Source of the DNA: Flavobacterium ranwuense | Lineage (GTDB): Bacteria > Bacteroidota > Bacteroidia > Flavobacteriales > Flavobacteriaceae | Reading direction: 5' to 3' | Length of the DNA stretch: 64,000 bases | Assembly: GCF_004349315.1 (NCBI RefSeq) | Contig: NZ_SMLH01000002.1 | Location: 411,156 to 475,155 of the forward strand | Shown: in pieces, positions 1 through 64,000 of the stretch | How positions within the stretch are numbered: the stretch's first letter is position 1 | Layout: every line of letters starts with the position of its first letter | Made by a program: the position numbers and the translations under genes | The notes under the pieces: generated by a model | What the model was told of the DNA's origin: nothing | Databases searched by the model: none | The model's input: the letters and a program-made list of their open reading frames with translations, nothing else

Positions 1-1
1 G

Positions 2-1051
2 CCAGACGTTACCGTTGCTGATTTAATTGGTGATGTTGATCCTATAAAAGCAGCCAATTTGAAACTATCGTATGCAGATGATCGTGTGATACACTTTGGG
101 ATGATTCCAAGAGCGAATCGCTGTATTTTCGTCATTAATGAACTGCCTGATTTACAGGCTCGAATTCAGGTAGCGCTGTTTAATATTTTACAGGAAGGTG
201 ATATCCAGATTAGGGGTTTTAAGTTGCGAATGCCACTGGATATGCAATTCGTTTTTACCGCAAATCCCGAAGATTATACGAATCGTGGAAGTATTGTGAC
301 GCCATTAAAAGACAGGATTGGTTCCCAAATTTTGACACATTATCCGGAAACCATTAAAATTGCCCGAAAGATTACAGAACAGGAAGCTAAACTAGATGCT
401 TCACAAAGCGATATGGTTTACGTACCTTCATTAGCGCGGGATTTATTGGAACAAATAAGTTTTGAAGCAAGGGAAAGTGAATATATTGATAACAAAAGTG
501 GCGTGAGTGCCAGATTGAGTATCACGGCTTTAGAGAATTTATTAAGTACCGCAGAACGCCGAGCATTGAAATCAGGAGAAGATAAAACAAGCTTACGATT
601 ATCTGATTTTATGGGTATTATTCCTGCCATTACCGGAAAAGTCGAATTGGTTTATGAAGGAGAGCAGGAGGGAGCAGCCGCTGTGGCGCAGCATTTATTA
701 GGGGATGCGATTCATACTTTTTTCCCGGCTTATTTTCCAAAAATTGAAAAACTGGAAAAACAGGACGAGAAAACACCTTATACCGATATTATCGAATGGT
801 TTTTTGCCGAAAGCGGTTTTGAATTATTGGATGATTGTTCGGATGAGGAATATCAAAGAATCTTGGGAAGTATTGTCCCGCTTGAGATTTTGATTAAGAA
901 ATACCAACCACAACTGGAAAAAGAAGACAAATTCTTTATGAAAGAATTTATTCTTTGGGGTTTGGTAGAATATAAAAAACTGAGCAAAGACCGCTTCTCT
1001 GAGGGGTATCAGTTCAAGGATATTTATGGAAGTTTTATTAGTAAATTATAA
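2..1051 (+). CDS. MoxR/magnesium-chelatase-like AAA+ ATPase, 5'-truncated by the window
   Basis: The reading frame is open from base 2, so the true start lies upstream; the TTG at 59 is internal. The visible part begins in the AAA+ core. A Walker-B-like strand (CIFVINELPD, with Asn-Glu in place of the usual Asp-Glu) comes first, then a sensor-1-like stretch (MQFVFTANPEDY) and an arginine-finger-like region (PLKDRIGSQI). An alpha-helical C-terminal region of about 230 residues follows. Proteins of this kind in Flavobacteria are annotated as magnesium chelatase, although they are not linked to chlorophyll synthesis. By analogy with MoxR proteins they probably act as chaperone-like ATPases, usually next to a VWA-domain protein, which is not visible here. 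A clear terminator follows the stop codon. The family assignment is firm; the specific role is unknown. Confidence 0.8.
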   Translation, partial: PDVTVADLIGDVDPIKAANLKLSYADDRVIHFGMIPRANRCIFVINELPDLQARIQVALFNILQEGDIQIRGFKLRMPLDMQFVFTANPEDYTNRGSIVTPLKDRIGSQILTHYPETIKIARKITEQEAKLDASQSDMVYVPSLARDLLEQISFEARESEYIDNKSGVSARLSITALENLLSTAERRALKSGEDKTSLRLSDFMGIIPAITGKVELVYEGEQEGAAAVAQHLLGDAIHTFFPAYFPKIEKLEKQDEKTPYTDIIEWFFAESGFELLDDCSDEEYQRILGSIVPLEILIKKYQPQLEKEDKFFMKEFILWGLVEYKKLSKDRFSEGYQFKDIYGSFISKL

Positions 1052-1059
1052 ATAACAAC

Positions 1060-1091
1060 AAGGGTTTGGATTCATTTCTAAACCCTTTTTT
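1060..1091 (+). terminator. Rho-independent terminator after the AAA+ gene
   Basis: An 8-bp stem (AAGGGTTT at 1060-1067, AAACCCTT at 1080-1087) with a 12-nt loop runs into a T tract, nine bases after the stop codon of the AAA+ ATPase gene. Confidence 0.8.
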
Positions 1092-1319
1092 ATTAATATT
1101 CAGCAGCATTTTATTCCTTGAATATTTATAGATTGAACGATGAAAAGTATTTAGGAGTCTTAAGTTTAAAGTTTTTATAATGTACTTAAATGCCTTACAT
1201 GGTTGAAATTGACATTATGTTTCTACCTTTTCTGTTTTTAAAGGTGGCGAGTTTACACTATAATTTTTATTTATTTCACAATGAGACGCTAACGGTTTTA
1301 TTTAGTCTACCTTGCCCCG

Positions 1320-1339
1320 TTGACAGTCTAAACTGTCAA
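1320..1339. promoter_or_regulatory. Perfect palindrome just upstream of the 2OG oxygenase start
   Basis: TTGACAGT (1320-1327) and its exact reverse complement ACTGTCAA (1332-1339) flank a CTAA loop. The element ends 10 bases before the ATG at 1350. It could be an operator, or an mRNA hairpin at the ribosome-binding region. A T tract does not follow directly, so a terminator is less likely. Confidence 0.45.
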
Positions 1340-1349
1340 TAAAAAAGAC

Positions 1350-1943
1350 ATGGAAAATTGCTTTGAGGCTTTGATTGCTACTTATATTGAAAATAAGGTA
1401 GGCATATCCGAAAATTTTTTGAGTACCGATTTGGCCAATAACTTAAAGCAAAACTTGCTTACTTTAAATCAGAAAAGTTTGTTGATGGAAGCAGGAATTG
1501 GCAACTCAGAGAAAGTTTCTTATGATGGTGCGATACGAAGCGATTCTATTTATTGGCTTGACAAAAAACATAACAACGTATTCGAAAATGAATTTTTTGC
1601 TCAAATTGAAGCATTTATTATCTATTTGAACCAAAGTTGTTATGCCGGAATAACAGGTTATGAATTTCATTATTCATTGTATGAATCGGGTGATTTTTAT
1701 TTAAAACACTTGGATCAATTCAAGAACAATCCCAGTCGAAAATACTCTATGATTAGTTATTTAAACAGCGATTGGCAAGAAAGTGATGGAGGAGAATTGC
1801 TGATTCATCAATTAGACAACAATCAGAAAATTTCACCTACACAAGGCAAGACTGTTTTCTTTAAAAGTGACGAGCTAGTTCACGAAGTTTTGGTAACACA
1901 AAATACCAGAATGAGCATTACTGGATGGTTGAAGAGTGATTAA
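1350..1943 (+). CDS. 2OG-Fe(II) oxygenase (prolyl 4-hydroxylase-like)
   Basis: This 197-residue protein has the double-stranded beta-helix signature of Fe(II)/2-oxoglutarate dioxygenases. The metal ligands are H120-x-D122 (in YLKHLDQF) and H178 (in ELVHEVL), and R187 is placed to bind the 2-oxoglutarate carboxylate. A DGGELLIH stretch precedes the second half of the fold, as in SM-20/P4H-type proteins. No signal peptide is visible, so it should be cytoplasmic. The natural substrate cannot be read from the sequence; members of this group hydroxylate proteins or small molecules. The gene stands alone on the plus strand and meets the next gene tail to tail with only 3 bp between stops. A palindrome lies directly upstream. 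Confidence 0.85.
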   Translation: MENCFEALIATYIENKVGISENFLSTDLANNLKQNLLTLNQKSLLMEAGIGNSEKVSYDGAIRSDSIYWLDKKHNNVFENEFFAQIEAFIIYLNQSCYAGITGYEFHYSLYESGDFYLKHLDQFKNNPSRKYSMISYLNSDWQESDGGELLIHQLDNNQKISPTQGKTVFFKSDELVHEVLVTQNTRMSITGWLKSD

Positions 1944-1946
1944 TAA

Positions 1947-2507
1947 CTAAAAAAGCGTTCCTTGTATAAGTTTGGGTTGAGGATTACTGTTGAATTTAAA
2001 AGTATCAGTTACAAAAAACTGTTTTATATTCTCATCAAACTTTCGTAAAACAATACTGTCACACAAAAAAACGGTGTCAATTTCGGTAAACAAACGATTC
2101 GCTTTTTGAAGCTTTTCAGGAGTTAATCTTCGCGCAATAGACAAGTGCGGATCGTTGCTTTTTTGTAAATCAAATCTTCGAAGTGATTCATGAACTCGTT
2201 TCATTATGGGTTTCAAACTGTTTTTAGAATCTTCGTTGGGCGATATAAAAAACGCACCATTGGGATAGGAACCAAATCCATTCAAACACACTTCAATCGG
2301 TTCCAAAGTATCACACAATCTGACTAATTGATTTTTAATAATTTCAATCGATTTATCGGTAGTTTTGAATTCACAAATGGTAATATGACCCACAGAATTT
2401 TTACTGTGAAACCAACCCGCTTCCTTTGCCAATTGATTTTTCATGGATTTAACTAAAGCAATAATATCATCCGAAGGGTATATCGCAACAGAATATTGTT
2501 TTTCCAT
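1947..2507 (-). CDS. 2'-5' RNA ligase family protein (2H phosphoesterase)
   Basis: The 186-residue protein carries the two HxTx-type motifs of the 2H phosphoesterase superfamily, H41-I-T43 (GHITICEF) and H121-L-S123 (DPHLSIAR), about 80 residues apart as expected. These histidines form the active site that acts on 2',3'-cyclic or 2'-5' phosphodiester bonds in LigT/ThpR-type enzymes. No signal peptide is present. The gene is convergent with the 2OG oxygenase gene and separated from the next minus-strand gene by a strong terminator, so it is probably transcribed alone. The RNA substrate is unknown. Confidence 0.85.
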   Translation of the reverse strand: MEKQYSVAIYPSDDIIALVKSMKNQLAKEAGWFHSKNSVGHITICEFKTTDKSIEIIKNQLVRLCDTLEPIEVCLNGFGSYPNGAFFISPNEDSKNSLKPIMKRVHESLRRFDLQKSNDPHLSIARRLTPEKLQKANRLFTEIDTVFLCDSIVLRKFDENIKQFFVTDTFKFNSNPQPKLIQGTLF

Positions 2508-2660
2508 AGGTTATGATTTACGCTTTATGCAAAAGTAAAGATTTAGTTATTGCAATTTTCATTGGATTTTTTTTATTGCAATAGTTTTATTTTCTGATAC
2601 AGAAAGTAACTGGATATGAAAAAAAAGACTTCCAACCCTTGATTCGCATAATTCGTTTAG

Positions 2661-2704
2661 AAAACAATAAAAGAGATGCCGTGAGACATCTCTTTTATTG
2701 TTTT
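2661..2704 (-). terminator. Strong terminator downstream of the DUF6249-like gene
   Basis: A perfect 18-bp inverted repeat (2661-2678 and 2687-2704) with an 8-nt loop lies 43 bases past the stop codon of the minus-strand membrane-protein gene. The arm ends are A/T tracts, so the hairpin could work in both directions; the minus direction fits the gene layout. Confidence 0.8.
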
Positions 2705-2746
2705 AAATATTGAAAAGGAATATGCTTAATTTTTGAATGCAAATTT

Positions 2747-3094
2747 TTATTCTTTATCTAATCTTTCGGTCATTTTAAAACCAGTCAATAAACCAGTACC
2801 TGCCATTAGGAATATCACTCCAGGGTATAAGGCTTCATTTGTAACGCCAAAAACGTGTTGTATACTCAAAGCTATTAATATGCCAGCTCCAATTCCCATT
2901 AGTAATAAGGCAAAATTTAAGATAAGCACTTTCGCTATTGGAGCAGTCTCTTGTCTTTTTGTCATGAAAATGCTGGCGTCTATACCTTTCTCAATAAGTG
3001 CTAAACGTTCCTTGTTTCGGGTTGAAAAAAATAAATAGAATACTCCGAAGATTGCTCCGAAAATGATAATTAGGATAAAAACTTCTGGTCCCAT
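2747..3094 (-). CDS. Small inner-membrane protein (DUF6249-like) divergent from the ECF sigma gene
   Basis: The 115-residue protein has an N-terminal membrane segment (about residues 5-23), a short charged loop (about 24-48) containing RNKERLALIEKG, and two further hydrophobic segments (about 52-78 and 86-107). This topology and the ALIEKG motif resemble the DUF6249 family of Bacteroidetes, often found next to ECF sigma factor genes. The biochemical role is unknown. The gene is transcribed divergently from the sigma factor gene. Its upstream region has an ECF-like promoter that matches the one in front of the sigma gene, so it is probably a member of that sigma factor's regulon. Confidence 0.65.
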   Translation of the reverse strand: MGPEVFILIIIFGAIFGVFYLFFSTRNKERLALIEKGIDASIFMTKRQETAPIAKVLILNFALLLMGIGAGILIALSIQHVFGVTNEALYPGVIFLMAGTGLLTGFKMTERLDKE

Positions 3095-3140
3095 AATAAT
3101 TTGTTTTTAATTGGTTACTTTTAATGTGTTCCTAGCTTAG

Positions 3141-3167
3141 GACGATAGAAGCTCAACTTTGGTTACA
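3141..3167 (-). promoter_or_regulatory. Predicted ECF sigma promoter for the DUF6249-like gene
   Basis: On the minus strand TGTAACC (3167-3161) is followed after exactly 16 bases by CGTC (3144-3141). This is the general -35/-10 form of ECF-dependent promoters. The start codon at 3094 lies about 47 bases downstream. The same architecture occurs on the plus strand for the sigma gene. Confidence 0.55.
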
Positions 3168-3197
3168 ACTTTTTTCAAAAACTTTTTTTAATTTAAC

Positions 3198-3224
3198 TGT
3201 AACCAAAACCCATTTGTTGTAGTC
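3198..3224 (+). promoter_or_regulatory. Predicted autoregulatory ECF promoter of the sigma factor gene
   Basis: TGTAACC (3198-3204), a 16-base spacer and AGTC (3221-3224) match the minus-strand element, with the same spacing and one different base in the -10 tetramer. The ATG at 3236 is only about 12 bases downstream, so the transcript would have a very short leader or be nearly leaderless. Confidence 0.55.
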
Positions 3225-3235
3225 TTAACTAATAT

Positions 3236-3832
3236 ATGACCCTAATCGACGATCAATATTACATCACAAAAATAGTAGAAGGTGACACCAAAGTATTTGC
3301 CGTTTTGGTTGATCGTTATAAAGATTTGGTTTTTACCTTGGCTTTGCGAATGCTTAAAAACAAGGAAGAAGCAGAGGAAGTATCACAGGATACCTTTATT
3401 AAAGTGTTTAAGTCTTTAAATAAATTTAAAGGAGATTCAAAATTTTCAAGTTGGATTTATAGAATAACCTATAATAATTGTTTAGATGCCTTAAAGAAAT
3501 ACAAACAAGAATATCAGTGGGTCACTATAGATGAGTATACAGAGCGTCAAGTGGTAACACTAGACAATGCGTTTGATGCTTTAGTAGAAAAAGAACAGCA
3601 GCAAGCGATAGAAGATTGTTTGCAAAGACTGCCTAACGAAGATAGTTTTTTATTAACCCTGTATTATTTTGAAGAGCAATCATTAGATGAGATATCAAAA
3701 ATAATGGGGTTGACAGCTAATAATGTCAAAGTGAAACTCTTTAGAAGCAGGAAAAAGTTAACTTCCATATTAAAAGAACGATTAGAGCCAGAAATAATTG
3801 AACATTATGAACGAAAACAAACAAATGGATAA
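3236..3832 (+). CDS. ECF (extracytoplasmic function) RNA polymerase sigma factor
   Basis: The 198-residue protein has the two-domain ECF layout. Region sigma-2 (about residues 22-90) contains DRYKDLVFTLALRML and the DTFIKVFKS...FSSWIYRI core that binds polymerase and melts the -10 element. Region sigma-4 (about 125-185) contains LPNEDSFLLTLYYFEEQSLDEI and the helix-turn-helix LTANNVKVKLFRSRKKL. The length is normal for the family. The next gene begins inside its 3' end and encodes a small membrane protein, the usual arrangement for a sigma/anti-sigma pair. Paired TGTAACC-N16-GTC elements in the divergent promoter region suggest autoregulation. The inducing signal is unknown. Confidence 0.93.
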   Translation: MTLIDDQYYITKIVEGDTKVFAVLVDRYKDLVFTLALRMLKNKEEAEEVSQDTFIKVFKSLNKFKGDSKFSSWIYRITYNNCLDALKKYKQEYQWVTIDEYTERQVVTLDNAFDALVEKEQQQAIEDCLQRLPNEDSFLLTLYYFEEQSLDEISKIMGLTANNVKVKLFRSRKKLTSILKERLEPEIIEHYERKQTNG

Positions 3833-4214
3833 CTTATCAAGAAAAGTTATTAGAAAAGCCTCATTAGAGTCTCCTTCATTTGATTTTACTACTCAAATAA
3901 TGGCACAGCTCACGGTTTTGAAGCAAAGCGAGACTACCATTTATAAACCTTTAATTTCAAAAAAAGGATGGTTTGTTATTTTTGGAGGTTTTGCAGCTTT
4001 GGTAGTTTATGCGATTATTGGAGAGCAACCACAAATACCAGAATGGTTTGATACAGTAGGTTTTAGTACTCTTTTAAATAATAAAATTTTAGGAATATTT
4101 TCTAGATTGACATTTTCTAAAACACTGCAATATGCTTTATTCTCTTTGTCTATAATGGTGCTCATTCAAGTTTATTTGTTTAAGCGTTATTTATATAAGA
4201 GATTTGAGGTTTAA
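3807..4214 (+). CDS. Small membrane protein, putative anti-sigma factor
   Basis: This 135-residue protein overlaps the end of the sigma factor gene by 26 bp. I chose the ATG at 3807; a TTG at 3798 and an ATG at 3825 are alternatives. Residues 1-50 are soluble and polar, followed by two membrane segments, GWFVIFGGFAALVVYAIIG and a hydrophobic stretch near LFSLSIMVLIQVYLF, and a short basic tail. An N-terminal cytoplasmic domain with membrane anchors, translationally coupled to an ECF sigma gene, suggests an anti-sigma factor or membrane partner. There is no zinc-binding anti-sigma motif, so the role rests on context. Confidence 0.6.
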   Translation: MNENKQMDNLSRKVIRKASLESPSFDFTTQIMAQLTVLKQSETTIYKPLISKKGWFVIFGGFAALVVYAIIGEQPQIPEWFDTVGFSTLLNNKILGIFSRLTFSKTLQYALFSLSIMVLIQVYLFKRYLYKRFEV

Positions 4215-4421
4215 TAAAAAATTTCACTTCCACAAATTGTATTTATGTTTTATATTATTGATTTTAAGCTTGGTAAGTCCAAATTTAGTTTGATTACGAA
4301 GGCTGTCCCGAATCTTGGGTTTTGAAAAGTATCACATTCAACATTAATAACATTAGTTCGATTATTAAACAGTTATCTACCATTTTAAAAGACAACATTG
4401 CAAACATTAAAGAACAGAAAT

Positions 4422-6068
4422 ATGATGAGACGGCTTGCTATTTTAACCACAATTTTCCTGACAACATTCAACCTGTTTGGACAGACAATTGATTTTGTAA
4501 AAAGTGATATTATTACTTATCCAATTCATAAAGCAAACGTTGGTAAAATTGCTTTTATGGGTAAGACTGCTCCTATTGAAAATTTTAAACAATCTGACTT
4601 TCTAACATCATTTGAATTAAAAGAGAAAACCGACCTTAACATCAGAGTTTTTTTAGGAAATTCTCTGACAAATTCTCTTCATTTACTTTCGTCTCAATCA
4701 ACCGCTGACGAACTAACTAAAAATGGAAATTATCAATTCACATTTTTCGTTGACAACCAAAAGATTTATGTTGAAAATCTCAATGTTGGGGCAGGAAGTG
4801 CTGACAGTAAAAATCAAAGAACAGTTTTTAGAATTCCGTTAATAAGTTCTACCAATGAAGATTCTTGGGGTAGATTTCTTTGGAATAGATTTTTAACGAA
4901 TGGCGGACAAGAAGCATTTACAAATGGAGAACATCTTTTTAAAATTGAAATCAGGCCTTACTTAAAACTGACCGAAGTGTTGACTGGCAATATTATTGCT
5001 GAAGGCCAAATTAAAATCAAAGTTCCAGAAATTAAAATCAATGAAAAATTGGTTAAAGTTCAGACCATAAAACCACTTAAAGACTGGCAAATTTCAACAG
5101 AGAAAATTGATACCGCTAAAATTGAAGAACTAAACCGAAAAATCGCAATACAATCCTATAAAGATATAACAAGTGTTGTTGTAATAAAAGACGGTAAACT
5201 TTTAATTGAAGAGTATTTTAACGGAGCAACTCGTGAGTCACTTCACGACACACGGTCTGTTGGAAAATCATTTGCGTCAACTCTTTTAGGTATCGCAATT
5301 AAAGACGGTTACATAAAAAGCGAAACACAAACCTTAAAAGAATTTTACAACCTAAAATCCTTTCAAAACTATTCCTCATCAAAAGATAGTATTACTTTAA
5401 AAAGTTTGCTGACAATGAGTTCAACTTTTGACGGTTCCGATATAAATTCTGAATCATTTGGTCACGAAGAAAATATGTATCCTACAAAAAATTGGGTTGA
5501 CTTCACTTTAAATTTACCAATTGACAAAACAAAAGTAGCAGACAAGCAGTGGGATTACTTTACAGCTGGTGTTGTAGTTTTGGGCGACATCATTCATAAA
5601 TCTGTTCCAAATGGTTTAGATAAGTATGCCGACAAAAACCTATTTCAACCTCTCGGAATTACAAAATATAAATGGCAGTTCACACCTCAAAAAGTAGCTA
5701 ATACAGCAGGTGGTTTACAATTGCGTTCGTTGGACTTTGCGAAGTTTGGGCAGTTATACAAAAATCAGGGTACTTGGAATGGCAAACAAATTCTGTCACA
5801 AGACTGGATAGCAAAAAGTTTATCACACCAAATGACAATATCAGAAGACGAGTATTATGGTTATCTATTTTGGAATAAAAGGTACAAAGTAAATGGCGTG
5901 AATTATGAAGTTTACTATTCGAGCGGAAATGGTGGCAATAGAATTTTTATTTTCAAAGACCAGCCAATTGTAATTGTAATTACTTCGACAGCATATAATA
6001 CTCCATACGGACAGAAACAAGTTGACAAGATTATGCAGGACTATTTAATACCAGCAATTACGAAATGA
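4422..6068 (+). CDS. Secreted class-C beta-lactamase-family serine hydrolase
   Basis: The ATG at 4422 gives a signal peptide (MMRRLAILTTIFLTTFNLFGQ). An upstream in-frame TTG at 4398 adds eight residues that spoil it. Residues about 20-210 form an N-terminal beta-rich region of unknown function. The C-terminal ~320 residues are a beta-lactamase/transpeptidase-like domain with the S279-V-G-K282 catalytic motif, a WDYFTAG segment where the Tyr motif is expected, and a late SSGNGGNR loop. Such enzymes cleave esters or peptides and are seldom true beta-lactamases; the substrate is unknown. No operon partner is visible. The codon choice looks somewhat different from neighbours (many GAC codons), which may reflect transfer. 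Confidence 0.85.
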   Translation: MMRRLAILTTIFLTTFNLFGQTIDFVKSDIITYPIHKANVGKIAFMGKTAPIENFKQSDFLTSFELKEKTDLNIRVFLGNSLTNSLHLLSSQSTADELTKNGNYQFTFFVDNQKIYVENLNVGAGSADSKNQRTVFRIPLISSTNEDSWGRFLWNRFLTNGGQEAFTNGEHLFKIEIRPYLKLTEVLTGNIIAEGQIKIKVPEIKINEKLVKVQTIKPLKDWQISTEKIDTAKIEELNRKIAIQSYKDITSVVVIKDGKLLIEEYFNGATRESLHDTRSVGKSFASTLLGIAIKDGYIKSETQTLKEFYNLKSFQNYSSSKDSITLKSLLTMSSTFDGSDINSESFGHEENMYPTKNWVDFTLNLPIDKTKVADKQWDYFTAGVVVLGDIIHKSVPNGLDKYADKNLFQPLGITKYKWQFTPQKVANTAGGLQLRSLDFAKFGQLYKNQGTWNGKQILSQDWIAKSLSHQMTISEDEYYGYLFWNKRYKVNGVNYEVYYSSGNGGNRIFIFKDQPIVIVITSTAYNTPYGQKQVDKIMQDYLIPAITK

Positions 6069-6231
6069 CAAGAAAAAATATAACAGGCGTTTGGAAAAAA
6101 AGCGGGATCAGTGCTTAAATGAAGTTTTGTGCTTCGTATCAAATTCAGTGCAGGCAGACAGTTTTTTGATTCGATATTCGCTTCTTTGACAAGTGCCAAA
6201 CCATTGATTTACAAAGAGGTTTGGGCTCCAG

Positions 6232-6288
6232 CAAGGTTTCCAAAACCTTGTAGGTATTGTTCTTCTTGCATCCAAATACCTACAAGGT
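6232..6288. repeat. Nested intergenic inverted repeat
   Basis: A perfect 14-bp inverted repeat (ACCTTGTAGGTATT at 6245-6258 and its complement at 6275-6288, 16-nt loop) overlaps a smaller palindrome (CAAGGTTT at 6232-6239, AAACCTTG at 6243-6250). It fills much of the 324-bp gap 6069-6392, which otherwise shows no convincing gene. It may end transcription of the serine hydrolase or be a copy of a dispersed palindromic element. Confidence 0.6.
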
Positions 6289-6392
6289 CGAAAAAAGACC
6301 TTACAGGAAAATACAAAATAATAAAATACTGATATTGAATTGATTAAAAAATAATTAATAATCGAACTCAGGTTAATACATTATTACCGTGT

Positions 6393-7535
6393 TTATAATT
6401 TCCCATAAACATGTACAATATAATTCCCATTTAAAAATTGTACTGGATCAATTTGGCTTTGCAAAACAACTCCGCTATGAGGCGTTTCGAGTAATAATTG
6501 GGCTGCTTGCGCTAAGGGTGCTGCCGTAGTTGTTTGGATGGCTCTCAATTGATGTTTTCCTACTTTTTGAGGAAGTATACATTTAGCGATCTCTCGTCTG
6601 CGCAAAATTCCAGCTGCATCTTTGCCTTCTACAGCTGCATACAAAACAATTTTGTCGTCTTCAATATGAGGGATTACAGCTTCCATTTTTTCTTGAAGAG
6701 TTTTAATTGCGTCCGATGTATTTCCTAAAGTAGTAAGTTGCTCTTGTACCCAAGCATAATGCCCTTGATGACGTAAGGTTTTGTAGTCAAGTGAACGCAC
6801 CTTTCCTAACAATGCATCTGGTAAATCTGCTGCGCCACCAGAGGTGAGATCCTCTTCATAAGCAATGCCGTCAATAATAACAGTAGCTTTTTCCGACAAT
6901 GAAGGTAGTATAGTTTTTTTAAAATCCCTTATGACTATGGTTTCTTTCAGATATTCGGTAGCAACACCCACCGGACTCCAAGTAAATCCATAATAATGCG
7001 GAGCAACAGCGTGATTGGTCAGAGCACCAACTTTCATTTCTAATTTATCCACTTTATCTACTCCAAAGTCTCTACAAAACTGTTGGAAAAGACCATTGGC
7101 GAGCAAGTCTATGTAGCCGGGAGCCAGACCAGTTTGAAGCACAAAACCAGTTTTGGCATCTTTTGCCAAAGTCATTATTTCTTCGGTTTCTGAAACATAT
7201 TCGGTGAGATTAGCATAATGAAGATTGAAATCTTTGGCAAATTGGGCTATCCTTGGTGCTTGGCTACCCGGTAGGCAGTCTAGAATGATATCTCCTTGAC
7301 GCAAGATTGCTGCCATTTGCTCCGTCAGGCTTTTCTCAGCAAGGTGAAAGCCGGAAACGGAGCAAGGTTTCGTTGTGCCTTCTTCAATCCAAAGAGCCAC
7401 TTTTTTTGCTTTTGAATGGGTTCTGTCACCAATAAAAAGAGTAGGAGGGACTTCGCTCCATTCCATCAATAACAAACCTGCAGCTTCGGCAATTCCACCA
7501 GCTCCGGCAATAATAATAGTGTGATGCTTTTTCAT
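6393..7535 (-). CDS. Saccharopine dehydrogenase-like NAD(P)-binding protein
   Basis: The 380-residue protein starts with a Rossmann dinucleotide-binding motif, IIIAGAGGIAEAAG (about residues 8-21). The rest matches the saccharopine dehydrogenase/homospermidine synthase-like layout: an N-terminal NAD(P) domain to about residue 120, then a catalytic domain carrying GLAPGYIDLLANG and HYAWVQEQL. Members oxidize or form secondary amines in amino-acid metabolism, or are uncharacterized oxidoreductases. There is no signal peptide. The flanking genes are unrelated, so the context does not narrow the substrate. Calling it lysine biosynthesis or degradation would be speculative. Confidence 0.8.
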   Translation of the reverse strand: MKKHHTIIIAGAGGIAEAAGLLLMEWSEVPPTLFIGDRTHSKAKKVALWIEEGTTKPCSVSGFHLAEKSLTEQMAAILRQGDIILDCLPGSQAPRIAQFAKDFNLHYANLTEYVSETEEIMTLAKDAKTGFVLQTGLAPGYIDLLANGLFQQFCRDFGVDKVDKLEMKVGALTNHAVAPHYYGFTWSPVGVATEYLKETIVIRDFKKTILPSLSEKATVIIDGIAYEEDLTSGGAADLPDALLGKVRSLDYKTLRHQGHYAWVQEQLTTLGNTSDAIKTLQEKMEAVIPHIEDDKIVLYAAVEGKDAAGILRRREIAKCILPQKVGKHQLRAIQTTTAAPLAQAAQLLLETPHSGVVLQSQIDPVQFLNGNYIVHVYGKL

Positions 7536-7706
7536 ATACTAAAGTTACTATTTTTTCTTGATTTAGTATTTGGTGGTATGCGTTAATTTATTGACTTTTA
7601 AATAATTGTGTTTACGTTAACTGCGTCACAGTTGGATTTTTTGTATTGTACGCTGGTTGAATGACAATAATTAATTCTCATAGTATAAAAATATTTCAGC
7701 ATATGA

Positions 7707-8330
7707 TTAATTCATACTTGGAGATTGGGGTATTTTGATCTTATTTTTCTTCGCCATTAACAAATATAAAGACACCGCACCTAAAATAACCAGTAAAGCA
7801 ATCTGAAGTTGACCAAACGTGTTATTACCGTAATGCAAGGCATTTGAGTTTGACAATTTTGATCTGCCTTCCTTAATTTGAATTTGTGATAGCTGTTCCA
7901 ATGTTTGTAAAGCCTGATTAGTGGAGTAAACTACTTGATGCCAATTTCTATTTTTGGTTTGTTCATTAATCGCAGAGGAAGAAGCCAGAAATGATGCAAA
8001 GGATATTTTTTCTTTGGGGGTTAATACCGTTTTTAAATATAATTTATCTATGTTTTGAATGTTTTTTAATGCGGTTGTAATCTCCTCCTTTTTTTGGGTG
8101 TCATTTAGTTTTATTTGTATTGCGCTTGCTTTTATAAAATGAAGTTCATTTGCATACTGAAAGATATATCGGGCCACGACCAATCTGTCATTGTAGACTG
8201 CATTGATATTCTCATTTGCCTTTTTGGAGTTTTGTAGCGTATTGAAATTGCTTACTATAATAATAAGCATAACAATAAGTATAACAAAAGCCGCTTTTGT
8301 TTTATTACTATATTTTTTTAGATCTTTCAT
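7707..8330 (-). CDS. Membrane protein with a 4HB_MCP-like four-helix-bundle sensor domain
   Basis: Two membrane segments (about residues 13-28 and 177-193) enclose a helical periplasmic region of about 145 residues with charged heptad-like patterns (KKEEITTALKNIQNIDKLY). This is the layout of the four-helix-bundle sensor domain of methyl-accepting chemotaxis proteins. The cytoplasmic signalling domain and HAMP are missing: the protein stops 14 residues after the second membrane segment with a short basic tail. It is therefore a sensor domain without an output module, a form known in non-chemotactic Bacteroidetes. Its partner is unknown. Confidence 0.7.
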   Translation of the reverse strand: MKDLKKYSNKTKAAFVILIVMLIIIVSNFNTLQNSKKANENINAVYNDRLVVARYIFQYANELHFIKASAIQIKLNDTQKKEEITTALKNIQNIDKLYLKTVLTPKEKISFASFLASSSAINEQTKNRNWHQVVYSTNQALQTLEQLSQIQIKEGRSKLSNSNALHYGNNTFGQLQIALLVILGAVSLYLLMAKKNKIKIPQSPSMN

Positions 8331-8501
8331 GGAGATGGATTTTTATGGCTACTGCAATATAAGGCATTGTTTTGGATTTGTTTCAGCAACAGAAAAGATT
8401 ACAAAAAAGCACCAAAGGTTATTTTTTAAAATTACCTTCTTTACTGTACTATCATCCTAATATTCTGCATAACAGATCCAATAATTTTCTATTCTGGATG
8501 A

Positions 8502-9497
8502 TTAATTTCCTTTTAATCGTTTGAAAATCTTCTGAAGTAATCGTTTACCATCTCGTTTTTCTTTGGTTACTTCAACAGCTTTTAATTCTGAATCGGTTTG
8601 GATAAATTTATAACTGAAAGCAAACTGTGGCTGTTTTGGATTATCATTTAGCAAACCAAAACGTAAATCATTGAAGTATAAGGTCTCGTTTTGTTTAGAA
8701 ACGATATACCAGCCCTCACTTACTTTTTTTAACTTTTCAAAGTCAGAATTCCCTATTAACTGGCGGTCCAAATCTGTATTCTTAGCATAGGAGGTAAACG
8801 AAATTGGCTGACTGTCAAAAAGGGAATAATCCCCTAATAAGTATTTATCAGAAGTTGCTATGTTCGCATTCCATAAAATTAGGTTGAATGCTGTTGGTTT
8901 TACTATAATTTCAGAATATTGGATTTCTTGCTTCGTTAATGCTTTTTCAAATTGGTTCAAAGCATATAGTTTTATAAAACAGGACAAGAATAAATAAGCA
9001 CTGCTGATGTATAAGCCTCTCCTAATATATTTTTTACGAAGCAATACTTTGTTTGTTTTCCAAACTATTATCAATGAAAGAAGTAATGGAATAGTGTATA
9101 ATGGGTCAATTACAAATATTGTTTTTAATGCAAATCGATGGTTAAGCGGCCATAAAATCTGTGTGCCCCAGGAAGTAAACATATCGAGTAATACATGGGT
9201 GAATAAGCACCAAAACACCATCGATGTTGCTCCAAGAAAGTTAATTTTGTTCTTTTCTATTTTTGAAATAATCCAACCCAAAAAAGGAGATAGAAACAGA
9301 AATAATATAAGAGAATGACTTATGCCGCGATGAATCATAATCCCATCAATCGGATTCAAAAATAAACCGATTACTACATCTAAATCAGGAATTGTTCCTA
9401 AAATCGCACCATATAAAAAGGTTCTGTTTTTAAGTTTTTTGCCTACACATACCTCGGCAACGGCAATTCCTAAAACAATTTGTGTTAATGAATCCAT
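8502..9497 (-). CDS. Membrane-bound metal-dependent hydrolase (DUF457/YdjM family)
   Basis: The 331-residue protein opens with MDSLTQIVLG, typical of the YdjM/YbcI family. It carries clustered acidic and His residues, IPDLDVVIG (about 36-44) and HRGISHSL (about 56-63), with a second FTHVLLDMFTSWG motif (about 103-115). These are the putative metal ligands of the DUF457 family. About four to five membrane segments lie in the first 180 residues, followed by a soluble C-terminal region of about 150 residues. No activity has been firmly established for the family. It is transcribed alone. Confidence 0.85.
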   Translation of the reverse strand: MDSLTQIVLGIAVAEVCVGKKLKNRTFLYGAILGTIPDLDVVIGLFLNPIDGIMIHRGISHSLILFLFLSPFLGWIISKIEKNKINFLGATSMVFWCLFTHVLLDMFTSWGTQILWPLNHRFALKTIFVIDPLYTIPLLLSLIIVWKTNKVLLRKKYIRRGLYISSAYLFLSCFIKLYALNQFEKALTKQEIQYSEIIVKPTAFNLILWNANIATSDKYLLGDYSLFDSQPISFTSYAKNTDLDRQLIGNSDFEKLKKVSEGWYIVSKQNETLYFNDLRFGLLNDNPKQPQFAFSYKFIQTDSELKAVEVTKEKRDGKRLLQKIFKRLKGN

Positions 9498-9674
9498 TTA
9501 TAGTTTTACTTCCCAATGCAGGAATTAGCAACCCCGTGTTTGCATGCCATTATTTATTGATGACGTCTTTAGAGTCTCAGAAGTATCTAAAAGGGCACAT
9601 AATTCAGCGGTTGGTACAAAGTTATAAAATATTAGTATAAGAGTTTTGAAGTTTAGGAACAAAGTAAAGCACCA

Positions 9675-10787
9675 TTATTTGGCATCAGCCACACACCTGA
9701 AACCGGTATGCTCTAGACCGGTATCGGGAGATGATTTCATACGTGCTGTAACCCGATATCCTTTGCAATAGGAAGCATTGCAAAGAAAAGAACCGCCACG
9801 AACCACTCTTTTGGGAACGGTAGGCTCCATGGGATCGTAGCTTCTTGCCGGACCTTTCGGGTTAATCAAAAGACCGTTGCCCAACTCCTTATAATAGTCA
9901 GGTGTATACCAGTCGCTGCACCATTCCCAAACATTACCCGCCATATCATACAATCCGAATTTATTAGGGGCAAAAGATTTTACAGGAGCGGCTCGTTTAA
10001 ATTTATCTGCAACCGTATTTAAGTAGGGAAATTTTCCTTGCCAGATGTTTGCTTTTGGCTTCCCTTTTTCGGGATCTTCATCGCCCCAAAAATATTTCTT
10101 GTCAACTAATCTGCCTCGAGCGGCAAATTCCCATTCGGCTTCCGTAGGCAATCTTTTACCAGCCCATTTTGCATACGCATTAGCATCATCCCATGAAATA
10201 TGCACCACGGGATAATTATCTTTTCCTTTGATACTGCTGGCGGGTCCTTGCGGATGCTTCCAATTCGCATCTTGGGTCCAACTCCACCATTGCGAGGCAT
10301 CATTTAACTCCACCGCCGAAGAAGTTGGTGTAAAGACTAAGGAAGCTGTAACTAGTAAACTCTCGTCTGGTTTTGGTGTGTCTGGAGGCAACTGTTTTTT
10401 CATTTCTTCCCAATCCGGTTTTATTTCAGCAGTGGTGACATAGCCCGTTGCATCGACAAATTTTTTAAATTGGGCATTGGTAACTTCAGTAGCATCCATC
10501 CAAAAACTATTCATTTTTACTGGGTGTTGCGGGTATTCATCAGACCTTCCTTCATTATCTGAAGCGCCCATCATAAATTCACCCGCAGGTATCTGCACCA
10601 TTCCTTCATAAGAAACCGTCCCTGATTTATTGATGGCAATGGTGTCTTTTGTTGCCGAAAAACGGGATGGAAGCCTCGATTCACAACTCATCGCATCATT
10701 AGTAGCCTTAGAAGTTTTGTCAGGCTTCTTATTACAAGCTCCCAGTGAAAATAATAGTAATCCCAGAATAACTGCCTTATACTTCAT
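9675..10787 (-). CDS. Formylglycine-generating enzyme (FGE/SUMF1) lipoprotein, sulfatase activator
   Basis: The protein has a lipoprotein signal (LFSLGAC, lipidated C18), then a linker and an FGE-sulfatase domain (about residues 60-368). It retains both copper/catalytic cysteines in GGSFLCNASYC (C336 and C341). This separates it from FGE-fold proteins such as GldJ/GldK that lack them. Other family marks are IPAGEFMMGA, WDDANAYAKWAGKRLPTEAEWE and GNVWEWC. FGE oxidizes the Cys in the CxPxR motif of sulfatases to C-alpha-formylglycine using O2. The gene is last in a row behind two sulfatase genes, both of the CxPSR type, which supports the role. A lipid anchor would place activation on the periplasmic side of a membrane, which deserves attention. 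Confidence 0.9.
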   Translation of the reverse strand: MKYKAVILGLLLFSLGACNKKPDKTSKATNDAMSCESRLPSRFSATKDTIAINKSGTVSYEGMVQIPAGEFMMGASDNEGRSDEYPQHPVKMNSFWMDATEVTNAQFKKFVDATGYVTTAEIKPDWEEMKKQLPPDTPKPDESLLVTASLVFTPTSSAVELNDASQWWSWTQDANWKHPQGPASSIKGKDNYPVVHISWDDANAYAKWAGKRLPTEAEWEFAARGRLVDKKYFWGDEDPEKGKPKANIWQGKFPYLNTVADKFKRAAPVKSFAPNKFGLYDMAGNVWEWCSDWYTPDYYKELGNGLLINPKGPARSYDPMEPTVPKRVVRGGSFLCNASYCKGYRVTARMKSSPDTGLEHTGFRCVADAK

Positions 10788-10832
10788 TTATATTTTTATT
10801 AAATCTAATTGCCAAATTTAAAAGTAAATAAT

Positions 10833-12347
10833 TTAATCGCTCTGCTTTTTATCTTTTGCTTTTTGCAATAAGGCCGCTAACTCATTTACCCTCATCGGAT
10901 GTTTATCCGCAAGATTATTTTTTTCTCCAATATCAACACTTAAATCATACAACTGTGGTTGTTGGTTATTCCCTAATTCTATATTGGTAGCCGTATTCAT
11001 CGCCGGTCCGTTATTTGGCTCGATGTATTTCCAATTGCCCTGAACGATGGCCAATGATCCTAATCCCTGTTCAACCAAAACAGTCCGGCCTTTTATAGAT
11101 TTTCCCAACATAACGGCTAACATATCTTCACTATCTATGGCATCATTTTCCTTCAATTTAATATTCAACATCTTGGAAAAAGAGCTAAATAAATCAACCT
11201 GACAAAGCAAAGCATCAGAAACACCCTGTTTTGTTTTCCCTTGCCAACTCACAATAAATGGAATTCTTGTGCCGGCTTCAAATAAACTATATTTTCCGCC
11301 ACGTAAAACGCCTGCAGGTGTATGCCCATTTAGTTTTGAGACCGCTTCATCCTGATAACCATCATCGAGCACAGGGCCGTTATCGCTGCTAAAAATGATG
11401 ATGGTATTTTTTGAAATGCCAAGATATTCCAATTGCTTCATAATTTCCCCTACCGTCCAGTCTAATTGCAAAATCGCATCGCCACGATAACCCAACTCGC
11501 TTTTTCCTTTAAACATCGTGGAAGGCATGCGGGGCACATGTGGTTCAGTCAACGTATAATAAAGAAAAAACGGTTTGTGTTTATTTGTTTCGATAAATTC
11601 TTTTGCTTTTGATAAAAAAGTCAACGGCATTTCTTCATCGGTCCATCGGGCTTTATTGCCGCCGCTCATATAACCAATGCGCCCAATCCCATTTACAATC
11701 GTATTGTTATGTCCCTGCGCCGGAGAAGATTGCATTTTTAATAATTCAGGATGTTCTTTTCCTGTTGGATCATTCCCAACTATTTTTTTATAATCAACCT
11801 GAATGGGATCGGCGAGATCCAATGCAACTACCCGATGATTTTCGACAAACACTGTTGGCACACGATCTGCAGTAGCTGGGAATATAAACGAATAATCGAA
11901 GCCCACTTCGTTAGGTCCTGGTTTTAATTCGCCATTCCATTCTTTTTCTAAACTATTGCCCAATCCCAAATGCCATTTACCAACTATACCAGTTTGGTAT
12001 CCTGCTTTCTGAAACAAGGAAGGTAAAGTTGTTTTATCCGTTGGAACAACTAAAGCGGCATCACCGGGTAGAATTCCCGTGCCTTTTTTTCGCCAAGGAT
12101 ATTGCCCCGTCATTATTGCATAACGAGAAGGTGTACAGGTTGCTGAAGTGGAATGCGCATTGGTAAACCGAATGCCTTGCTTTGCCAGCTTATCAATATT
12201 GGGCGTATTGATTTTTGTCGCACCATAACAACTTAGATCACCATAACCCAAATCATCTGTTAAAATGATTATCACATTTGGTTTTTGCTGAGCAAACAGT
12301 ACAGTCGTTAGCAAACATACAATTAGCATTGTCCCAATTTTATTCAT
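10833..12347 (-). CDS. Secreted S1-family sulfatase (arylsulfatase A-like)
   Basis: The 504-residue enzyme has a signal peptide ending FAQ (about residues 1-20). The metal-binding start of the alkaline-phosphatase fold follows (VIIILTDDLGYGD, D31/D32). The formylglycine site is C71-T-P-S-R75, the GKWHLGLG motif binds substrate, and SSDNGP is the second metal site. It removes sulfate esters from glycans after Cys oxidation. The Cys-type active site needs FGE, encoded 45 bp downstream. The sugar position it attacks cannot be fixed from sequence alone. The first 26 residues are very close to those of the adjacent sulfatase, while the catalytic bodies clearly differ. Confidence 0.92.
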   Translation of the reverse strand: MNKIGTMLIVCLLTTVLFAQQKPNVIIILTDDLGYGDLSCYGATKINTPNIDKLAKQGIRFTNAHSTSATCTPSRYAIMTGQYPWRKKGTGILPGDAALVVPTDKTTLPSLFQKAGYQTGIVGKWHLGLGNSLEKEWNGELKPGPNEVGFDYSFIFPATADRVPTVFVENHRVVALDLADPIQVDYKKIVGNDPTGKEHPELLKMQSSPAQGHNNTIVNGIGRIGYMSGGNKARWTDEEMPLTFLSKAKEFIETNKHKPFFLYYTLTEPHVPRMPSTMFKGKSELGYRGDAILQLDWTVGEIMKQLEYLGISKNTIIIFSSDNGPVLDDGYQDEAVSKLNGHTPAGVLRGGKYSLFEAGTRIPFIVSWQGKTKQGVSDALLCQVDLFSSFSKMLNIKLKENDAIDSEDMLAVMLGKSIKGRTVLVEQGLGSLAIVQGNWKYIEPNNGPAMNTATNIELGNNQQPQLYDLSVDIGEKNNLADKHPMRVNELAALLQKAKDKKQSD

Positions 12348-12416
12348 ACTTAAAGCTTATTAATTATTTATTATTGTATTGGAAGTTCCTTAGAACCGCC
12401 CGTTAAATCTCTTTTT

Positions 12417-13892
12417 TTATTTTTCAGAAAACTTCGGATTTATAAATTCCCAATCTTTTATATGCGATGACTGATGTTCTTTTTTCAGAATCTCTTCAAA
12501 CTTTTTTGCAAGCTCCGGATGCAGAACAGCAAGATCAGTCGTTTCTTTTTCATCCGTAAGAAGATTGTAGATTTCCCAAGGGGCATTCTTATTTTTCTTC
12601 ATATTACTCTTAACCCCTTTCCAGTCTCCCATTCGAACTGCTACCTGACCGCCTTTTTCGGGAAATTCAAAATAAAGATAGTCGTGTTTCTTTTGCTTAT
12701 TATCATTCCCCATTAAAGTTGGAAAAAGCGAAATTCCATCATTATCCCATGCTTTCACTCCTGTAATTTCAGACAAAGTTGCCATCATATCAAATTGTGC
12801 AGAAATGTGATTGGTTACTTTACCCGCAGGAATTTTACCCGGCCAACGCGCAATAAAAGGCTCACGAATACCTCCTTCGTATAAGTCCTGTTTTTTACCT
12901 CTTAAACCACCAAAACTATTGAAAAATTCCGTGTCAGCTCCGCCCGCTTTAAAAGTAGCACCATTATCGCTAGAGAACATCACTATCGTATTTTTATCTA
13001 ATCCAAGCTCTTTCAACAACTTCATAATTCGGCCAACTTGTTCATCCATATAGGTAATCATGGCCGCGTAAGTAGCTCTAGGATACAGCGCAGAAGCATA
13101 TCCATTTTCTCCACGGTAAGGCTTTTCGTCAAATTGGCCCAAGTATTCTTTCACCGCTTCATCCGGTGCCTGAAGTGAAACGTGTGGTCCTGTGTAAGGC
13201 AAGTATAAAAAGAATGGTTTCTTTCTATTTTCTTTGATAAAGTCCAAAGTCTTCTCCGCCATTTTTGTTACCGAATACTCTTTTCCTTTGAAATAATCAA
13301 AAGCAGTATCTGGAGCATCTTTAGCCAGTGGTTTGTGCACTTGTATGTACGGATTCTTCAATGTATCCCATTTTCCATTCTCCCAAAGATGGGTCGGATA
13401 AAAATTATGCGCTTGTTTCTGGCAGAGGTAACCGTAGAAATAATCAAAGCCCTGTTTGTTTGGGTCACCGGTTGTTGTGTTCATGCCTAATCCCCATTTA
13501 CCGATGGCTCCCGTGGTATAACCCGCCTGTTGCATCAACTTTGCAATCGTGAAAGTGCCTTCCGGCAATGGCATTTGTCCGCCCTCGTTCTCATCTTCAA
13601 ATCCGCCTAATTCATAATTCCCCCGAATATAGGAATGCCCGCTATTCTTTCCGGTCATCAACATACAGCGCGAAGGTGCACAAACGGGTGCACTAGCATA
13701 ATGTTGGGTGAATTTGATTCCTTCCTTGGCAATTTTATCTAAGTTGGGCGTTTTTATTTTTTCTTGGCCATAAGCCCCTAATTCTCCATACCCCATATCA
13801 TCGGCATAAATGTAAATGATATTTGGTTTTTGCTGGGCAAATACAGCACAGGTTACCAAACACGTGATGATTAATGTCCATATTTTGTTCAT
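12417..13892 (-). CDS. Secreted S1-family sulfatase
   Basis: The 491-residue enzyme has a signal peptide ending FAQ, the metal site YADDMGYGE (D31/D32), the formylglycine site C71-A-P-S-R75, the GAIGKWGLGM substrate loop and SSDNGA as second metal site. It belongs to the arylsulfatase-type S1 sulfatases common in Bacteroidetes glycan loci. It is the first gene of the sulfatase-sulfatase-FGE row, 69 bp before the next sulfatase. The exact sulfated sugar is not assigned; in this locus, sulfated Gal or HexNAc of a host glycan is likely. The C-terminus has no T9SS sorting domain, so it is probably periplasmic. Confidence 0.92.
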   Translation of the reverse strand: MNKIWTLIITCLVTCAVFAQQKPNIIYIYADDMGYGELGAYGQEKIKTPNLDKIAKEGIKFTQHYASAPVCAPSRCMLMTGKNSGHSYIRGNYELGGFEDENEGGQMPLPEGTFTIAKLMQQAGYTTGAIGKWGLGMNTTTGDPNKQGFDYFYGYLCQKQAHNFYPTHLWENGKWDTLKNPYIQVHKPLAKDAPDTAFDYFKGKEYSVTKMAEKTLDFIKENRKKPFFLYLPYTGPHVSLQAPDEAVKEYLGQFDEKPYRGENGYASALYPRATYAAMITYMDEQVGRIMKLLKELGLDKNTIVMFSSDNGATFKAGGADTEFFNSFGGLRGKKQDLYEGGIREPFIARWPGKIPAGKVTNHISAQFDMMATLSEITGVKAWDNDGISLFPTLMGNDNKQKKHDYLYFEFPEKGGQVAVRMGDWKGVKSNMKKNKNAPWEIYNLLTDEKETTDLAVLHPELAKKFEEILKKEHQSSHIKDWEFINPKFSEK

Positions 13893-14083
13893 ATTTCCGA
13901 ATTTTATTCTTTTATTAAATCCAATAAACCTTAAAACTTCTTCCTAGGGATATCTCTTGAGAAGTAATTTTTTCCAAAATACTGCATTATTAGCGACGAA
14001 AACAAAAAACACCTACCAGAAAAAATGGAAGTTATTGATTCCAACATAAAATCATCAAAAAAACTTAAAACTTCTTATTAATT

Positions 14084-14121
14084 AAAAAAGAGGTGCTTTA
14101 GAATAAAAGCACCTCTTTTTT
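14084..14121 (-). terminator. Terminator at the end of the sialic acid operon
   Basis: A perfect 16-bp inverted repeat (14084-14099 and 14106-14121) with a 6-nt loop has a T tract on the minus strand. It lies 63 bases after the nagA stop and ahead of the sulfatase row. It ends the nagA transcript and separates it from the sulfatase-FGE row. Confidence 0.85.
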
Positions 14122-14184
14122 AAAACCAAATTCAAAACAAAAAATCAACCAATTTTTAAAATTTTCACTTTTGGCGAAAGATTT

Positions 14185-15315
14185 TTAGGGTGTTAATGGA
14201 TTGAAATTTAAGGTTTCGATTACCGATAAATCATCGTTAAATGTAACAAAACTAGCGGGGAATCCAGGTTTTATTTTTCCAATTTTATTTCCCATATTTA
14301 TAGCACTTGCCACACGACAAGTAGCCATTTTAATTGCTTCATCCGCAGATACATTGAGATGGTTAAAGGCATTTTGTACGGCTTCTTGCATCGAAATACT
14401 GGCACCGGCTAAATTGCCCTCGTCGTTTCTGTAAAAACCATTGTCGAGATGCGCATCAAAATTCTCCCATTTAAAACTGGCAACTTTTCGCCCTAAAAAG
14501 GCGGCGTCACTAATTAAAAAGAATTTATCTTTCTTTAATTTATACGCCAGTCTCGCTGCGGCATAATCGCAATGGGCACCGTCTAAAATAACAGGGGCAT
14601 AAACGCTTTCATTTTCGAAAGTTGCACCAACCAAGCCGGGTTCACGATGACCAAACTGTGTCATAGCATTGAATAAGTGTGTCACGAGTTTAATTCCTTT
14701 AGAAAAATAATATTGTGCTTGATCGTAAGTCATTGTTGAATGTCCTGCTGAGATAACAATACCACTTTCTAAGAGCATATCAAGTTGCTCATCAGAAAAG
14801 TATTCTGGAGCAATAGTGATTACTTTTATCACATCTTTTCCATAGCGAATGATTTCCTCTAATTCGGAATTTGTAGGTTTGCGAACCTGATTAATACTAT
14901 GCGCACCGCGTTTTAGAGGATTTAGAAACGGACCTTCTAAGTGCATTCCCATAACTCCGTTATTGTATTTTGCTTTATAATTACGAATGGCTTCAATTCC
15001 TTGATGAATAGTTTCATTGGATGAAGACACTAAGCAGGGCAGGGTATGGGTAGTGCCGTATTTTAAACTCGAATCATAAATATCCTGAATGGTTTCTTCA
15101 GTGGGAAACTGACTGAAATAATGCTTTTCTCCACCATTTATTTGGATGTCTATAAATCCTGAAGAGATATGTTTTCCTTTTAAATCAATTTGTTTAACAT
15201 CATTTGGTATTTCTTTTTGAACCGAAAGGATTTTTCCGTTTTCTATAATAATAACACCGTTATCAATTATTTCATCTCCAGTATGAACGTTGGCATTAAT
15301 AATAGCCTGTTTCAT
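14185..15315 (-). CDS. nagA: N-acetylglucosamine-6-phosphate deacetylase NagA
   Basis: The 376-residue amidohydrolase carries the NagA signature motifs: SGFIDIQINGG (about 52-62), HLEGPF (125-130) with metal ligand E127, AGHS (190-193), THLFNAM (212-218) and the catalytic-Asp region ISDAAFLG (D270). It converts GlcNAc-6-phosphate to GlcN-6-phosphate and acetate in the cytoplasm. Its place downstream of the sialidase and epimerase genes fits the final steps of the Neu5Ac to ManNAc to GlcNAc route. The GlcNAc kinase and the NagB deaminase needed on either side are not in the window. Confidence 0.93.
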   Translation of the reverse strand: MKQAIINANVHTGDEIIDNGVIIIENGKILSVQKEIPNDVKQIDLKGKHISSGFIDIQINGGEKHYFSQFPTEETIQDIYDSSLKYGTTHTLPCLVSSSNETIHQGIEAIRNYKAKYNNGVMGMHLEGPFLNPLKRGAHSINQVRKPTNSELEEIIRYGKDVIKVITIAPEYFSDEQLDMLLESGIVISAGHSTMTYDQAQYYFSKGIKLVTHLFNAMTQFGHREPGLVGATFENESVYAPVILDGAHCDYAAARLAYKLKKDKFFLISDAAFLGRKVASFKWENFDAHLDNGFYRNDEGNLAGASISMQEAVQNAFNHLNVSADEAIKMATCRVASAINMGNKIGKIKPGFPASFVTFNDDLSVIETLNFNPLTP

Positions 15316-15346
15316 TTTTTAAGTTTTTATTTAGTATATAAATTAA

Positions 15347-15379
15347 AGCCCTCTATGAATTCTGAATTCATAGAGGGCT
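15347..15379 (-). terminator. Long hairpin between the sialidase and nagA genes
   Basis: Perfect 16-bp arms (15347-15362 and 15364-15379) are separated by one base, so the real loop will use a few arm bases. The hairpin lies just after the sialidase stop. The following minus-strand sequence is only moderately T-rich (TTTAATTTA), so it may attenuate transcription into nagA or stabilize the 3' end. Confidence 0.6.
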
Positions 15380-15391
15380 ACTAATTGTTAT

Positions 15392-16537
15392 TTATTTCTT
15401 TGTTGATTTTCTTTTTTTGGAAGGCTTTTTGAATTTATCCTTTCCATCAGTAAGCCATTTTAAAGAAAAGCTAACAAACGTATTTTGAGTGTAGTCATCT
15501 TTCTCAAAAAACACACCGATATCTCCATTTTTTAGTACAGTAAGGGAAGAATATGCTGAGCCACCGCCATATATTGTTTTTCCTTCTGTCCATATTTTTC
15601 CTTCGTCATAACTAATACGAACGGTCAAATTCATACGTCCTTTTTCCATTTTAGCATTAGAAAAAAGGATTCTATTTTTGTTATATCCATCTGCTTTAGC
15701 AGTGTATCGAACGATACCTGCATTACAACCTGGGTCTATTAACTTTGGTTCGGGTTTACTGCTCCATGTTTTTCCTTCATCAGTTGAAATATGTACATAG
15801 CGCATGCCGCCCTTATTTACTCTTGCATTGACCATCCAACTTCCGTCAGCCAATTCGATGATTTTTGATTCATCTGCCGGTTTTATTGGAGTATCAATAA
15901 AATACCATGATTTCCCATGATCATCGCTGCCAAAAATATACAAGCCACTATTTAAATTTACCAAAGTATGCAATAACTTCCCATTTTTTGTTTGAATTCC
16001 ACGCCCCGATGTGATGAATTTAAAGTCTTTATGCCATTCCGGCTTCGCGATTTGACTGGTAATATCTTGTGGTTTACTCCAAGTTTTACCATTATCAGCA
16101 CTCTTTACAACGTGTAAATAATAAACATCTTTTTCTTTATCTAAATCCATATAATTATAGAACATAAAGATTTCATTGGTTTGTTGATCTACAATCATCG
16201 AAGGATCTGATGCGGATTGCCCAAAAGGAAAATTAATCACTGTTTCAATCTCAGACCAGGTTTTACCATTATCGGCACTTCTGCGTAGAACGATGTTGAT
16301 GTCTTTACTCCATTTTAAATCGCCGCACGAAGGTACACGTTCATCTATAGCAGCAACAAGATCGCCATTTGGGGCTGTAACTATAGCTGGGATTCGAAAG
16401 CAGGAAACACCTTCAACCATAGATGTATTAAATAAATCCTGATGTGTGATTACTCCATCTGCTATTTTATAGGTTTGATTCTGAGCTGAAAGCCCCGTTG
16501 CAGTGATTAATAATAGTGATATGAAAATTTTTTTCAT
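15392..16537 (-). CDS. nanH: Sialidase (GH33 exo-alpha-sialidase)
   Basis: The 381-residue enzyme has a signal peptide (MKKIFISLLLITATGLSAQ) and the FRIP motif (CFRIPAIV) near residue 48 that supplies an Arg of the substrate-binding triad. Five Asp boxes are visible (SADNGKTW twice, SDDHGKSW, STDEGKTW and a degenerate SYDEGKIW), marking the six-bladed propeller. It releases terminal sialic acid from glycans. It lacks accessory domains and a T9SS signal, so it is probably periplasmic and acts on imported oligosaccharides, unlike the larger sialidase upstream. The extreme C-terminus is an unusual lysine-rich tail (KKPSKKRKSTKK). Confidence 0.93.
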   Translation of the reverse strand: MKKIFISLLLITATGLSAQNQTYKIADGVITHQDLFNTSMVEGVSCFRIPAIVTAPNGDLVAAIDERVPSCGDLKWSKDINIVLRRSADNGKTWSEIETVINFPFGQSASDPSMIVDQQTNEIFMFYNYMDLDKEKDVYYLHVVKSADNGKTWSKPQDITSQIAKPEWHKDFKFITSGRGIQTKNGKLLHTLVNLNSGLYIFGSDDHGKSWYFIDTPIKPADESKIIELADGSWMVNARVNKGGMRYVHISTDEGKTWSSKPEPKLIDPGCNAGIVRYTAKADGYNKNRILFSNAKMEKGRMNLTVRISYDEGKIWTEGKTIYGGGSAYSSLTVLKNGDIGVFFEKDDYTQNTFVSFSLKWLTDGKDKFKKPSKKRKSTKK

Positions 16538-16625
16538 GATAAAAATAGATTTAAGATTATTTTGTATTTCGGGGCTATTGAAAAAATTAATATTAAAAAC
16601 GGTTCTAGGTACATTTTGTTATATT

Positions 16626-16724
16626 TCAATTTACAGAAAAATTGATTTGTATTGCATTTGTTTGTGTAATTGCCGAGTGGGAATAAACAAAAAATGCACC
16701 AATAAAGAGAAGTAACTTTTTCAT
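16626..16724 (-). pseudogene. Signal-peptide stub: relic of a secreted protein gene or a 32-residue leader peptide
   Basis: Between the two sialidase genes, on the same strand, is a 32-codon frame that starts MKKLLLFIGAFFVYSHSA. This is a well-formed signal peptide with a basic start, hydrophobic core and Ala at the cleavage region. It ends TGA after about a dozen further residues. The small sialidase gene starts 88 bp downstream. Nothing recognizable continues in other frames, so I read it as the stump of a deleted secreted gene. A short regulatory leader peptide is the alternative. Confidence 0.45.
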
Positions 16725-16819
16725 ATTTATGGATTTTGGATTAGAATTATTAATTTAAAAATGAGGAATTCAAAAAATAGAATCGTCCTCTGACAATGCG
16801 TTGAGAATTATTACAATAT

Positions 16820-19800
16820 TTATTTCTTAATCACTTTACGACTAATAGTTGTATTTGTATCGCTTACTTGTAAAATATAAATACCGTTGGTTCGATTTCC
16901 TAATGAGAATGCCTTGTTAGTTTCTAAATCATTTAGAGTCACTTTTTGAAGCATTTTCCCTGAGAGGTCTAATATTTTGACAGTTACACGGCCTTTTGCA
17001 TTACTGACTTTGACGTTAAACAAATCATCTGTTGGATTGGGATCTACCTGTACGTTGAATTTAAGGTCTGTATTGTCTTTTATATTCAGTTCTGTTTTTA
17101 ATGTTGAATCGGTTTTAAGAAGTGGGCCATTAGGGACGAAAGTATCTGTTCCGTTGCTTAACCAATTTAAGCTGAATCTGGCAAAATACATTTGGTAAGT
17201 TGAGCTTTCTCCATTTTCATAATAGATTCCCAGTGTTCCGTCAGGCAATACCGTTAAACTAGAATAAGCAGATGCTCCAGGAAAAATTGTTTTTCTGATT
17301 GGCCAGGTCGCTCCTTCATCGGTACTCATTAATACCGATACATTGGTTCTGTTTCCTGCAAAAGGAATGGTATGCAACAAACGGTCTTTATCGTATCCGT
17401 CCAGAGTTGAGGTATAACGTATAAAGTCGCCGTCACAATTTGGGTCGGTTATATTAGCCTGATTGTATGCTGTACCCCAAGAAACACCTTTGTTTGTTGA
17501 TATATTAAATCTGCGGGTTCCGGAATTACGGATACTCATCATCAGATTTCCATTATTCAATTCGACAATTTTTGCTTCATCGCCTCCTGCTTCGGCAATA
17601 CCTGTTGATGGTGTCCAAGTGATACCGCCATCAGTACTTGAAATCATGTAATTATTTATTCCTCCTCCTGACTCTCTGACACAAATGGCAGCAACGATAC
17701 GACCATCTCTTAATTGATGCGCTCTACCAGAAGCCACAAATACACCTAACCAATTTTGGGTAATTGGATTACTACAACCAGCACCGTAAATTTGATTGGT
17801 GATATCTATTGGCGCACCCCATGTAACTCCATTATCAGTACTTCTGCAATATTTTATTTTAATTGGATTTGTTGGTGTTGATGCAAAAAATCCTAAATCG
17901 GCAGCAAGTAAACAGATTAAATCGCCACTTGCGCTATCCATGACCAATGCAGCATCTCCGACTCCTGTTGGCGCACCAAAATTGGCAATGGTCACAGGCT
18001 CTGACCATGTTTTTCCATTATCTGTACTTCGACGCACCACAGGATCAATTTTTGCAGCCAAATCTCCGGCGTGATTCCATCTTTTGTCAGTTACGGTTAC
18101 TAATGAACCATCGGCTGCTGTAATGATAGCTGGAATACGATAGTTTAATGACCCGGCATCCCCAGGTGTAAATAAAAGGGTATTGGCCAATAAAATTACT
18201 CGGTTACCGGAAACGGTATTCGCAACAGTATTGTAGGTTATGGAGTTGGCAACGATTGATTCACAAGTTGCATCCAATAGATTTCCTTCGGTTACTCCGG
18301 AAGCTACATCATAAGTAATCCAAAAGTAATTATCTCCAGAGGTTAATATTTTAGAACCATTAACGACTAAGTTACCGGCAGCAGGAGTGACATTTCCAAA
18401 TAGGGTAGCTGTTGTAGCATTAAAAATAGCATTGGTCCCACTGGAATAGACTTTAATATTGGTGACATTAACAATATTAGTAGTACCATTCATGGTGAAG
18501 TTTAATGCGCTCACGGTAAGTGGATTGATGGTTCCGTTTGCAGCAACTTTTACAGCTACAACACGTTGGTCTGTATCTCCCATACCCGTTGGAAGTTCCG
18601 TTTGAACCAATGAAACGCTGTTGATTTGCATCGTATTCGTTTGAGCAATTACCGTGGCTCCGCCATTTAGCGTACCGGGATGGCTGTGACCAGAAATATC
18701 TGGGACAGTAACTCCATTTATATTTTCAAAGTCCCATGCGGCTAATAAATTAGCTTCTGAACCTGTTATGACGGCTGTTTTATCAGCAAGTACTTCTGTA
18801 GCTGTCATTGCTTTGCTCCAGAAACGGATGTCATCTATTTGGGCATTCATATAAGAAGCAAAATTGCTGAGTGTACCAACGAATAAATTACCAGTATTAG
18901 AAACGGTATTTGCACCTCCGATATTTGTTGTAGTTTTGGTTTGTTGTAAAGCACCGTCCACATAAATTTTGCAACTCGTAGTCGCAACATCAATAACCAT
19001 AACGAGATGATGCCAAACATTATTAGAAATATTTGATGTGCCATAAGGAGGTCCAGCAGCGCCAGCACTTGTTGTTAGATTAACTCCAAATTGCCCACCA
19101 CCAGCAGGTGAATTATTGATAAACTCATAACCAATACCCGCACCGTTTGGTCGCTTACTCAGGATTCGTTTAGAGAAATCAGCTGTTTTAATTCTACAAC
19201 TAACCGTTAAACTTTGTCCCGCAGCCAGATTAAAATCGGAATGATTAACAACAGACATGTAATCATTTATACCATCCAAAGATAAAATCATCGGGAAAGC
19301 ATTTGGGAAAGAGGGAGTTCCAAAAAGAGTTCCTGCATGATTGTAACCTGAAACATCAGAAACGGTAGTGCCACTCACATTTTCAAAATCCCAGGCAGCC
19401 AGGAGGTTGGTTACAGGGCCATTTACTACAGCAGTCATGTCTGCCAGTAGTTCTGTTGGAGTCATTGCTTTATTCCAAACCCGGATGTCATCAATTTGAC
19501 CAGCCCATTTGTAACTGTTATTTGTGTCAGAAGTAGCTCCGACAACAAAGTTTAATGCAGTTGAAAAATCAGAGGTAACGGATGTGAAAGTTTTCCCCGT
19601 ATTGGCTAAAACACCGTCCACATAACCGTAAACTGTTCTGTTACTGGAAGCATCCAATACCAATGCGATGTGATGCCAAGTGCCATCTGCAATAGAATTT
19701 GCAGAATAACCCGCTGTACTAATGCTGTTAGGCGTTCCTGTACCTTGCATATTCATGGCAAATTTACCGGCATTTGATCCATTGCCAGTCCAAAATTCAT

Positions 19801-20044
19801 ATCCGTTGCCTGATGAGCCATTTCTTTTGGCAAATATGCGAGGAGTTCCAGTTGTAGTGGTTGTTTTTATCCAACAACTAATTGTTTTGTTTTGGCTTAT
19901 GCCAAAGTCTAAATCGGCATGGTCAGCTACCGTCATATAAGTACTGGTTCCGTTAAGATTTAGCACTTTACCGCTTTGTGCTTTTAGGCTTATAACATAG
20001 ATACACATAAAAAATGTACAAAAAGAAAGTAATAATTTTTTCAT
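16820..20044 (-). CDS. Multidomain T9SS-exported sialidase (LamG x2, BNR-associated domain, GH33)
   Basis: I place the start at 20044 (MKKLLLSFC...LKAQ), because the 20 residues encoded upstream spoil the signal peptide; this gives 1074 residues. In order: signal peptide (1-23), LamG/concanavalin-A-like domain 1 (about 26-222), LamG domain 2 (about 252-440), an immunoglobulin-like sialidase-associated domain (about 472-618), the GH33 propeller (about 622-970) with YRIP (635-638) and five Asp-box-like motifs (STDNGKTW, STDNGVTW, STDGGITW, STNKGVSW, STDEGATW), a linker, and a C-terminal T9SS sorting domain (about 1000-1074, with DPNPTDDLFNV and NGIYILQV). It should be on the cell surface or secreted and remove terminal sialic acids there. 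The LamG domains may bind glycan. Confidence 0.93.
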   Translation of the reverse strand: MKKLLLSFCTFFMCIYVISLKAQSGKVLNLNGTSTYMTVADHADLDFGISQNKTISCWIKTTTTTGTPRIFAKRNGSSGNGYEFWTGNGSNAGKFAMNMQGTGTPNSISTAGYSANSIADGTWHHIALVLDASSNRTVYGYVDGVLANTGKTFTSVTSDFSTALNFVVGATSDTNNSYKWAGQIDDIRVWNKAMTPTELLADMTAVVNGPVTNLLAAWDFENVSGTTVSDVSGYNHAGTLFGTPSFPNAFPMILSLDGINDYMSVVNHSDFNLAAGQSLTVSCRIKTADFSKRILSKRPNGAGIGYEFINNSPAGGGQFGVNLTTSAGAAGPPYGTSNISNNVWHHLVMVIDVATTSCKIYVDGALQQTKTTTNIGGANTVSNTGNLFVGTLSNFASYMNAQIDDIRFWSKAMTATEVLADKTAVITGSEANLLAAWDFENINGVTVPDISGHSHPGTLNGGATVIAQTNTMQINSVSLVQTELPTGMGDTDQRVVAVKVAANGTINPLTVSALNFTMNGTTNIVNVTNIKVYSSGTNAIFNATTATLFGNVTPAAGNLVVNGSKILTSGDNYFWITYDVASGVTEGNLLDATCESIVANSITYNTVANTVSGNRVILLANTLLFTPGDAGSLNYRIPAIITAADGSLVTVTDKRWNHAGDLAAKIDPVVRRSTDNGKTWSEPVTIANFGAPTGVGDAALVMDSASGDLICLLAADLGFFASTPTNPIKIKYCRSTDNGVTWGAPIDITNQIYGAGCSNPITQNWLGVFVASGRAHQLRDGRIVAAICVRESGGGINNYMISSTDGGITWTPSTGIAEAGGDEAKIVELNNGNLMMSIRNSGTRRFNISTNKGVSWGTAYNQANITDPNCDGDFIRYTSTLDGYDKDRLLHTIPFAGNRTNVSVLMSTDEGATWPIRKTIFPGASAYSSLTVLPDGTLGIYYENGESSTYQMYFARFSLNWLSNGTDTFVPNGPLLKTDSTLKTELNIKDNTDLKFNVQVDPNPTDDLFNVKVSNAKGRVTVKILDLSGKMLQKVTLNDLETNKAFSLGNRTNGIYILQVSDTNTTISRKVIKK

Positions 20045-20141
20045 AATTTCTAATAGTTGGTTAAAATTGGTTTTATAGTTAAAAAATTTGGTATTCAATT
20101 TCAATAAAAAAACAATTGTTATAAGCCATTGCTAGTGGTAA

Positions 20142-21332
20142 TTATAAGTCGCTATTCAAATATTCATTAAGAATCTGTAAACAGTACCATTCTTGTCGTG
20201 GCAAATGAAAAGGACCTTTGAACATATTTCCTTTGGCAGTTTGAGCAATAGTCCCATCTTTATGCAAATACCCAAACCATTCTCCATTTTCCTTATCGTG
20301 AAATTTGGCGTAAGCATAGTCATGAATCATTTTGTGCCATGTTGCATATTTTTCATCACCAGTCATGGTGTAGGCTAAAAGAGTTGCGATGATTACTTCG
20401 TTCTGTGGCCACCAGAATTTCATATCCTGCCAGTATTCCTGCACCGGTTTATCATATACATCACAGAAATATAAAATACCGCCATGTTCTTTATCCCATC
20501 CGCGTTCCCACATATAATCAAGCATTTTACAGCCTAATGCAATTAAATAAGGATCGTTATTTCTGTATTTTGCTTCGTGTAAAATAAACCAAGCGCCTTC
20601 AATGGCATGTCCTGGATTCAAGGTGCGGCCATCAATATGATCGACTATGGAACCATCTGGTGCCACTTGTTCCATTACACATTTAATATCGTCTTTTACA
20701 AAATCGCGCTCAATTTCGGCTATCCATTTGCTAATCCATTCATCACAACGGGGATCTCCAATATTTTCACGTAACTGTTGCGCCGTATTTATCATAATCA
20801 TAGGCGTACCAATTCCTTTTGATGGTCTGTTAGTGGTGAATTTAGGTTCTAATAAATCGGGGGTAGTGGAGTATTCGATACATTTTCCGAATAAAAAACG
20901 GGCTTTTTCGGCAGCAGCCTCATCTCCGCTTGCTTTTGCATAAGCTGACATAGCAATAACTGCAAAGGTTTCCGAAAAATAATAACGGCGTTTGCGTATG
21001 GGCTGTCCGTCACGGGTTACATGAAAGAACATTTGTCCATCAGTATCGAAGCAATGTTTGTTTAAAAAATCGATACCTGCTTTAGACCCCTCTAACCATT
21101 CTTGTTTTGGTTCAACGGTATTGTAAAGTGTTGCCAATAACCAAGCGGCACGGCCTTGTATCCAAACGGCTTTGTCATCGTCAATCAAACTTCCGTCCTG
21201 ATCCCGCATTAATAAATAACCACCAAACTCGGTATCAATAGAACGTGGAAACCAAAATGGAACGGTGTCATTTAATAATTGATTCTGATAAAACTCTTTC
21301 AGGTTTTGGAGATCTGTTTTTGAATAGCTCAT
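20142..21332 (-). CDS. N-acylglucosamine 2-epimerase (AGE/RenBP family), ManNAc to GlcNAc
   Basis: The 396-residue protein is of full length for the (alpha/alpha)6-barrel AGE family. Conserved elements are KAVWIQGRAAW (R61), TLNPGHAIEG (H242), FWWPQNEVI and GPFHLPRQEW (H376). The two histidines correspond by motif to the catalytic pair of AGE enzymes. It interconverts N-acetylmannosamine and N-acetylglucosamine in the cytoplasm. In Bacteroides-type sialic acid catabolism this enzyme replaces the ManNAc kinase plus NanE route of enterobacteria. Its position between the acetylesterase and sialidase genes supports the ManNAc to GlcNAc direction. Confidence 0.9.
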   Translation of the reverse strand: MSYSKTDLQNLKEFYQNQLLNDTVPFWFPRSIDTEFGGYLLMRDQDGSLIDDDKAVWIQGRAAWLLATLYNTVEPKQEWLEGSKAGIDFLNKHCFDTDGQMFFHVTRDGQPIRKRRYYFSETFAVIAMSAYAKASGDEAAAEKARFLFGKCIEYSTTPDLLEPKFTTNRPSKGIGTPMIMINTAQQLRENIGDPRCDEWISKWIAEIERDFVKDDIKCVMEQVAPDGSIVDHIDGRTLNPGHAIEGAWFILHEAKYRNNDPYLIALGCKMLDYMWERGWDKEHGGILYFCDVYDKPVQEYWQDMKFWWPQNEVIIATLLAYTMTGDEKYATWHKMIHDYAYAKFHDKENGEWFGYLHKDGTIAQTAKGNMFKGPFHLPRQEWYCLQILNEYLNSDL

Positions 21333-21441
21333 TTTTTAAAAATATTTTATAGATTGGTTTTTAGAACACCTATCTGCTTATTTTAATTATTTATAGTGTC
21401 GAAACATCCTCACGAATGTTTATTTATTTATTTATCTTATT

Positions 21442-23535
21442 TTAATTCAGTTCTAACTTAAAAGTAGAACATGGCAAGCCCGCTTCGTTCACCAAATTGG
21501 CGGCAGTAAAAGGTTTCCAGGCATATAAAACTGTCGTTATTTTTTCTCCTTTAGGGATAGTAATAATGACTTGGTTTTTAATTATGGTTGCTTTGCTTTG
21601 AATATGGTTTCCTTTATCGGTTACTAATTCAAAACCAATTAATTCTTTTTTATCTGCTGTTGCCAGTTGTTTTGCAAATGCAAATGAAACAACGACAGTA
21701 TTTTCTTTTTGTACTGCTTTCAAAGGGGATGGACCATTGGCGGTAACTGATTTTCCATAGGTATAGCGCAATGCCAAGAGCGACAAACGATCAGCGACTT
21801 CCTTTTTCTTAATTGGGTGTACATTGCTAACATCACCATAATCCATGCTAACTGCCATGCCACTATTTGGTATCTGTTTTTGCATTCTGTTTTGTGCGTC
21901 TCTAAAAGCCGGCCAAGTTGGACGGTCTATGCTGGACAATTGTACGTAATAGAATGGGAGGTTGGTTCCCCAGGCTTTACGCCAACTTTGAACCATTACT
22001 GGCATTAGATGTTCATACAATTCAATATTGTGCGCATTACTTTCCCCTTGGTACCAAATCACTCCTTTGATGGGAAAATTTGTAAAATTTGAAACTCCAG
22101 CTTCAAAATTATAAGAAGGATCATACGGATGGCGTTGTTTCGTATTGGTAGCGTTTTTCAAATTTACATCGGCACGTTCCCGAACCCAAGGCATAATAAA
22201 GTTAGATTTACGCCAGTTGGTCAATACATCAACTACTTTATCATCGTGTTCCAATGTGTATCTGTCAATCCAAGATTCTATCGGAGAACCTCCAACAGCA
22301 ACTTGTATCAAACCAACGGGAACGTTTTCTTCATGGGCGATATTTTTTCCAAAATAATAGGCAATTGCCGAAAAATCTTTGGCACTTGTTGAATCACAAA
22401 CTGACCAACTTCCCGAAAAGAATTTCAGTTGATTGGTTTTAACCAAAGTGATCGAATCCCAAGCTGTATCATCTGTATCACGAATCGCTTTGGCATTGAA
22501 TAAACGTATCGTAGTATTGGCGATAGCTTTTTTTACTTCAGCTGCTCCGTTTTCTGAGTTTTGAAGTTGGAATGCCATATTCGATTGTCCCGAACAGAAC
22601 CAAACATCACCAACTAGAATATTTTTTAAAACAATATTTTTTTCATTGCTTTGAATGCTTATTTCGTACGGACCACCGTGTGGCATGGTTGGAAAAGTAA
22701 TTTTCCATTTTCCATATTGATCGGTTGTTGCACTCTTTTTTTGTTGTTTAAAAGTAACTTCGACTTGATCTCCGCCATTGGCAGTTCCATAAATTTGAAT
22801 GGGTTGATTGCGCTGTAAAACCATATTATCTGTAAAAACAGCAGCTAGTTTCAATCCACCAAAATCTTTTGTAATATTCCCATAAACGGTTTGGGCTAAA
22901 ATTGCCGCCCCTTCTTTTATAGGATGTAAGGTATCCGGAAAAAGATCTGGACGAGGATATAATTTTTCGTGTAAATCGATTAGGCCTACTTGATTTGCTT
23001 TTGCTATATTCTCGATATGGGATTGAATTTGCCAAAACCAATCTCTGGTTCCCGATTTAAAGCGGTAATGCTCATTGAAGATAGGCGTCATTCTGCAGAT
23101 GTATATTTTTACAGCTGGATTTTGTTTTTTTAAAGTATCTATTAACCAAGAGTAGTCTGCATCAAATTCTTCTTTGTAATTAGGCCAATTTCTTGGGTCG
23201 GTATCATTTAAACCCAAATGAATAATGGCAATATCTGGGCTATATGCAATAGCATCAGTATATTCTTTTGTTTTATAATATGGTTTGTGACCTTTTTTTA
23301 AAAGGGTTGCACCACTATGGCCGAAGTTTTTTACCTCATATTTTTCTCCCATCATAATTTGAAGTTGTGATGGATAAGAATCGGTAGCCGGATTAGCTAA
23401 AAGATAACCCGCCGTTACAGAATCTCCAATGCAGGCCACTTTGATAGCTGTTTTTTGTGCAGCTAGTTCAAAATGACTGAATATAGAAATTAAAAACACG
23501 AATAAGGGAAGATTCCTTTTCAAATGATTCATCAT
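21442..23535 (-). CDS. Two-domain sialate O-acetylesterase (SGNH + SASA/DUF303)
   Basis: The ATG at 23535 (MMNHLKRNLPLFVFL) gives a signal peptide ending LAAQ and a 697-residue protein; an upstream in-frame ATG at 23577 does not. The first esterase domain (about residues 30-225) has GDSV with S39, GLND and DTLHP (D201, H204). The second (about 230-690) is a SASA domain with CSGQSN (S318) and an IWYQGESN block. Removing O-acetyl groups from sialic acid lets sialidases and the lyase work. A two-esterase architecture of this type is known from Tannerella NanS-like enzymes. It stands in the nan gene row just after the transporter gene. Confidence 0.9.
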   Translation of the reverse strand: MMNHLKRNLPLFVFLISIFSHFELAAQKTAIKVACIGDSVTAGYLLANPATDSYPSQLQIMMGEKYEVKNFGHSGATLLKKGHKPYYKTKEYTDAIAYSPDIAIIHLGLNDTDPRNWPNYKEEFDADYSWLIDTLKKQNPAVKIYICRMTPIFNEHYRFKSGTRDWFWQIQSHIENIAKANQVGLIDLHEKLYPRPDLFPDTLHPIKEGAAILAQTVYGNITKDFGGLKLAAVFTDNMVLQRNQPIQIYGTANGGDQVEVTFKQQKKSATTDQYGKWKITFPTMPHGGPYEISIQSNEKNIVLKNILVGDVWFCSGQSNMAFQLQNSENGAAEVKKAIANTTIRLFNAKAIRDTDDTAWDSITLVKTNQLKFFSGSWSVCDSTSAKDFSAIAYYFGKNIAHEENVPVGLIQVAVGGSPIESWIDRYTLEHDDKVVDVLTNWRKSNFIMPWVRERADVNLKNATNTKQRHPYDPSYNFEAGVSNFTNFPIKGVIWYQGESNAHNIELYEHLMPVMVQSWRKAWGTNLPFYYVQLSSIDRPTWPAFRDAQNRMQKQIPNSGMAVSMDYGDVSNVHPIKKKEVADRLSLLALRYTYGKSVTANGPSPLKAVQKENTVVVSFAFAKQLATADKKELIGFELVTDKGNHIQSKATIIKNQVIITIPKGEKITTVLYAWKPFTAANLVNEAGLPCSTFKLELN

Positions 23536-23668
23536 GTTAGATAGATTTTTCAAAGAGTTTGACAATTTATCAGCCAAGGCGAAACACAGAGATTTCGCCT
23601 CAACGGATAAAAACTAACCAAAAACCAAACAATTTATAAAAACATAGTAAAGCTATGTTTTGAGAATT

Positions 23669-24913
23669 TTATGCGTCAACAAAGTCATTTACTTTTGGAC
23701 GTAAAAAACTGATTTGAACAACCAAAGCAATTAAGACTACACCTGCCATAAGCGCAAAACCATATCCTAAAGTACCGCTATCAGAGGATTTTCCTAGCAA
23801 TGAGGTTACTAAAGCACCACATCCCACTCCGGTCATATTTAAAACACCATAAGCAGTTGCCCTGTATTTTGAAGAAACAAATTGACAAAGGATTGGCATA
23901 TTATTGGCATCAAACATTCCGTATCCAATACCAAAGAAAAGCCCTGCTCCAACGACATGAAATAATGAATCCCCAAAACCAATTAGCAATAAAGCAGGAA
24001 TGGTTAAACTCAAACCAATGGCACTGGTATAAACCCTGCCTTTAACATTTTTCTGTACCCATCTATCCGATAAAATTCCGCCAAAAATCACTCCTAATAA
24101 TGAAGAAAAGGAAATGGTGATAGTCGCTAGTGGACCAGCTTGTTCCATCGGGATTCCTAAGTTGTCAGAAAATAGGGTAGGGAGCCAGTTTTTAGTAGCC
24201 CAACCCGGTAAACTTATTATAGCAAAATAGAATAAGATAATCCAAAAAGAAATATTAGTAAATAATAATGCCAAGCCTTGAAGAACAGAAGGTTTTTTAT
24301 TAGGCACAATGTCACTTATGTTAATGGTTTTTTCTTCAACAGTTTTTTTCTCTCTTAATAAGAAAACCAAAATAACTGCATAAACTACACCTGCCATTCC
24401 AAAATAATGGAAAGTAGAATGCCAAGAATAGGTAGCGGCAATTGTTGCTCCAAAACCCCCTAAGGCCGATCCCACATAAAGTCCGGTCATATGAATACCA
24501 ATGGCAAGCGATCTTGTTTTTTGCTGGTGATAATCAGCTATAAGGGATAAACCTGCTGGAATATAAAGAGCTTCACTCACTCCCATAAGGGCTCTTAACC
24601 AATATACTTGATTATAAGTTGTAGCATAACCCATGGCATAAGTCACTGCTGACCACACAAATAAACTGCCTACAATTAACCATTTTCTGTTTAATTTATC
24701 AGCTATAATTCCAGATATAGGACTCATTAAAGCATAAATCCAAAGAAATATAGCCATTAAGCGTCCAAAATTTTCACCGGATACTAATTCAGGAATGTCC
24801 GCTTCCATTGAAGGACGCATAGTGGCTAACATTTGTCTGTCCATATAGTTTAACAATGCTACAAGCCATAGCAAGCCTACTACAATCCAAGGATAATGCT
24901 TTGTGTTTTTCAT
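23669..24913 (-). CDS. MFS transporter, probable sialic acid permease
   Basis: The 414-residue protein has about 12 membrane segments in two halves. MFS loop signatures include ADKLNRKWL between TM2 and TM3 and a charged central loop (REKKTVEEK) near residue 190. It lies directly after the NanA and NanM genes and before the O-acetylesterase gene, as in the nan loci of Bacteroides and Tannerella where an MFS protein (NanT) carries Neu5Ac across the inner membrane. The family is certain; the substrate is inferred from the neighbourhood. Confidence 0.85.
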   Translation of the reverse strand: MKNTKHYPWIVVGLLWLVALLNYMDRQMLATMRPSMEADIPELVSGENFGRLMAIFLWIYALMSPISGIIADKLNRKWLIVGSLFVWSAVTYAMGYATTYNQVYWLRALMGVSEALYIPAGLSLIADYHQQKTRSLAIGIHMTGLYVGSALGGFGATIAATYSWHSTFHYFGMAGVVYAVILVFLLREKKTVEEKTINISDIVPNKKPSVLQGLALLFTNISFWIILFYFAIISLPGWATKNWLPTLFSDNLGIPMEQAGPLATITISFSSLLGVIFGGILSDRWVQKNVKGRVYTSAIGLSLTIPALLLIGFGDSLFHVVGAGLFFGIGYGMFDANNMPILCQFVSSKYRATAYGVLNMTGVGCGALVTSLLGKSSDSGTLGYGFALMAGVVLIALVVQISFLRPKVNDFVDA

Positions 24914-24983
24914 GTTTTATTTTTTTTAGTTTTAACTTTCTTTTTCGACATGAAAAAGTAGACAAAACCAATTATTTGTGTCG

Positions 24984-26156
24984 TTATTTTATTGTTCCTA
25001 ACATGACATTAGGAGTACGAATTCCAGGTTTTACTTCCCCATTTGACAAGACAATTTCGTCATTCCATAGGACAGCTGTTGTTGTCACATGAGCAAGAAA
25101 AGGCAATTCGCCAATGGTAGACCATGAATCGGTTCTGGTATCATATAATAAGATTCCTTTATAAAAACCGTCATGATTTGTATTTAACTTATTCTTCTCT
25201 GCAGCCAGTCTCGCTTTTTCTTCAGGAGAATAGGCTAGTGCAATTTGGGATAAATAGGTTTCGATTTTATGAAAAGTTTCACCATTATCACCCCCAACGA
25301 TTAGGATAGAATGATTGCCTACAGCAACACCCGCACCTGCTGAAAAGTTGGTTGTATTTTCCCCATCGGACAGGTTTGCACGACTTTCCCAGATTTGTTT
25401 TTTAATGTTAAAAACAAAAGTGGTATTGTGTAAATCACTTATGCCTGAAGGAGTTTTTGTTCTTCCTCCAATTACATAGATATTGGTTCCATTTTTGTCT
25501 TTCTGAACTACCGAAACGGAATTAGCGAGAGCAATAGGTAATTTTGGTAATGTTTTCCACTCCGGAGTGTTGCTTTTTAAATCAAGACTTAAAAACAGAT
25601 CAGAAGATTTAGTCGCTTCATCACCACCAATGGCGTATATTACATTGCCAATATGTGTAAGGCCAATATTTGTAATATGTACTGGAAAATTGGGTAACGA
25701 TTTTGTTTCAACCTTATTTTTGGATGCATTCCATTTTAAGATAAAAGCTTTATTGGAAAGCCCATTTTCATTTTCACCACCTACATATACGACTCCTAAA
25801 TCAGTTGAAGTTGAACCACAATAGGCGATTGGTTCCGGTAATGTACTTTGTACCTCTTTGTTCCAACTGTATGTGTTGTTGCATTTCTGTAATACATGAA
25901 TTTCTTTCGAATAATGTTTTTTTCCGCCTTCCCAAGGCTTTTTATCTTGGAAATTAGCACCTCCCGAAACAATTAAAACATCGTTAGTAACACCATTAAT
26001 CGCACCAGCAAAACCTAATGAGATACTTCCATCAGCATTTTGTAATTGCGCTGCTTTTTTCCATTCAATATGGGTTATAGCTTTTTTTTGAGAAAGGGCA
26101 TCAGTTGTCGACATAATCAGTAAGGAAAGAATTAGAGGAGAAAAATATTTATTCAT
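24984..26156 (-). CDS. nanM: N-acetylneuraminate epimerase/mutarotase NanM-like (Kelch propeller)
   Basis: The 390-residue protein has a signal peptide (about 1-22) and repeated Kelch-like blades: LIVSGGANFQDKKPW, VVYVGGENENG, VIYAIGGDEAT, IYVIGGRTKT and ILIVGGDNGETF. This order matches the cyclically permuted mutarotase group of Bacteroidetes related to E. coli NanM/YjhT. It speeds the alpha to beta anomer change of released Neu5Ac in the periplasm before uptake. It lies 29 bp after the lyase gene and ahead of the MFS transporter gene. Confidence 0.88.
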   Translation of the reverse strand: MNKYFSPLILSLLIMSTTDALSQKKAITHIEWKKAAQLQNADGSISLGFAGAINGVTNDVLIVSGGANFQDKKPWEGGKKHYSKEIHVLQKCNNTYSWNKEVQSTLPEPIAYCGSTSTDLGVVYVGGENENGLSNKAFILKWNASKNKVETKSLPNFPVHITNIGLTHIGNVIYAIGGDEATKSSDLFLSLDLKSNTPEWKTLPKLPIALANSVSVVQKDKNGTNIYVIGGRTKTPSGISDLHNTTFVFNIKKQIWESRANLSDGENTTNFSAGAGVAVGNHSILIVGGDNGETFHKIETYLSQIALAYSPEEKARLAAEKNKLNTNHDGFYKGILLYDTRTDSWSTIGELPFLAHVTTTAVLWNDEIVLSNGEVKPGIRTPNVMLGTIK

Positions 26157-26185
26157 AGTATTTGTTTTAATCTAAAGTGACTAAA

Positions 26186-27106
26186 CTATTTTGATCTGAA
26201 ATCTTCAAAATGGAGACTTTCAACATCTTTTTTGAACAATTCAAATTGGTCAGCACTCATGTTTTTAACAGGCAATCTAAATTCACCTAAATTTAGTCCT
26301 ACCACTTTCATATAGGCTTTACCAACTGAAATTCCACCATATTTACCCAACAATCGAATCATGTTGATTGATTTTTGCTGCAAAGTACGTGCAGTAACCA
26401 AATCATTTGCATTAAAAGCAGCAATCAAATCATAGTATAGCGGAGCTGCATAATTAAAAGTACTTCCAACAGCACCTTTGGCACCTAATACTAATGCGGA
26501 TAACATATTCTCGTCACGTCCCCAAAGCATGTCGAATTTGCCATTTTTATAACTCATGCAACTTTGGAAATCCATGAAATCTTCGTGTGTGTATTTTACA
26601 CCGGCAAAATTTGGAAGCTTCTCGTCTAAGGCTTGTACTAAATCAAACATTGGTAAGTTTACGCCTGTCAATACTGGAATGTGATAGTAATAAAAAGGCA
26701 TATTAGGAACACTTTTCCCAACTTCGATACAGGCTTGTGCCAACATATCAACATTTGCAGGTTTGAAATAAAATGGAGCAGTTAATGAAACAGCATATAA
26801 ACCTATTTCATACGCATGTTTAGCTAAGTCAATGCAATCCGTAAGGCATGTTCCTCCTAAGAATACCATTACTTTAAAGTCGGCATCATGGTTAGAACAA
26901 TCTGCCCAAGCTTGAGCAACCGCTTTTTTCTCTTGTAAGGTAATAGAAACGCCTTCTCCAGTTGAACCATTAATAAAAGCACCGGTTATTCCGTTACGTT
27001 TTAGAAAAGTATAGTAAGCCGGAATTAGGCTAACGTCTAATTTTCCATTGCTGTCAAAGGGTGTAAAAGGAGCTGAGATAAGCCCTTGTAAGTGTTCAAT
27101 TTTCAT
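26186..27106 (-). CDS. nanA: N-acetylneuraminate lyase (DHDPS/NAL family)
   Basis: The 306-residue TIM-barrel protein has the family GSTGE loop (47-51), the catalytic Tyr in YYYHIP (139-144) and the Schiff-base lysine K171 in FAGVKYTH. The length fits NanA (about 300) and the neighbours are NanM, a permease, an O-acetylesterase, a ManNAc epimerase and sialidases. It cleaves Neu5Ac to ManNAc and pyruvate in the cytoplasm. The gene begins about 200 bp after the susD terminator, so it either has its own promoter or relies on read-through. Confidence 0.92.
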   Translation of the reverse strand: MKIEHLQGLISAPFTPFDSNGKLDVSLIPAYYTFLKRNGITGAFINGSTGEGVSITLQEKKAVAQAWADCSNHDADFKVMVFLGGTCLTDCIDLAKHAYEIGLYAVSLTAPFYFKPANVDMLAQACIEVGKSVPNMPFYYYHIPVLTGVNLPMFDLVQALDEKLPNFAGVKYTHEDFMDFQSCMSYKNGKFDMLWGRDENMLSALVLGAKGAVGSTFNYAAPLYYDLIAAFNANDLVTARTLQQKSINMIRLLGKYGGISVGKAYMKVVGLNLGEFRLPVKNMSADQFELFKKDVESLHFEDFRSK

Positions 27107-27306
27107 GAGATATTTTTTTAGTATTCTTTTTTATGCTTTTTAATTAGGACGGAAACTGTTGAATTTCCAGCTTTATCTTTAAATCTCCAATATAAGTTTT
27201 ATTGTATTTTTTCAATTGGTGTCCATGTTAGTTTGCTAAATCATTGATTTATTTGGACTAACTTAAATACTCAATTTATAGGAATTTTGGTTACATTCTT
27301 TTAAAA

Positions 27307-27335
27307 AGAACCGACAAGTTTTCTTTGTCGGTTCT
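27307..27335 (-). terminator. Terminator after susD
   Basis: A perfect 11-bp stem (27307-27317 and 27325-27335) with a 7-nt loop is followed on the minus strand by TTTTT. It begins 16 bases after the susD stop. It should reduce transcription from susCD into the nan genes and so set different expression levels. Confidence 0.8.
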
Positions 27336-27350
27336 GTAATAAAAAAACTA

Positions 27351-28931
27351 TTAAGTTCCTTTGTAACCTGGATTTTGGGCATCTAGTCCTAAAGTTTGAT
27401 CAGTAGTTAAAGTAAATAGGTCTATTGGCCATAGCAATTTATGGTTTTGACCCGCAATATTTTGCAATACACCAACTAAAGGTAAACCTGAGAATGCTAA
27501 AGGATTTCCGGAAGCATCTTGCATACGACGTAAGTCATACCAAATTTTTCCTTCGCCCACAAATTCTTTTTGTCTTTCAACGAAAATAGCCAATTCGTTT
27601 TGCTCGAATGAACCGTTTACATATACTGGAGCAACACCACCACCACCAGCATAAGCTCGGGTTCTGATTCTGTTAATTTCAACAGATGGATCCTGACCTT
27701 GTTTGTTTTTAATCTCGGCTAACATTAAGATAGCTTCCGATAGACGATAAATAGGGAAATCATCTGTAAATGCACGGGCACCACTAACAATAGTACCGAT
27801 AAACTTACGCAAGTTGGTAGCTTTTACCGCACCTTTGTTAAAGTTTAAGAAAGTAACATTTGCTCTAGTATCAGCAGCATCATATTTAGCATATAATTCG
27901 TATTTATACTCATAACGAATAATGGTTCCACCACCATTTACTTTTAGCGGATCACTGGCAGGAATGGCTACCCCTTTGTCGTCTACATAACCTGATAATG
28001 GATCTGTAATGGCGTAAATAAATTGACTATAGCTATTGCTAGCCTCTCCAAAACCATATCTCATGGCGAAAATAATTTCATTGTTTCCTTTAATTGCAGG
28101 TATGTCGGCTGAATTAAATACGTTTGCAAAGCTCGGTTGTAAACTATATTTAGGTATAACAGCTTCCATAGCTGCTCTGGCAATCGCTAAATCAGCAGTT
28201 GTGCTTGTAGGTGCAGCACCGTCAATTTTAACTTTGGCAGACCATAAATATACTTCGCCCAGTAACATTTGTGAAGCTGCCAAAGACCACTGTGCTTTTT
28301 GCATTTTAGTGGTATAATTTCCAGTAAAATTAGCAACGGACTTATTTACATCTTCTTTGATAAAGTCTAAAGTCTCTTTCTCGGTCGCGGTACGTGGCAA
28401 ATAGGCATCTTGGGATGAATTTGGCAAGTTGATGGCTATTTTTGGCTCTTTTGCCAAAGGCACTCTTCCATAGGTTCTGTATAATTGGAAGTAATAGAAA
28501 GCTCTTAAACCATACGCCTGGCCTAAATAGTAACTTTTATCAGTCGCTACCAAATAATCGGCTTTTTCTACCTGATAAATAAAATTATTTACCTGAAATA
28601 TGGCGGCATAAAATCCTGCCCAACCTGAGATACCAGGAGAAGATTCTCTTAAATCCTGACGAACAATAGACCCTGAGTTTAAAGATGCCGTTCCAGTAAA
28701 ACTGGTACCGTCTCTTAGTGTACCTCCTCTTAGTTCCCCTAAGGTAAACAATGTAAATTGATAGTTTCTCAATTGTTGGTGCAAACCAACCATCGCTCCA
28801 TCCACTTGAGAGGGAGTTTTCCAAAAGGCTTCGGTGTTGAAATAATCTTCTGGGGCTAAATCCAGTTTGTCGCAAGCATTAAACGTAATTGACAACGCCA
28901 ATAATGCAAATCCTAATACTATCTTTTTCAT
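27351..28931 (-). CDS. SusD/RagB-family outer-membrane glycan-binding lipoprotein
   Basis: The 526-residue protein has a lipoprotein signal (LSITFNAC, C20) and the SusD N-terminal LAPEDYFNTEAFW region. A central YFQLYRTYGRVPLAKEP stretch is typical of the TPR part of RagB/SusD, and the C-terminal region contains FVGEGKIWYDLRRM. It forms the lid of the SusC channel on the cell surface and binds the target oligosaccharide. It starts 8 bp after the susC stop. It is the only SusD in the window, so it is likely to serve the whole locus. Confidence 0.95.
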   Translation of the reverse strand: MKKIVLGFALLALSITFNACDKLDLAPEDYFNTEAFWKTPSQVDGAMVGLHQQLRNYQFTLFTLGELRGGTLRDGTSFTGTASLNSGSIVRQDLRESSPGISGWAGFYAAIFQVNNFIYQVEKADYLVATDKSYYLGQAYGLRAFYYFQLYRTYGRVPLAKEPKIAINLPNSSQDAYLPRTATEKETLDFIKEDVNKSVANFTGNYTTKMQKAQWSLAASQMLLGEVYLWSAKVKIDGAAPTSTTADLAIARAAMEAVIPKYSLQPSFANVFNSADIPAIKGNNEIIFAMRYGFGEASNSYSQFIYAITDPLSGYVDDKGVAIPASDPLKVNGGGTIIRYEYKYELYAKYDAADTRANVTFLNFNKGAVKATNLRKFIGTIVSGARAFTDDFPIYRLSEAILMLAEIKNKQGQDPSVEINRIRTRAYAGGGGVAPVYVNGSFEQNELAIFVERQKEFVGEGKIWYDLRRMQDASGNPLAFSGLPLVGVLQNIAGQNHKLLWPIDLFTLTTDQTLGLDAQNPGYKGT

Positions 28932-28939
28932 ATCTTTTT

Positions 28940-31900
28940 TTATAAAATAAATTGAACACCAAAGATTATTGTACGTGGTAATGGATACCCTCCCGTTACA
29001 TTTATCCCTTGATCTGTTTTCTCTGGAGTGAATAAAGTTGATTTACTTAAATACCCTAAATTTTGTCCGGTTAAAGTAAATTTAATTCCTTCTATTTTTA
29101 CCTTAGTTAATAAATCAGCAGGCAATGAATAGGCTAAACTGATTTCGCGGAAAGCTATATAATCGGCTTTATTATAGAACATACTTGAGGTACGGAAGGT
29201 GTTGTTTTTAAACAATTGATCCGCCCAGTAGTAAGTTGGGTATTTGGCATTTGGATTCTCAGGAGACCAAGTGTCATTTACTGCTGTGGTAGTGTTAAAT
29301 GTTCCTTGAGCGTTACTTAAGAACCACTGATTCGGTCCATCGAATTGAACATGACCTAGAGCATAGTCAAAACGAGAGCTTAATGAGAATCCTTTGTATT
29401 TGGCGTTAAAACCAAAACCACCAGTTACTGTTGGTACCGTACGACCCATATATTGTCTGTCATAGGTATTGATAATACCATCCCCGTTTACATCTTTCCA
29501 CTTCACATCTCCTAATGCTATAGGAAAATGCAATGCTTTTTGAGCTGGAGTCATAGCGTTGAAAACGTTTGGATGAACTAAAACTTTGGCACCAATTAAA
29601 TCTCTTAGTGTTAATGCATAAGAATCTAATTCTGCCTGGGTTCTAATAATTCCTTCGGCAACATAGGCATAAGCTACGTTTGGATCTTGACCTTCTTGCA
29701 GACCGCCAACCCATATTAAATTACCGTCTTTATCATAAACCTGACTTCCACCAACTCTATTATTTTCTAAACCATTGGTAGGTAATTTTAATATTTTGTT
29801 AACATTGTAAGCTGCATTTGCATTAAAATCCAATGAGAAATCGGAGTTTTTAATAACTCTATAATTCAAATCAACCTCTAGACCTTTGTTTTGCATATTC
29901 CCTAAGTTTGTTGTAATAGACGTTAAACCAGCGGTAGCCGGAAGGGCAAAGCTTGAAATTTTATCTTTTGTCTGTCTGTTGTAATAAGCAACAGTAAGGT
30001 CTAATCTATTGAATAAGCGGGTTTCTAAACCAAATTCATAGGTTGAAGAGCGTTCCCATAATAAATCAGGAAAAGGAAGCCCTCCTAGTAGATACCCTCC
30101 AGTCCCATCGTATCTTACAGACGGATAAGAACCTTGTAATTGATAAGGTCCAATAAGATCATCACTAACGTTTCCGTTTTGACCGTAACTGGCTCTTAAT
30201 TTTAGGGTATTAATTATTTTTGAATCGCTTAGGAAACTTTCTTTATGCATATTCCAACCCACAGATACTCCAGGGAAATTACCCCAACGGTTGTTTAGTA
30301 ATTTAGAGTATCCATCACGTCTTACAGTAAAAGTAGCTAAGTATTTATCATCATAATCATACGTGACACGCGAAAAGAATGATAAAATACGTTGACTTGT
30401 ATGGTAGGTGTCTATAGATCTTCTGTCTCTTTCGATACTGGTGTATTGTAAATCCATAAAATCATCAGATAGCGCGCCTGAACCCGAGGCGAACAATCCG
30501 TTTGAATAGATATCATAATACTCCGTACCTACCATGGCATCAACATGGTGTTTTCCTAAGAAATCACTGTTAAAATTTAAAGTACCATTATAGGTTTGAC
30601 TGAATGCTCTTCCGTAGGAAGCAGATGAAGCACGGGTTCTATTAATATTGTTAGGACTCGCTAAAAAATCTTTGTTGAAAGACTCATTAAAGCCTTCATT
30701 ATAAAACCAGTTAGCACTAGTTCTAAAGCTTAGATTTTTTAATAAATCGGCTTTAAATGCTTGAGACATTGTAAATTTATCGGATTGGTTTTTACGGATA
30801 AACTTATCATCGTTAACGGCCGGGTTACCATCTTGAGAATCACGACCTACCAATAAATCTCCATTGGCATTGGTTCCTCTCATCGTTGGTGGTGCCCCCA
30901 GTGCTCGGGTCAAATAATTACCTTCACCAGTTGTTTGTGCATCTCTCCATTTAGCAGTTGCAAAGTTCAAACTGGAAGTAGAGGTTAACCAAGGTTTTAC
31001 TTTATATTCGCCATTTAAAACAAAGGTCATTCGTTTGTAGAAAGTGTTAATAGGCAAACCTTCCTCATTATAAGAGCCAATACTTGCATAATAACTGCCT
31101 TTTTCGTTACCGCCAGTCATGGCTACATTAAGGTCTTTGGTTATACCTTGAGGTCTAAGCGCATATTTTTTATAATCAAAATCTTTAAAAATGATTTCTT
31201 TATTGGTTCCGTTTGGATCGTAAGCCCCAGCTGCATTGGTGCGAACCGGATCAATCATACTTTGCCAACCTTGACCTAATAATTCTTGATTAGCAGCATT
31301 TCTAAACATAGGGCTCCATACCGCACCGGAGTTTTTGTTTCCGTCAATAATGTTTCCGTTTGCATCTTTGTAAAGATTTCCAGTACCAAAAGGACCAGTG
31401 GAGTTCAATTGACTTAAACGGCTGGCATCATAAGAACCTGATGTTTGAATGGCTTTTCTGGACCAAGATAAATAGTCTTTTGCGTTTAAAAATTCAAAAG
31501 GAATATTTAGGGTATTGATACCTAGTTTGGTGTTTATGGTGATGTTTGAAACACCTGCCTTCCCTTTTTTAGTGGTAATCAAAATCACTCCATTGTTGGC
31601 TCTGGCACCATAAATGGCTGTTGCAGAAGCATCTTTTAAAACTTCGATAGAAGCAATGTCGTCTGGATTGATTTCGCTAAAACTGGCTCTTAAAAAGCCG
31701 TCAACCATTACTAATGGAGACCCACTACCATCGTAATTAGTACCACCACGTAAAGTAATAGTTGCAACAGCACCAGGACGTCCTGAAGCCTGTTGTACTC
31801 TTAAACCTGGAATGGTACCTGCTAAGGCCGAAGCAGGGTTGGAGCGCATTCCAGTTTCCAATACTCTATTGTCTAGTTTTGATACGGAACCGGTTATTTT

Positions 31901-32383
31901 CGATTTCTTTTGAGTTCCATATCCTACAACAACAACTTCATCCAGGTTCTGACCTGATTCTTTTAAGGTAACTGTAATTGGGGAGTTTCCAATAGTTAAT
32001 TCCTGTTGAATCATACCAATATAAGATACAATAAGTTTTGTAGCATTATCAGGAACGGTCAATGTAAAATCACCATTAAAATCGGTCTGTGTTGAAACAT
32101 TAGTTCCCTTAACAACGATGTTAGCTCCCGGTAAAGGATTTCCGGATTCATCAAGTACCTTACCCTTAATTTGTTTTTGAATTAGAGATAATTTAATTGT
32201 TGTTCTGTCATTTTCTACTGTTACAATTCCGTTTTTTTCGGATAAAGTAACCGTTCTAGTAGATTCAGCTGCCGATACCTGCATAGTGAAAGGTATTAAA
32301 AACAGGGGCGTTAATTTGATAACGTTCCCGAATTTTGGCGAAAGCCAATATTTTTTCGGCTTGCTTTTTGGTAGTAATTTCAT
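28940..32383 (-). CDS. SusC/RagA-family TonB-dependent outer-membrane transporter
   Basis: The 1147-residue protein has a signal peptide (to about residue 38), a short segment, a carboxypeptidase-D-like domain (about 70-150, KGKVLDESGNPLPGANIVVKG), the SusC linker DEVVVVGYGTQKKSKITGS and a plug domain (about 165-280, with IEVLKDASATAIYGARANNGVILITTKK cut across its motifs). A 22-strand barrel runs to the C-terminus. It imports sialylated or other host-type oligosaccharides using TonB energy. A complete N-terminal STN signalling domain is not seen, so anti-sigma signalling from this protein is unlikely. A candidate antisense RNA lies in its leader. Confidence 0.95.
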   Translation of the reverse strand: MKLLPKSKPKKYWLSPKFGNVIKLTPLFLIPFTMQVSAAESTRTVTLSEKNGIVTVENDRTTIKLSLIQKQIKGKVLDESGNPLPGANIVVKGTNVSTQTDFNGDFTLTVPDNATKLIVSYIGMIQQELTIGNSPITVTLKESGQNLDEVVVVGYGTQKKSKITGSVSKLDNRVLETGMRSNPASALAGTIPGLRVQQASGRPGAVATITLRGGTNYDGSGSPLVMVDGFLRASFSEINPDDIASIEVLKDASATAIYGARANNGVILITTKKGKAGVSNITINTKLGINTLNIPFEFLNAKDYLSWSRKAIQTSGSYDASRLSQLNSTGPFGTGNLYKDANGNIIDGNKNSGAVWSPMFRNAANQELLGQGWQSMIDPVRTNAAGAYDPNGTNKEIIFKDFDYKKYALRPQGITKDLNVAMTGGNEKGSYYASIGSYNEEGLPINTFYKRMTFVLNGEYKVKPWLTSTSSLNFATAKWRDAQTTGEGNYLTRALGAPPTMRGTNANGDLLVGRDSQDGNPAVNDDKFIRKNQSDKFTMSQAFKADLLKNLSFRTSANWFYNEGFNESFNKDFLASPNNINRTRASSASYGRAFSQTYNGTLNFNSDFLGKHHVDAMVGTEYYDIYSNGLFASGSGALSDDFMDLQYTSIERDRRSIDTYHTSQRILSFFSRVTYDYDDKYLATFTVRRDGYSKLLNNRWGNFPGVSVGWNMHKESFLSDSKIINTLKLRASYGQNGNVSDDLIGPYQLQGSYPSVRYDGTGGYLLGGLPFPDLLWERSSTYEFGLETRLFNRLDLTVAYYNRQTKDKISSFALPATAGLTSITTNLGNMQNKGLEVDLNYRVIKNSDFSLDFNANAAYNVNKILKLPTNGLENNRVGGSQVYDKDGNLIWVGGLQEGQDPNVAYAYVAEGIIRTQAELDSYALTLRDLIGAKVLVHPNVFNAMTPAQKALHFPIALGDVKWKDVNGDGIINTYDRQYMGRTVPTVTGGFGFNAKYKGFSLSSRFDYALGHVQFDGPNQWFLSNAQGTFNTTTAVNDTWSPENPNAKYPTYYWADQLFKNNTFRTSSMFYNKADYIAFREISLAYSLPADLLTKVKIEGIKFTLTGQNLGYLSKSTLFTPEKTDQGINVTGGYPLPRTIIFGVQFIL

Positions 32384-32390
32384 ACTTTTG
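32361..32390 (+). promoter_or_regulatory. Predicted Bacteroidetes promoter reading antisense to susC
   Basis: TTG (32361-32363), a 19-base spacer and TACTTTTG (32383-32390) match the TTG-N17-23-TAnnTTTG housekeeping promoter form described for Flavobacterium. It overlaps the susC start codon on the opposite strand and points away from it, toward the terminator at 32474-32506. Such boxes also occur by chance in AT-rich DNA, so this is moderate evidence. Confidence 0.4.
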
Positions 32391-32395
32391 TAATG

Positions 32396-32507
32396 GTTTG
32401 GTTAATAATAATTTTTCCTTCGTGGTCTTATTTTTCTTTTCCAAGTCTATATTCCTTTGTATTAAGGAATCAGCCAGCAGTGTTCGCAGCATCTGCTGGT
32501 TTTTTTA
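32396..32507 (+). ncRNA. Candidate cis-antisense small RNA in the susC leader (DonS-like)
   Basis: A predicted promoter ends at 32390, and a hairpin with a T tract ends at 32506, both on the plus strand. No plus-strand gene exists upstream for this terminator to serve. The implied RNA is about 110 nt long and complementary to the 5' untranslated region of susC mRNA. In Bacteroides, cis-encoded antisense RNAs of similar size and position (DonS type) repress host-glycan loci. Ends are approximate and expression is inferred. Confidence 0.4.
32474..32506 (+). terminator. Plus-strand terminator inside the susC upstream region
   Basis: A CCAGCAG/CTGCTGG stem (32474-32480 and 32493-32499), extendable by a G-U and an A-U pair, is followed by seven T residues on the plus strand. 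The orientation is opposite to susC. Confidence 0.65.
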
Positions 32508-32975
32508 TGAGAAACAAAAAATTAATTATAAAAATAGGTTTCCCCGTTTTATTCAAATTACTATGACATTACTTTTAAAATTCAGCTGTAATTTTAAAAT
32601 AGGATCGTTTCTTTCTAAATGGCAATATTATTTCTTAGTAATTGTAAATTTTATTCAAAAGTTCTCAAACAAAAACTTGTTTTTTCAAATGATGTATTTA
32701 CAACCATGTCAGTTATTCAAATGAAGAAATAAGCCTGAAGACTAAACTATTGCTAAAATGGAGGATTCCTTTTTGGCGATAGTAATTTCATTTCCATTTT
32801 ATTCAAGTGAACTAAAATAATTTTCGTGACACTTTTATTAGAAAGAAAGAGCAGAAGATTAAAAGAACCCATGCTTTTATCTAAAAGGGTATTGTCAGGC
32901 TGTAAATATATAAATTTTTTTAATAAGTTAAAGTATTTATTAAAAAAATTTAATAATTAAAATTTAACATTAATT
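32508..32975. other. AT-rich intergenic control region between the ROK gene and susC
   Basis: This is the rest of a 592-bp gap between two minus-strand genes. It should hold the susC promoter and operators for the ROK regulator and any terminator of the ROK gene. I found no TAnnTTTG box on the minus strand and no convincing gene on either strand. Confidence 0.5.
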
Positions 32976-34205
32976 TTAATTATTGATCAAAGGGGATAGC
33001 ATTTTCTCTTTTATAACGCAACAAGCGCCTATAACTCCTGCACGAAGTCCTAAAGTGGACTTTTTGAGTTTCATGTCTCTGTTGACTAATCCTAAAGAAT
33101 GTTTTTTTAAGGCGGACTGGATTGGTAAAAGTATATAATCGCCTAATTGTGAAAAATCGCCACCAATAACTAATAGATCTGGATTGAATATATTGAGTAA
33201 AATAGATAAATAACGTCCCATTTTCTCGCTTTGTTTTGTAACTAACTCCACACATAGACTATCTTCCAGGTTTATGGCTCCTGCAATAATATCAAGATGT
33301 TGTAAATCAGAATTTTCATTGAGGGTAATTTTTGACTGTTTTCCTTCTTTCAAAGCTGCTTTGAACTGGTTTACGAGTGACCAGCCTGAAATTTCAGTTT
33401 CCAGACATCCCATTTTACCGCACTGACACATAATTTCGTTGTCAAAAATAGTACTGTGTCCAAATTCTCCGGAATATCCGGATTTTCCATAGTAAAGCTT
33501 GCCATCGGAAATAATTCCAATAGCGACCCCCCAGCTGTAATTTAAAAAGATGATGTTTTGCTCAGCATCAACCACTCCTTCACAAAATTCGCCAAAAGCC
33601 ATGGCTCTGGTATCGTTTTCTAAATGAACCGGTAAGTTCAATTGTTCTGAAATAATTTCTGTTAAAGGCCTGTTTTCACTAAAGAAGTAATTATAACTGA
33701 ATCCTTCCATTGAATTAATACGACCTGAAAAGTTAATGCAAACGCCCACAATCATTTCTTTTTCGACCGAACTGTCTTCAATAAAAGAGTTTATCAAATT
33801 GCAAAATTCTAAAAGGGATTCCTGGGTGTTTTTTAAAGTAAAAGAAGTTCTTAAGTCTATGCTGATGAATTCGTTTTTAATATTTTGTAAACCAATAGAA
33901 ATGCTGGTTCTGCTTACTTCAACGCCTAAAAAGAAAGCGCAGGTCGGGTTAATGCTATATAATGAGGGACGTCTTCCGCCGCTATTGGTTATTTTCCCCA
34001 TATCGACCACATAACCTTCTAATAGTAATTCATTGATTGCTTTGGTAATCGTTGGAACGCTCGATTGCAATTCAGAACCTAATTCTGCTATGGTTGCATT
34101 TCCAGCGGATAACAAACGTTTTACGATTGACTGTCTTAGAATACGCCACTTTTGACCAGAAAGGCTATGATCGGTGTTATTATCTAGTAAATCTTTTAAA
34201 CTCAT
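32976..34205 (-). CDS. ROK-family transcriptional regulator (NagC-like)
   Basis: The 409-residue protein starts with a winged helix-turn-helix (about residues 20-72, with ATIAELGSELQSSVPTITKA). The ROK sugar-binding fold follows. The zinc motif CQCGKMGCLE is intact, but the phosphate-binding loop reads FLGVEVSRTSIS instead of a kinase-type DxGGT. That points to a regulator that senses a sugar rather than a GlcNAc kinase. By family, the effector would be GlcNAc, GlcNAc-6-phosphate or ManNAc. It lies directly upstream of susCD and the nan genes on the same strand, so these are its likely targets. Confidence 0.9.
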   Translation of the reverse strand: MSLKDLLDNNTDHSLSGQKWRILRQSIVKRLLSAGNATIAELGSELQSSVPTITKAINELLLEGYVVDMGKITNSGGRRPSLYSINPTCAFFLGVEVSRTSISIGLQNIKNEFISIDLRTSFTLKNTQESLLEFCNLINSFIEDSSVEKEMIVGVCINFSGRINSMEGFSYNYFFSENRPLTEIISEQLNLPVHLENDTRAMAFGEFCEGVVDAEQNIIFLNYSWGVAIGIISDGKLYYGKSGYSGEFGHSTIFDNEIMCQCGKMGCLETEISGWSLVNQFKAALKEGKQSKITLNENSDLQHLDIIAGAINLEDSLCVELVTKQSEKMGRYLSILLNIFNPDLLVIGGDFSQLGDYILLPIQSALKKHSLGLVNRDMKLKKSTLGLRAGVIGACCVIKEKMLSPLINN

Positions 34206-34521
34206 CTTTGCGCTTTTTAAAAAGTTTGGTGGTATTCAATTACAAACGTACTATAAATTTATTTAAATCCATATTGTAAATTATTCGCTTCAAGGCTAAC
34301 TCATGAGTTTTAAAAATGACCGCTAATTCGCTAATTTACCCTTTAAAATTCCTAGATAAGGAGATGTTAATTTGCGCTGATTCCACTGAATGCGGCTGAA
34401 ATCTAACTAAAATCAGCGAATTAGTGGTAAAAAAATAATTGGTGCGGTTGCCCTGTACTTCGCTTCACTTCACTTGCGTTGTGAAATAATTATTTAGTTA
34501 AGGATAGTCGTTCTTAATCTA
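34206..34521. other. Intergenic region with a spaced 10-bp inverted repeat
   Basis: This 316-bp gap between the GntR gene (ends 34522) and the ROK start contains CTAATTCGCT (34323-34332) and its exact complement AGCGAATTAG (34415-34424), 82 bases apart. No open frame or RNA gene is convincing. It should contain the ROK gene's promoter. Confidence 0.4.
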
Positions 34522-35520
34522 TTACAAAGAATTTCTAATGATTAAAGCGCTCTTATTTTCTATTTGTTCTTTTTTTCCTTTCAAAATCATTTGGGATAAA
34601 ATTTTCCCCATGGCCACAAAATTTGTCGAAATGGTTGTTATTCCGTTTTCTACCACTTTTTTCAATGGAGTTTCGTTGTAGGAGATAATTCCGTAATCGT
34701 TCCCCAATTTCAAATTTTGTAGTTTTGATTTTTCTATAACGGCCACCAAATCCCTGTCGTTGGGGATAATGTACACTTCGCCAATTGTGATTTCCCTATC
34801 GACAAATTCCGGAATTACCTGATATTCGAAAGAGAAATCATGACAGAAATTGATAAAGCCTTCCTTCATTCCTAACGGTTCGCGAAATCCAGGGAAAATC
34901 AAGATCAGTTTCTCATATTTATTTAAATGGGATTTACCTTTTATTAAAGCATCATAAATGTCTTTTTTATGATTTTGATAAACCGCAGGGAAGGATTCTA
35001 ATTCGGGATTGGTTTGGTCCAATATAATCACCTCGTTTACCGGTAGGGTTTTAATAATTGAAGCGGCATCTGGTAAATTGGTTGGCATTATGATGTATTT
35101 GGTATAGTTACCGTTGCTTTCATTAATTAATTTTCTAAACATTTCGATGTTAAAGTGATGAAAATAGATGTCTACCTGAACATCCTTTCCAGTATTCTTT
35201 AAAAATGAATTATAAATATCTTCTTTGAAACTGTTCAATTCGTCAAACAACAGGAATATTTTTTGTTTTATGGTTATCTCTACGCTCTTTACATAGTAGC
35301 CTTTGCCTAGAATGGCATAGATGATACCTCTTTTTTTCAACTCCTCATACGCTTGTAAAACAGTGTCTCGGGATAATGAAAATTCCAAACAGAGCTTGTT
35401 TATCGAGGGAAGCCGCTCGCCTTTTATCAGTTTTTCATTTTCAATAGCCTTCTCAATTGATAAAATAATTTGCCTGTATTTGGGTATGCCGAGATTATTT
35501 TGAATAGAAATGATTTTCAT
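34522..35520 (-). CDS. GntR-family regulator with a periplasmic-binding-protein-like effector domain
   Basis: The 332-residue protein has an N-terminal GntR winged helix (about residues 8-75; GERLPSINKLCLEFSLSRDTV is cut across its recognition helix) and a C-terminal LacI/AraR-like sugar-binding domain (about 85-330, ending ISYNETPLKKVVENGITTIST). This combination is the AraR-type GntR subgroup that senses free sugars. It is divergent from galM, with a 103-bp shared control region that contains the operator-like element at 35555-35573. Galactose or a derivative is the likely effector. Confidence 0.9.
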   Translation of the reverse strand: MKIISIQNNLGIPKYRQIILSIEKAIENEKLIKGERLPSINKLCLEFSLSRDTVLQAYEELKKRGIIYAILGKGYYVKSVEITIKQKIFLLFDELNSFKEDIYNSFLKNTGKDVQVDIYFHHFNIEMFRKLINESNGNYTKYIIMPTNLPDAASIIKTLPVNEVIILDQTNPELESFPAVYQNHKKDIYDALIKGKSHLNKYEKLILIFPGFREPLGMKEGFINFCHDFSFEYQVIPEFVDREITIGEVYIIPNDRDLVAVIEKSKLQNLKLGNDYGIISYNETPLKKVVENGITTISTNFVAMGKILSQMILKGKKEQIENKSALIIRNSL

Positions 35521-35554
35521 AATAAGAAATGATTTTTGTGCAAGTTACAAAAAA

Positions 35555-35573
35555 CCGGTAGGTACTGGTATAT
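35555..35573 (+). promoter_or_regulatory. Operator-like element, copy 1 (galM promoter)
   Basis: CCGGTAGGTACTGGTATAT differs at two of 19 positions from the element upstream of the GH2 beta-galactosidase gene. It contains two direct half-sites (C[C/T]GGTA) exactly 10 bp apart, one helical turn. It starts 37 bp before a TAATTTTG box (35592-35599) and lies next to the divergent GntR gene, the presumed binder. Confidence 0.65.
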
Positions 35574-35591
35574 TTTTTTTGAAATTTAGTA

Positions 35592-35599
35592 TAATTTTG
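35592..35599 (+). promoter_or_regulatory. -7 promoter box of the galM-galK-galT-symporter operon
   Basis: TAATTTTG fits the TAnnTTTG consensus of Bacteroidetes promoters and lies 24 bases before the galM ATG. No good TTG is found at the usual -33 distance; the operator-like element occupies that region. Confidence 0.5.
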
Positions 35600-35623
35600 A
35601 ATTTCATTTTTCTTAATAAAACA

Positions 35624-36673
35624 ATGAAAATAAAACAAGAATCCCATTTTATTACCAATTCCGAAACAAAATTATTTGGTTTAATGCCGGATGGCGAAGC
35701 AATTTCCGCTTACCAAATTTCCAATAAAAACGGAATCAAATTAGAAGTTATCAATTATGGTGCTACGGTTAGTTCGTTGAAAATCCCACTGAAAAATGGC
35801 GGTGTTGTAGATGTCGTTTTAGGCTTTGACAATTTAGAAGCCTACCTGAAATCATTCGATCTGGAAAGCGCACCATATCTGGGAGCAACTGTCGGAAGAT
35901 TTGCAGGAAGAATTGGCGATGGGACTTTTAGCTTGAATGATAAAATATTCCATCTCAATAAAAACAACAATAAGCATTCGCTTCACGGAGGTACTATTGG
36001 CTTTAGCCAAGTAGTGTGGAAGGTAAAAAACGTAAATTATGGAGAAAATCCCTCCATAACCTTGACCTATCTTAGTCCAAATGATGAAGAAAATTACCCA
36101 GGAGATCTGTCTGTGGAGTTAACCTATACCTTGTCTGAGCAGAACGAGCTGATTATTGAATACAGCGCAACAACAACTGAGGATACTATTGTGAATTTGA
36201 CACATCACAGTTATTTTAATCTCAACGGACACGATTCAGAGGTACTGAGCCAAGAAATGAGCATCAGCGCCGATAAAGTATTGGAGACTACAAAAGAGAA
36301 TATTCCAACAGGAATATTTTTGGATTTAGCCAATTCTCCTTTTGATTTTTCATTATCCAAAAATTGTCCTGCTATAATTGATACCACTTTTGTTTTAAGC
36401 AAGGAAAAAGAAGTAGTGGTATCACTTTATAGTCCAAAAAATAGTCTAAAAATGACTGTTTATACGGATCAGCCAGCAGTTCATATTTATGTTGGAGGGA
36501 ATTGCGGAACTATAAAAGGAAAAGAAAAAGTGTTGTACCATTCATCCAGTGGTATCTGTTTTGAAACACAAAATTTCCCGGACGCTCCAAATCAAGCACA
36601 TTTCCCAGATGCAGTCCTCAAAAAAGGAGAAACGTATTGTCATAAGACCAGCTATAAATTTGAAATTTTTTAA
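35624..36673 (+). CDS. galM: Aldose 1-epimerase (galactose mutarotase)
   Basis: I use the ATG at 35624 because sequence upstream of it contains the promoter and operator elements. The 349-residue protein has the GalM catalytic set: H121 in KHSLHGG, H195 in THHSYFNL and the general base E314 in ICFETQNFPDAP. It interconverts beta- and alpha-D-galactose so that galactokinase receives its substrate. No signal peptide is seen, so it is cytoplasmic. It is the first gene of galM-galK-galT-symporter. Confidence 0.93.
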   Translation: MKIKQESHFITNSETKLFGLMPDGEAISAYQISNKNGIKLEVINYGATVSSLKIPLKNGGVVDVVLGFDNLEAYLKSFDLESAPYLGATVGRFAGRIGDGTFSLNDKIFHLNKNNNKHSLHGGTIGFSQVVWKVKNVNYGENPSITLTYLSPNDEENYPGDLSVELTYTLSEQNELIIEYSATTTEDTIVNLTHHSYFNLNGHDSEVLSQEMSISADKVLETTKENIPTGIFLDLANSPFDFSLSKNCPAIIDTTFVLSKEKEVVVSLYSPKNSLKMTVYTDQPAVHIYVGGNCGTIKGKEKVLYHSSSGICFETQNFPDAPNQAHFPDAVLKKGETYCHKTSYKFEIF

Positions 36674-36701
36674 AGAAAAATACTCTTATATTTACTAAAT
36701 A

Positions 36702-37868
36702 ATGAATGAAATTTTAATACATAAAACGATAAATCATTTTCAAGAAAAATTTGGTTCGGCACCAGAAAAAGTAGTTCTTTCTCCGGGCAGAATCAATATT
36801 ATTGGAGAACATATAGATTATAATGACGGTTATGTTTTGCCTGCGGCTATCGACAAAATTATCTGTTTTGCTTTCGAAAAAAATAATTCAAATCAATCCA
36901 GAATAATTGCCATTGATCTTGACGATGAATTTGAAATAGATTTGGCGGATCTAGTTGAATTGAACGAAAAAGTTTGGACAAATTATCTTCGTGGTGTTAT
37001 CAACCAGTTGAAAATTAATGGGTTTGTTTTTGAAGGTTTTAATTGCGTTTTTAGCAGCAATATTCCCGTTGGTTCTGGATTGTCCTCATCGGCAGCCTTA
37101 GAATGTGGTTTCTTATATGGAATAAACGAGCTTTTCAATTTGGACATAAAACCAATTGATATTGCCTTGATGGGACAAAAGGCGGAACATTGGGTAGGAA
37201 TCAATTGCGGTATAATGGATCAGTTTTCGAGTGTCTTGGGGCAAGAAAACAAAGTGATAAAAATTGATTGCCGAACGTTGGAATTTGAATACCACGATGC
37301 GAATTTCAAGGATTATTCTCTAATCTTATTTGACAGCAATGTGAAACATTCTTTGTTTACTTCGGCTTACAATAAAAGAAGGGAAGAATGCGAAGAAGGA
37401 CTGGCAATCATTAAAAATAATTTTCCTGAGGTGGGCAGTTTTAGGGACTGTAGCAAAAGTCAGGTTTTAAGTTTGAAAGACCAGATGAGTGAAGAAGTGT
37501 TCAAAAGATGCTATTTTGTGGTAAAAGAAATTGGTCGTGTTGTCAAAGCTTGTGAAGCCTTGGATAACGGCAAAATTGAAGTTTTAGGGCAACTGATGTT
37601 CGAAACGCATGAAGGATTGTCCAAAGAATATGAAGTGAGCTGTGATGAATTGGATTTTTTGGTTAATATTGTCAAAAGTGAAGAAGCCGTGATTGGATCT
37701 CGACTTATGGGTGGCGGTTTTGGAGGCTGTACCATAAATTTAGTAAAAAAAGGACATGAAGAAGATATTAAAAATAGACTTTCGAAACTGTACGATCACG
37801 CATTTGGAATAGAATTAAAAAACTATGATGTCAAAATTGGAAAGGGTGCATCACTTTACAAACAATAA
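36702..37868 (+). CDS. galK: Galactokinase
   Basis: The 388-residue GHMP kinase has the galactokinase signature GRINIIGEHIDY (29-40), the ATP-binding motif PVGSGLSSSAALE (122-134), MDQFSS with the catalytic Asp, and the C-terminal MGGGFGGCTINLV. It phosphorylates alpha-D-galactose to galactose-1-phosphate. It starts 28 bp after galM, and its stop codon overlaps the galT start by one base (TAATG), so the two are translationally coupled. Confidence 0.96.
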   Translation: MNEILIHKTINHFQEKFGSAPEKVVLSPGRINIIGEHIDYNDGYVLPAAIDKIICFAFEKNNSNQSRIIAIDLDDEFEIDLADLVELNEKVWTNYLRGVINQLKINGFVFEGFNCVFSSNIPVGSGLSSSAALECGFLYGINELFNLDIKPIDIALMGQKAEHWVGINCGIMDQFSSVLGQENKVIKIDCRTLEFEYHDANFKDYSLILFDSNVKHSLFTSAYNKRREECEEGLAIIKNNFPEVGSFRDCSKSQVLSLKDQMSEEVFKRCYFVVKEIGRVVKACEALDNGKIEVLGQLMFETHEGLSKEYEVSCDELDFLVNIVKSEEAVIGSRLMGGGFGGCTINLVKKGHEEDIKNRLSKLYDHAFGIELKNYDVKIGKGASLYKQ

Positions 37869-38923
37869 TGAAAATGAAGAATTTCGATATAAATGAAGAC
37901 CCGCACAGGCGTTATAATCCATTAATCAACGAATGGGTTTTGGTTTCTCCGCATCGTGCTAAACGTCCTTGGCAAGGTCAGAACGAAACAGTTGCTTCTG
38001 ATGTCTTACCAGAATACGACCCAACTTGTTATTTATGTCCGGGAAATTTACGCGCTAATGGAATGACAAATCCGGATTATGAAGCCAGTTTTGTTTTCGA
38101 AAATGATTTTGCTGCACTAAAGCAAGAGAAGATTTTTTTTGAGAACAGTACCAAAGAGACTTTTTTCAAAGCAAAACCCGAGAGAGGTATTTCAAGAGTG
38201 GTTTGCTTTTCGCCAAAGCATAATCTTACATTGCCAGAAATGACGATAGATGGCATTAAGGATATAATCCAGACTTGGCAAAAAGAATACATCGATTTAG
38301 GCAAGGTTGATTATATTAATTATGTTCAGATTTTTGAAAATAAAGGAAGTGTAATGGGATGTAGCAATCCACATCCACACGGTCAAATTTGGGCGCAATC
38401 GTCTCTGCCTACCGAAGTAGAGAAAACGCAAAATAACCTAAAAACTTATGACGATTTACACCAAAGCAATCTGTTGCAGGATTATTTGCAGGAGGAATTA
38501 AAACTGGACGAACGAATCGTTATCGAAAATACTCATTTTGTGGCACTCGTTCCTTTTTGGGCCATTTGGCCTTATGAAACGATGATTATCAGCAAGCGTC
38601 ATTTTGGAAAAATTACCGATTTTACTTCGGACGAAACTACCGCTTTCGCAACGATTTTGAAGCAATTGACGATCAAATACGATAATCTTTTCGAGACATC
38701 ATTCCCGTATTCGTCAGGAATTCACCAAGCTCCAACCGATGGAGAATCACATCCAGAATGGCAATTTCATATGCATTTTTATCCGCCTTTATTGCGTTCT
38801 GCTACCGTGAAAAAATTCATGGTGGGTTACGAAATGCTCGGCGAATCACAAAGGGATATTACGCCCGAAAAGAGCGCTTCGATATTGAAAGCCATTTCAG
38901 ATACGCATTATAAAAACAAATAA
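37868..38923 (+). CDS. galT: Galactose-1-phosphate uridylyltransferase
   Basis: The 351-residue HIT-superfamily enzyme has zinc-site cysteines CYLC (C54, C57) and the catalytic motif GCSNPHPHGQIWA, with H169 and H171. It transfers UMP from UDP-glucose to galactose-1-phosphate. GalE and a phosphoglucomutase, needed to complete the Leloir pathway, are not in the window. The gene is coupled to galK by an overlapping stop/start. Confidence 0.96.
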   Translation: MKMKNFDINEDPHRRYNPLINEWVLVSPHRAKRPWQGQNETVASDVLPEYDPTCYLCPGNLRANGMTNPDYEASFVFENDFAALKQEKIFFENSTKETFFKAKPERGISRVVCFSPKHNLTLPEMTIDGIKDIIQTWQKEYIDLGKVDYINYVQIFENKGSVMGCSNPHPHGQIWAQSSLPTEVEKTQNNLKTYDDLHQSNLLQDYLQEELKLDERIVIENTHFVALVPFWAIWPYETMIISKRHFGKITDFTSDETTAFATILKQLTIKYDNLFETSFPYSSGIHQAPTDGESHPEWQFHMHFYPPLLRSATVKKFMVGYEMLGESQRDITPEKSASILKAISDTHYKNK

Positions 38924-38948
38924 ATCAATTAACTTTTAAACCGAAATT

Positions 38949-40622
38949 ATGCATAAAACATTGTCAACCAATGATTACATTGTTTTTTTCCTCTATTTCA
39001 TAACCATTGTTGGTTATGGATTGTGGATTTACAACCGAAAAAAGAAAGCAGAAGCCAGCAGTAAAGATTATTTTCTTGCTGAAGGTTCATTAACATGGTG
39101 GGCAATTGGTGCCTCTTTGATTGCCAGTAATATTAGTGCCGAGCAATTTATAGGAATGAGCGGGAGTGGTTTCAAATTAGGATTGGCCATTGCAACCTAT
39201 GAATGGATGGCGGCATTAACCTTGGTTTTTGTAGCAATATTTTTTATGCCGGTGTACCTGAAAAATAAAATTTCGACCATGCCACAATACTTAAACCAGC
39301 GTTACAATGGTAATGTTGCTATGATTATGGCTGTTTTCTGGTTGTTACTTTACGTATTAGTCAATTTAACATCGATTCTCTATTTAGGTGCACTTGCCGT
39401 GAGTAGTATTTCAGGTTTAAATATTACCCTTTGTATGATTTTCTTGGCTCTTTTTGCTGTGATGATAACCCTTGGAGGAATGAAAGTAATTGGATATACT
39501 GATGTTGTTCAAGTGTTTTTCTTGATTTTAGGAGGTCTGGCAACTACTTATTTGGCACTTAATTTGGTTTCTGAAAAATTCGGAACGACTGGAGTGATCA
39601 ACGGATTTAATTTAATGACTGAAAAAGCAGATGGCCATTTTCAGATGATTTTTGATAAATCAAATCCGAATTATATGGATCTTCCCGGATTATCAGTATT
39701 AATAGGAGGGATGTTAATTATGAATTTTAATTACTGGGGTTGTAATCAATATATAACACAACGAGCCCTTGGAGCTGATTTAAAAACGGCCAGAAGTGGT
39801 ATTTTGTTTGCTGCGTTCTTAAAATTATTAATGCCAATTATTGTAGTGTTACCTGGTATTGCTGCTTATGTTCTTTATCAAAATGGAAGTTTTCAAACAG
39901 AATTATTACAAGATGGAAGTTTGAATCCTGACCGTGCTTACCCAGTATTGTTGAATTTGTTACCTACAGGATTAAAAGGGCTTTCATTTGCGGCTTTGAC
40001 CGCAGCTATTGTTGCTTCGTTGGCAGGAAAAGCAAATAGTATTGCCACTATTTTTACTTTAGATGTTTATAAGAAAAAATTAAACATTGAAGCAAGTGAG
40101 CAAAAATTAGTAAACATTGGGAAAATTACCATTATTGCGGCTATGATTATTGCCGTTATTGTTGCGCCCTTTTTAGGGATTGACAAAAAAGGAGGTTTTC
40201 AATACATTCAAGAATATACCGGTTTTGTAAGTCCAGGTGTTTTTGCCATGTTTATTTTAGGATTCTTTTGGAAAAAAACCACATCTAATGCAGCTATGTT
40301 TGCTATGATTGGCGGTTTCTTAATGTCGATAGTATTCAAATTCATGCCTCATTTTGTTGATTTGTCATTCCTAAATGGCATGGGCTTTTCAGTGCCAAAT
40401 GCAGAAGGTGTTTACGAAATTCCATTCATGGATCGTATGGGATTTGTCTTTTTGATATGTGTAATCGGAATGTATGTTATAAGTATTTATGAAACACAAA
40501 GAGGTGTTAAAACAAATGGCTTGGATGTAGATAAATCTATGTTTAAAGTTTCACCAGGGTTTACTGTAGGGTCTTTAATTATAGTTGCTGTCCTAGCTGC
40601 TTTGTATACCTTTTTCTGGTAA
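38949..40622 (+). CDS. Na+/sugar symporter (SSS family, SGLT-like), probable galactose uptake
   Basis: The 557-residue protein has about 14 membrane segments and the SSS family features KDYFLAEGSLTWWAIGASLIASNIS (cut across the first helices), a YWGCNQYITQRALGA segment typical of SGLT-type sugar transporters, and FAALTAAIVASLAGKANS for the Na+ site. It carries a hexose with sodium across the inner membrane. Galactose is inferred, since it is the last gene of the galactose operon, 25 bp after galT and followed by a terminator. Confidence 0.92.
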   Translation: MHKTLSTNDYIVFFLYFITIVGYGLWIYNRKKKAEASSKDYFLAEGSLTWWAIGASLIASNISAEQFIGMSGSGFKLGLAIATYEWMAALTLVFVAIFFMPVYLKNKISTMPQYLNQRYNGNVAMIMAVFWLLLYVLVNLTSILYLGALAVSSISGLNITLCMIFLALFAVMITLGGMKVIGYTDVVQVFFLILGGLATTYLALNLVSEKFGTTGVINGFNLMTEKADGHFQMIFDKSNPNYMDLPGLSVLIGGMLIMNFNYWGCNQYITQRALGADLKTARSGILFAAFLKLLMPIIVVLPGIAAYVLYQNGSFQTELLQDGSLNPDRAYPVLLNLLPTGLKGLSFAALTAAIVASLAGKANSIATIFTLDVYKKKLNIEASEQKLVNIGKITIIAAMIIAVIVAPFLGIDKKGGFQYIQEYTGFVSPGVFAMFILGFFWKKTTSNAAMFAMIGGFLMSIVFKFMPHFVDLSFLNGMGFSVPNAEGVYEIPFMDRMGFVFLICVIGMYVISIYETQRGVKTNGLDVDKSMFKVSPGFTVGSLIIVAVLAALYTFFW

Positions 40623-40683
40623 AAAATAATTTCAAGTATGTGGAATTAATTTAAAATCACATCATTTTTGCCATTAAAAATAG

Positions 40684-40717
40684 AGGCATTGAGCTTAATA
40701 AACTTAATGCCTTTTTT
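40684..40717 (+). terminator. Terminator of the galactose operon
   Basis: AGGCATT (40684-40690) pairs with AATGCCT (40706-40712), extended by weaker pairs, and is followed by a T tract to 40717. It lies 62 bases after the symporter stop. Confidence 0.75.
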
Positions 40718-40862
40718 AATAAAAAGGATTGCTTTATAATACCTCCACAACTGATACCAGATTTGTTTTATGTAATTTAAAAAACATAGTTCTAACCAAA
40801 GACAAGGATGCCGTACAGATTTTAAAACTGTTTTTGTGATATAATTATTAAAGAAATAAATA

Positions 40863-42413
40863 ATGAAAGTGTTTAAAATTTCCGTTATTCTGGTTGTTTT
40901 ATCGTGCGGTTTTTCGACCAATGTATTGGCGCAAAACAAAGCGGAATCTACCAAAAGACCCAATATTGTCATTATCATTTCAGATGACCACGCCTATCAG
41001 GCCATCAGTGCTTATGGCAATAATTTGGTGCAAACTCCCAATATTGACCGTATTGCCAAAGAAGGGGTTTTATTCAACAAAGGATATGTGACGAATTCTA
41101 TCTGCGGTCCAAGTCGTGCCGTGATTTTAACCGGCAAATACAGCCATAAAAATGGTTTTAAGGATAATGAAAACTCCAGATTTGATGGGAGCCAGGATTC
41201 ATTCGTGAAACAATTAGGTGCTTCGGGTTATCAAACTGCCTGGATTGGAAAATGGCATTTGGAAACAAAACCACAAGGGTTTGATTTTTGGCAAATATTA
41301 CCCAACCAAGGACAATATTACAATCCGGAATTCGATATGATGGATGGCAGCAAGAAACGAAATGAAGGCTATGTTTCAGATGTTATAGAAGACGTTTCAG
41401 AAAATTGGTTGAACAATCGCGATCAGGAGAAGCCTTTTTGTTTGGTCATTGGACATAAAGCAACGCACCGAACTTGGATACCGGACACCCAAGATTTGGG
41501 AAAATTTGATACCGTTACTTTTCCTTTACCGGCTAATTTTTATGATAATTATAAAGACCGTGAAGCGGCTAAGGTTCAGGATATGTCTATCTCCACAACG
41601 ATGCAGATGGGTTATGACCTAAAAATGTTCGGAGGTGAAAATGAAGCCAATAAAGATGGTAATATTGCGCGAATGAATCTAGAACAGCGACAAAAATTCG
41701 ATGCTTATTATTCCCCGGTAGAAGCGGATTTGAAAGCCAAAAACTTGAGTGGTAAAACATTAGTAGAATGGAAATACCAGCGATACATGCGCGACTACAT
41801 GAGTACAGCTGTGTCTTTGGACAGGAACATCGGGCGTACCTTGGATTATTTGGATAAAAATGGCTTGACAGAAAATACGATTGTCATCTACCTTTCGGAT
41901 CAGGGTTTTTATCTGGGAGAACACGGTTGGTTTGATAAACGTTTTATTTACGAAGAATCTTTTCGAACTCCAATGATGATGCGTTATCCGGGAGTTATAA
42001 AACCTGGAACGGTATCAAATAATTTTGTTATGAATCTGGATATTGCACCAACGATGCTCGATGCGGCAGGAGTTTCCATTCCAAAAGATGAACAAGGACA
42101 ATCCATGTTACCTTTATTTAAAGATAAAAAAGCAAAGGGACGTGATGCAATTTATTATCATTATTATGAAAATGGAGAACATTCCGTTTCGCCTCATTTT
42201 GGCGTAAGAACTAAGCGTTATAAATTGATTCGTTTCTACAAAAGAGTAAGTTCTTGGGAGCTTTATGATTTGCAAAAAGATCCAAATGAAATGCATAATT
42301 TGTATGGAAAAAAAGGGTACGAAAAGATCACCAATTACATGAATCTGCAACTTAAAAAGTTGATTGATCAATATGATGATCAGGATGCAAAACAGCTATT
42401 GAAAGGAGATTAG
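40863..42413 (+). CDS. Secreted sulfatase resembling N-acetylglucosamine-6-O-sulfatases
   Basis: The 516-residue enzyme has a signal peptide ending VLAQ (about 1-24), the metal site IIISDDHAYQ (D41/D42), the formylglycine site C81-G-P-S-R85, GKWHLETKPQGFD and the second metal motif SDQGFYLGEHGWFDKR. The CGPSRAVILTGKYSHKNGF and GEHGWFDKRF blocks resemble the S1_11 group (GlcNAc-6-sulfatases such as Bacteroides BT4656). It would remove 6-sulfate from GlcNAc of mucin-type or keratan-type chains. It has its own terminator and stands apart from the other two sulfatases and from FGE, which lie on the other arm. Confidence 0.88.
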   Translation: MKVFKISVILVVLSCGFSTNVLAQNKAESTKRPNIVIIISDDHAYQAISAYGNNLVQTPNIDRIAKEGVLFNKGYVTNSICGPSRAVILTGKYSHKNGFKDNENSRFDGSQDSFVKQLGASGYQTAWIGKWHLETKPQGFDFWQILPNQGQYYNPEFDMMDGSKKRNEGYVSDVIEDVSENWLNNRDQEKPFCLVIGHKATHRTWIPDTQDLGKFDTVTFPLPANFYDNYKDREAAKVQDMSISTTMQMGYDLKMFGGENEANKDGNIARMNLEQRQKFDAYYSPVEADLKAKNLSGKTLVEWKYQRYMRDYMSTAVSLDRNIGRTLDYLDKNGLTENTIVIYLSDQGFYLGEHGWFDKRFIYEESFRTPMMMRYPGVIKPGTVSNNFVMNLDIAPTMLDAAGVSIPKDEQGQSMLPLFKDKKAKGRDAIYYHYYENGEHSVSPHFGVRTKRYKLIRFYKRVSSWELYDLQKDPNEMHNLYGKKGYEKITNYMNLQLKKLIDQYDDQDAKQLLKGD

Positions 42414-42432
42414 TTTTATTTCTGGACTTACA

Positions 42433-42495
42433 AAAACGGTATAGTTTATAGTATTTTATCTTTTACAGGATGAATACTATAAACTATGCCGTTTT
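42433..42495 (+). terminator. Long hairpin terminator after the sulfatase
   Basis: Two 23-base arms (42433-42455 and 42473-42495) pair along their full length with one G-U type mismatch, and a 17-nt loop separates them. A T-rich end follows. It starts 19 bases after the sulfatase stop. Confidence 0.8.
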
Positions 42496-42632
42496 GCTTT
42501 TGATAATGGATAAATTCATATGATTTGCTATTGGCTTTAATCATCAATATGAAATTTGTAGAATCCTTGTAAAAATAGTATTTCGGGATTCTTTTGAATT
42601 AAGTAGTTTTTTTGCACATGCCATAAAAAAAA

Positions 42633-42651
42633 CTGGTAGGCACTGGTATAT
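42633..42651 (+). promoter_or_regulatory. Operator-like element, copy 2 (GH2 beta-galactosidase promoter)
   Basis: CTGGTAGGCACTGGTATAT matches copy 1 at 35555 in 17 of 19 bases plus a shared AAAA on the 5' side. It has the same CTGGTA direct repeat with 10-bp period and starts exactly 37 bp before a TATTTTTG box (42670-42677), as copy 1 does before its TAATTTTG box. Confidence 0.65.
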
Positions 42652-42669
42652 ATTTTAGAAGAACTGTTA

Positions 42670-42677
42670 TATTTTTG
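42670..42677 (+). promoter_or_regulatory. -7 promoter box of the GH2 beta-galactosidase gene
   Basis: TATTTTTG fits TAnnTTTG. The predicted transcript would have a leader of roughly 90-170 bases, depending on which start codon is used. Confidence 0.45.
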
Positions 42678-42852
42678 AATTTTGGTTTTATAAAAAAGAA
42701 TCAAATAGTAACATTCAAGCAGATGAACCAAAGAAAAACCGAATAGGCATGAATGGTCACAATACATAAAAACTAAAATGGATATAAATATAATGATGAA
42801 AACAATGTGGAGCAAAAGTTTGAAAACGAACGGGATAACCGTTTTTGGGAAC

Positions 42853-45800
42853 ATGAGAAAAGTAAAAATGGCAATCATTGCCTTGTTATTATCTGTAAAT
42901 GTTTTTGCACAGTTGCCAGCCGAGTTGCTAAATCCTGAAATCATTTCCTTGAACCGAATGCCAATGCGAAACAGTGCTTTTGGTTTTGAAAACATGGAAA
43001 AAGCCAAACAATACGACAGAGAAAAGTCGGCTAACTTTTTTTCATTAAATGGAAGTTGGAAATTTAATTGGGTACAAGATCCGAACCAGCGTCCGCAAAA
43101 TTTTTTCGAAACTACTTATGATGATACCAAATGGACTAATTTTCGTATACCAGCGAGTTGGGAAGTGAATGGGTATGGTTTGCCAATTTATGTGAACCAG
43201 CCTTATGATTTTGCCGGTCATAATTTGCGTTACGCAAAAATGAATCCGCCATTTGATATTCCTGCCAATAACAATCCGGTAGGTTCTTATCGTAAAAAAA
43301 TCAATTTGCCTGCCAATTGGAAAGGAAAGCAGGTTTTTATTCATGTGGGTAATGCAAAATCTTGTCTGTTTGTTTGGGTAAACGGAAAGAAAGTGGGCTA
43401 TAGTGAAGACAGCAAAATGGCTGCCGAATTTGATATCACCAATTTTTTGAAAGCAGGAGAGAATTTAATCGCTTTTCAAGTATATCGTTGGAGTGACGCC
43501 AGTTATTTAGAGTGTCAGGATATGTTCCGTTTTTCAGGAATTGAAAGAGATGTTTTTTTATATGCCACAGAGAAGTTGAATATCCGTGACACTAAAATTA
43601 TCAGCACACTTGATGACACGTATACCAATGGATTGCTTAGCATTAATACCGAAATTAGTAGCTATAAAAGAGAAAAGGGATTATATAGTAAGAAGGACAG
43701 TTTGACGGTTGAAGTAAGTTTGGAAGATGCCAAAGGAAATGTGGTTTATCAGGATAAAACTAAGGATTTTAAAACCATATTAGGGAAGTATAAAACAAAT
43801 ATTGAATTTAAAACAACTATAAAAAACGTACAAAAATGGACTGCGGAAACGCCTTATTTGTATCGTTTGTACATTATTTTAAAAAATGCAAAAGGGGTAG
43901 TGATTGAAGTGGTGCCGCTTCGCATTGGTTTCAAAAAAATAGAAATTAAGGGAGCTGATTTTTTAGTTAATGGCAAAAGAGTTTTCATAAAAGGGGTTAA
44001 CCGACATGAACATCATCCAAGAAATGGGCACACGCTCAGCAAGGAAGATATGAGAAAGGACATGGAGATGATGAAGAAATTGAATATCAATGCAGTTCGT
44101 CATTCTCATTATCCGCCGGATCCTTATTGGATGGAACTTTGCGATGAATTTGGTTTGTATGTTGTTGATGAAGCTAATATTGAATCACATGGTTTGGGTT
44201 ATGATTTAGATGTAACACTGGCAAACAATCCACTGTGGAAACAATCGCATCTGCAACGTATCCAACGTATGTATGAAAGAGACAAGAATCATGCAAGTGT
44301 AGTAACTTGGTCTTTAGGAAACGAAGCCGGTGACGGTACTAATTTTTATGCTGCATACGATTGGTTGAGAAAGGAAACGACTTTGCCAATCCAGTATGAA
44401 AGAGATATTAATTATGAAAAACCGAATGATACGCATTATTCTGAGATTTTTTGTCCGCAATATATGTCTCCGGACGCTTTGTTGAGCTATTCAAAAAGTG
44501 ATGCCAGAATACCAAATATCCAAAGTGAATACGCCCACATTATGGGGAATAGCTTAGGGAATTTCCAAGATTATTGGGATGTTGTAGAAAACAACCCAAA
44601 ACTGCAGGGAGGATTTATTTGGGAATGGATTGACCAATCTATCGATACAGTTAAAAATGGTAAACGCATCATGGCTTATGGTGGAGATTTTCCATTGGAA
44701 GGACCAGTTGATGAAAATTTAAGCGATAATAACTTCTGTGTAAAAGGAGTGGTTACGGCATACCGTGAAATTACACCAATGGCTTTGGAAGTGAAAAAAG
44801 CACACCAAAACATTAAAACGAAATTTGTTGGTAACAACACCATCACAATTAAAAACGGTTTTTTCTTTAAAAATCTGGATAATGTAATGATGCGTTGGGT
44901 ATTGATGGAAAATGGAATTGCCAAAGAAAACGCTACCATTAACACGATTTCATTGGAGCCACAAGCAGAAAAAGAATTTAAATTAGCCATCAAAACGGTT
45001 CAAAAGACCGATAAAGAATACCAGTTGAATGTGTATTATTCGCTAAAAACCGAAGAGCCTTTCTTACCTAAAGGATATGAAATTGCTGAGGATCAGTTAG
45101 CATTGAAAACACTTCCGGCAACTGTTTTTACACCAAGTTCAAAAAAGGCGTTACAATTAAAAGAAACAAAAGAACAGTGTATCATTTTAGGAGATAAATT
45201 CGAAGTTGTTTTCGATTTGAAAAAAGGAATTTTGTCCGGTTATAGTGTCAAAGGTGAGCAATTTATTGAACAAGGACCAAAACCTTCTTTCTGGAGAGCT
45301 CCAACAGACAACGACATTGGTGCTGGATTTAATACGAGCCTAAGAAAATGGAGAAATGCGTATGATAATGCTACCGAAATGCAAGCCGTTGTTTCAAAGA
45401 ATACTGACGGTTCGGTTCAGGTAAAATTCACAACGAAATTGGTTGACGGTGATGCCACACACCAACAAGTATTTACGGTTTATGGTGACGGAAATATTAA
45501 AGTTGATAATGAATTTACTGCCATCAAAGGAAAAAATCCTTTGTTGTTGAGAGCAGGAAATGATTTGGTTATCAATAAAAATTTCAATACAATTAATTGG
45601 TACGGTCGTGGTCCGGGTGAGAATTATTGGGACAGAAAAACCAATACTTTCATCGGTCAATTCAAGCAATCAGTGGATGAGCAATATTATCCTTATGCCC
45701 GACCTCAAGAAAGTGGTAATAAAACAGAAGTGCGCTGGGTAAGTTTCAGTAACGCAAAGGGAAGAAAAATAGAATTTGCATTTGTGAACAATTTATTGAG

Positions 45801-46020
45801 TTTTTCGGCCTTGCCTTATAATTTGGATGATTTAGATCCTGAAGCTCAAAAGAAACAATACCATAGCGGGGAACTCAATAAAAGAAACGAAATCTACCTG
45901 CATATGGATTTGCAACAAACCGGTTTACAGGGAATAGACAGTTGGGGCTCTATGCCAATGGAGAAATATAGAATTCCTTTTAAAAATTACAACTATAGCT
46001 ATTGGATGAAATTTGAGTAA
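42853..46020 (+). CDS. GH2 beta-galactosidase (LacZ-type)
   Basis: I place the start at 42853, giving a compact signal peptide (MRKVKMAIIALLLSVNVFAQ); an in-frame ATG at 42778 adds 25 residues. The ~1055-residue protein has the five-domain LacZ layout: a sugar-binding jelly roll, an Ig-like domain, the TIM barrel with acid/base E491 (SLGNEAGDG) and nucleophile E559 (QSEYAHIMGN), a second Ig-like domain, and the C-terminal beta-sandwich (GRGPGENYWDRK). It cleaves terminal beta-galactose in the periplasm. It is probably induced with the galactose operon through the shared operator-like element. Confidence 0.93.
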   Translation: MRKVKMAIIALLLSVNVFAQLPAELLNPEIISLNRMPMRNSAFGFENMEKAKQYDREKSANFFSLNGSWKFNWVQDPNQRPQNFFETTYDDTKWTNFRIPASWEVNGYGLPIYVNQPYDFAGHNLRYAKMNPPFDIPANNNPVGSYRKKINLPANWKGKQVFIHVGNAKSCLFVWVNGKKVGYSEDSKMAAEFDITNFLKAGENLIAFQVYRWSDASYLECQDMFRFSGIERDVFLYATEKLNIRDTKIISTLDDTYTNGLLSINTEISSYKREKGLYSKKDSLTVEVSLEDAKGNVVYQDKTKDFKTILGKYKTNIEFKTTIKNVQKWTAETPYLYRLYIILKNAKGVVIEVVPLRIGFKKIEIKGADFLVNGKRVFIKGVNRHEHHPRNGHTLSKEDMRKDMEMMKKLNINAVRHSHYPPDPYWMELCDEFGLYVVDEANIESHGLGYDLDVTLANNPLWKQSHLQRIQRMYERDKNHASVVTWSLGNEAGDGTNFYAAYDWLRKETTLPIQYERDINYEKPNDTHYSEIFCPQYMSPDALLSYSKSDARIPNIQSEYAHIMGNSLGNFQDYWDVVENNPKLQGGFIWEWIDQSIDTVKNGKRIMAYGGDFPLEGPVDENLSDNNFCVKGVVTAYREITPMALEVKKAHQNIKTKFVGNNTITIKNGFFFKNLDNVMMRWVLMENGIAKENATINTISLEPQAEKEFKLAIKTVQKTDKEYQLNVYYSLKTEEPFLPKGYEIAEDQLALKTLPATVFTPSSKKALQLKETKEQCIILGDKFEVVFDLKKGILSGYSVKGEQFIEQGPKPSFWRAPTDNDIGAGFNTSLRKWRNAYDNATEMQAVVSKNTDGSVQVKFTTKLVDGDATHQQVFTVYGDGNIKVDNEFTAIKGKNPLLLRAGNDLVINKNFNTINWYGRGPGENYWDRKTNTFIGQFKQSVDEQYYPYARPQESGNKTEVRWVSFSNAKGRKIEFAFVNNLLSFSALPYNLDDLDPEAQKKQYHSGELNKRNEIYLHMDLQQTGLQGIDSWGSMPMEKYRIPFKNYNYSYWMKFE

Positions 46021-46033
46021 TGAATTAGTGTTA

Positions 46034-46071
46034 AAAAAGAGGAAGGAAATACTATATTTTTTCCTCTTTTT
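46034..46071 (+). terminator. Terminator after the GH2 beta-galactosidase
   Basis: AAAAAGAGGAA (46034-46044) and its complement (46061-46071) form a perfect 11-bp stem with a 16-nt loop and a T tract, 13 bases after the stop. The following 220 bp up to the GH20 start hold no recognized element. Confidence 0.8.
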
Positions 46072-46290
46072 GTTTTTTGTAATAAAGAAGCAGTTTTATG
46101 TTTTTTGATAAAGTCAAAAAAAGGATGAAAAAAGAACTATTTGCTACAAGGGAGAATGATGAGAATACAGCAAAACTATTTTTAGCATAGTAAAGTGGTA
46201 AATTAATTCAATTTCAGTGTAGTGAAGAACATTTTAAAAACTAAATCCGGAAAACGAGAATATTTGAATTCGGGAAATTAAAATACTATT

Positions 46291-48891
46291 ATGGATTATT
46301 TTAAAAAACACAGTTGGCTTCATTTTGTAAAGATTATTATGCTGTTTGTTGCAGCAAATACCAATTCCCAGATTAAAAAAACAACATTGCCTGATAGTTT
46401 GTTCTCTACTTACTATCATCAGCGGGCTTCCCATTTTAGAACCCTTCCGATAACAAAAGATGATATTGTATTCTTAGGAAACAGCATTTCTGATGGAGCG
46501 GAATGGAGTGAATTATTTGCCGACAATCGCGTGAAAAACCGTGGAATAAGCGGTGATATAAGCGCCGGAGTCCTGAACCGAATCGATGAAATTATTATCA
46601 GGAAACCAGCAAAAGTTTTTTTGCTGATAGGAGTTAATGACTTGTCAAGAAGTACCGGAACCGATAGTATTTTTAAAAATATCACAAAAATTGCTTCCTA
46701 TTTAAAACAGGAATCTCCTTCGACAAAATTGTACGTGCAAAGTATATTGCCCGTAAATGATGTCTATAAAAAATTTGGAAGTCACACCAGTAAAGGAGAA
46801 CAAATAAGACAGCTAAATGCTAATCTAAAAAAGAATGCTGTGGCTTATCATTATACTTATATTGATTTGCACACTTCCTTTTGTGATGCCAATGGGAAGT
46901 TAATAAAAGGGTTTACCAATGACGGTTTGCACCTCAAGGGAGATGGTTATTTATTATGGAAGCATTTGGTTTACCCGTATGTTTTTGATCTGGAATCTAA
47001 ACCTTCTTTATTGCCAAAACCACAACAGCTGAAATGGAATGCTGGTGCTTTCCCATTGTCTGTTGCAACGACAATTCTTGTGGATAATCCTGCTTTAGTG
47101 AAGGACGCTTTGGTCTTGAAAAATGCTATGGAGCAAAAAGGACTGAATGTGAAATTAGCCGACAAAGTATCGGATGCAGCAAATTACATTCAGCTTCGTT
47201 TAGGGAATGTTAGTGCACCACAAAACCAATCCGAAGCCTACCATCTGGAAACAGCAACGGATAAAATAGTGCTTACTGCCAATACTTCTCAGGGAATTTT
47301 TAATGGTATTCAAACTTTATTGCAGTTAATGCGTGACAATGTTTTTGTGGATGCTTCTGAAATTACAGATTGGCCAGCCTTTGCGTGGCGTGGATTTATG
47401 GTTGATGTAGGAAGAAATTACCAGTCGGTTAAACTGTTGAAGCAACAGATTGATGTGATGGCAGGGTATAAGCTAAATATTTTTCACTTTCATCCTACCG
47501 AGGATATTGCCTGGCGTTTACAAAGCAAGCTATACCCACAGTTAACAGACCCAGAATATATGCTTCGTGATAAAGGCGAATATTATACGGAGAGCGATTT
47601 AAAAGAGCTAATTAAGTATTGTAAAGACCGATACATAACTTTAGTTCCGGAGATTGATATGCCGGGTCACAGTGGCGCATTCAAAAGAGCCATGGGAGTA
47701 GATATGCAAAGCGATGCGGGCTTAGAAATTGTAAAAAACATAATTAAGGAATTTTGCACCACCTATGATGTACCGTATTTGCATTTAGGTGCCGATGAAG
47801 TAAAAATTACGAATCAGAAATTTTTGCCCGAAGTTATTGCCTTAACAGAAAGTTTAGGTAAAAAAGTAATCGGATGGGAACCAGGCGGGAATTTTAGCGA
47901 TGGGGTAATTCGCCAGCTTTGGATGGAAGGTGCCACAAAGGTAAGTAAGAACAAAAACATAAAATATCTAGATTCAAGGCATTTGTATTTAAACCATATG
48001 GATCCCTTAGAAAGTGTAGTTACCATTTTTAATCGCCAAATATGCAATTTAACTGAAGGTAACGAAAATGCTTTGGGTGGTATTGTATGCGTATGGAATG
48101 ATAGGGCTGTAGCCAATGAAGAAGATGTTATGACAATGAATCCAGTTTATCCGGGCATGTTAACTTTTGCAGAACGCTCTTGGCAAGGTGGCGGTAATGC
48201 GGGTTGGACAGCAACCATTGGTCAACCGGAAACCGAAAGAGCCAAAGCCTTTATGGAGTTTGAAAACCGTTTGTTAGATCAAAAACAGCACTATTTTAAA
48301 GCCATGCCTTTTAATTATGTTAGGCAGGCTAATTTAGTTTGGGATATCTATGGACCTTTTGATAATAAAGGTGATTTAACCAAAGCTTTTGCCCCCGAAA
48401 AGGCAAAATTTAATGCATCAAAAGAAAAACCAATGTACAAAGCCACTGGCGGCACTTTAGTAATGAGACATTGGTGGGCACCGCAAATTTCGGGCGTTAT
48501 TGAGGAGCCAAAAGAAAACACCACTTGGTATGCCCAAACCCAAATTTGGAGTGATGAAGACAAACAGCAAGAATTTTGGATAGGTTTTAATAATTTATCC
48601 CGTTCCATGAACACCGATTCGCCAAATGCAGGTACTTGGAATAATTTAAAAAGTTTGGTTTGGGTAAATAATGGGTTGGTTAGTCCGCCAGTTTGGAAAC
48701 ATACCAACCAAAAAGGTAATTTAGAAATCCCCCTGATTGATGAAGGATACGAATTTAGAGAACCAACAAAAATTACTTTAAAAAAGGGATGGAATACAGT
48801 TAAAGTAAAACTGCCGGTAGGTTCATTTAAAGGCCTCAATTGGCAAAATCCAGTAAAGTGGATGTTCACTTTCGTTGAAGTAATTGAATAA
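46291..48891 (+). CDS. SGNH esterase-GH20 beta-N-acetylhexosaminidase fusion
   Basis: The 866-residue protein begins with a short signal-like hydrophobic segment (about 12-25). An SGNH hydrolase domain (about 30-235) follows, with GNSISDG (S65), GVND (N116) and DGLHL (D211, H214), so its catalytic residues are intact. A GH20b-type N-domain (about 240-365) and the GH20 barrel (about 366-690) carry the catalytic Asp-Glu pair D502-E503 in HLGADEV; a further domain runs to the end. The GH20 part removes terminal beta-GlcNAc or GalNAc. The esterase part could remove acetyl groups from the same chains. It starts a five-gene row ending at the terminator near 56.7 kb. Confidence 0.92.
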   Translation: MDYFKKHSWLHFVKIIMLFVAANTNSQIKKTTLPDSLFSTYYHQRASHFRTLPITKDDIVFLGNSISDGAEWSELFADNRVKNRGISGDISAGVLNRIDEIIIRKPAKVFLLIGVNDLSRSTGTDSIFKNITKIASYLKQESPSTKLYVQSILPVNDVYKKFGSHTSKGEQIRQLNANLKKNAVAYHYTYIDLHTSFCDANGKLIKGFTNDGLHLKGDGYLLWKHLVYPYVFDLESKPSLLPKPQQLKWNAGAFPLSVATTILVDNPALVKDALVLKNAMEQKGLNVKLADKVSDAANYIQLRLGNVSAPQNQSEAYHLETATDKIVLTANTSQGIFNGIQTLLQLMRDNVFVDASEITDWPAFAWRGFMVDVGRNYQSVKLLKQQIDVMAGYKLNIFHFHPTEDIAWRLQSKLYPQLTDPEYMLRDKGEYYTESDLKELIKYCKDRYITLVPEIDMPGHSGAFKRAMGVDMQSDAGLEIVKNIIKEFCTTYDVPYLHLGADEVKITNQKFLPEVIALTESLGKKVIGWEPGGNFSDGVIRQLWMEGATKVSKNKNIKYLDSRHLYLNHMDPLESVVTIFNRQICNLTEGNENALGGIVCVWNDRAVANEEDVMTMNPVYPGMLTFAERSWQGGGNAGWTATIGQPETERAKAFMEFENRLLDQKQHYFKAMPFNYVRQANLVWDIYGPFDNKGDLTKAFAPEKAKFNASKEKPMYKATGGTLVMRHWWAPQISGVIEEPKENTTWYAQTQIWSDEDKQQEFWIGFNNLSRSMNTDSPNAGTWNNLKSLVWVNNGLVSPPVWKHTNQKGNLEIPLIDEGYEFREPTKITLKKGWNTVKVKLPVGSFKGLNWQNPVKWMFTFVEVIE

Positions 48892-48981
48892 GAATCGTAG
48901 TAAAGCTTTTAACTGAGCGATTGGATTTTTTGAGTAAAAAGAATAAATTTAAAAGCTTTCAAAATAAAAAAATATTTTAAA

Positions 48982-50652
48982 ATGAAGAATATCTTTTTAC
49001 TGTTAGTCCTTTTTGTAGGTATAACTACAAAGGCACAAACCAAGCAACAAAGTCCGGCGTTTATCAGTTTTGTAAGCAGTAATGCCCGTTTTGCAAAAGA
49101 TGTAAAACCTACAATTTCTCAAATTAATACTTGGGGAACCACGGCTTGGAAAGGCGAAAAAATTCATACCCAAATTTTGGTTTGGGCCGATAAAGATATT
49201 GCTAAACTGACTGTTGGTATCAGTGATCTGAAAAATAATGCCGGAGCTCAGATTGCGAAAACCAACGCTAAAACCGGTTTTGTGCATTATGTTATTACCG
49301 ACGAATTTGGTGGAGGCTGCGGTTATCGAAAACCCGAAGATTTCAAATCCTCATTAGTGGCGGATCCTATTGATTGGGCATCTTCTGTTGCAGTGAAAAA
49401 AAAGGAATTACATCCAATTTGGTTGAGTATAAGCATTCCTGCTAACACAATTGCAGGGCAATACAAAGGAATAGTTACTATAAACGCAGGGAGAAAATAC
49501 AGCTTACCTATCGCCATAAATGTGCTCGAGCATACACTTCCAGCTGTTGATAAATGGAAATTTGATTTGGATCTTTGGCAACATCCCGCCGCCATCGCCA
49601 GAGTGCATAAAGTGGAATTATGGAGCAACGAACATTTTGAAAAAATGAGACCTTATTATACGATGCTTGCCAATGCAGGTCAAAAATGCATTACAACCAG
49701 TATCATGCAGGAACCATGGGGACATCAAACCTATGACGATTTTCCAAGCCTTATAAAATGGGTTAAGAAAAAAGATGGCAACTGGTATTATGATTACAGT
49801 TTATTTGATAAGTATGTTTCTTTTGTAATGAGTTGCGGGATTACCAAACGCATCAATTGTTACAGTATGGTGCCGTGGAAATTGTCTTTTCAATATTATG
49901 ACGAAAACCTTTTAAAAAATACCGAACTTGTGGCCAAAATTGGTTCTGAGGAATACAATCGTTTTTGGTCTTCTATGATAAAAGATTTTACAAAACATCT
50001 AAAAGAGAAAGGGTGGTTTGGTATCAGTACAATTGCCATGGACGAAAGACCAATGAAAGACATGCAGACGGTTATCAAATTATTGAAAGATATTGATCCG
50101 GATTGGAAAATTGCATTAGCTGGGAATTACCATCCTGAAATTGAGAAAGATATTTTTGATTATAGCGTTGCATCCCGATTTCAGTTTGATGCAGTGACTT
50201 TGAAAGAGCGTATCGCATTAGGAAAACCAAGCACATGGTACACTTGCTGCGAAGAAAACTATCCTAACGGTTTTACTTTTTCGCCACCTGTGGAGCACGT
50301 ATGGATGGGTTGGTACGCTGCCGCAAAAGGATTTACGGGGTATTTGCGTTGGGCTTATAACAGTTGGCCTCAAAATCCATTGACGGACAGTCGTTTTACG
50401 GCTTGGCCTGCTGGGGATACTTTTCAGGTATATCCTGGACCCATGACATCCATCCGTTTTGAAAAATTGATTGAAGGAATACAGGATTTCGAAAAAATAC
50501 ACATTCTTCAGGAAGGATTTAAACAATCAGGAAATCAGACGAAAATAGAAGAGCTGAATCAGCTGTTAAGTACTTTTGATTTGAAAATGTTAAAAGAGAT
50601 TCCTTCAGAAAAAACAATCGATGAAGCAAAATCAAAATTGAATAAATTCTAA
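48982..50652 (+). CDS. DUF4091 glycoside hydrolase-like protein (GH123-related)
   Basis: The 556-residue protein has a signal peptide (MKNIFLLLVLFVGITTKAQ), a beta-rich N-terminal domain (about 25-185), a TIM-barrel-like region (about 190-460) and a DUF4091 C-terminal part with GYLRWAYNSWPQNPL. An Asp-Glu pair (D354-E355 in IAMDERPM) stands where GH123 beta-N-acetylgalactosaminidases keep their substrate-assisted catalytic pair. Removal of beta-GalNAc is therefore plausible and would fit the neighbouring GH20, GH27 and GH95 enzymes. The assignment to GH123 proper is not certain. Confidence 0.7.
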   Translation: MKNIFLLLVLFVGITTKAQTKQQSPAFISFVSSNARFAKDVKPTISQINTWGTTAWKGEKIHTQILVWADKDIAKLTVGISDLKNNAGAQIAKTNAKTGFVHYVITDEFGGGCGYRKPEDFKSSLVADPIDWASSVAVKKKELHPIWLSISIPANTIAGQYKGIVTINAGRKYSLPIAINVLEHTLPAVDKWKFDLDLWQHPAAIARVHKVELWSNEHFEKMRPYYTMLANAGQKCITTSIMQEPWGHQTYDDFPSLIKWVKKKDGNWYYDYSLFDKYVSFVMSCGITKRINCYSMVPWKLSFQYYDENLLKNTELVAKIGSEEYNRFWSSMIKDFTKHLKEKGWFGISTIAMDERPMKDMQTVIKLLKDIDPDWKIALAGNYHPEIEKDIFDYSVASRFQFDAVTLKERIALGKPSTWYTCCEENYPNGFTFSPPVEHVWMGWYAAAKGFTGYLRWAYNSWPQNPLTDSRFTAWPAGDTFQVYPGPMTSIRFEKLIEGIQDFEKIHILQEGFKQSGNQTKIEELNQLLSTFDLKMLKEIPSEKTIDEAKSKLNKF

Positions 50653-50752
50653 TGACCTAAACCTTTCTTGGAGTCGAGAATGGACAGTTCATTTAGATAG
50701 GAGTGTTTATAAAATTCGGTCTCTATCTAATAAAAAACAAATAGTATAAGTA

Positions 50753-52003
50753 ATGAAAAAACAAATTATTGGCCTTTTTGTTCTGGCACTTTGCCTGACT
50801 AATGGAAATGTAGAAGCACAATCTAAATCAATTGACGGCACTTTATTGGCACCAACACCTCCAATGGGTTGGATGACCTGGAACTATTTTGCCGATAATA
50901 TTAATGAAAAAGACATTCGTGAAATGGCAGATGCTATGGTGAGCAGTGGTATGTTGAAGGCAGGCTACAATCACGTTTTCATTGATGATGGCTGGCAAGG
51001 TGGTCGTGATAAAAGAAACAACATGATTGGAGACCCTAAAAAATTTCCTTCGGGTATAAAAGCGCTTGCTGATTATGTGCACAGCAAAGGATTGAAATTA
51101 GGGATTTATTCGGATGCGGCACCGCTTACCTGCGCAGGTTATACCGCGAGTTTAAATTTTGAAGACCAAGATGCCAAAACTTTTGCCAGTTGGGATGTTG
51201 ACTATTTAAAATACGATTACTGTGGCGCTCCAGATGATATGGAAGTTGCCAAAACGCGTTACAAAAAAATAGCGGATGCTTTGCGCAAAAGCGGTCGTGA
51301 TATTGCCTTGGGAATTTGTGAATGGGGAGATCGCAAACCTTGGCTTTGGGCTGGACAAGTAGGAGGACAATTATGGCGCACTACGGCTGACGTAAGAGAT
51401 AAATGGAAAAGCCTCAAACCGGTGAAAAAGCAAAGCGAATTGCACGGAACCGGTGCCGGAATATTGGATATTGTTGATTACTCGCAGCAGTATGGTTCTT
51501 ATGCAGGTCCTGGACATTGGAATGATATGGATATGCTGGTTGTTGGGCTTTATGGTAAAAAAGGACCTTCAGGCGATTTAGGAGGTGTTGGTTGTACTGA
51601 TACGGAATACCAAAGCCAGATGAGTCTTTGGTCTATCATGAATTCACCATTGGCAGCGACCAATGACGTTCGGAATATGAATGCCGAAACCAAACGTATT
51701 TTATTAAATGATGAGGTAATTGCCATCAATCAGGATGCTTTGGGCAAACAGGCAGTTTGTAAAATCAAGAATGACACTTGGAGTGTATTTGTAAAGCCAT
51801 TGGCGAATGGTGATTTTGCCATTGCCATTTTAAACCGCACAGAAACGACTCAGAATTCAAAAATAAACTTTGCCGAATTGGGATTAAATGATACCTACGA
51901 AATCAAAGATTTGTGGGAACACAAAGTAATTGGTAAAGGCAAAAAATGGAATGGAAAAGTGCAACGCCATGAAACAAAGGTGTTTCGACTGAAAAAAATA
52001 TAA
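50753..52003 (+). CDS. GH27 alpha-galactosidase (or alpha-N-acetylgalactosaminidase)
   Basis: The 416-residue protein has a signal peptide (about 1-23) and the GH27 core beginning [10 protein letters not shown]. The nucleophile is D155 in YLKYDYC and the acid/base D213 in [19 protein letters not shown] is the usual substrate loop. The C-terminal ~90 residues form the beta-sandwich. It removes terminal alpha-galactose, such as the alpha-1,3-Gal cap of blood-group-B-like or fish mucin glycans. GH27 also includes alpha-GalNAc-ases, which cannot be excluded. Its stop is one base before the next ATG. Confidence 0.9.
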
Positions 52004-52004
52004 T

Positions 52005-54458
52005 ATGCTTACCAAAAACAAAGTCCTTCTATTTGTATCTTTTTTTGCGTCTGCATCTTGCCTTTTTGCACAAAGCGACCAAGAAATCAAGTTTGATGCA
52101 CCCGCGACTCATTTTACACAATCCATCCCTTTAGGGAATGGACGTTTGGGTGCCATGGTTTATGGCAATCCCACTAAAGAACGTATTGTTTTGAACGAAA
52201 ACTCGATGTGGTCGGGTGGTGTAGAAAATCCCAACAGAGACGATGCTTCGCAGCATTTACCAAAAATTCAACGTTTGTTGAAAGAAGGGAAAAATAAAGA
52301 AGCTCAAGAATTGTTGCAAAGCTATTTTGTCAGTGCCGGTAAAGGTTCTGGTTATGGAAATGGTGCACAAGTAAAGTTTGGTTGCTATCAGATTTTTGGG
52401 GATTTGTTGATTAACTGGAAAGATAGTGTAAGAGCGGTTTCTGATTATAAAAGGACTTTGCATCTGGATAAAGCCTTGGCTGTAACCGAATGGAAAAAGG
52501 GAGGCATAACTTTTAAAGAAGAAGTTTTGACTAGTGCACCGCAAAATACGATCATCATTCGCTTAAGCGCAAATAAAGCCAAATCCTTAAATTTTAAGGT
52601 GCTATTGAACAGAAAAGAAAATACAAAATTCTCTTCGAATAGGAACACCATTACCATGACCGGACAATTGCCGGGTGGCGATGGTGATTTGGGAATTCGT
52701 TTTGCAGGCTACACCAAAGTGATTGCTGTTGATGGAAAAGTGATGGCTCAAAATAATGGATTGACGATCGAAGGAGCAACAGAATGCATACTAATTTTCA
52801 GTGCCGCTACCGATTTAAACTGGCCCACTGTTGAAAAGCGAGGAACAGATCCCTTGCCTGTTGTACAGAAAGCAGTGAATGCCGCCAGTAAAATTTTGTG
52901 GACTGTTTTAAAAAATAAACATATTGCTGATTTTCAATCTTATTATAACCGTTGTAAAATACAGTTAACCGCCAAACAAAATGCAACTGTTGCAAACCTA
53001 TCTACTGCTGAACGTTTAGTGCGTTTTGCAAAAGGCGAAAGCGACGTGACCTTGCCGACATTGTATTTTAATTTCGGAAGGTATTTGTTGATTTCCTCTT
53101 CTCGTCCAGGTGGATTACCGGCTAACCTGCAAGGGCTTTGGGCTGAAGAATATCAAACACCCTGGAATGGTGATTATCATTTGAATATTAATTTGCAAAT
53201 GAATTATTGGCCTGCCGAGGCCACAAACCTGGCCGATTGTCATAAACCATTAGTTCAGTTTACGGAGCAATTGGTAAAACCAGGCGAAAAAACAGCCCAA
53301 GCGTATTACAACACTAAAGGCTGGGTGGCTCATGTAATTGCCAATCCTTGGAAATTTACGGCACCAGGCGAAGGCGCAGAATGGGGATCGACCTTATCAG
53401 GAGGAGCTTGGTTGTGCGAGCATTTGTGGCAACATTATTTATACAATCCCAATCAGGAGGTTCTAAAACAAATATATCCGGTTTTGAAAGGCGCTTCGGA
53501 GTTCTATAAAGGCATATTGATAGAAGATCCTAAAACGAAATGGTTGGTTACAGCACCATCGAATTCTCCTGAAAACTCGTATAAAACCGAGGATGGTTTT
53601 GTCGGGCAAACTACTATGGGACCTACAATGGATATGCAAATAGGAAGGGAATTATTTACCAATACCATCGTTGCAGCTAAACTATTGGGTTTGGATGCTG
53701 ATTTTGCAGCTACTTTAGAGCAATTAAAAAGCCGTTTGGCACCAAACCAAATCAGTACAAAGACGGGTGGAGTTCAAGAGTGGATCAAGGATTATGATGA
53801 AACGGAACCTACGCACCGTCACGTTTCACAACTGTATGGTTTGTATCCTTACGATGAAATTAATATTATAGAGACGCCTTTGATGGTTGATGCAGCCCGT
53901 AAAACTTTGTTGAGAAGAGGTGATGGCGGTACAGGATGGTCGAGAGCTTGGAAAATTAATTTTTGGGCCAGACTTGCTGATGGTGATCATGCTTGGAAAG
54001 TACTAAAAGGCTTGCTAGCACCGGCATTTGAAATAAAAGACGGAGTTTATAAAATGAAAGGTTCCGGCAGTTATCCTAATCTTTTCTGTGCGCATCCTCC
54101 ATTTCAAATCGATGGCAATTTTGGAGCAACTGCGGCAGTCGCAGAAATGCTTTTGCAAAGTAACGGCAATAATTCAGTGATTCGTTTTTTACCTGCTTTA
54201 CCTACGAATACTGATTGGAGTGAGGGAAATGTAAAAGGAATTCGTGCCAGAAATGGGTTTGAATTGAACTTTGACTGGGATAATCATAAATTAACAAAGG
54301 CCGAAATTATTTCTAAAACAGGAACAGAATGTTATGTGAATTTACCTGAAGGGATGAATGTTTATGATGCGAACGATAAAAAAGTAAATGTGAAATCCGC
54401 AGGGATAGATATAGTGATGTTTCCAACCCAGAAAGGAATTAAATACGAGATAAAATAA
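52005..54458 (+). CDS. GH95 alpha-L-fucosidase (1,2-alpha-type)
   Basis: The 817-residue protein has a signal peptide ending LFAQ and the GH95 N-terminal start [13 protein letters not shown]. The (alpha/alpha)6 barrel carries [14 protein letters not shown] (N394, N396), [10 protein letters not shown] (acid E523) and [12 protein letters not shown] (D703). These match the residues used by bifidobacterial AfcA. It removes terminal alpha-1,2-fucose from host glycans; some GH95 members prefer L-galactose. It is coupled to GH27 with a single base between the stop and start codons. No fucose catabolic genes are in the window. Confidence 0.92.
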
Positions 54459-54510
54459 AAACAAGTCCTGCATAAGTTTTAGAATTAACAAATTTATTAA
54501 ATACAGACCT

Positions 54511-56568
54511 ATGAATATGAAAACCAAATACCACTTAATTATTCTAATTTTCTTTTTTAGTTTATCCTCTTTTGCCCAAAGAGATACTATTCCATTAAAT
54601 AAAAACTGGCAATTCAAAATTGACAAAGTAGCCGAAGGTTTCGCAAAACAATGGTTTTCAAAAAACTGGACTGATGGTCGCGTAGTTACTATTCCGCATA
54701 CTTGGAATATCGAAAAGGAAAACGAAATGCACTACGGATGGGGTTGGTATCAGCAAAAACTATTTGTACCTGGAAAATGGAAAGGCAAACAATTGGTGTT
54801 GCAATTTGGAGCCATAAACCATACGTCAACCATTTATATTAATGGTAAAAAAGTGAAAGAAAATATTGGCGATGGTTTCAATAAATTCTTTATCAATTTA
54901 GACGGGTTGCTGAATTTTAATGCCGAAAATATCATTACCGTTGCCTGTAATAATGATTTTGGTAAAATGAAAGTTCCTTATACGAATTCATTCGATTGGC
55001 CAAATGACGGTGGAATAATAAGAGAAGTTGCCTTATTGGTCAGCAATCGTCCGGCAATGGCGTATGCACACATCACACCAAAATTGAATGTAGAAACTAA
55101 TCAAGGAGATGTGAAAATCAATATTGGTCTGCGCCAAACGGATGCAAATAAAAACCTGAAATTTAAAGTTCAAATCACCGAGGATAATCAAGCCACGCAC
55201 AATGTTGTTTTGCAAACTACCGTGAAAGCGGTTTGGGAAAATGGGGAAGCGATTTTAACCTTCAAATTGCCAAAAGTGAATGCCTGGCATTTTGATTTTC
55301 CAAATTTATACCGTGCCAATATTACCTTATTGAACGGGAATAAAGCAACTGATCAAATCAACAGTTCATTTGGCTTCCGCGAAATCAAGTTTGTGGGTAC
55401 TAAACTGCATTTGAACAATGAACCTATTAAAGTTATGGGGGTGGAGTGGACTGCGGGCTCAAATCCAAATTTCGGTTTTGCCGAAACAAAAGAAGAAATT
55501 ATCCGCCACGGTAAACTGATGAAAGATGTGAACTGTATTTTCAGTCGGGTGCATTTTCAGCAAGATGATGCATTTTATGATTTCTGTGACCGTAATGGTA
55601 TTATCATTCAGGAAGAAGTTCCTTTGTGGGGAGGTGATACGCCATCTGATGCATCTATCGAAAAAATTGCCCATAGTCAGTTGGAAACCATGATTGGAAA
55701 CCACTACAACCATCCCTCTATTTTTGCTTGGGGCGTGGGCAATGAGTTGCGAGGACGTGATGCAAATATGAAAAAAATGATTGAAGGATTGATTGCCAAA
55801 ACTCGTAAATTGGATGCGTCCCGTTTGGTTAGTTATGTAAGCAATACTTTAAACGAACAATATTATAATAATCCAAAATTCACACCTGATGCAGGAAGTC
55901 TGGGCGATTATATTATGATGAATGAATACGGTGGTAGTTGGTGGGATGTTCCAGTCGGAAAAATTAACCAGTATATGGATAGCGTGCACATGAGTTATCC
56001 CGATAAACCCTTTTTTATCTCGGAATTTGGTTTGTGTGAACCTAATTTTAAAGGCGGGGACGAACGCAGATTAGAAGACCTGGTTTACCACATGGCTATT
56101 TACGAAAGTAAACCCTATGTAGAAGGTGGAATCTATTTTGACTTGACTGATTATCGTACCCATTATGGAGGTGGTGAAGGCAAATTTAAACAACGCGTTC
56201 ATGGTATTTATGATATGTATGGTAAGCCAAAACCATCTATGAAAGTATTGAGAGAACAATCTTCGCCTGTAGAAGTTCAAAATACAAGTACTTGGAAAAA
56301 GGGAAAATTGACCTTGGCAATTTTTGGTAGTATCGGCTTACCACAGCATATTGTAAAGGGATATAAACTGTATTTATCCGATAAAACCGATAATTATGCC
56401 ACAACAAAAGCCTATGATTTACCAACCCTTAAACCGGGTGAAAGAGTAAACTTTGAAGTCGATGATTTTTACGATGGCAAAGGGATTATTACCATAGTCA
56501 GACCAACGGGCTATATTGCGACTCAGAAATCATTTTACCCTAATGAAGTTTTTGAAACTTTTAAATAA
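54511..56568 (+). CDS. GH2-family glycoside hydrolase (beta-galactosidase/beta-glucuronidase group)
   Basis: The 685-residue protein has a signal peptide ending SSFAQ, then the sugar-binding domain (about 25-180), an Ig-like domain (about 185-290) and the TIM barrel with acid/base E412 (WGVGNELRG) and nucleophile E505 (FISEFG). It is shorter than LacZ and lacks the C-terminal LacZ domains, as in many Bacteroidetes GH2 exo-enzymes. Substrate specificity among beta-galactose, glucuronic acid and mannose is undecided; beta-galactose fits the locus. It is the last intact gene of the GH20-DUF4091-GH27-GH95-GH2 row. Confidence 0.88.
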   Translation: MNMKTKYHLIILIFFFSLSSFAQRDTIPLNKNWQFKIDKVAEGFAKQWFSKNWTDGRVVTIPHTWNIEKENEMHYGWGWYQQKLFVPGKWKGKQLVLQFGAINHTSTIYINGKKVKENIGDGFNKFFINLDGLLNFNAENIITVACNNDFGKMKVPYTNSFDWPNDGGIIREVALLVSNRPAMAYAHITPKLNVETNQGDVKINIGLRQTDANKNLKFKVQITEDNQATHNVVLQTTVKAVWENGEAILTFKLPKVNAWHFDFPNLYRANITLLNGNKATDQINSSFGFREIKFVGTKLHLNNEPIKVMGVEWTAGSNPNFGFAETKEEIIRHGKLMKDVNCIFSRVHFQQDDAFYDFCDRNGIIIQEEVPLWGGDTPSDASIEKIAHSQLETMIGNHYNHPSIFAWGVGNELRGRDANMKKMIEGLIAKTRKLDASRLVSYVSNTLNEQYYNNPKFTPDAGSLGDYIMMNEYGGSWWDVPVGKINQYMDSVHMSYPDKPFFISEFGLCEPNFKGGDERRLEDLVYHMAIYESKPYVEGGIYFDLTDYRTHYGGGEGKFKQRVHGIYDMYGKPKPSMKVLREQSSPVEVQNTSTWKKGKLTLAIFGSIGLPQHIVKGYKLYLSDKTDNYATTKAYDLPTLKPGERVNFEVDDFYDGKGIITIVRPTGYIATQKSFYPNEVFETFK

Positions 56569-56576
56569 GTATTGAA

Positions 56577-56654
56577 ATGAAAATAAGGCTTGCCTTTTTA
56601 TAATTCTCATTAATTTTTGGATGGGTATCACAAGCACAACAAATTTTGGCTTAA
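56577..56654 (+). pseudogene. Signal-peptide relic with an internal stop at the end of the glycosidase row
   Basis: Eight bases after the GH2 stop, ATG starts a frame reading MKIRLAFL, stop, FSLIFGWVSQAQQILA, stop. Reading through the TAA at 56601-56603 gives a textbook Flavobacterium signal peptide ending in QAQQ. The frame then ends at 56654 right at the operon terminator. It looks like the stump of a further secreted enzyme gene whose body was deleted. Confidence 0.55.
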
Positions 56655-56657
56655 TAT

Positions 56658-56700
56658 AAGAAATCCCAAAATCTTTTTTAGATTTTGGGATTTCTTTTTT
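56658..56700 (+). terminator. Terminator of the right-arm glycosidase operon
   Basis: A perfect 17-bp stem (56658-56674 and 56680-56696) with a T5 loop is followed by a T tract to 56700. It marks the right edge of the glycan locus. Confidence 0.88.
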
Positions 56701-57071
56701 ACAGATTTTACATATTTGATATTGTGGTCAATATCACTGGAATTTGCAAAAGCACTAACTTATTGGTTTTTTATTAAATTAATTTTAATGAAAAATTAAA
56801 ATTAATTAATTTTTAGTAACTTTATGAAAAGAGCAACACGTACTTAATCTGACATAAGACTCTTTTAAACCGATTGTTTTTTTAATTCGACTGAACTCAT
56901 ATTTTTTAACATATGTTTGCCAAAATCAAAAATTAATGCTAAAAAAATACTCTATTGATGTTTTTCGAATGAATATTGATGAAATTTATTCTTTAATTGA
57001 AAATTGCATTCCTACTTCATCTGTATGTTTTTTTATGATACTTAAACAAAAAGTAGGATACCTTTACACAT
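56701..57071. other. AT-rich intergenic region
   Basis: No domain-bearing gene was found in this 371-bp stretch. A 54-codon frame (56936-57100) overlaps the start of the next fragment and has no recognizable feature. The region separates the glycan locus from the two-component genes. Confidence 0.4.
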
Positions 57072-57506
57072 ATGAAAGGGAATCTTATTGCAAGCCCTGA
57101 TGCAAATTCAATGGGAGCTGACGGAAATCTTGAAGTAGGTATGTATTCTACCGCTGGAGCGGGTAGTTTTAGCACAGGTGTAGTTTATAACCAATATAGC
57201 CTCTGTAATAAAATTATTATTGCAAACCCCGATACTGGAATAAATATAAATGGTACTATTGGTGGAACTTCTTTTGTAAATGTTTTGAGTAATGACTGTT
57301 TAGAGAATCATGCATTTCAACCTTTCCAAGTCAATTTAAGTTTAGTAAGTGCTACTAAAAAGGGTACAACTGTTGAATTCGGTATCCCTCTTTGTTCTTT
57401 TTTTTTCGTTTCTGATGCTCTTGATTATAAAAAGGATCATACAAATAATAGCTCGTCAGCCCAAAGTGGCATGTTTCGCATAAAAACAAATAGCCATCCA
57501 TTTTAA
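57072..57506 (+). pseudogene. Orphan fragment of a secreted repeat (Ig-like) protein
   Basis: The 144-residue frame contains ANPDTGININGTIGGTSF and NVLSNDCLENHAFQPFQVN, followed by LSLVSATKKGTTVE. This order is typical of the NVLSNDxLNG-type Ig-like repeats in large flavobacterial surface proteins, and related in design to the repeats of the gene at 62058. It has no signal peptide, no complete second repeat and no sorting domain, and the C-terminal third is low in similarity to any domain I know. It is probably a decayed remnant of an adhesin-like gene, although expression as a short protein is possible. Confidence 0.5.
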
Positions 57507-57611
57507 TTAAAATATTAAATTTAGAAAGAGAAAATAAAAGACCATGAAATTTAATATTCTAAAGCAAGGAGCTACGGAAATACTAACAAAATAGGATACC
57601 TAAAACGAGCT

Positions 57612-59921
57612 ATGATCGAATCCAAACCCCAGAATTTAATCGAGGAATTAAAAGCTCGTAATATTGAGCTTACAATACAAAATCAAGAGTTGCAATTAGC
57701 AAAAGATAAAGCAGAAATAGCCGTTCAAAGGCTAAATTTATTTTGTGATATTTCTCCGGCAGGGCATTTTCTTATTGATTGCAGAGGCAAAATAGTAGGA
57801 TTCAATAACAGCGGTTTAGCTCTTTTGGGCAAAACAGGTGATGACTTACTCAATTTCACTTTTAGTCAATTTATTACTAAAACAAACCTTCCTGATTTCA
57901 ATCTCTTTTTACTACAAGTAAAAGAAACCAATGTCGAAAATTTTTACTTTATTGAGCTAACCATAAATCAAGAAAAACAGGTATTAGTTCACTTAACTGT
58001 TAGGTTTTTAGAAAAGGAGCAACAATACCTTATAACTGCTCTTGATAGAACCGAAAAAAAGCTTCTAAAAAATATTTTAGCGGAAAAGGAGTCTATTTTT
58101 AAAGAAATTCAAAGAATTGGAAACATTGGCTCCTTTCAATTTAATATATCTACTAATTTTTTGGAGTTTTCTCAAGAATTACGATTTATTTTTGGATTTC
58201 ACGATAGCATACCTTCAAATATTTTAGAAACATGGTTAGATAGTATTCATCCTCAGGACAGAAAAATGATGGAGCTGTATTTACAAGAATGTATTCTAAA
58301 TCAAAACTTGTTTCGCAAGGAATACAGAATCATTCGCAAGAATGACGGCGAGATTCGATGGATAGATGGATGGGGGGAAATTATTTTTGATGACGAAGCT
58401 AATGAACTTTCTATGATTGGAGTAATCCAAGACATCACTGATCGCAAATTAGCTATAGAAAAAATACAAAATGCTGAAACACGTTCGCATCGAATATTTG
58501 AATCATCCAAAGAAGGAATTTTAATTCTGGATGCGATCACAGGCCAGATTACTGATGCAAATCCTTTCCTGATTGAGTTGATTGGATTTAATTACGATGA
58601 GTTGGTAGGAAAAGAACTTTGGGAAATTGGAGTTTTTAAAAATATTGCGGCTTCTAAAGAGGCTTTTATAGAATTACAAAACAAAGAATACATTCGATTT
58701 GAAGATATGCCATTGGAAACAAAAGCAGGATGTTCAATCGATGTTGAGTTTGTAAGCAACGTATACATTGTAGATGAAAACAAAGTTATTCTATGCCACA
58801 TCCGAGATATTTCAGATCGTAAGAAAGTAGATCTCGCATTAAAAGAAAGGAGTCAGCTGTATTTTGCCATGTTCGAAAAAAATCAGACTCCTCAACTCCT
58901 GATAGACCCAATGAGTGGTAACATCATCGATGTTAATTCGGCCGCCGCACAATTTTATGGTTATTCCTTAGAAGAATTTAAACGAATGACCCTATCAGAT
59001 ATTAGTACTTTTCCATCAGAACAAATATTGGAAGAGATGAAAAAATTCACGATCACTGGGCCATCCTATTTCCAATTTATTCATAAGCTAGCTTCTGGTA
59101 AAACTTGCGATATTGAAATGTATACCAGTCCATTGTCGATTAGTGGACAAGCCTTATTAATCTCTACAATAAACGACATCTCAAAAAGGAAACTTGAAGA
59201 AGAACGATTGGTCCAATTAAATAACAAACTGAAAGAAGTCAATGTATTAAAGTCTCAATTTATATCCACCGTTTCCCATGAATTCAGAACCCCTTTAGCA
59301 GGAATTCTTTCCAGTGTTCAATTATTGCAAATATACAACGATACTTTGGGCAAGGAAAAAAAAGAAAAACTGTTTAAACAGATATTTGATGCTGTACAAC
59401 ATACCACAGCATTACTCGATGATGTTTCTCTAATTGATGAAGAGCAAACTAGCATATCTTTTTTTAGACCTGCAAACATTCAACTTCTTCCCCTCATAAA
59501 TGAGATTATTGAAGAAAACATATCCGTATCGGAAACCAATCAAAAAGTAATACTGAAATCGAACTTAGATATTAAAAACTATTATATGGATTCAATTATG
59601 ATTCGTCACATTTTTAATAACATCATATCTAACGCCATAAAATACAGTAGTAAAAATATTACCATCGATTTAAATGAAATAGACAATAAAAAAATAGAAT
59701 TCATAATCAAGGATCAAGGAATCGGAATACCTGATGAGGAAATAAAATATTTAGTAGACCCTTTTTACCGTGCTTCTAACAGAGGAACTGTACAAGGAAC
59801 TGGTTTTGGTTTGTCTATTGTAAAAAGATTCGTTGATCTTCATAAAGGCCAAATGTTAATTGAATCAGTTGTAAATAAAGGAACAGCAGTAACTATTACA
59901 TTACCATACTTACAGCAGTAA
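57612..59921 (+). CDS. Multi-PAS sensor histidine kinase
   Basis: The 769-residue protein begins with a short coiled-coil (about 8-42). Four PAS domains follow (about 40-148, 165-280, 290-405 and 410-528); the ends of the second to fourth show DITDRK, DISDRK and DISKRK linkers. A HisKA dimerization helix carries the phospho-acceptor H556 (STVSHEFRTPLAGI), and the HATPase_c domain (about 620-767) has N box NNIISNAIKYS, DQGIGIP and GTGFGLSIV. There is no membrane segment, so it is a cytoplasmic sensor. The response regulator gene 86 bp downstream is its likely partner. The signal is unknown. Confidence 0.93.
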   Translation: MIESKPQNLIEELKARNIELTIQNQELQLAKDKAEIAVQRLNLFCDISPAGHFLIDCRGKIVGFNNSGLALLGKTGDDLLNFTFSQFITKTNLPDFNLFLLQVKETNVENFYFIELTINQEKQVLVHLTVRFLEKEQQYLITALDRTEKKLLKNILAEKESIFKEIQRIGNIGSFQFNISTNFLEFSQELRFIFGFHDSIPSNILETWLDSIHPQDRKMMELYLQECILNQNLFRKEYRIIRKNDGEIRWIDGWGEIIFDDEANELSMIGVIQDITDRKLAIEKIQNAETRSHRIFESSKEGILILDAITGQITDANPFLIELIGFNYDELVGKELWEIGVFKNIAASKEAFIELQNKEYIRFEDMPLETKAGCSIDVEFVSNVYIVDENKVILCHIRDISDRKKVDLALKERSQLYFAMFEKNQTPQLLIDPMSGNIIDVNSAAAQFYGYSLEEFKRMTLSDISTFPSEQILEEMKKFTITGPSYFQFIHKLASGKTCDIEMYTSPLSISGQALLISTINDISKRKLEEERLVQLNNKLKEVNVLKSQFISTVSHEFRTPLAGILSSVQLLQIYNDTLGKEKKEKLFKQIFDAVQHTTALLDDVSLIDEEQTSISFFRPANIQLLPLINEIIEENISVSETNQKVILKSNLDIKNYYMDSIMIRHIFNNIISNAIKYSSKNITIDLNEIDNKKIEFIIKDQGIGIPDEEIKYLVDPFYRASNRGTVQGTGFGLSIVKRFVDLHKGQMLIESVVNKGTAVTITLPYLQQ

Positions 59922-60007
59922 AATGTTTAATTTAATCTAAAAGAACAGACACTGGCTCCGTTTCTTTCAATCAATAATAAAATACTGATTATTCTAATTT
60001 TTTTTAA

Positions 60008-60985
60008 ATGAAAAAGATTCTTATCATAGAAGACGATACAGTCTTAAGAGAAAATACAGCTGAATTTATTAAAGGACAAAACTTCGAAGTCTTTATGGCC
60101 GAGGATGGACTTGTGGGAGTCCAACAAACTTTAAAGCATTTACCAGACCTTATTCTTTGCGACATATCTATGCCTAATATGAATGGATATGATTTTTATA
60201 AAACAATAAAGCAGATTAAGGCCACTTCAACTATTCCTTTAGTGTTTTTTTCGGCTCGAACTGAAAATGAAGATATTAGAGCAGGAATGCAATTAGGCGC
60301 TGATGATTACATCACAAAACCTTTCAGTCTTTATGAGTTATTGAGAGTTATCAATACACGTCTCGCTAAATATGATAGACTTGAACAAATTCATGACGAA
60401 AAATTTCATGCTCTTATAAATCATGCAACAATAGGTATTTATATTTATCAAAATGGCAAATTTATATTTTATAATACCCCATTAGCAAACATTTTCGGTT
60501 ATGACTATGATGATTTTTCTTCAGTAAATTTTGAGGAACTCCTCGATGACAAATATAGTGATAAAACAAAAATTTTAAACAATTTTGATCGTTGTTTAAA
60601 AGATTCGGAAAGTTCTATATCTGTGAAGTTTGAAGCTATCCATAAAACTTCAAATACAGTATTTGTTGAATTATTTGGATCTTTAATTACATATAATGGC
60701 CTCCCAAGTATTGTAGGCAATGTCACTAAATTATATCCTGAAAATCCAGCACCATTTATATTTAAACACACAAAAGGCATTCCCGCCAAACTAACTAATC
60801 GCGAACTTGAAGTGCTAGAATTGATTTGTAAAGGTAAATCTACTTTGGAAACATCTCAAGCCCTTTGCCTGGGGCAGCGAACTATTGAAACATACAGGGC
60901 CAGTCTTTTGGAAAAAACAGAAAGCAAAAACATTGCTGAACTTATCATGTATGCTATCCGTTATAGATTGATAATAATAGAATAA
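60008..60985 (+). CDS. REC-PAS-LuxR response regulator
   Basis: The 325-residue protein has a receiver domain (1-120) with acidic pocket D9/D10, phospho-acceptor D52 and K104. A PAS domain follows (about 135-245), then a LuxR-type helix-turn-helix (about 260-322; LTNRELEVLELICKGKS and QRTIETYRASLLEK). An extra PAS sensor between REC and HTH is uncommon and could add a second input. It pairs with the histidine kinase upstream. A decayed copy of its 3' end and of the following spacer lies about 645 bp downstream. Confidence 0.92.
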   Translation: MKKILIIEDDTVLRENTAEFIKGQNFEVFMAEDGLVGVQQTLKHLPDLILCDISMPNMNGYDFYKTIKQIKATSTIPLVFFSARTENEDIRAGMQLGADDYITKPFSLYELLRVINTRLAKYDRLEQIHDEKFHALINHATIGIYIYQNGKFIFYNTPLANIFGYDYDDFSSVNFEELLDDKYSDKTKILNNFDRCLKDSESSISVKFEAIHKTSNTVFVELFGSLITYNGLPSIVGNVTKLYPENPAPFIFKHTKGIPAKLTNRELEVLELICKGKSTLETSQALCLGQRTIETYRASLLEKTESKNIAELIMYAIRYRLIIIE

Positions 60986-61357
60986 CAAATAGTTTTTAAA
61001 CCCTATTCAACTTATTTTGACTATTAACTGAATAGGTTTTAATGAAAATTTTCATCCCAATTCTCAAGCATACTTACTTGATTTCTGTTCAATTTGTCTT
61101 TATAAAAACAGGCTGAATTAAAAAAAATAAATATTCCACCTACTTTTAAAACTAATCAATACTGCCTCCAAATACCAATCATGACAGACTTCAAGTTTGG
61201 CTGCCCCCAAATATTTATCGTAAAATATCTACGTATTTATACTAGTTTTTACTTTTATCAAAAAAAAAACGTAAATCTACTGAGTCATTTAGTCTAATAA
61301 AAGCGGCACTTAATCTGAAAACTAAATAATTACTCATAAGGATTTACAATTAAATAT
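60798..61357 (+). repeat. Left copy of a decayed tandem duplication (response regulator 3' end plus spacer)
   Basis: This stretch aligns with 61444-62000 at a nearly constant offset of 640-647 bases. Anchors are GCAGCGAACTATT (60874 and 61521), CAATTTGTCTTTA (61090 and 61730) and ATCTACTGA near 61275 and 61919. In this copy the coding part is intact and belongs to the LuxR domain. Confidence 0.75.
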
Positions 61358-61443
61358 TGAGGTTATTTTAAGTCTTGTCAGTAATATAAAACATTTAGAT
61401 ATTAAAAACCCTGCTCCTTCTAAACTTTAAAGACACAATAGGG

Positions 61444-61627
61444 AATCACCAACTCACAGTACAGAAATTCATGTGTAAATGCAATCTTATTTTAGAGGTG
61501 TCTAAAACCCTTTTCCTAGAGCAGCGAACTATTAAAACATCAAGAGCAATTAAAAAAAATAGACAGCGAAAATACTGATAAACTTATGGAGCACCCTGTA
61601 TATAATACATTGATAGTCAAAGAGTAA
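61444..61627 (+). pseudogene. Decayed duplicate of the LuxR DNA-binding domain
   Basis: The translation keeps LEQRTIKTSRAIKK (intact copy: LGQRTIETYRASLLEK). After one frameshift in an A-tract it continues KIDSENTDKLMEHPVYN and ends with a stop (intact copy: KTESKNIAELIMYAIRY). Several in-frame stops precede the helix-turn-helix part. It is non-functional as a protein. Confidence 0.7.
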
Positions 61628-62000
61628 AATTATAATTTAAATTCTGTACAATTCATTTGATTATTAATTGAATAGCTCTTGATACAAATTATTGCGACAA
61701 TTCTCTGGTATATTCTCTTGGTTCCTGTCCAATTTGTCTTTAACAAAACTTGCTAAATTGAAAAGAAACAAACAGGCCTCCTGCTTTTAAAACTACTTAG
61801 AATAGCCTCTAAAGGTCTATAATGATATACCTGAAGATTAGGTCCATAATAATATTTACAACAATACCTCTCCGTATTTTTACTGATTATTGTTTTTACT
61901 TTAAAAATAAAAGAGTATATCTACTGACTCCCTTAGTTTTTATAAAAGGTTACTTTGCTTGATAATTACATCATTACAGTATGATTTATCATTGAATTAC
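61444..62000 (+). repeat. Right copy of the decayed tandem duplication
   Basis: It contains the LuxR relic and about 370 bp matching the spacer downstream of the intact response regulator gene. It ends about 57 bp before the ATG of the DUF3494 protein. Together with the left copy this explains most of the 1072-bp stretch 60986-62057, in which no intact gene was found. Confidence 0.7.
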
Positions 62001-62057
62001 AACCCATTAGTTGCAATTAGTTTTTTTGTTATAGTGTACTCAATTAAATTATTTATT

Positions 62058-64000
62058 ATGAAAAAAAAATTACTCTTCAGCATAGTAACTATTGCGCTAT
62101 TGCTTTTTTCAAATACAAGTTTTAGTCAAACAGTTAATTTAGGTGTGCTTGAATCTTTTGAAGGTTATACAGGAGCTGGAGCTGTTACTAATGCAGCTGG
62201 AGCCACCTGGACAGGCGATGCGGGTAGCAATAATGGAGTAATTAGCGGATTTACTGACCCAACCTATTTTACGGGTAACACATACAATGCTAATGCTGTA
62301 ACTGCTCAATGTAGATTCGATTTATTTAGGTTGTATATTCATCTTAACGATCTTTTTGTGGACTATCCCGCCACCCATGCTGCTGCTTTTGGAGGTGGTG
62401 AAACGCTTAAGCCTGGAGTATACTCTATACCTGGTGCGGGATCTATAGGGACAATTCTTAATCTTGATGGTGGAGGAAATCCTAATGCTTTCTTTATAAT
62501 TAAATTTTACGGAGCAATGACGGTAGGAGCTGGTGCAACGATTAATTTAATAGGTGGAACGCAATCTTGCAATGTTTTTTTTATTGCTCAAGGGGCTATT
62601 TCTGTTGCGGCAGATTGTAATTTAAAAGGAACTTTATTTTCAAAGATAGGAGCAGTTGGTCTTGGTGCAAATACGGTTCTTGAAGGAAGAATGCTTTCTA
62701 TGGAAGGAGCGATAGTTAATGGAACTGGTTGTAAAGCAAGTCCGCCTCCTGGTACTTGTACAATTCCAATAAAATGTGATTTTGGCTGTAATGCCGCTCC
62801 TGCCGTTGATGTTTTAGGAGTGCTCTCCAATTATGCCCTTTATACTAATTTAGGTGCTGTGCCAAATACGAGTACATCTGGTATCAATGGAAATATTGGT
62901 TCAAATTCTGGCTCAGTAAGTGGTTTTGAGAGTTCAATTGTTATAGGGAATATTCATGTTGCAGATGCTAGTACAGCACAAGCGAACATAGATTTAGATA
63001 ATGCTTATACTGCGCTTATGGCTCTGCCAAATACAGTTCCTACGCCGGCGGGTGTTGTACCTATAGTACCTGCACACGCGGCAGTTTTTGGAAGCGTTGC
63101 CGCAGGAGGGGAAACTGTTAATGCGGGGGTTTATTTCATAGACGGTGCAGGATCTATGTTAGGAACTCTCTTCTTAGACGGTCAAAATGATTCCGATGCA
63201 ATATTTGTTTTTAAGTTTGCTGGGGCATTTTCAGTAGCAGCACAAGCAAAAATGATTTTAATTAATGGAGCACGTCGATGTAATGTTTTTTTTATTGGTG
63301 GAGCGGGAGTTCCCACTGGTGCTATTAGTATAGGAGCAGGTGCTACTTTAAAAGGAACGTTTCTTTCCCATGGTGGAGCTTGTGGCTCAGGTGCTGATTT
63401 GTTTCTTGGCGGCCGACAGCTTTCTACAGGCGGAGCGGTTAATACTTATTCAGGCATAATTTATAATAATCCAGAATGCGTTACTTCTACATCTTTAAAA
63501 ACAATATCAGCAATAACAGATAGTCCAAGTGTAATTGCCGGTGCAAGCACACCAAGTGTAATCAACAATGATATATTAAATGGACAGCCAGCAGTAATCG
63601 GAGATCAGCCAGGACAAGTAATTTTGACTTCTATACCTTTGGGGCCATTAACAATGAATGCTGATGGAACAATCACTGTTGCATCAAACACACCAGTAGG
63701 AAGTTATCCAATAACATATACCATCTGTGAGGTTTCAAATCCAACAAATTGTAGTACAGTAACAAGTAATGTAACGGTAACTGCACCAGTAATAACTGCA
63801 GTAACAGACAGTCCAAGTGTATTACCAGGTACAAACACACCAAGTGTAATCGGCAATGACACCTTAAATGGAGCACAAGCAGTAATCGGAACTGCCCCAG
63901 GACAGGTAACTTTGACTTCTACACCAAACGGACCATTAACAATGAATGCTGATGGAACAATCACTGTTGCATCAAACACACCAGTAGGAAGTTATCCAAT
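62058..64000 (+). CDS. Large secreted protein with two DUF3494 (ice-binding-like) domains and Ig-like repeats, 3' end beyond window
   Basis: The frame starts at ATG 62058 with a signal peptide (MKKKLLFSIVTIALLLFSNTSFSQ) and stays open to the window edge (647 codons). Two DUF3494 domains are seen: about residues 28-225 (GVISGFTDPT, TLFSKIGAVGLGANTVLEGRM) and about 255-475 (NGNIGSNSGSVSGFES, STAQANIDLDNAYTALM). From about residue 484, 96-residue repeats begin (TPSVINNDILNGQPAVIG, GPLTMNADGTITVASNTP, VGSYPITYTICE). DUF3494 folds bind ice in some bacteria, but many members are adhesins of unknown ligand. A T9SS signal would be expected at the unseen C-terminus. The intact two-component pair lies upstream. 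Confidence 0.85.
   Translation, partial: MKKKLLFSIVTIALLLFSNTSFSQTVNLGVLESFEGYTGAGAVTNAAGATWTGDAGSNNGVISGFTDPTYFTGNTYNANAVTAQCRFDLFRLYIHLNDLFVDYPATHAAAFGGGETLKPGVYSIPGAGSIGTILNLDGGGNPNAFFIIKFYGAMTVGAGATINLIGGTQSCNVFFIAQGAISVAADCNLKGTLFSKIGAVGLGANTVLEGRMLSMEGAIVNGTGCKASPPPGTCTIPIKCDFGCNAAPAVDVLGVLSNYALYTNLGAVPNTSTSGINGNIGSNSGSVSGFESSIVIGNIHVADASTAQANIDLDNAYTALMALPNTVPTPAGVVPIVPAHAAVFGSVAAGGETVNAGVYFIDGAGSMLGTLFLDGQNDSDAIFVFKFAGAFSVAAQAKMILINGARRCNVFFIGGAGVPTGAISIGAGATLKGTFLSHGGACGSGADLFLGGRQLSTGGAVNTYSGIIYNNPECVTSTSLKTISAITDSPSVIAGASTPSVINNDILNGQPAVIGDQPGQVILTSIPLGPLTMNADGTITVASNTPVGSYPITYTICEVSNPTNCSTVTSNVTVTAPVITAVTDSPSVLPGTNTPSVIGNDTLNGAQAVIGTAPGQVTLTSTPNGPLTMNADGTITVASNTPVGSYP
63508..64000 (+). 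repeat. 288-bp in-frame tandem repeats in the DUF3494 gene
   Basis: ACAGATAGTCCAAGTGTA at about 63516 recurs, nearly identical, at 63804. The segment beginning GATGGAACAATCACTGTTGC at 63663 recurs at 63951. Both give a period of exactly 288 bp (96 codons). The second copy continues past the window. Neighbouring copies are highly alike in nucleotides, which favours repeat-number change. Confidence 0.85.

What the first reader, a model, noticed from the sequence alone, without database searches (positions are those of the whole stretch)
35555..42677. Shared 19-bp operator with fixed geometry links the galactose operon and the GH2 beta-galactosidase
CCGGTAGGTACTGGTATAT (35555) and CTGGTAGGCACTGGTATAT (42633) match at 17 of 19 bases, plus a shared AAAA on the 5' side. 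Each contains a CTGGTA direct repeat with a 10-bp period. Each starts exactly 37 bp before a TAnnTTTG box (35592 and 42670). The identical spacing makes chance unlikely, and the missing -33 TTG suggests the element replaces or covers it. The divergent GntR protein is the obvious binder; a direct-repeat site would be unusual for GntR proteins, which mostly use inverted repeats. It may define a galactose regulon in this locus.
Basis: partly seen in the sequence, partly recalled or inferred. Interest (0 to 1): 0.75.

Follow-up and report, generated by a model that had tools for sequence, protein, structure and literature searches.

The report
Tandem operator of flavobacterial galactose genes
A 20-base repeated DNA element sits at the same distance before galactose-use genes in many flavobacteria, and it is likely the switch that a neighbouring sugar-sensing regulator (a GntR protein) uses to control them, predicted to turn them on when galactose is present.

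Summary
In detail: both elements are where stated, each 37 bp before a TAnnTTTG box (shuffles: 0.02 such matches expected in the window). The element is a tandem of two 10-bp units, ACTRGTAGGT. It lies beside the gntR orthologue in 79 of 80 named loci and, in recognisable form, in 61 of 63 distinct loci from other genera. In 150 Flavobacterium genomes the exact motif occurs in 63 of 83 with a GntR match and 0 of 67 without. Exact copies away from gntR precede galMKT, galM-GH53 and SusC/D genes (five beside GH36); 13 of 14 keep the 37-38 bp spacing. The spacer sequence is poorly conserved. By promoter numbering the element is centred near -41 for target genes (an activator position) and near -26 for gntR (a repressor position), so I favour an activator that represses its own gene. 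Repression at both is not excluded; nothing was tested at the bench. I found no description of this regulon in the papers searched.

The parts
35554..35573 (+). operator 1: ACCGGTAGGT/ACTGGTATAT, between gntR and galM
   Evidence: conserved beside gntR orthologues
35592..35599 (+). -7 box TAATTTTG of the galM promoter, 37 bp from the operator's C
   Evidence: spacing 37 or 38 in 95 of 99 non-redundant Flavobacterium orthologues
35540..35547 (-). probable -7 box TAACTTGC (TAnnTTGY type) of the gntR promoter, 21 bp from the core on the gntR strand
   Evidence: read; such a box at 20-22 bp in 86 of 99 orthologues
34522..35520 (-). GntR-family regulator with a predicted LacI-type sugar-binding domain; likely binder
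   Evidence: Pfam GntR; model and fold search
35624..36673 (+). galM, aldose 1-epimerase (likely target)
36702..37868 (+). galK, galactokinase (likely target)
37868..38923 (+). galT, galactose-1-phosphate uridylyltransferase (likely target)
38949..40622 (+). sodium:solute symporter, probable sugar transporter (likely target, same strand)
42632..42651 (+). operator 2: ACTGGTAGGC/ACTGGTATAT, before the GH2 gene
   Evidence: also before the GH2 gene of F. rhamnosiphilum, L046
42670..42677 (+). -7 box TATTTTTG of the GH2 promoter, 37 bp from the operator's C
42778..46020 (+). LacZ-type GH2 beta-galactosidase (likely target)
46291..56568 (+). same-strand glycosidase genes that may share the GH2 transcript: GDSL/GH20, GH123, GH27, GH95, GH2 (operon inferred from strand and gaps only)

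Best explanation
The element is a 20-bp operator made of two tandem ~10-bp units (ACTRGTAGGT) that sits 37 or 38 bp before the -7 box of galactose-related promoters in Flavobacterium, where it is likely bound by the GntR regulator encoded beside it, which is predicted to activate these promoters when a galactose-derived signal is present and to repress its own gene. Shown by sequence: motif, spacing, conservation, position beside gntR, distal copies at galactose and galactan genes, and absence of the exact motif from the sampled genomes without a GntR match. Inferred: that GntR is the binder, and that galactose or a derivative is the ligand (from the target genes and the LacI-type domain). Predicted from geometry only: with the -7 box at -12 to -5 the 20-mer spans about -50 to -31 (centre -40.5; 16-bp core centre -42.5), the class II activator position, while on the gntR side the core is centred near -26.5, where a bound protein would block polymerase.
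For: Beside gntR in 79 of 80 named loci, before galM in 71 of those 79. Exact motif in 63 of 83 genomes with a GntR match and 0 of 67 without (Fisher p 7e-25, not corrected for relatedness and partly a consequence of the motif lying beside gntR); reversed-pattern control 0 in every genome. Of the 20 matched genomes without the exact motif, 18 were fetched and 16 of these have a 15-17 of 18 match beside gntR. Of 14 exact copies away from gntR, 13 have a box at 37-38 bp (window). In G005 the galMKT operon keeps a site although gntR is on another contig. Operator 95% and spacer 50% pairwise identical in 84 sites with the box at 37. In L161 two divergent genes each have their own site facing their own box. 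In 20 loci of other genera the operator is turned towards gntR, with a box at 34-39 bp in 18. gntR-side box at 20-22 bp in 86 of 99. TTG around -33 in only 3 of 95 sites against about 25% of 150 other boxes.
Against: No binding, expression or ligand data. Relatives of known function (AraR, FucR, NanR) are to my recall repressors (NanR: abstract of PMC8012715). Four of 99 Flavobacterium sites lack the box (L017, L037, L047, L048), three of them in rather close relatives. In other genera only 19 of 41 forward-facing sites have a box at 34-38 bp, and 14 of 41 have one at the matching distance on the other side, 6 on both, so orientation is not strict there. Seven class-level loci at 40-47% identity lack the motif. 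One exact match lies inside an ORF (G073). The background set for -33 is small and partly related.
Confidence: 0.55

Rival explanations
1. GntR is a plain repressor: bound at -50 to -31 it would cover the -33 region of the target promoters and the spacer of its own promoter, and galactose would release it.
For: Characterised relatives (AraR, FucR; recalled) are repressors. In 70 of 95 Flavobacterium sites the second unit carries TATG at -33, so an embedded -33 element could by itself fix the spacing. The gntR-side position fits repression.
Against: In other genera the letters at -33 are mostly AGG (letters 17-19; A 0.82, G 0.79, G 0.92 of 61 sites) and the spacing of 34-39 bp still holds in 18 of 20 reversed loci. 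Exact spacing is not needed for steric repression.
Confidence: 0.35
2. The site is read as a GntR palindrome (ACYRGTA-GG-TACYRGT) and the tandem is only a by-product of ACYRGT being nearly self-complementary.
For: The core fits the GT-N4-AC consensus (passages of PMC4494728). In some other genera the arms are near-perfect (L236, read by eye) and boxes lie at 34-38 bp on both sides in 6 of 41 loci.
Against: In Flavobacterium letters 3-4/13-14 are TG/TG in 80 of 99 and the palindromic TG/CA in 0 of 99; tandem match averages 8.15 of 10, inverted match 4.98 of 8. Seven of 61 loci in other genera have the unit repeated 10 of 10. L156 has a third, weaker unit in register.
Confidence: 0.3
3. Another regulator, such as the ROK protein encoded at 32976-34205, binds the element.
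For: It is encoded next to gntR in this window.
Against: The motif follows gntR across genomes and genera. The presence of the ROK gene across genomes was not searched, so this rests on the link to gntR alone.
Confidence: 0.04

Closest known systems
AraR of Bacillus subtilis (GntR winged helix with LacI-type sugar domain; architecture and repressor role recalled, DNA-binding-domain structures listed)
   Same: Predicted domain order and a sugar-catabolic regulon; operators with a GT-N-AC core
   Different: AraR is a repressor with palindromic operators (recalled); here a tandem with fixed promoter spacing and a predicted activator position
ManR (BT2103) and FucR (BT1272) of Bacteroides thetaiotaomicron
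   Same: GntR-family monosaccharide regulators in the same phylum; ManR joins cytoplasmic sugar use with SusC/SusD genes (PMC3878776 passages)
   Different: Mannose and fucose, not galactose; the table of 11 monosaccharide regulators there lists none for galactose; their motifs were not seen by me
NanR of E. coli
   Same: GntR protein bound to tandem GGTATA repeats (abstract of PMC8012715); the units here share TGGTA
   Different: NanR is a repressor whose three dimers bind three repeats; it belongs to the FadR subfamily (PMC4494728 passages), whereas here Pfam finds no FadR-type domain and the fold search gives LacI-type matches
Class II activator promoters (CRP type, recalled)
   Same: Predicted operator centre near -41 and fixed spacing to the core promoter
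   Different: Different protein family and a different primary sigma factor; activation untested

Membership tests
GntR family, AraR-like architecture | N-terminal GntR winged helix | tested here: met
   Pfam GntR, residues 14-77, 38.2 bits against a cut-off of 27
GntR family, AraR-like architecture | C-terminal LacI/periplasmic-binding-type sugar domain | tested here: met
   Predicted model (pLDDT 89.6) matches LacI-family repressors best; Pfam Peripla_BP_3 is below its cut-off, so this rests on a model
GntR family, AraR-like architecture | Operator with a GT-Nx-AC core | tested here: met
   GT-AGGT-AC in operator 1 and the orthologue consensus; operator 2 has GT-AGGC-AC; consensus from PMC4494728
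GntR family, AraR-like architecture | Binds the operator and responds to a sugar | not testable with these tools
   Needs gel shift or footprint
Class II-type activator promoter | Operator centred near -41.5 at a fixed distance from the -7 box | tested here: met
   Predicted centre -40.5 (20-mer) or -42.5 (core) from box position; spacing 37 or 38 in 95 of 99; start sites not mapped
Class II-type activator promoter | Poor -33/-35 element | tested here: inconclusive
   TTG in 3 of 95 sites against about 25% of 150 background boxes, but TATG in 70 of 95
Class II-type activator promoter | Regulator contacts RNA polymerase and activates | not testable with these tools
   Needs gntR deletion and operator-shift reporters
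NanR-type (FadR subfamily) tandem binders | FadR-type (FCD) effector domain | tested here: not met
   No FCD match in Pfam at E 0.001; LacI-type fold matches instead
SusR/HTCS direct-repeat sites of Bacteroides | Two sites far apart: average 21 bp for HTCS, 67 or 77 bp between centres for SusR | tested here: not met
   Period here is 10 bp; distances from PMC3878776 passages

The most novel reading that the evidence does not exclude
A single oriented tandem operator, read head-to-tail by a LacI-domain GntR protein, activates Bacteroidota sigma-A promoters from -41 in place of the -33 element and represses the regulator's own promoter from -26, uniting the Leloir pathway and galactan and galactoside PULs in one monosaccharide-sensed regulon across the Flavobacteriaceae.
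Probability: 0.35. Interest if true: 0.65.

Novelty: new variant of a known kind. Interest (0 to 1): 0.5.

Why it matters
If true, control by a single sugar would tie cytoplasmic galactose use to galactan and galactoside degradation in an important group of polysaccharide degraders. It would also give a strictly spaced, probably inducible promoter element for Flavobacterium, and a testable case of how a one-component regulator works with the unusual primary sigma factor of Bacteroidota, whose -33 element is weak.

Tried and rejected
Tandem site as a trait of all paralogues: rejected. One set of paralogues (33-37% identity) has a perfect tandem AACAGAACGG x2 upstream in 14 of 24 loci examined; 10 of 24 do not. 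In another set a palindrome-like TGTAATCGATTACC is seen in 3 of 8 loci (by eye).

Strict orientation in every genus: rejected, see the two-sided loci.

The site at C19:91650 (2 mismatches) lies inside a gene for an ammonium-transporter-like protein (named from recall), and G073:C1:1316205 lies inside a 1761-aa ORF; neither has a box and both were treated as chance.

A viral-contig match (L309) has no similarity to any of the 17 window proteins tested and was dropped.

A terminator scan before the GH2 gene found none, so read-through from the sulfatase gene is not excluded.

Rows dropped before the counts: 197 loci given, 188 with an N-terminal GntR hit, 186 scoring at least 15 of 20 (L215 and L267 failed), 160 after removing identical 60-nt stretches: 99 Flavobacterium and 61 other. 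The 61 include one 40%-identity paralogue (L274). One search covered 67 loci, four of them second fetches of the same gene, so 63 distinct; 61 of 63 have a match, the lowest 15 of 20. Class-level loci without the site reach 11-13 by chance.

Literature: ten searches of open-licence PMC papers. I saw listings plus passages of seven papers (PMC3878776, PMC5698469, PMC4494728, PMC5507952, PMC9723704, PMC6847099, PMC5613140) and the abstract and outline of PMC8012715. None showed a GntR galactose regulator or this motif in Flavobacteriaceae. Subscription journals and RegPrecise were not searched.

Full report
What is there. The two elements are exactly as described. Adding one base gives a 20-bp tandem: ACCGGTAGGT/ACTGGTATAT at 35554-35573 and ACTGGTAGGC/ACTGGTATAT at 42632-42651. 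The first stands between gntR (34522-35520, minus) and galM-galK-galT-symporter. The second stands before a LacZ-type GH2 gene that heads a row of same-strand glycosidase genes (GDSL/GH20, GH123, GH27, GH95, GH2). The whole genome has two exact matches to ACYRGTAGGYACYRGTAT, one with a single mismatch, one with two, and 25 with three, no more than the control pattern gives overall (29 against 42), so only the first three are treated as sites. The third lies between a gene that resembles alpha-L-fucosidases (not scanned) and a calcineurin-like phosphoesterase gene, near a Pfam-confirmed alpha-L-fucosidase, and it too has a box at 37 bp.

Conservation. In 80 named loci that encode the regulator (74-97% identity), 79 have the motif with at most one mismatch beside gntR, and in 71 of those 79 the first long ORF downstream is galM. 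F. rhamnosiphilum (L046) also has the GH2 site at 37 bp. In 150 genomes of the genus the exact pattern ACYRGTAGGYRCYRGTAT was found 77 times in 63 genomes, and the reversed control not once. All 63 are among the 83 genomes with a GntR match; none of the 67 without a match has it. Of the 20 matched genomes without the exact motif, two have only paralogue-level matches; 18 were fetched and 16 of these have a near match, one is cut by a contig end, and one is a decayed gntR with no site. In other genera, 61 of 63 distinct loci have a recognisable tandem upstream of gntR, in seven of them a perfect repeat of ten letters. In a class-wide sample of 295 genomes, nine new loci were read: one of the same genus and one of another family keep the motif, seven at 40-47% identity do not.

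Regulon. Of the 77 exact sites 63 lie beside gntR and 14 elsewhere (my count from the lists). Thirteen of the 14 (the window's GH2 site and twelve) have a TAnnTTnG box at 37 or 38 bp; the fourteenth is inside an ORF. They precede galMKT away from gntR (G005), galM followed by two GH53-type genes (G030, G046, G094, G112), SusC/SusD beside a GH36-type gene (G006, G057, G063, G109, G121), another SusC/SusD pair (G102) and a gene without a Pfam match (G088).; GH53 and GH36 were confirmed by Pfam in one or two of these loci and by resemblance of the first residues in the others. In L161 the SusC and GH36-type genes each have their own site, one exact and one with two mismatches, facing opposite ways.

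Geometry. Among 99 non-redundant Flavobacterium sites beside gntR the box is at 37 or 38 bp in 95. The operator is 95% identical pairwise and the spacer 50% in the 84 with exactly 37, so distance is kept while sequence drifts. In 86 of 99 a TAnnTTGY or TAnnTTnG box also stands on the gntR side, 20-22 bp from the core; TAnnTTGY is a promoter type reported in F. psychrophilum (PMC9723704 passages). With the first T of the box at -12 (PMC6847099 passages) the 20-mer is centred at -40.5 for gal, and the core near -26.5 for gntR. In 20 loci of other genera the tandem is turned towards gntR, with galK downstream of gntR in 19 of the 20; 18 of these have a box at 34-39 bp. Of the 41 forward-facing loci in other genera, 19 have a box at 34-38 bp forward and 14 at the matching distance backward, six both, so there the element may serve both sides.

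Tandem or palindrome. ACYRGT is nearly its own complement, so the core can be read both ways, and it satisfies the GT-N4-AC consensus of GntR proteins (PMC4494728 passages). The discriminating letters favour the tandem in Flavobacterium: TG/TG in 80 of 99, TG/CA in 0 of 99, mean match 8.15 of 10 against 4.98 of 8. These rows share ancestry, so the counts are not independent. Some loci in other genera look more palindromic (L236).

The protein. Residues 14-77 match Pfam GntR. The model (20-sequence alignment, pLDDT 89.6, pTM 0.79) has LacI-family regulators as its best matches among solved structures, so a sugar sensor is likely; the ligand is inferred from the targets.

Mechanism. Fixed spacing at unrelated promoters, one site per promoter in L161 and a centre near -41 fit an activator that touches RNA polymerase; the gntR-side position fits autorepression. 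Repression at both remains possible, since the second unit carries TATG at -33 in 70 of 95 sites and relatives of known function are, to my recall, mostly repressors. The background for -33 is itself low (about 25% of 150 boxes).

Novelty. The kind, a GntR sugar regulator with a regulon, is known; ManR of B. thetaiotaomicron is a precedent for joining catabolism with SusC/SusD (PMC3878776 passages). The galactose regulon, the tandem element and its promoter geometry were not found in the ten searches listed under Tried and rejected.

Noticed in passing
window 10833-32383: Minus-strand gene set that looks like sialic acid and amino-sugar use: two BNR/sialidase-like proteins, a GlcNAc 2-epimerase family protein, a DHDPS-family (NanA-like) protein, a NagA-like amidohydrolase, sulfatases, SusC/SusD, with a ROK regulator next to it (SusC/SusD, kelch and sulfatase names there partly from recall). 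Together with the GH2-GH20-GH123-GH27-GH95 row this suggests use of host-type or mucin-like glycans.
   Followed up: partly
L201-L204, L280-L299: Paralogous GntR proteins have a perfect 20-bp tandem (AACAGAACGG twice), flanked by TTTAGCATA and TATGCTAAA arms in many, upstream in 14 of 24 loci; target genes not examined.
   Followed up: partly
L156 4071, minus strand: A third, weaker unit (GCTGGTTTAG) follows the two units in the same 10-bp register before a SusC gene.
   Followed up: no
L188 (genome G113): The gntR orthologue is decayed (four stop codons, N-terminal part not matched) and no operator is left in the 801 bases fetched: a single natural co-loss.
   Followed up: partly
L072, L120: Contigs titled Klebsiella pneumoniae and Bdellovibrio MAGs carry a 77-78% identical gntR with the same operator and box; the bins are probably mixed or mistitled.
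   Followed up: no
L017/L049, L047, L048: Rather close relatives (84-89% GntR identity) keep the operator, two with altered letters, but have no TAnnTTnG box at 37-38 bp; whether the gal operon is elsewhere there was not checked.
   Followed up: no
G000 C19:84735 (L155 8736): Third operator of the genome, one mismatch, before a calcineurin-like phosphoesterase gene in a stretch with fucosidase and hexosaminidase-like genes.
   Followed up: partly
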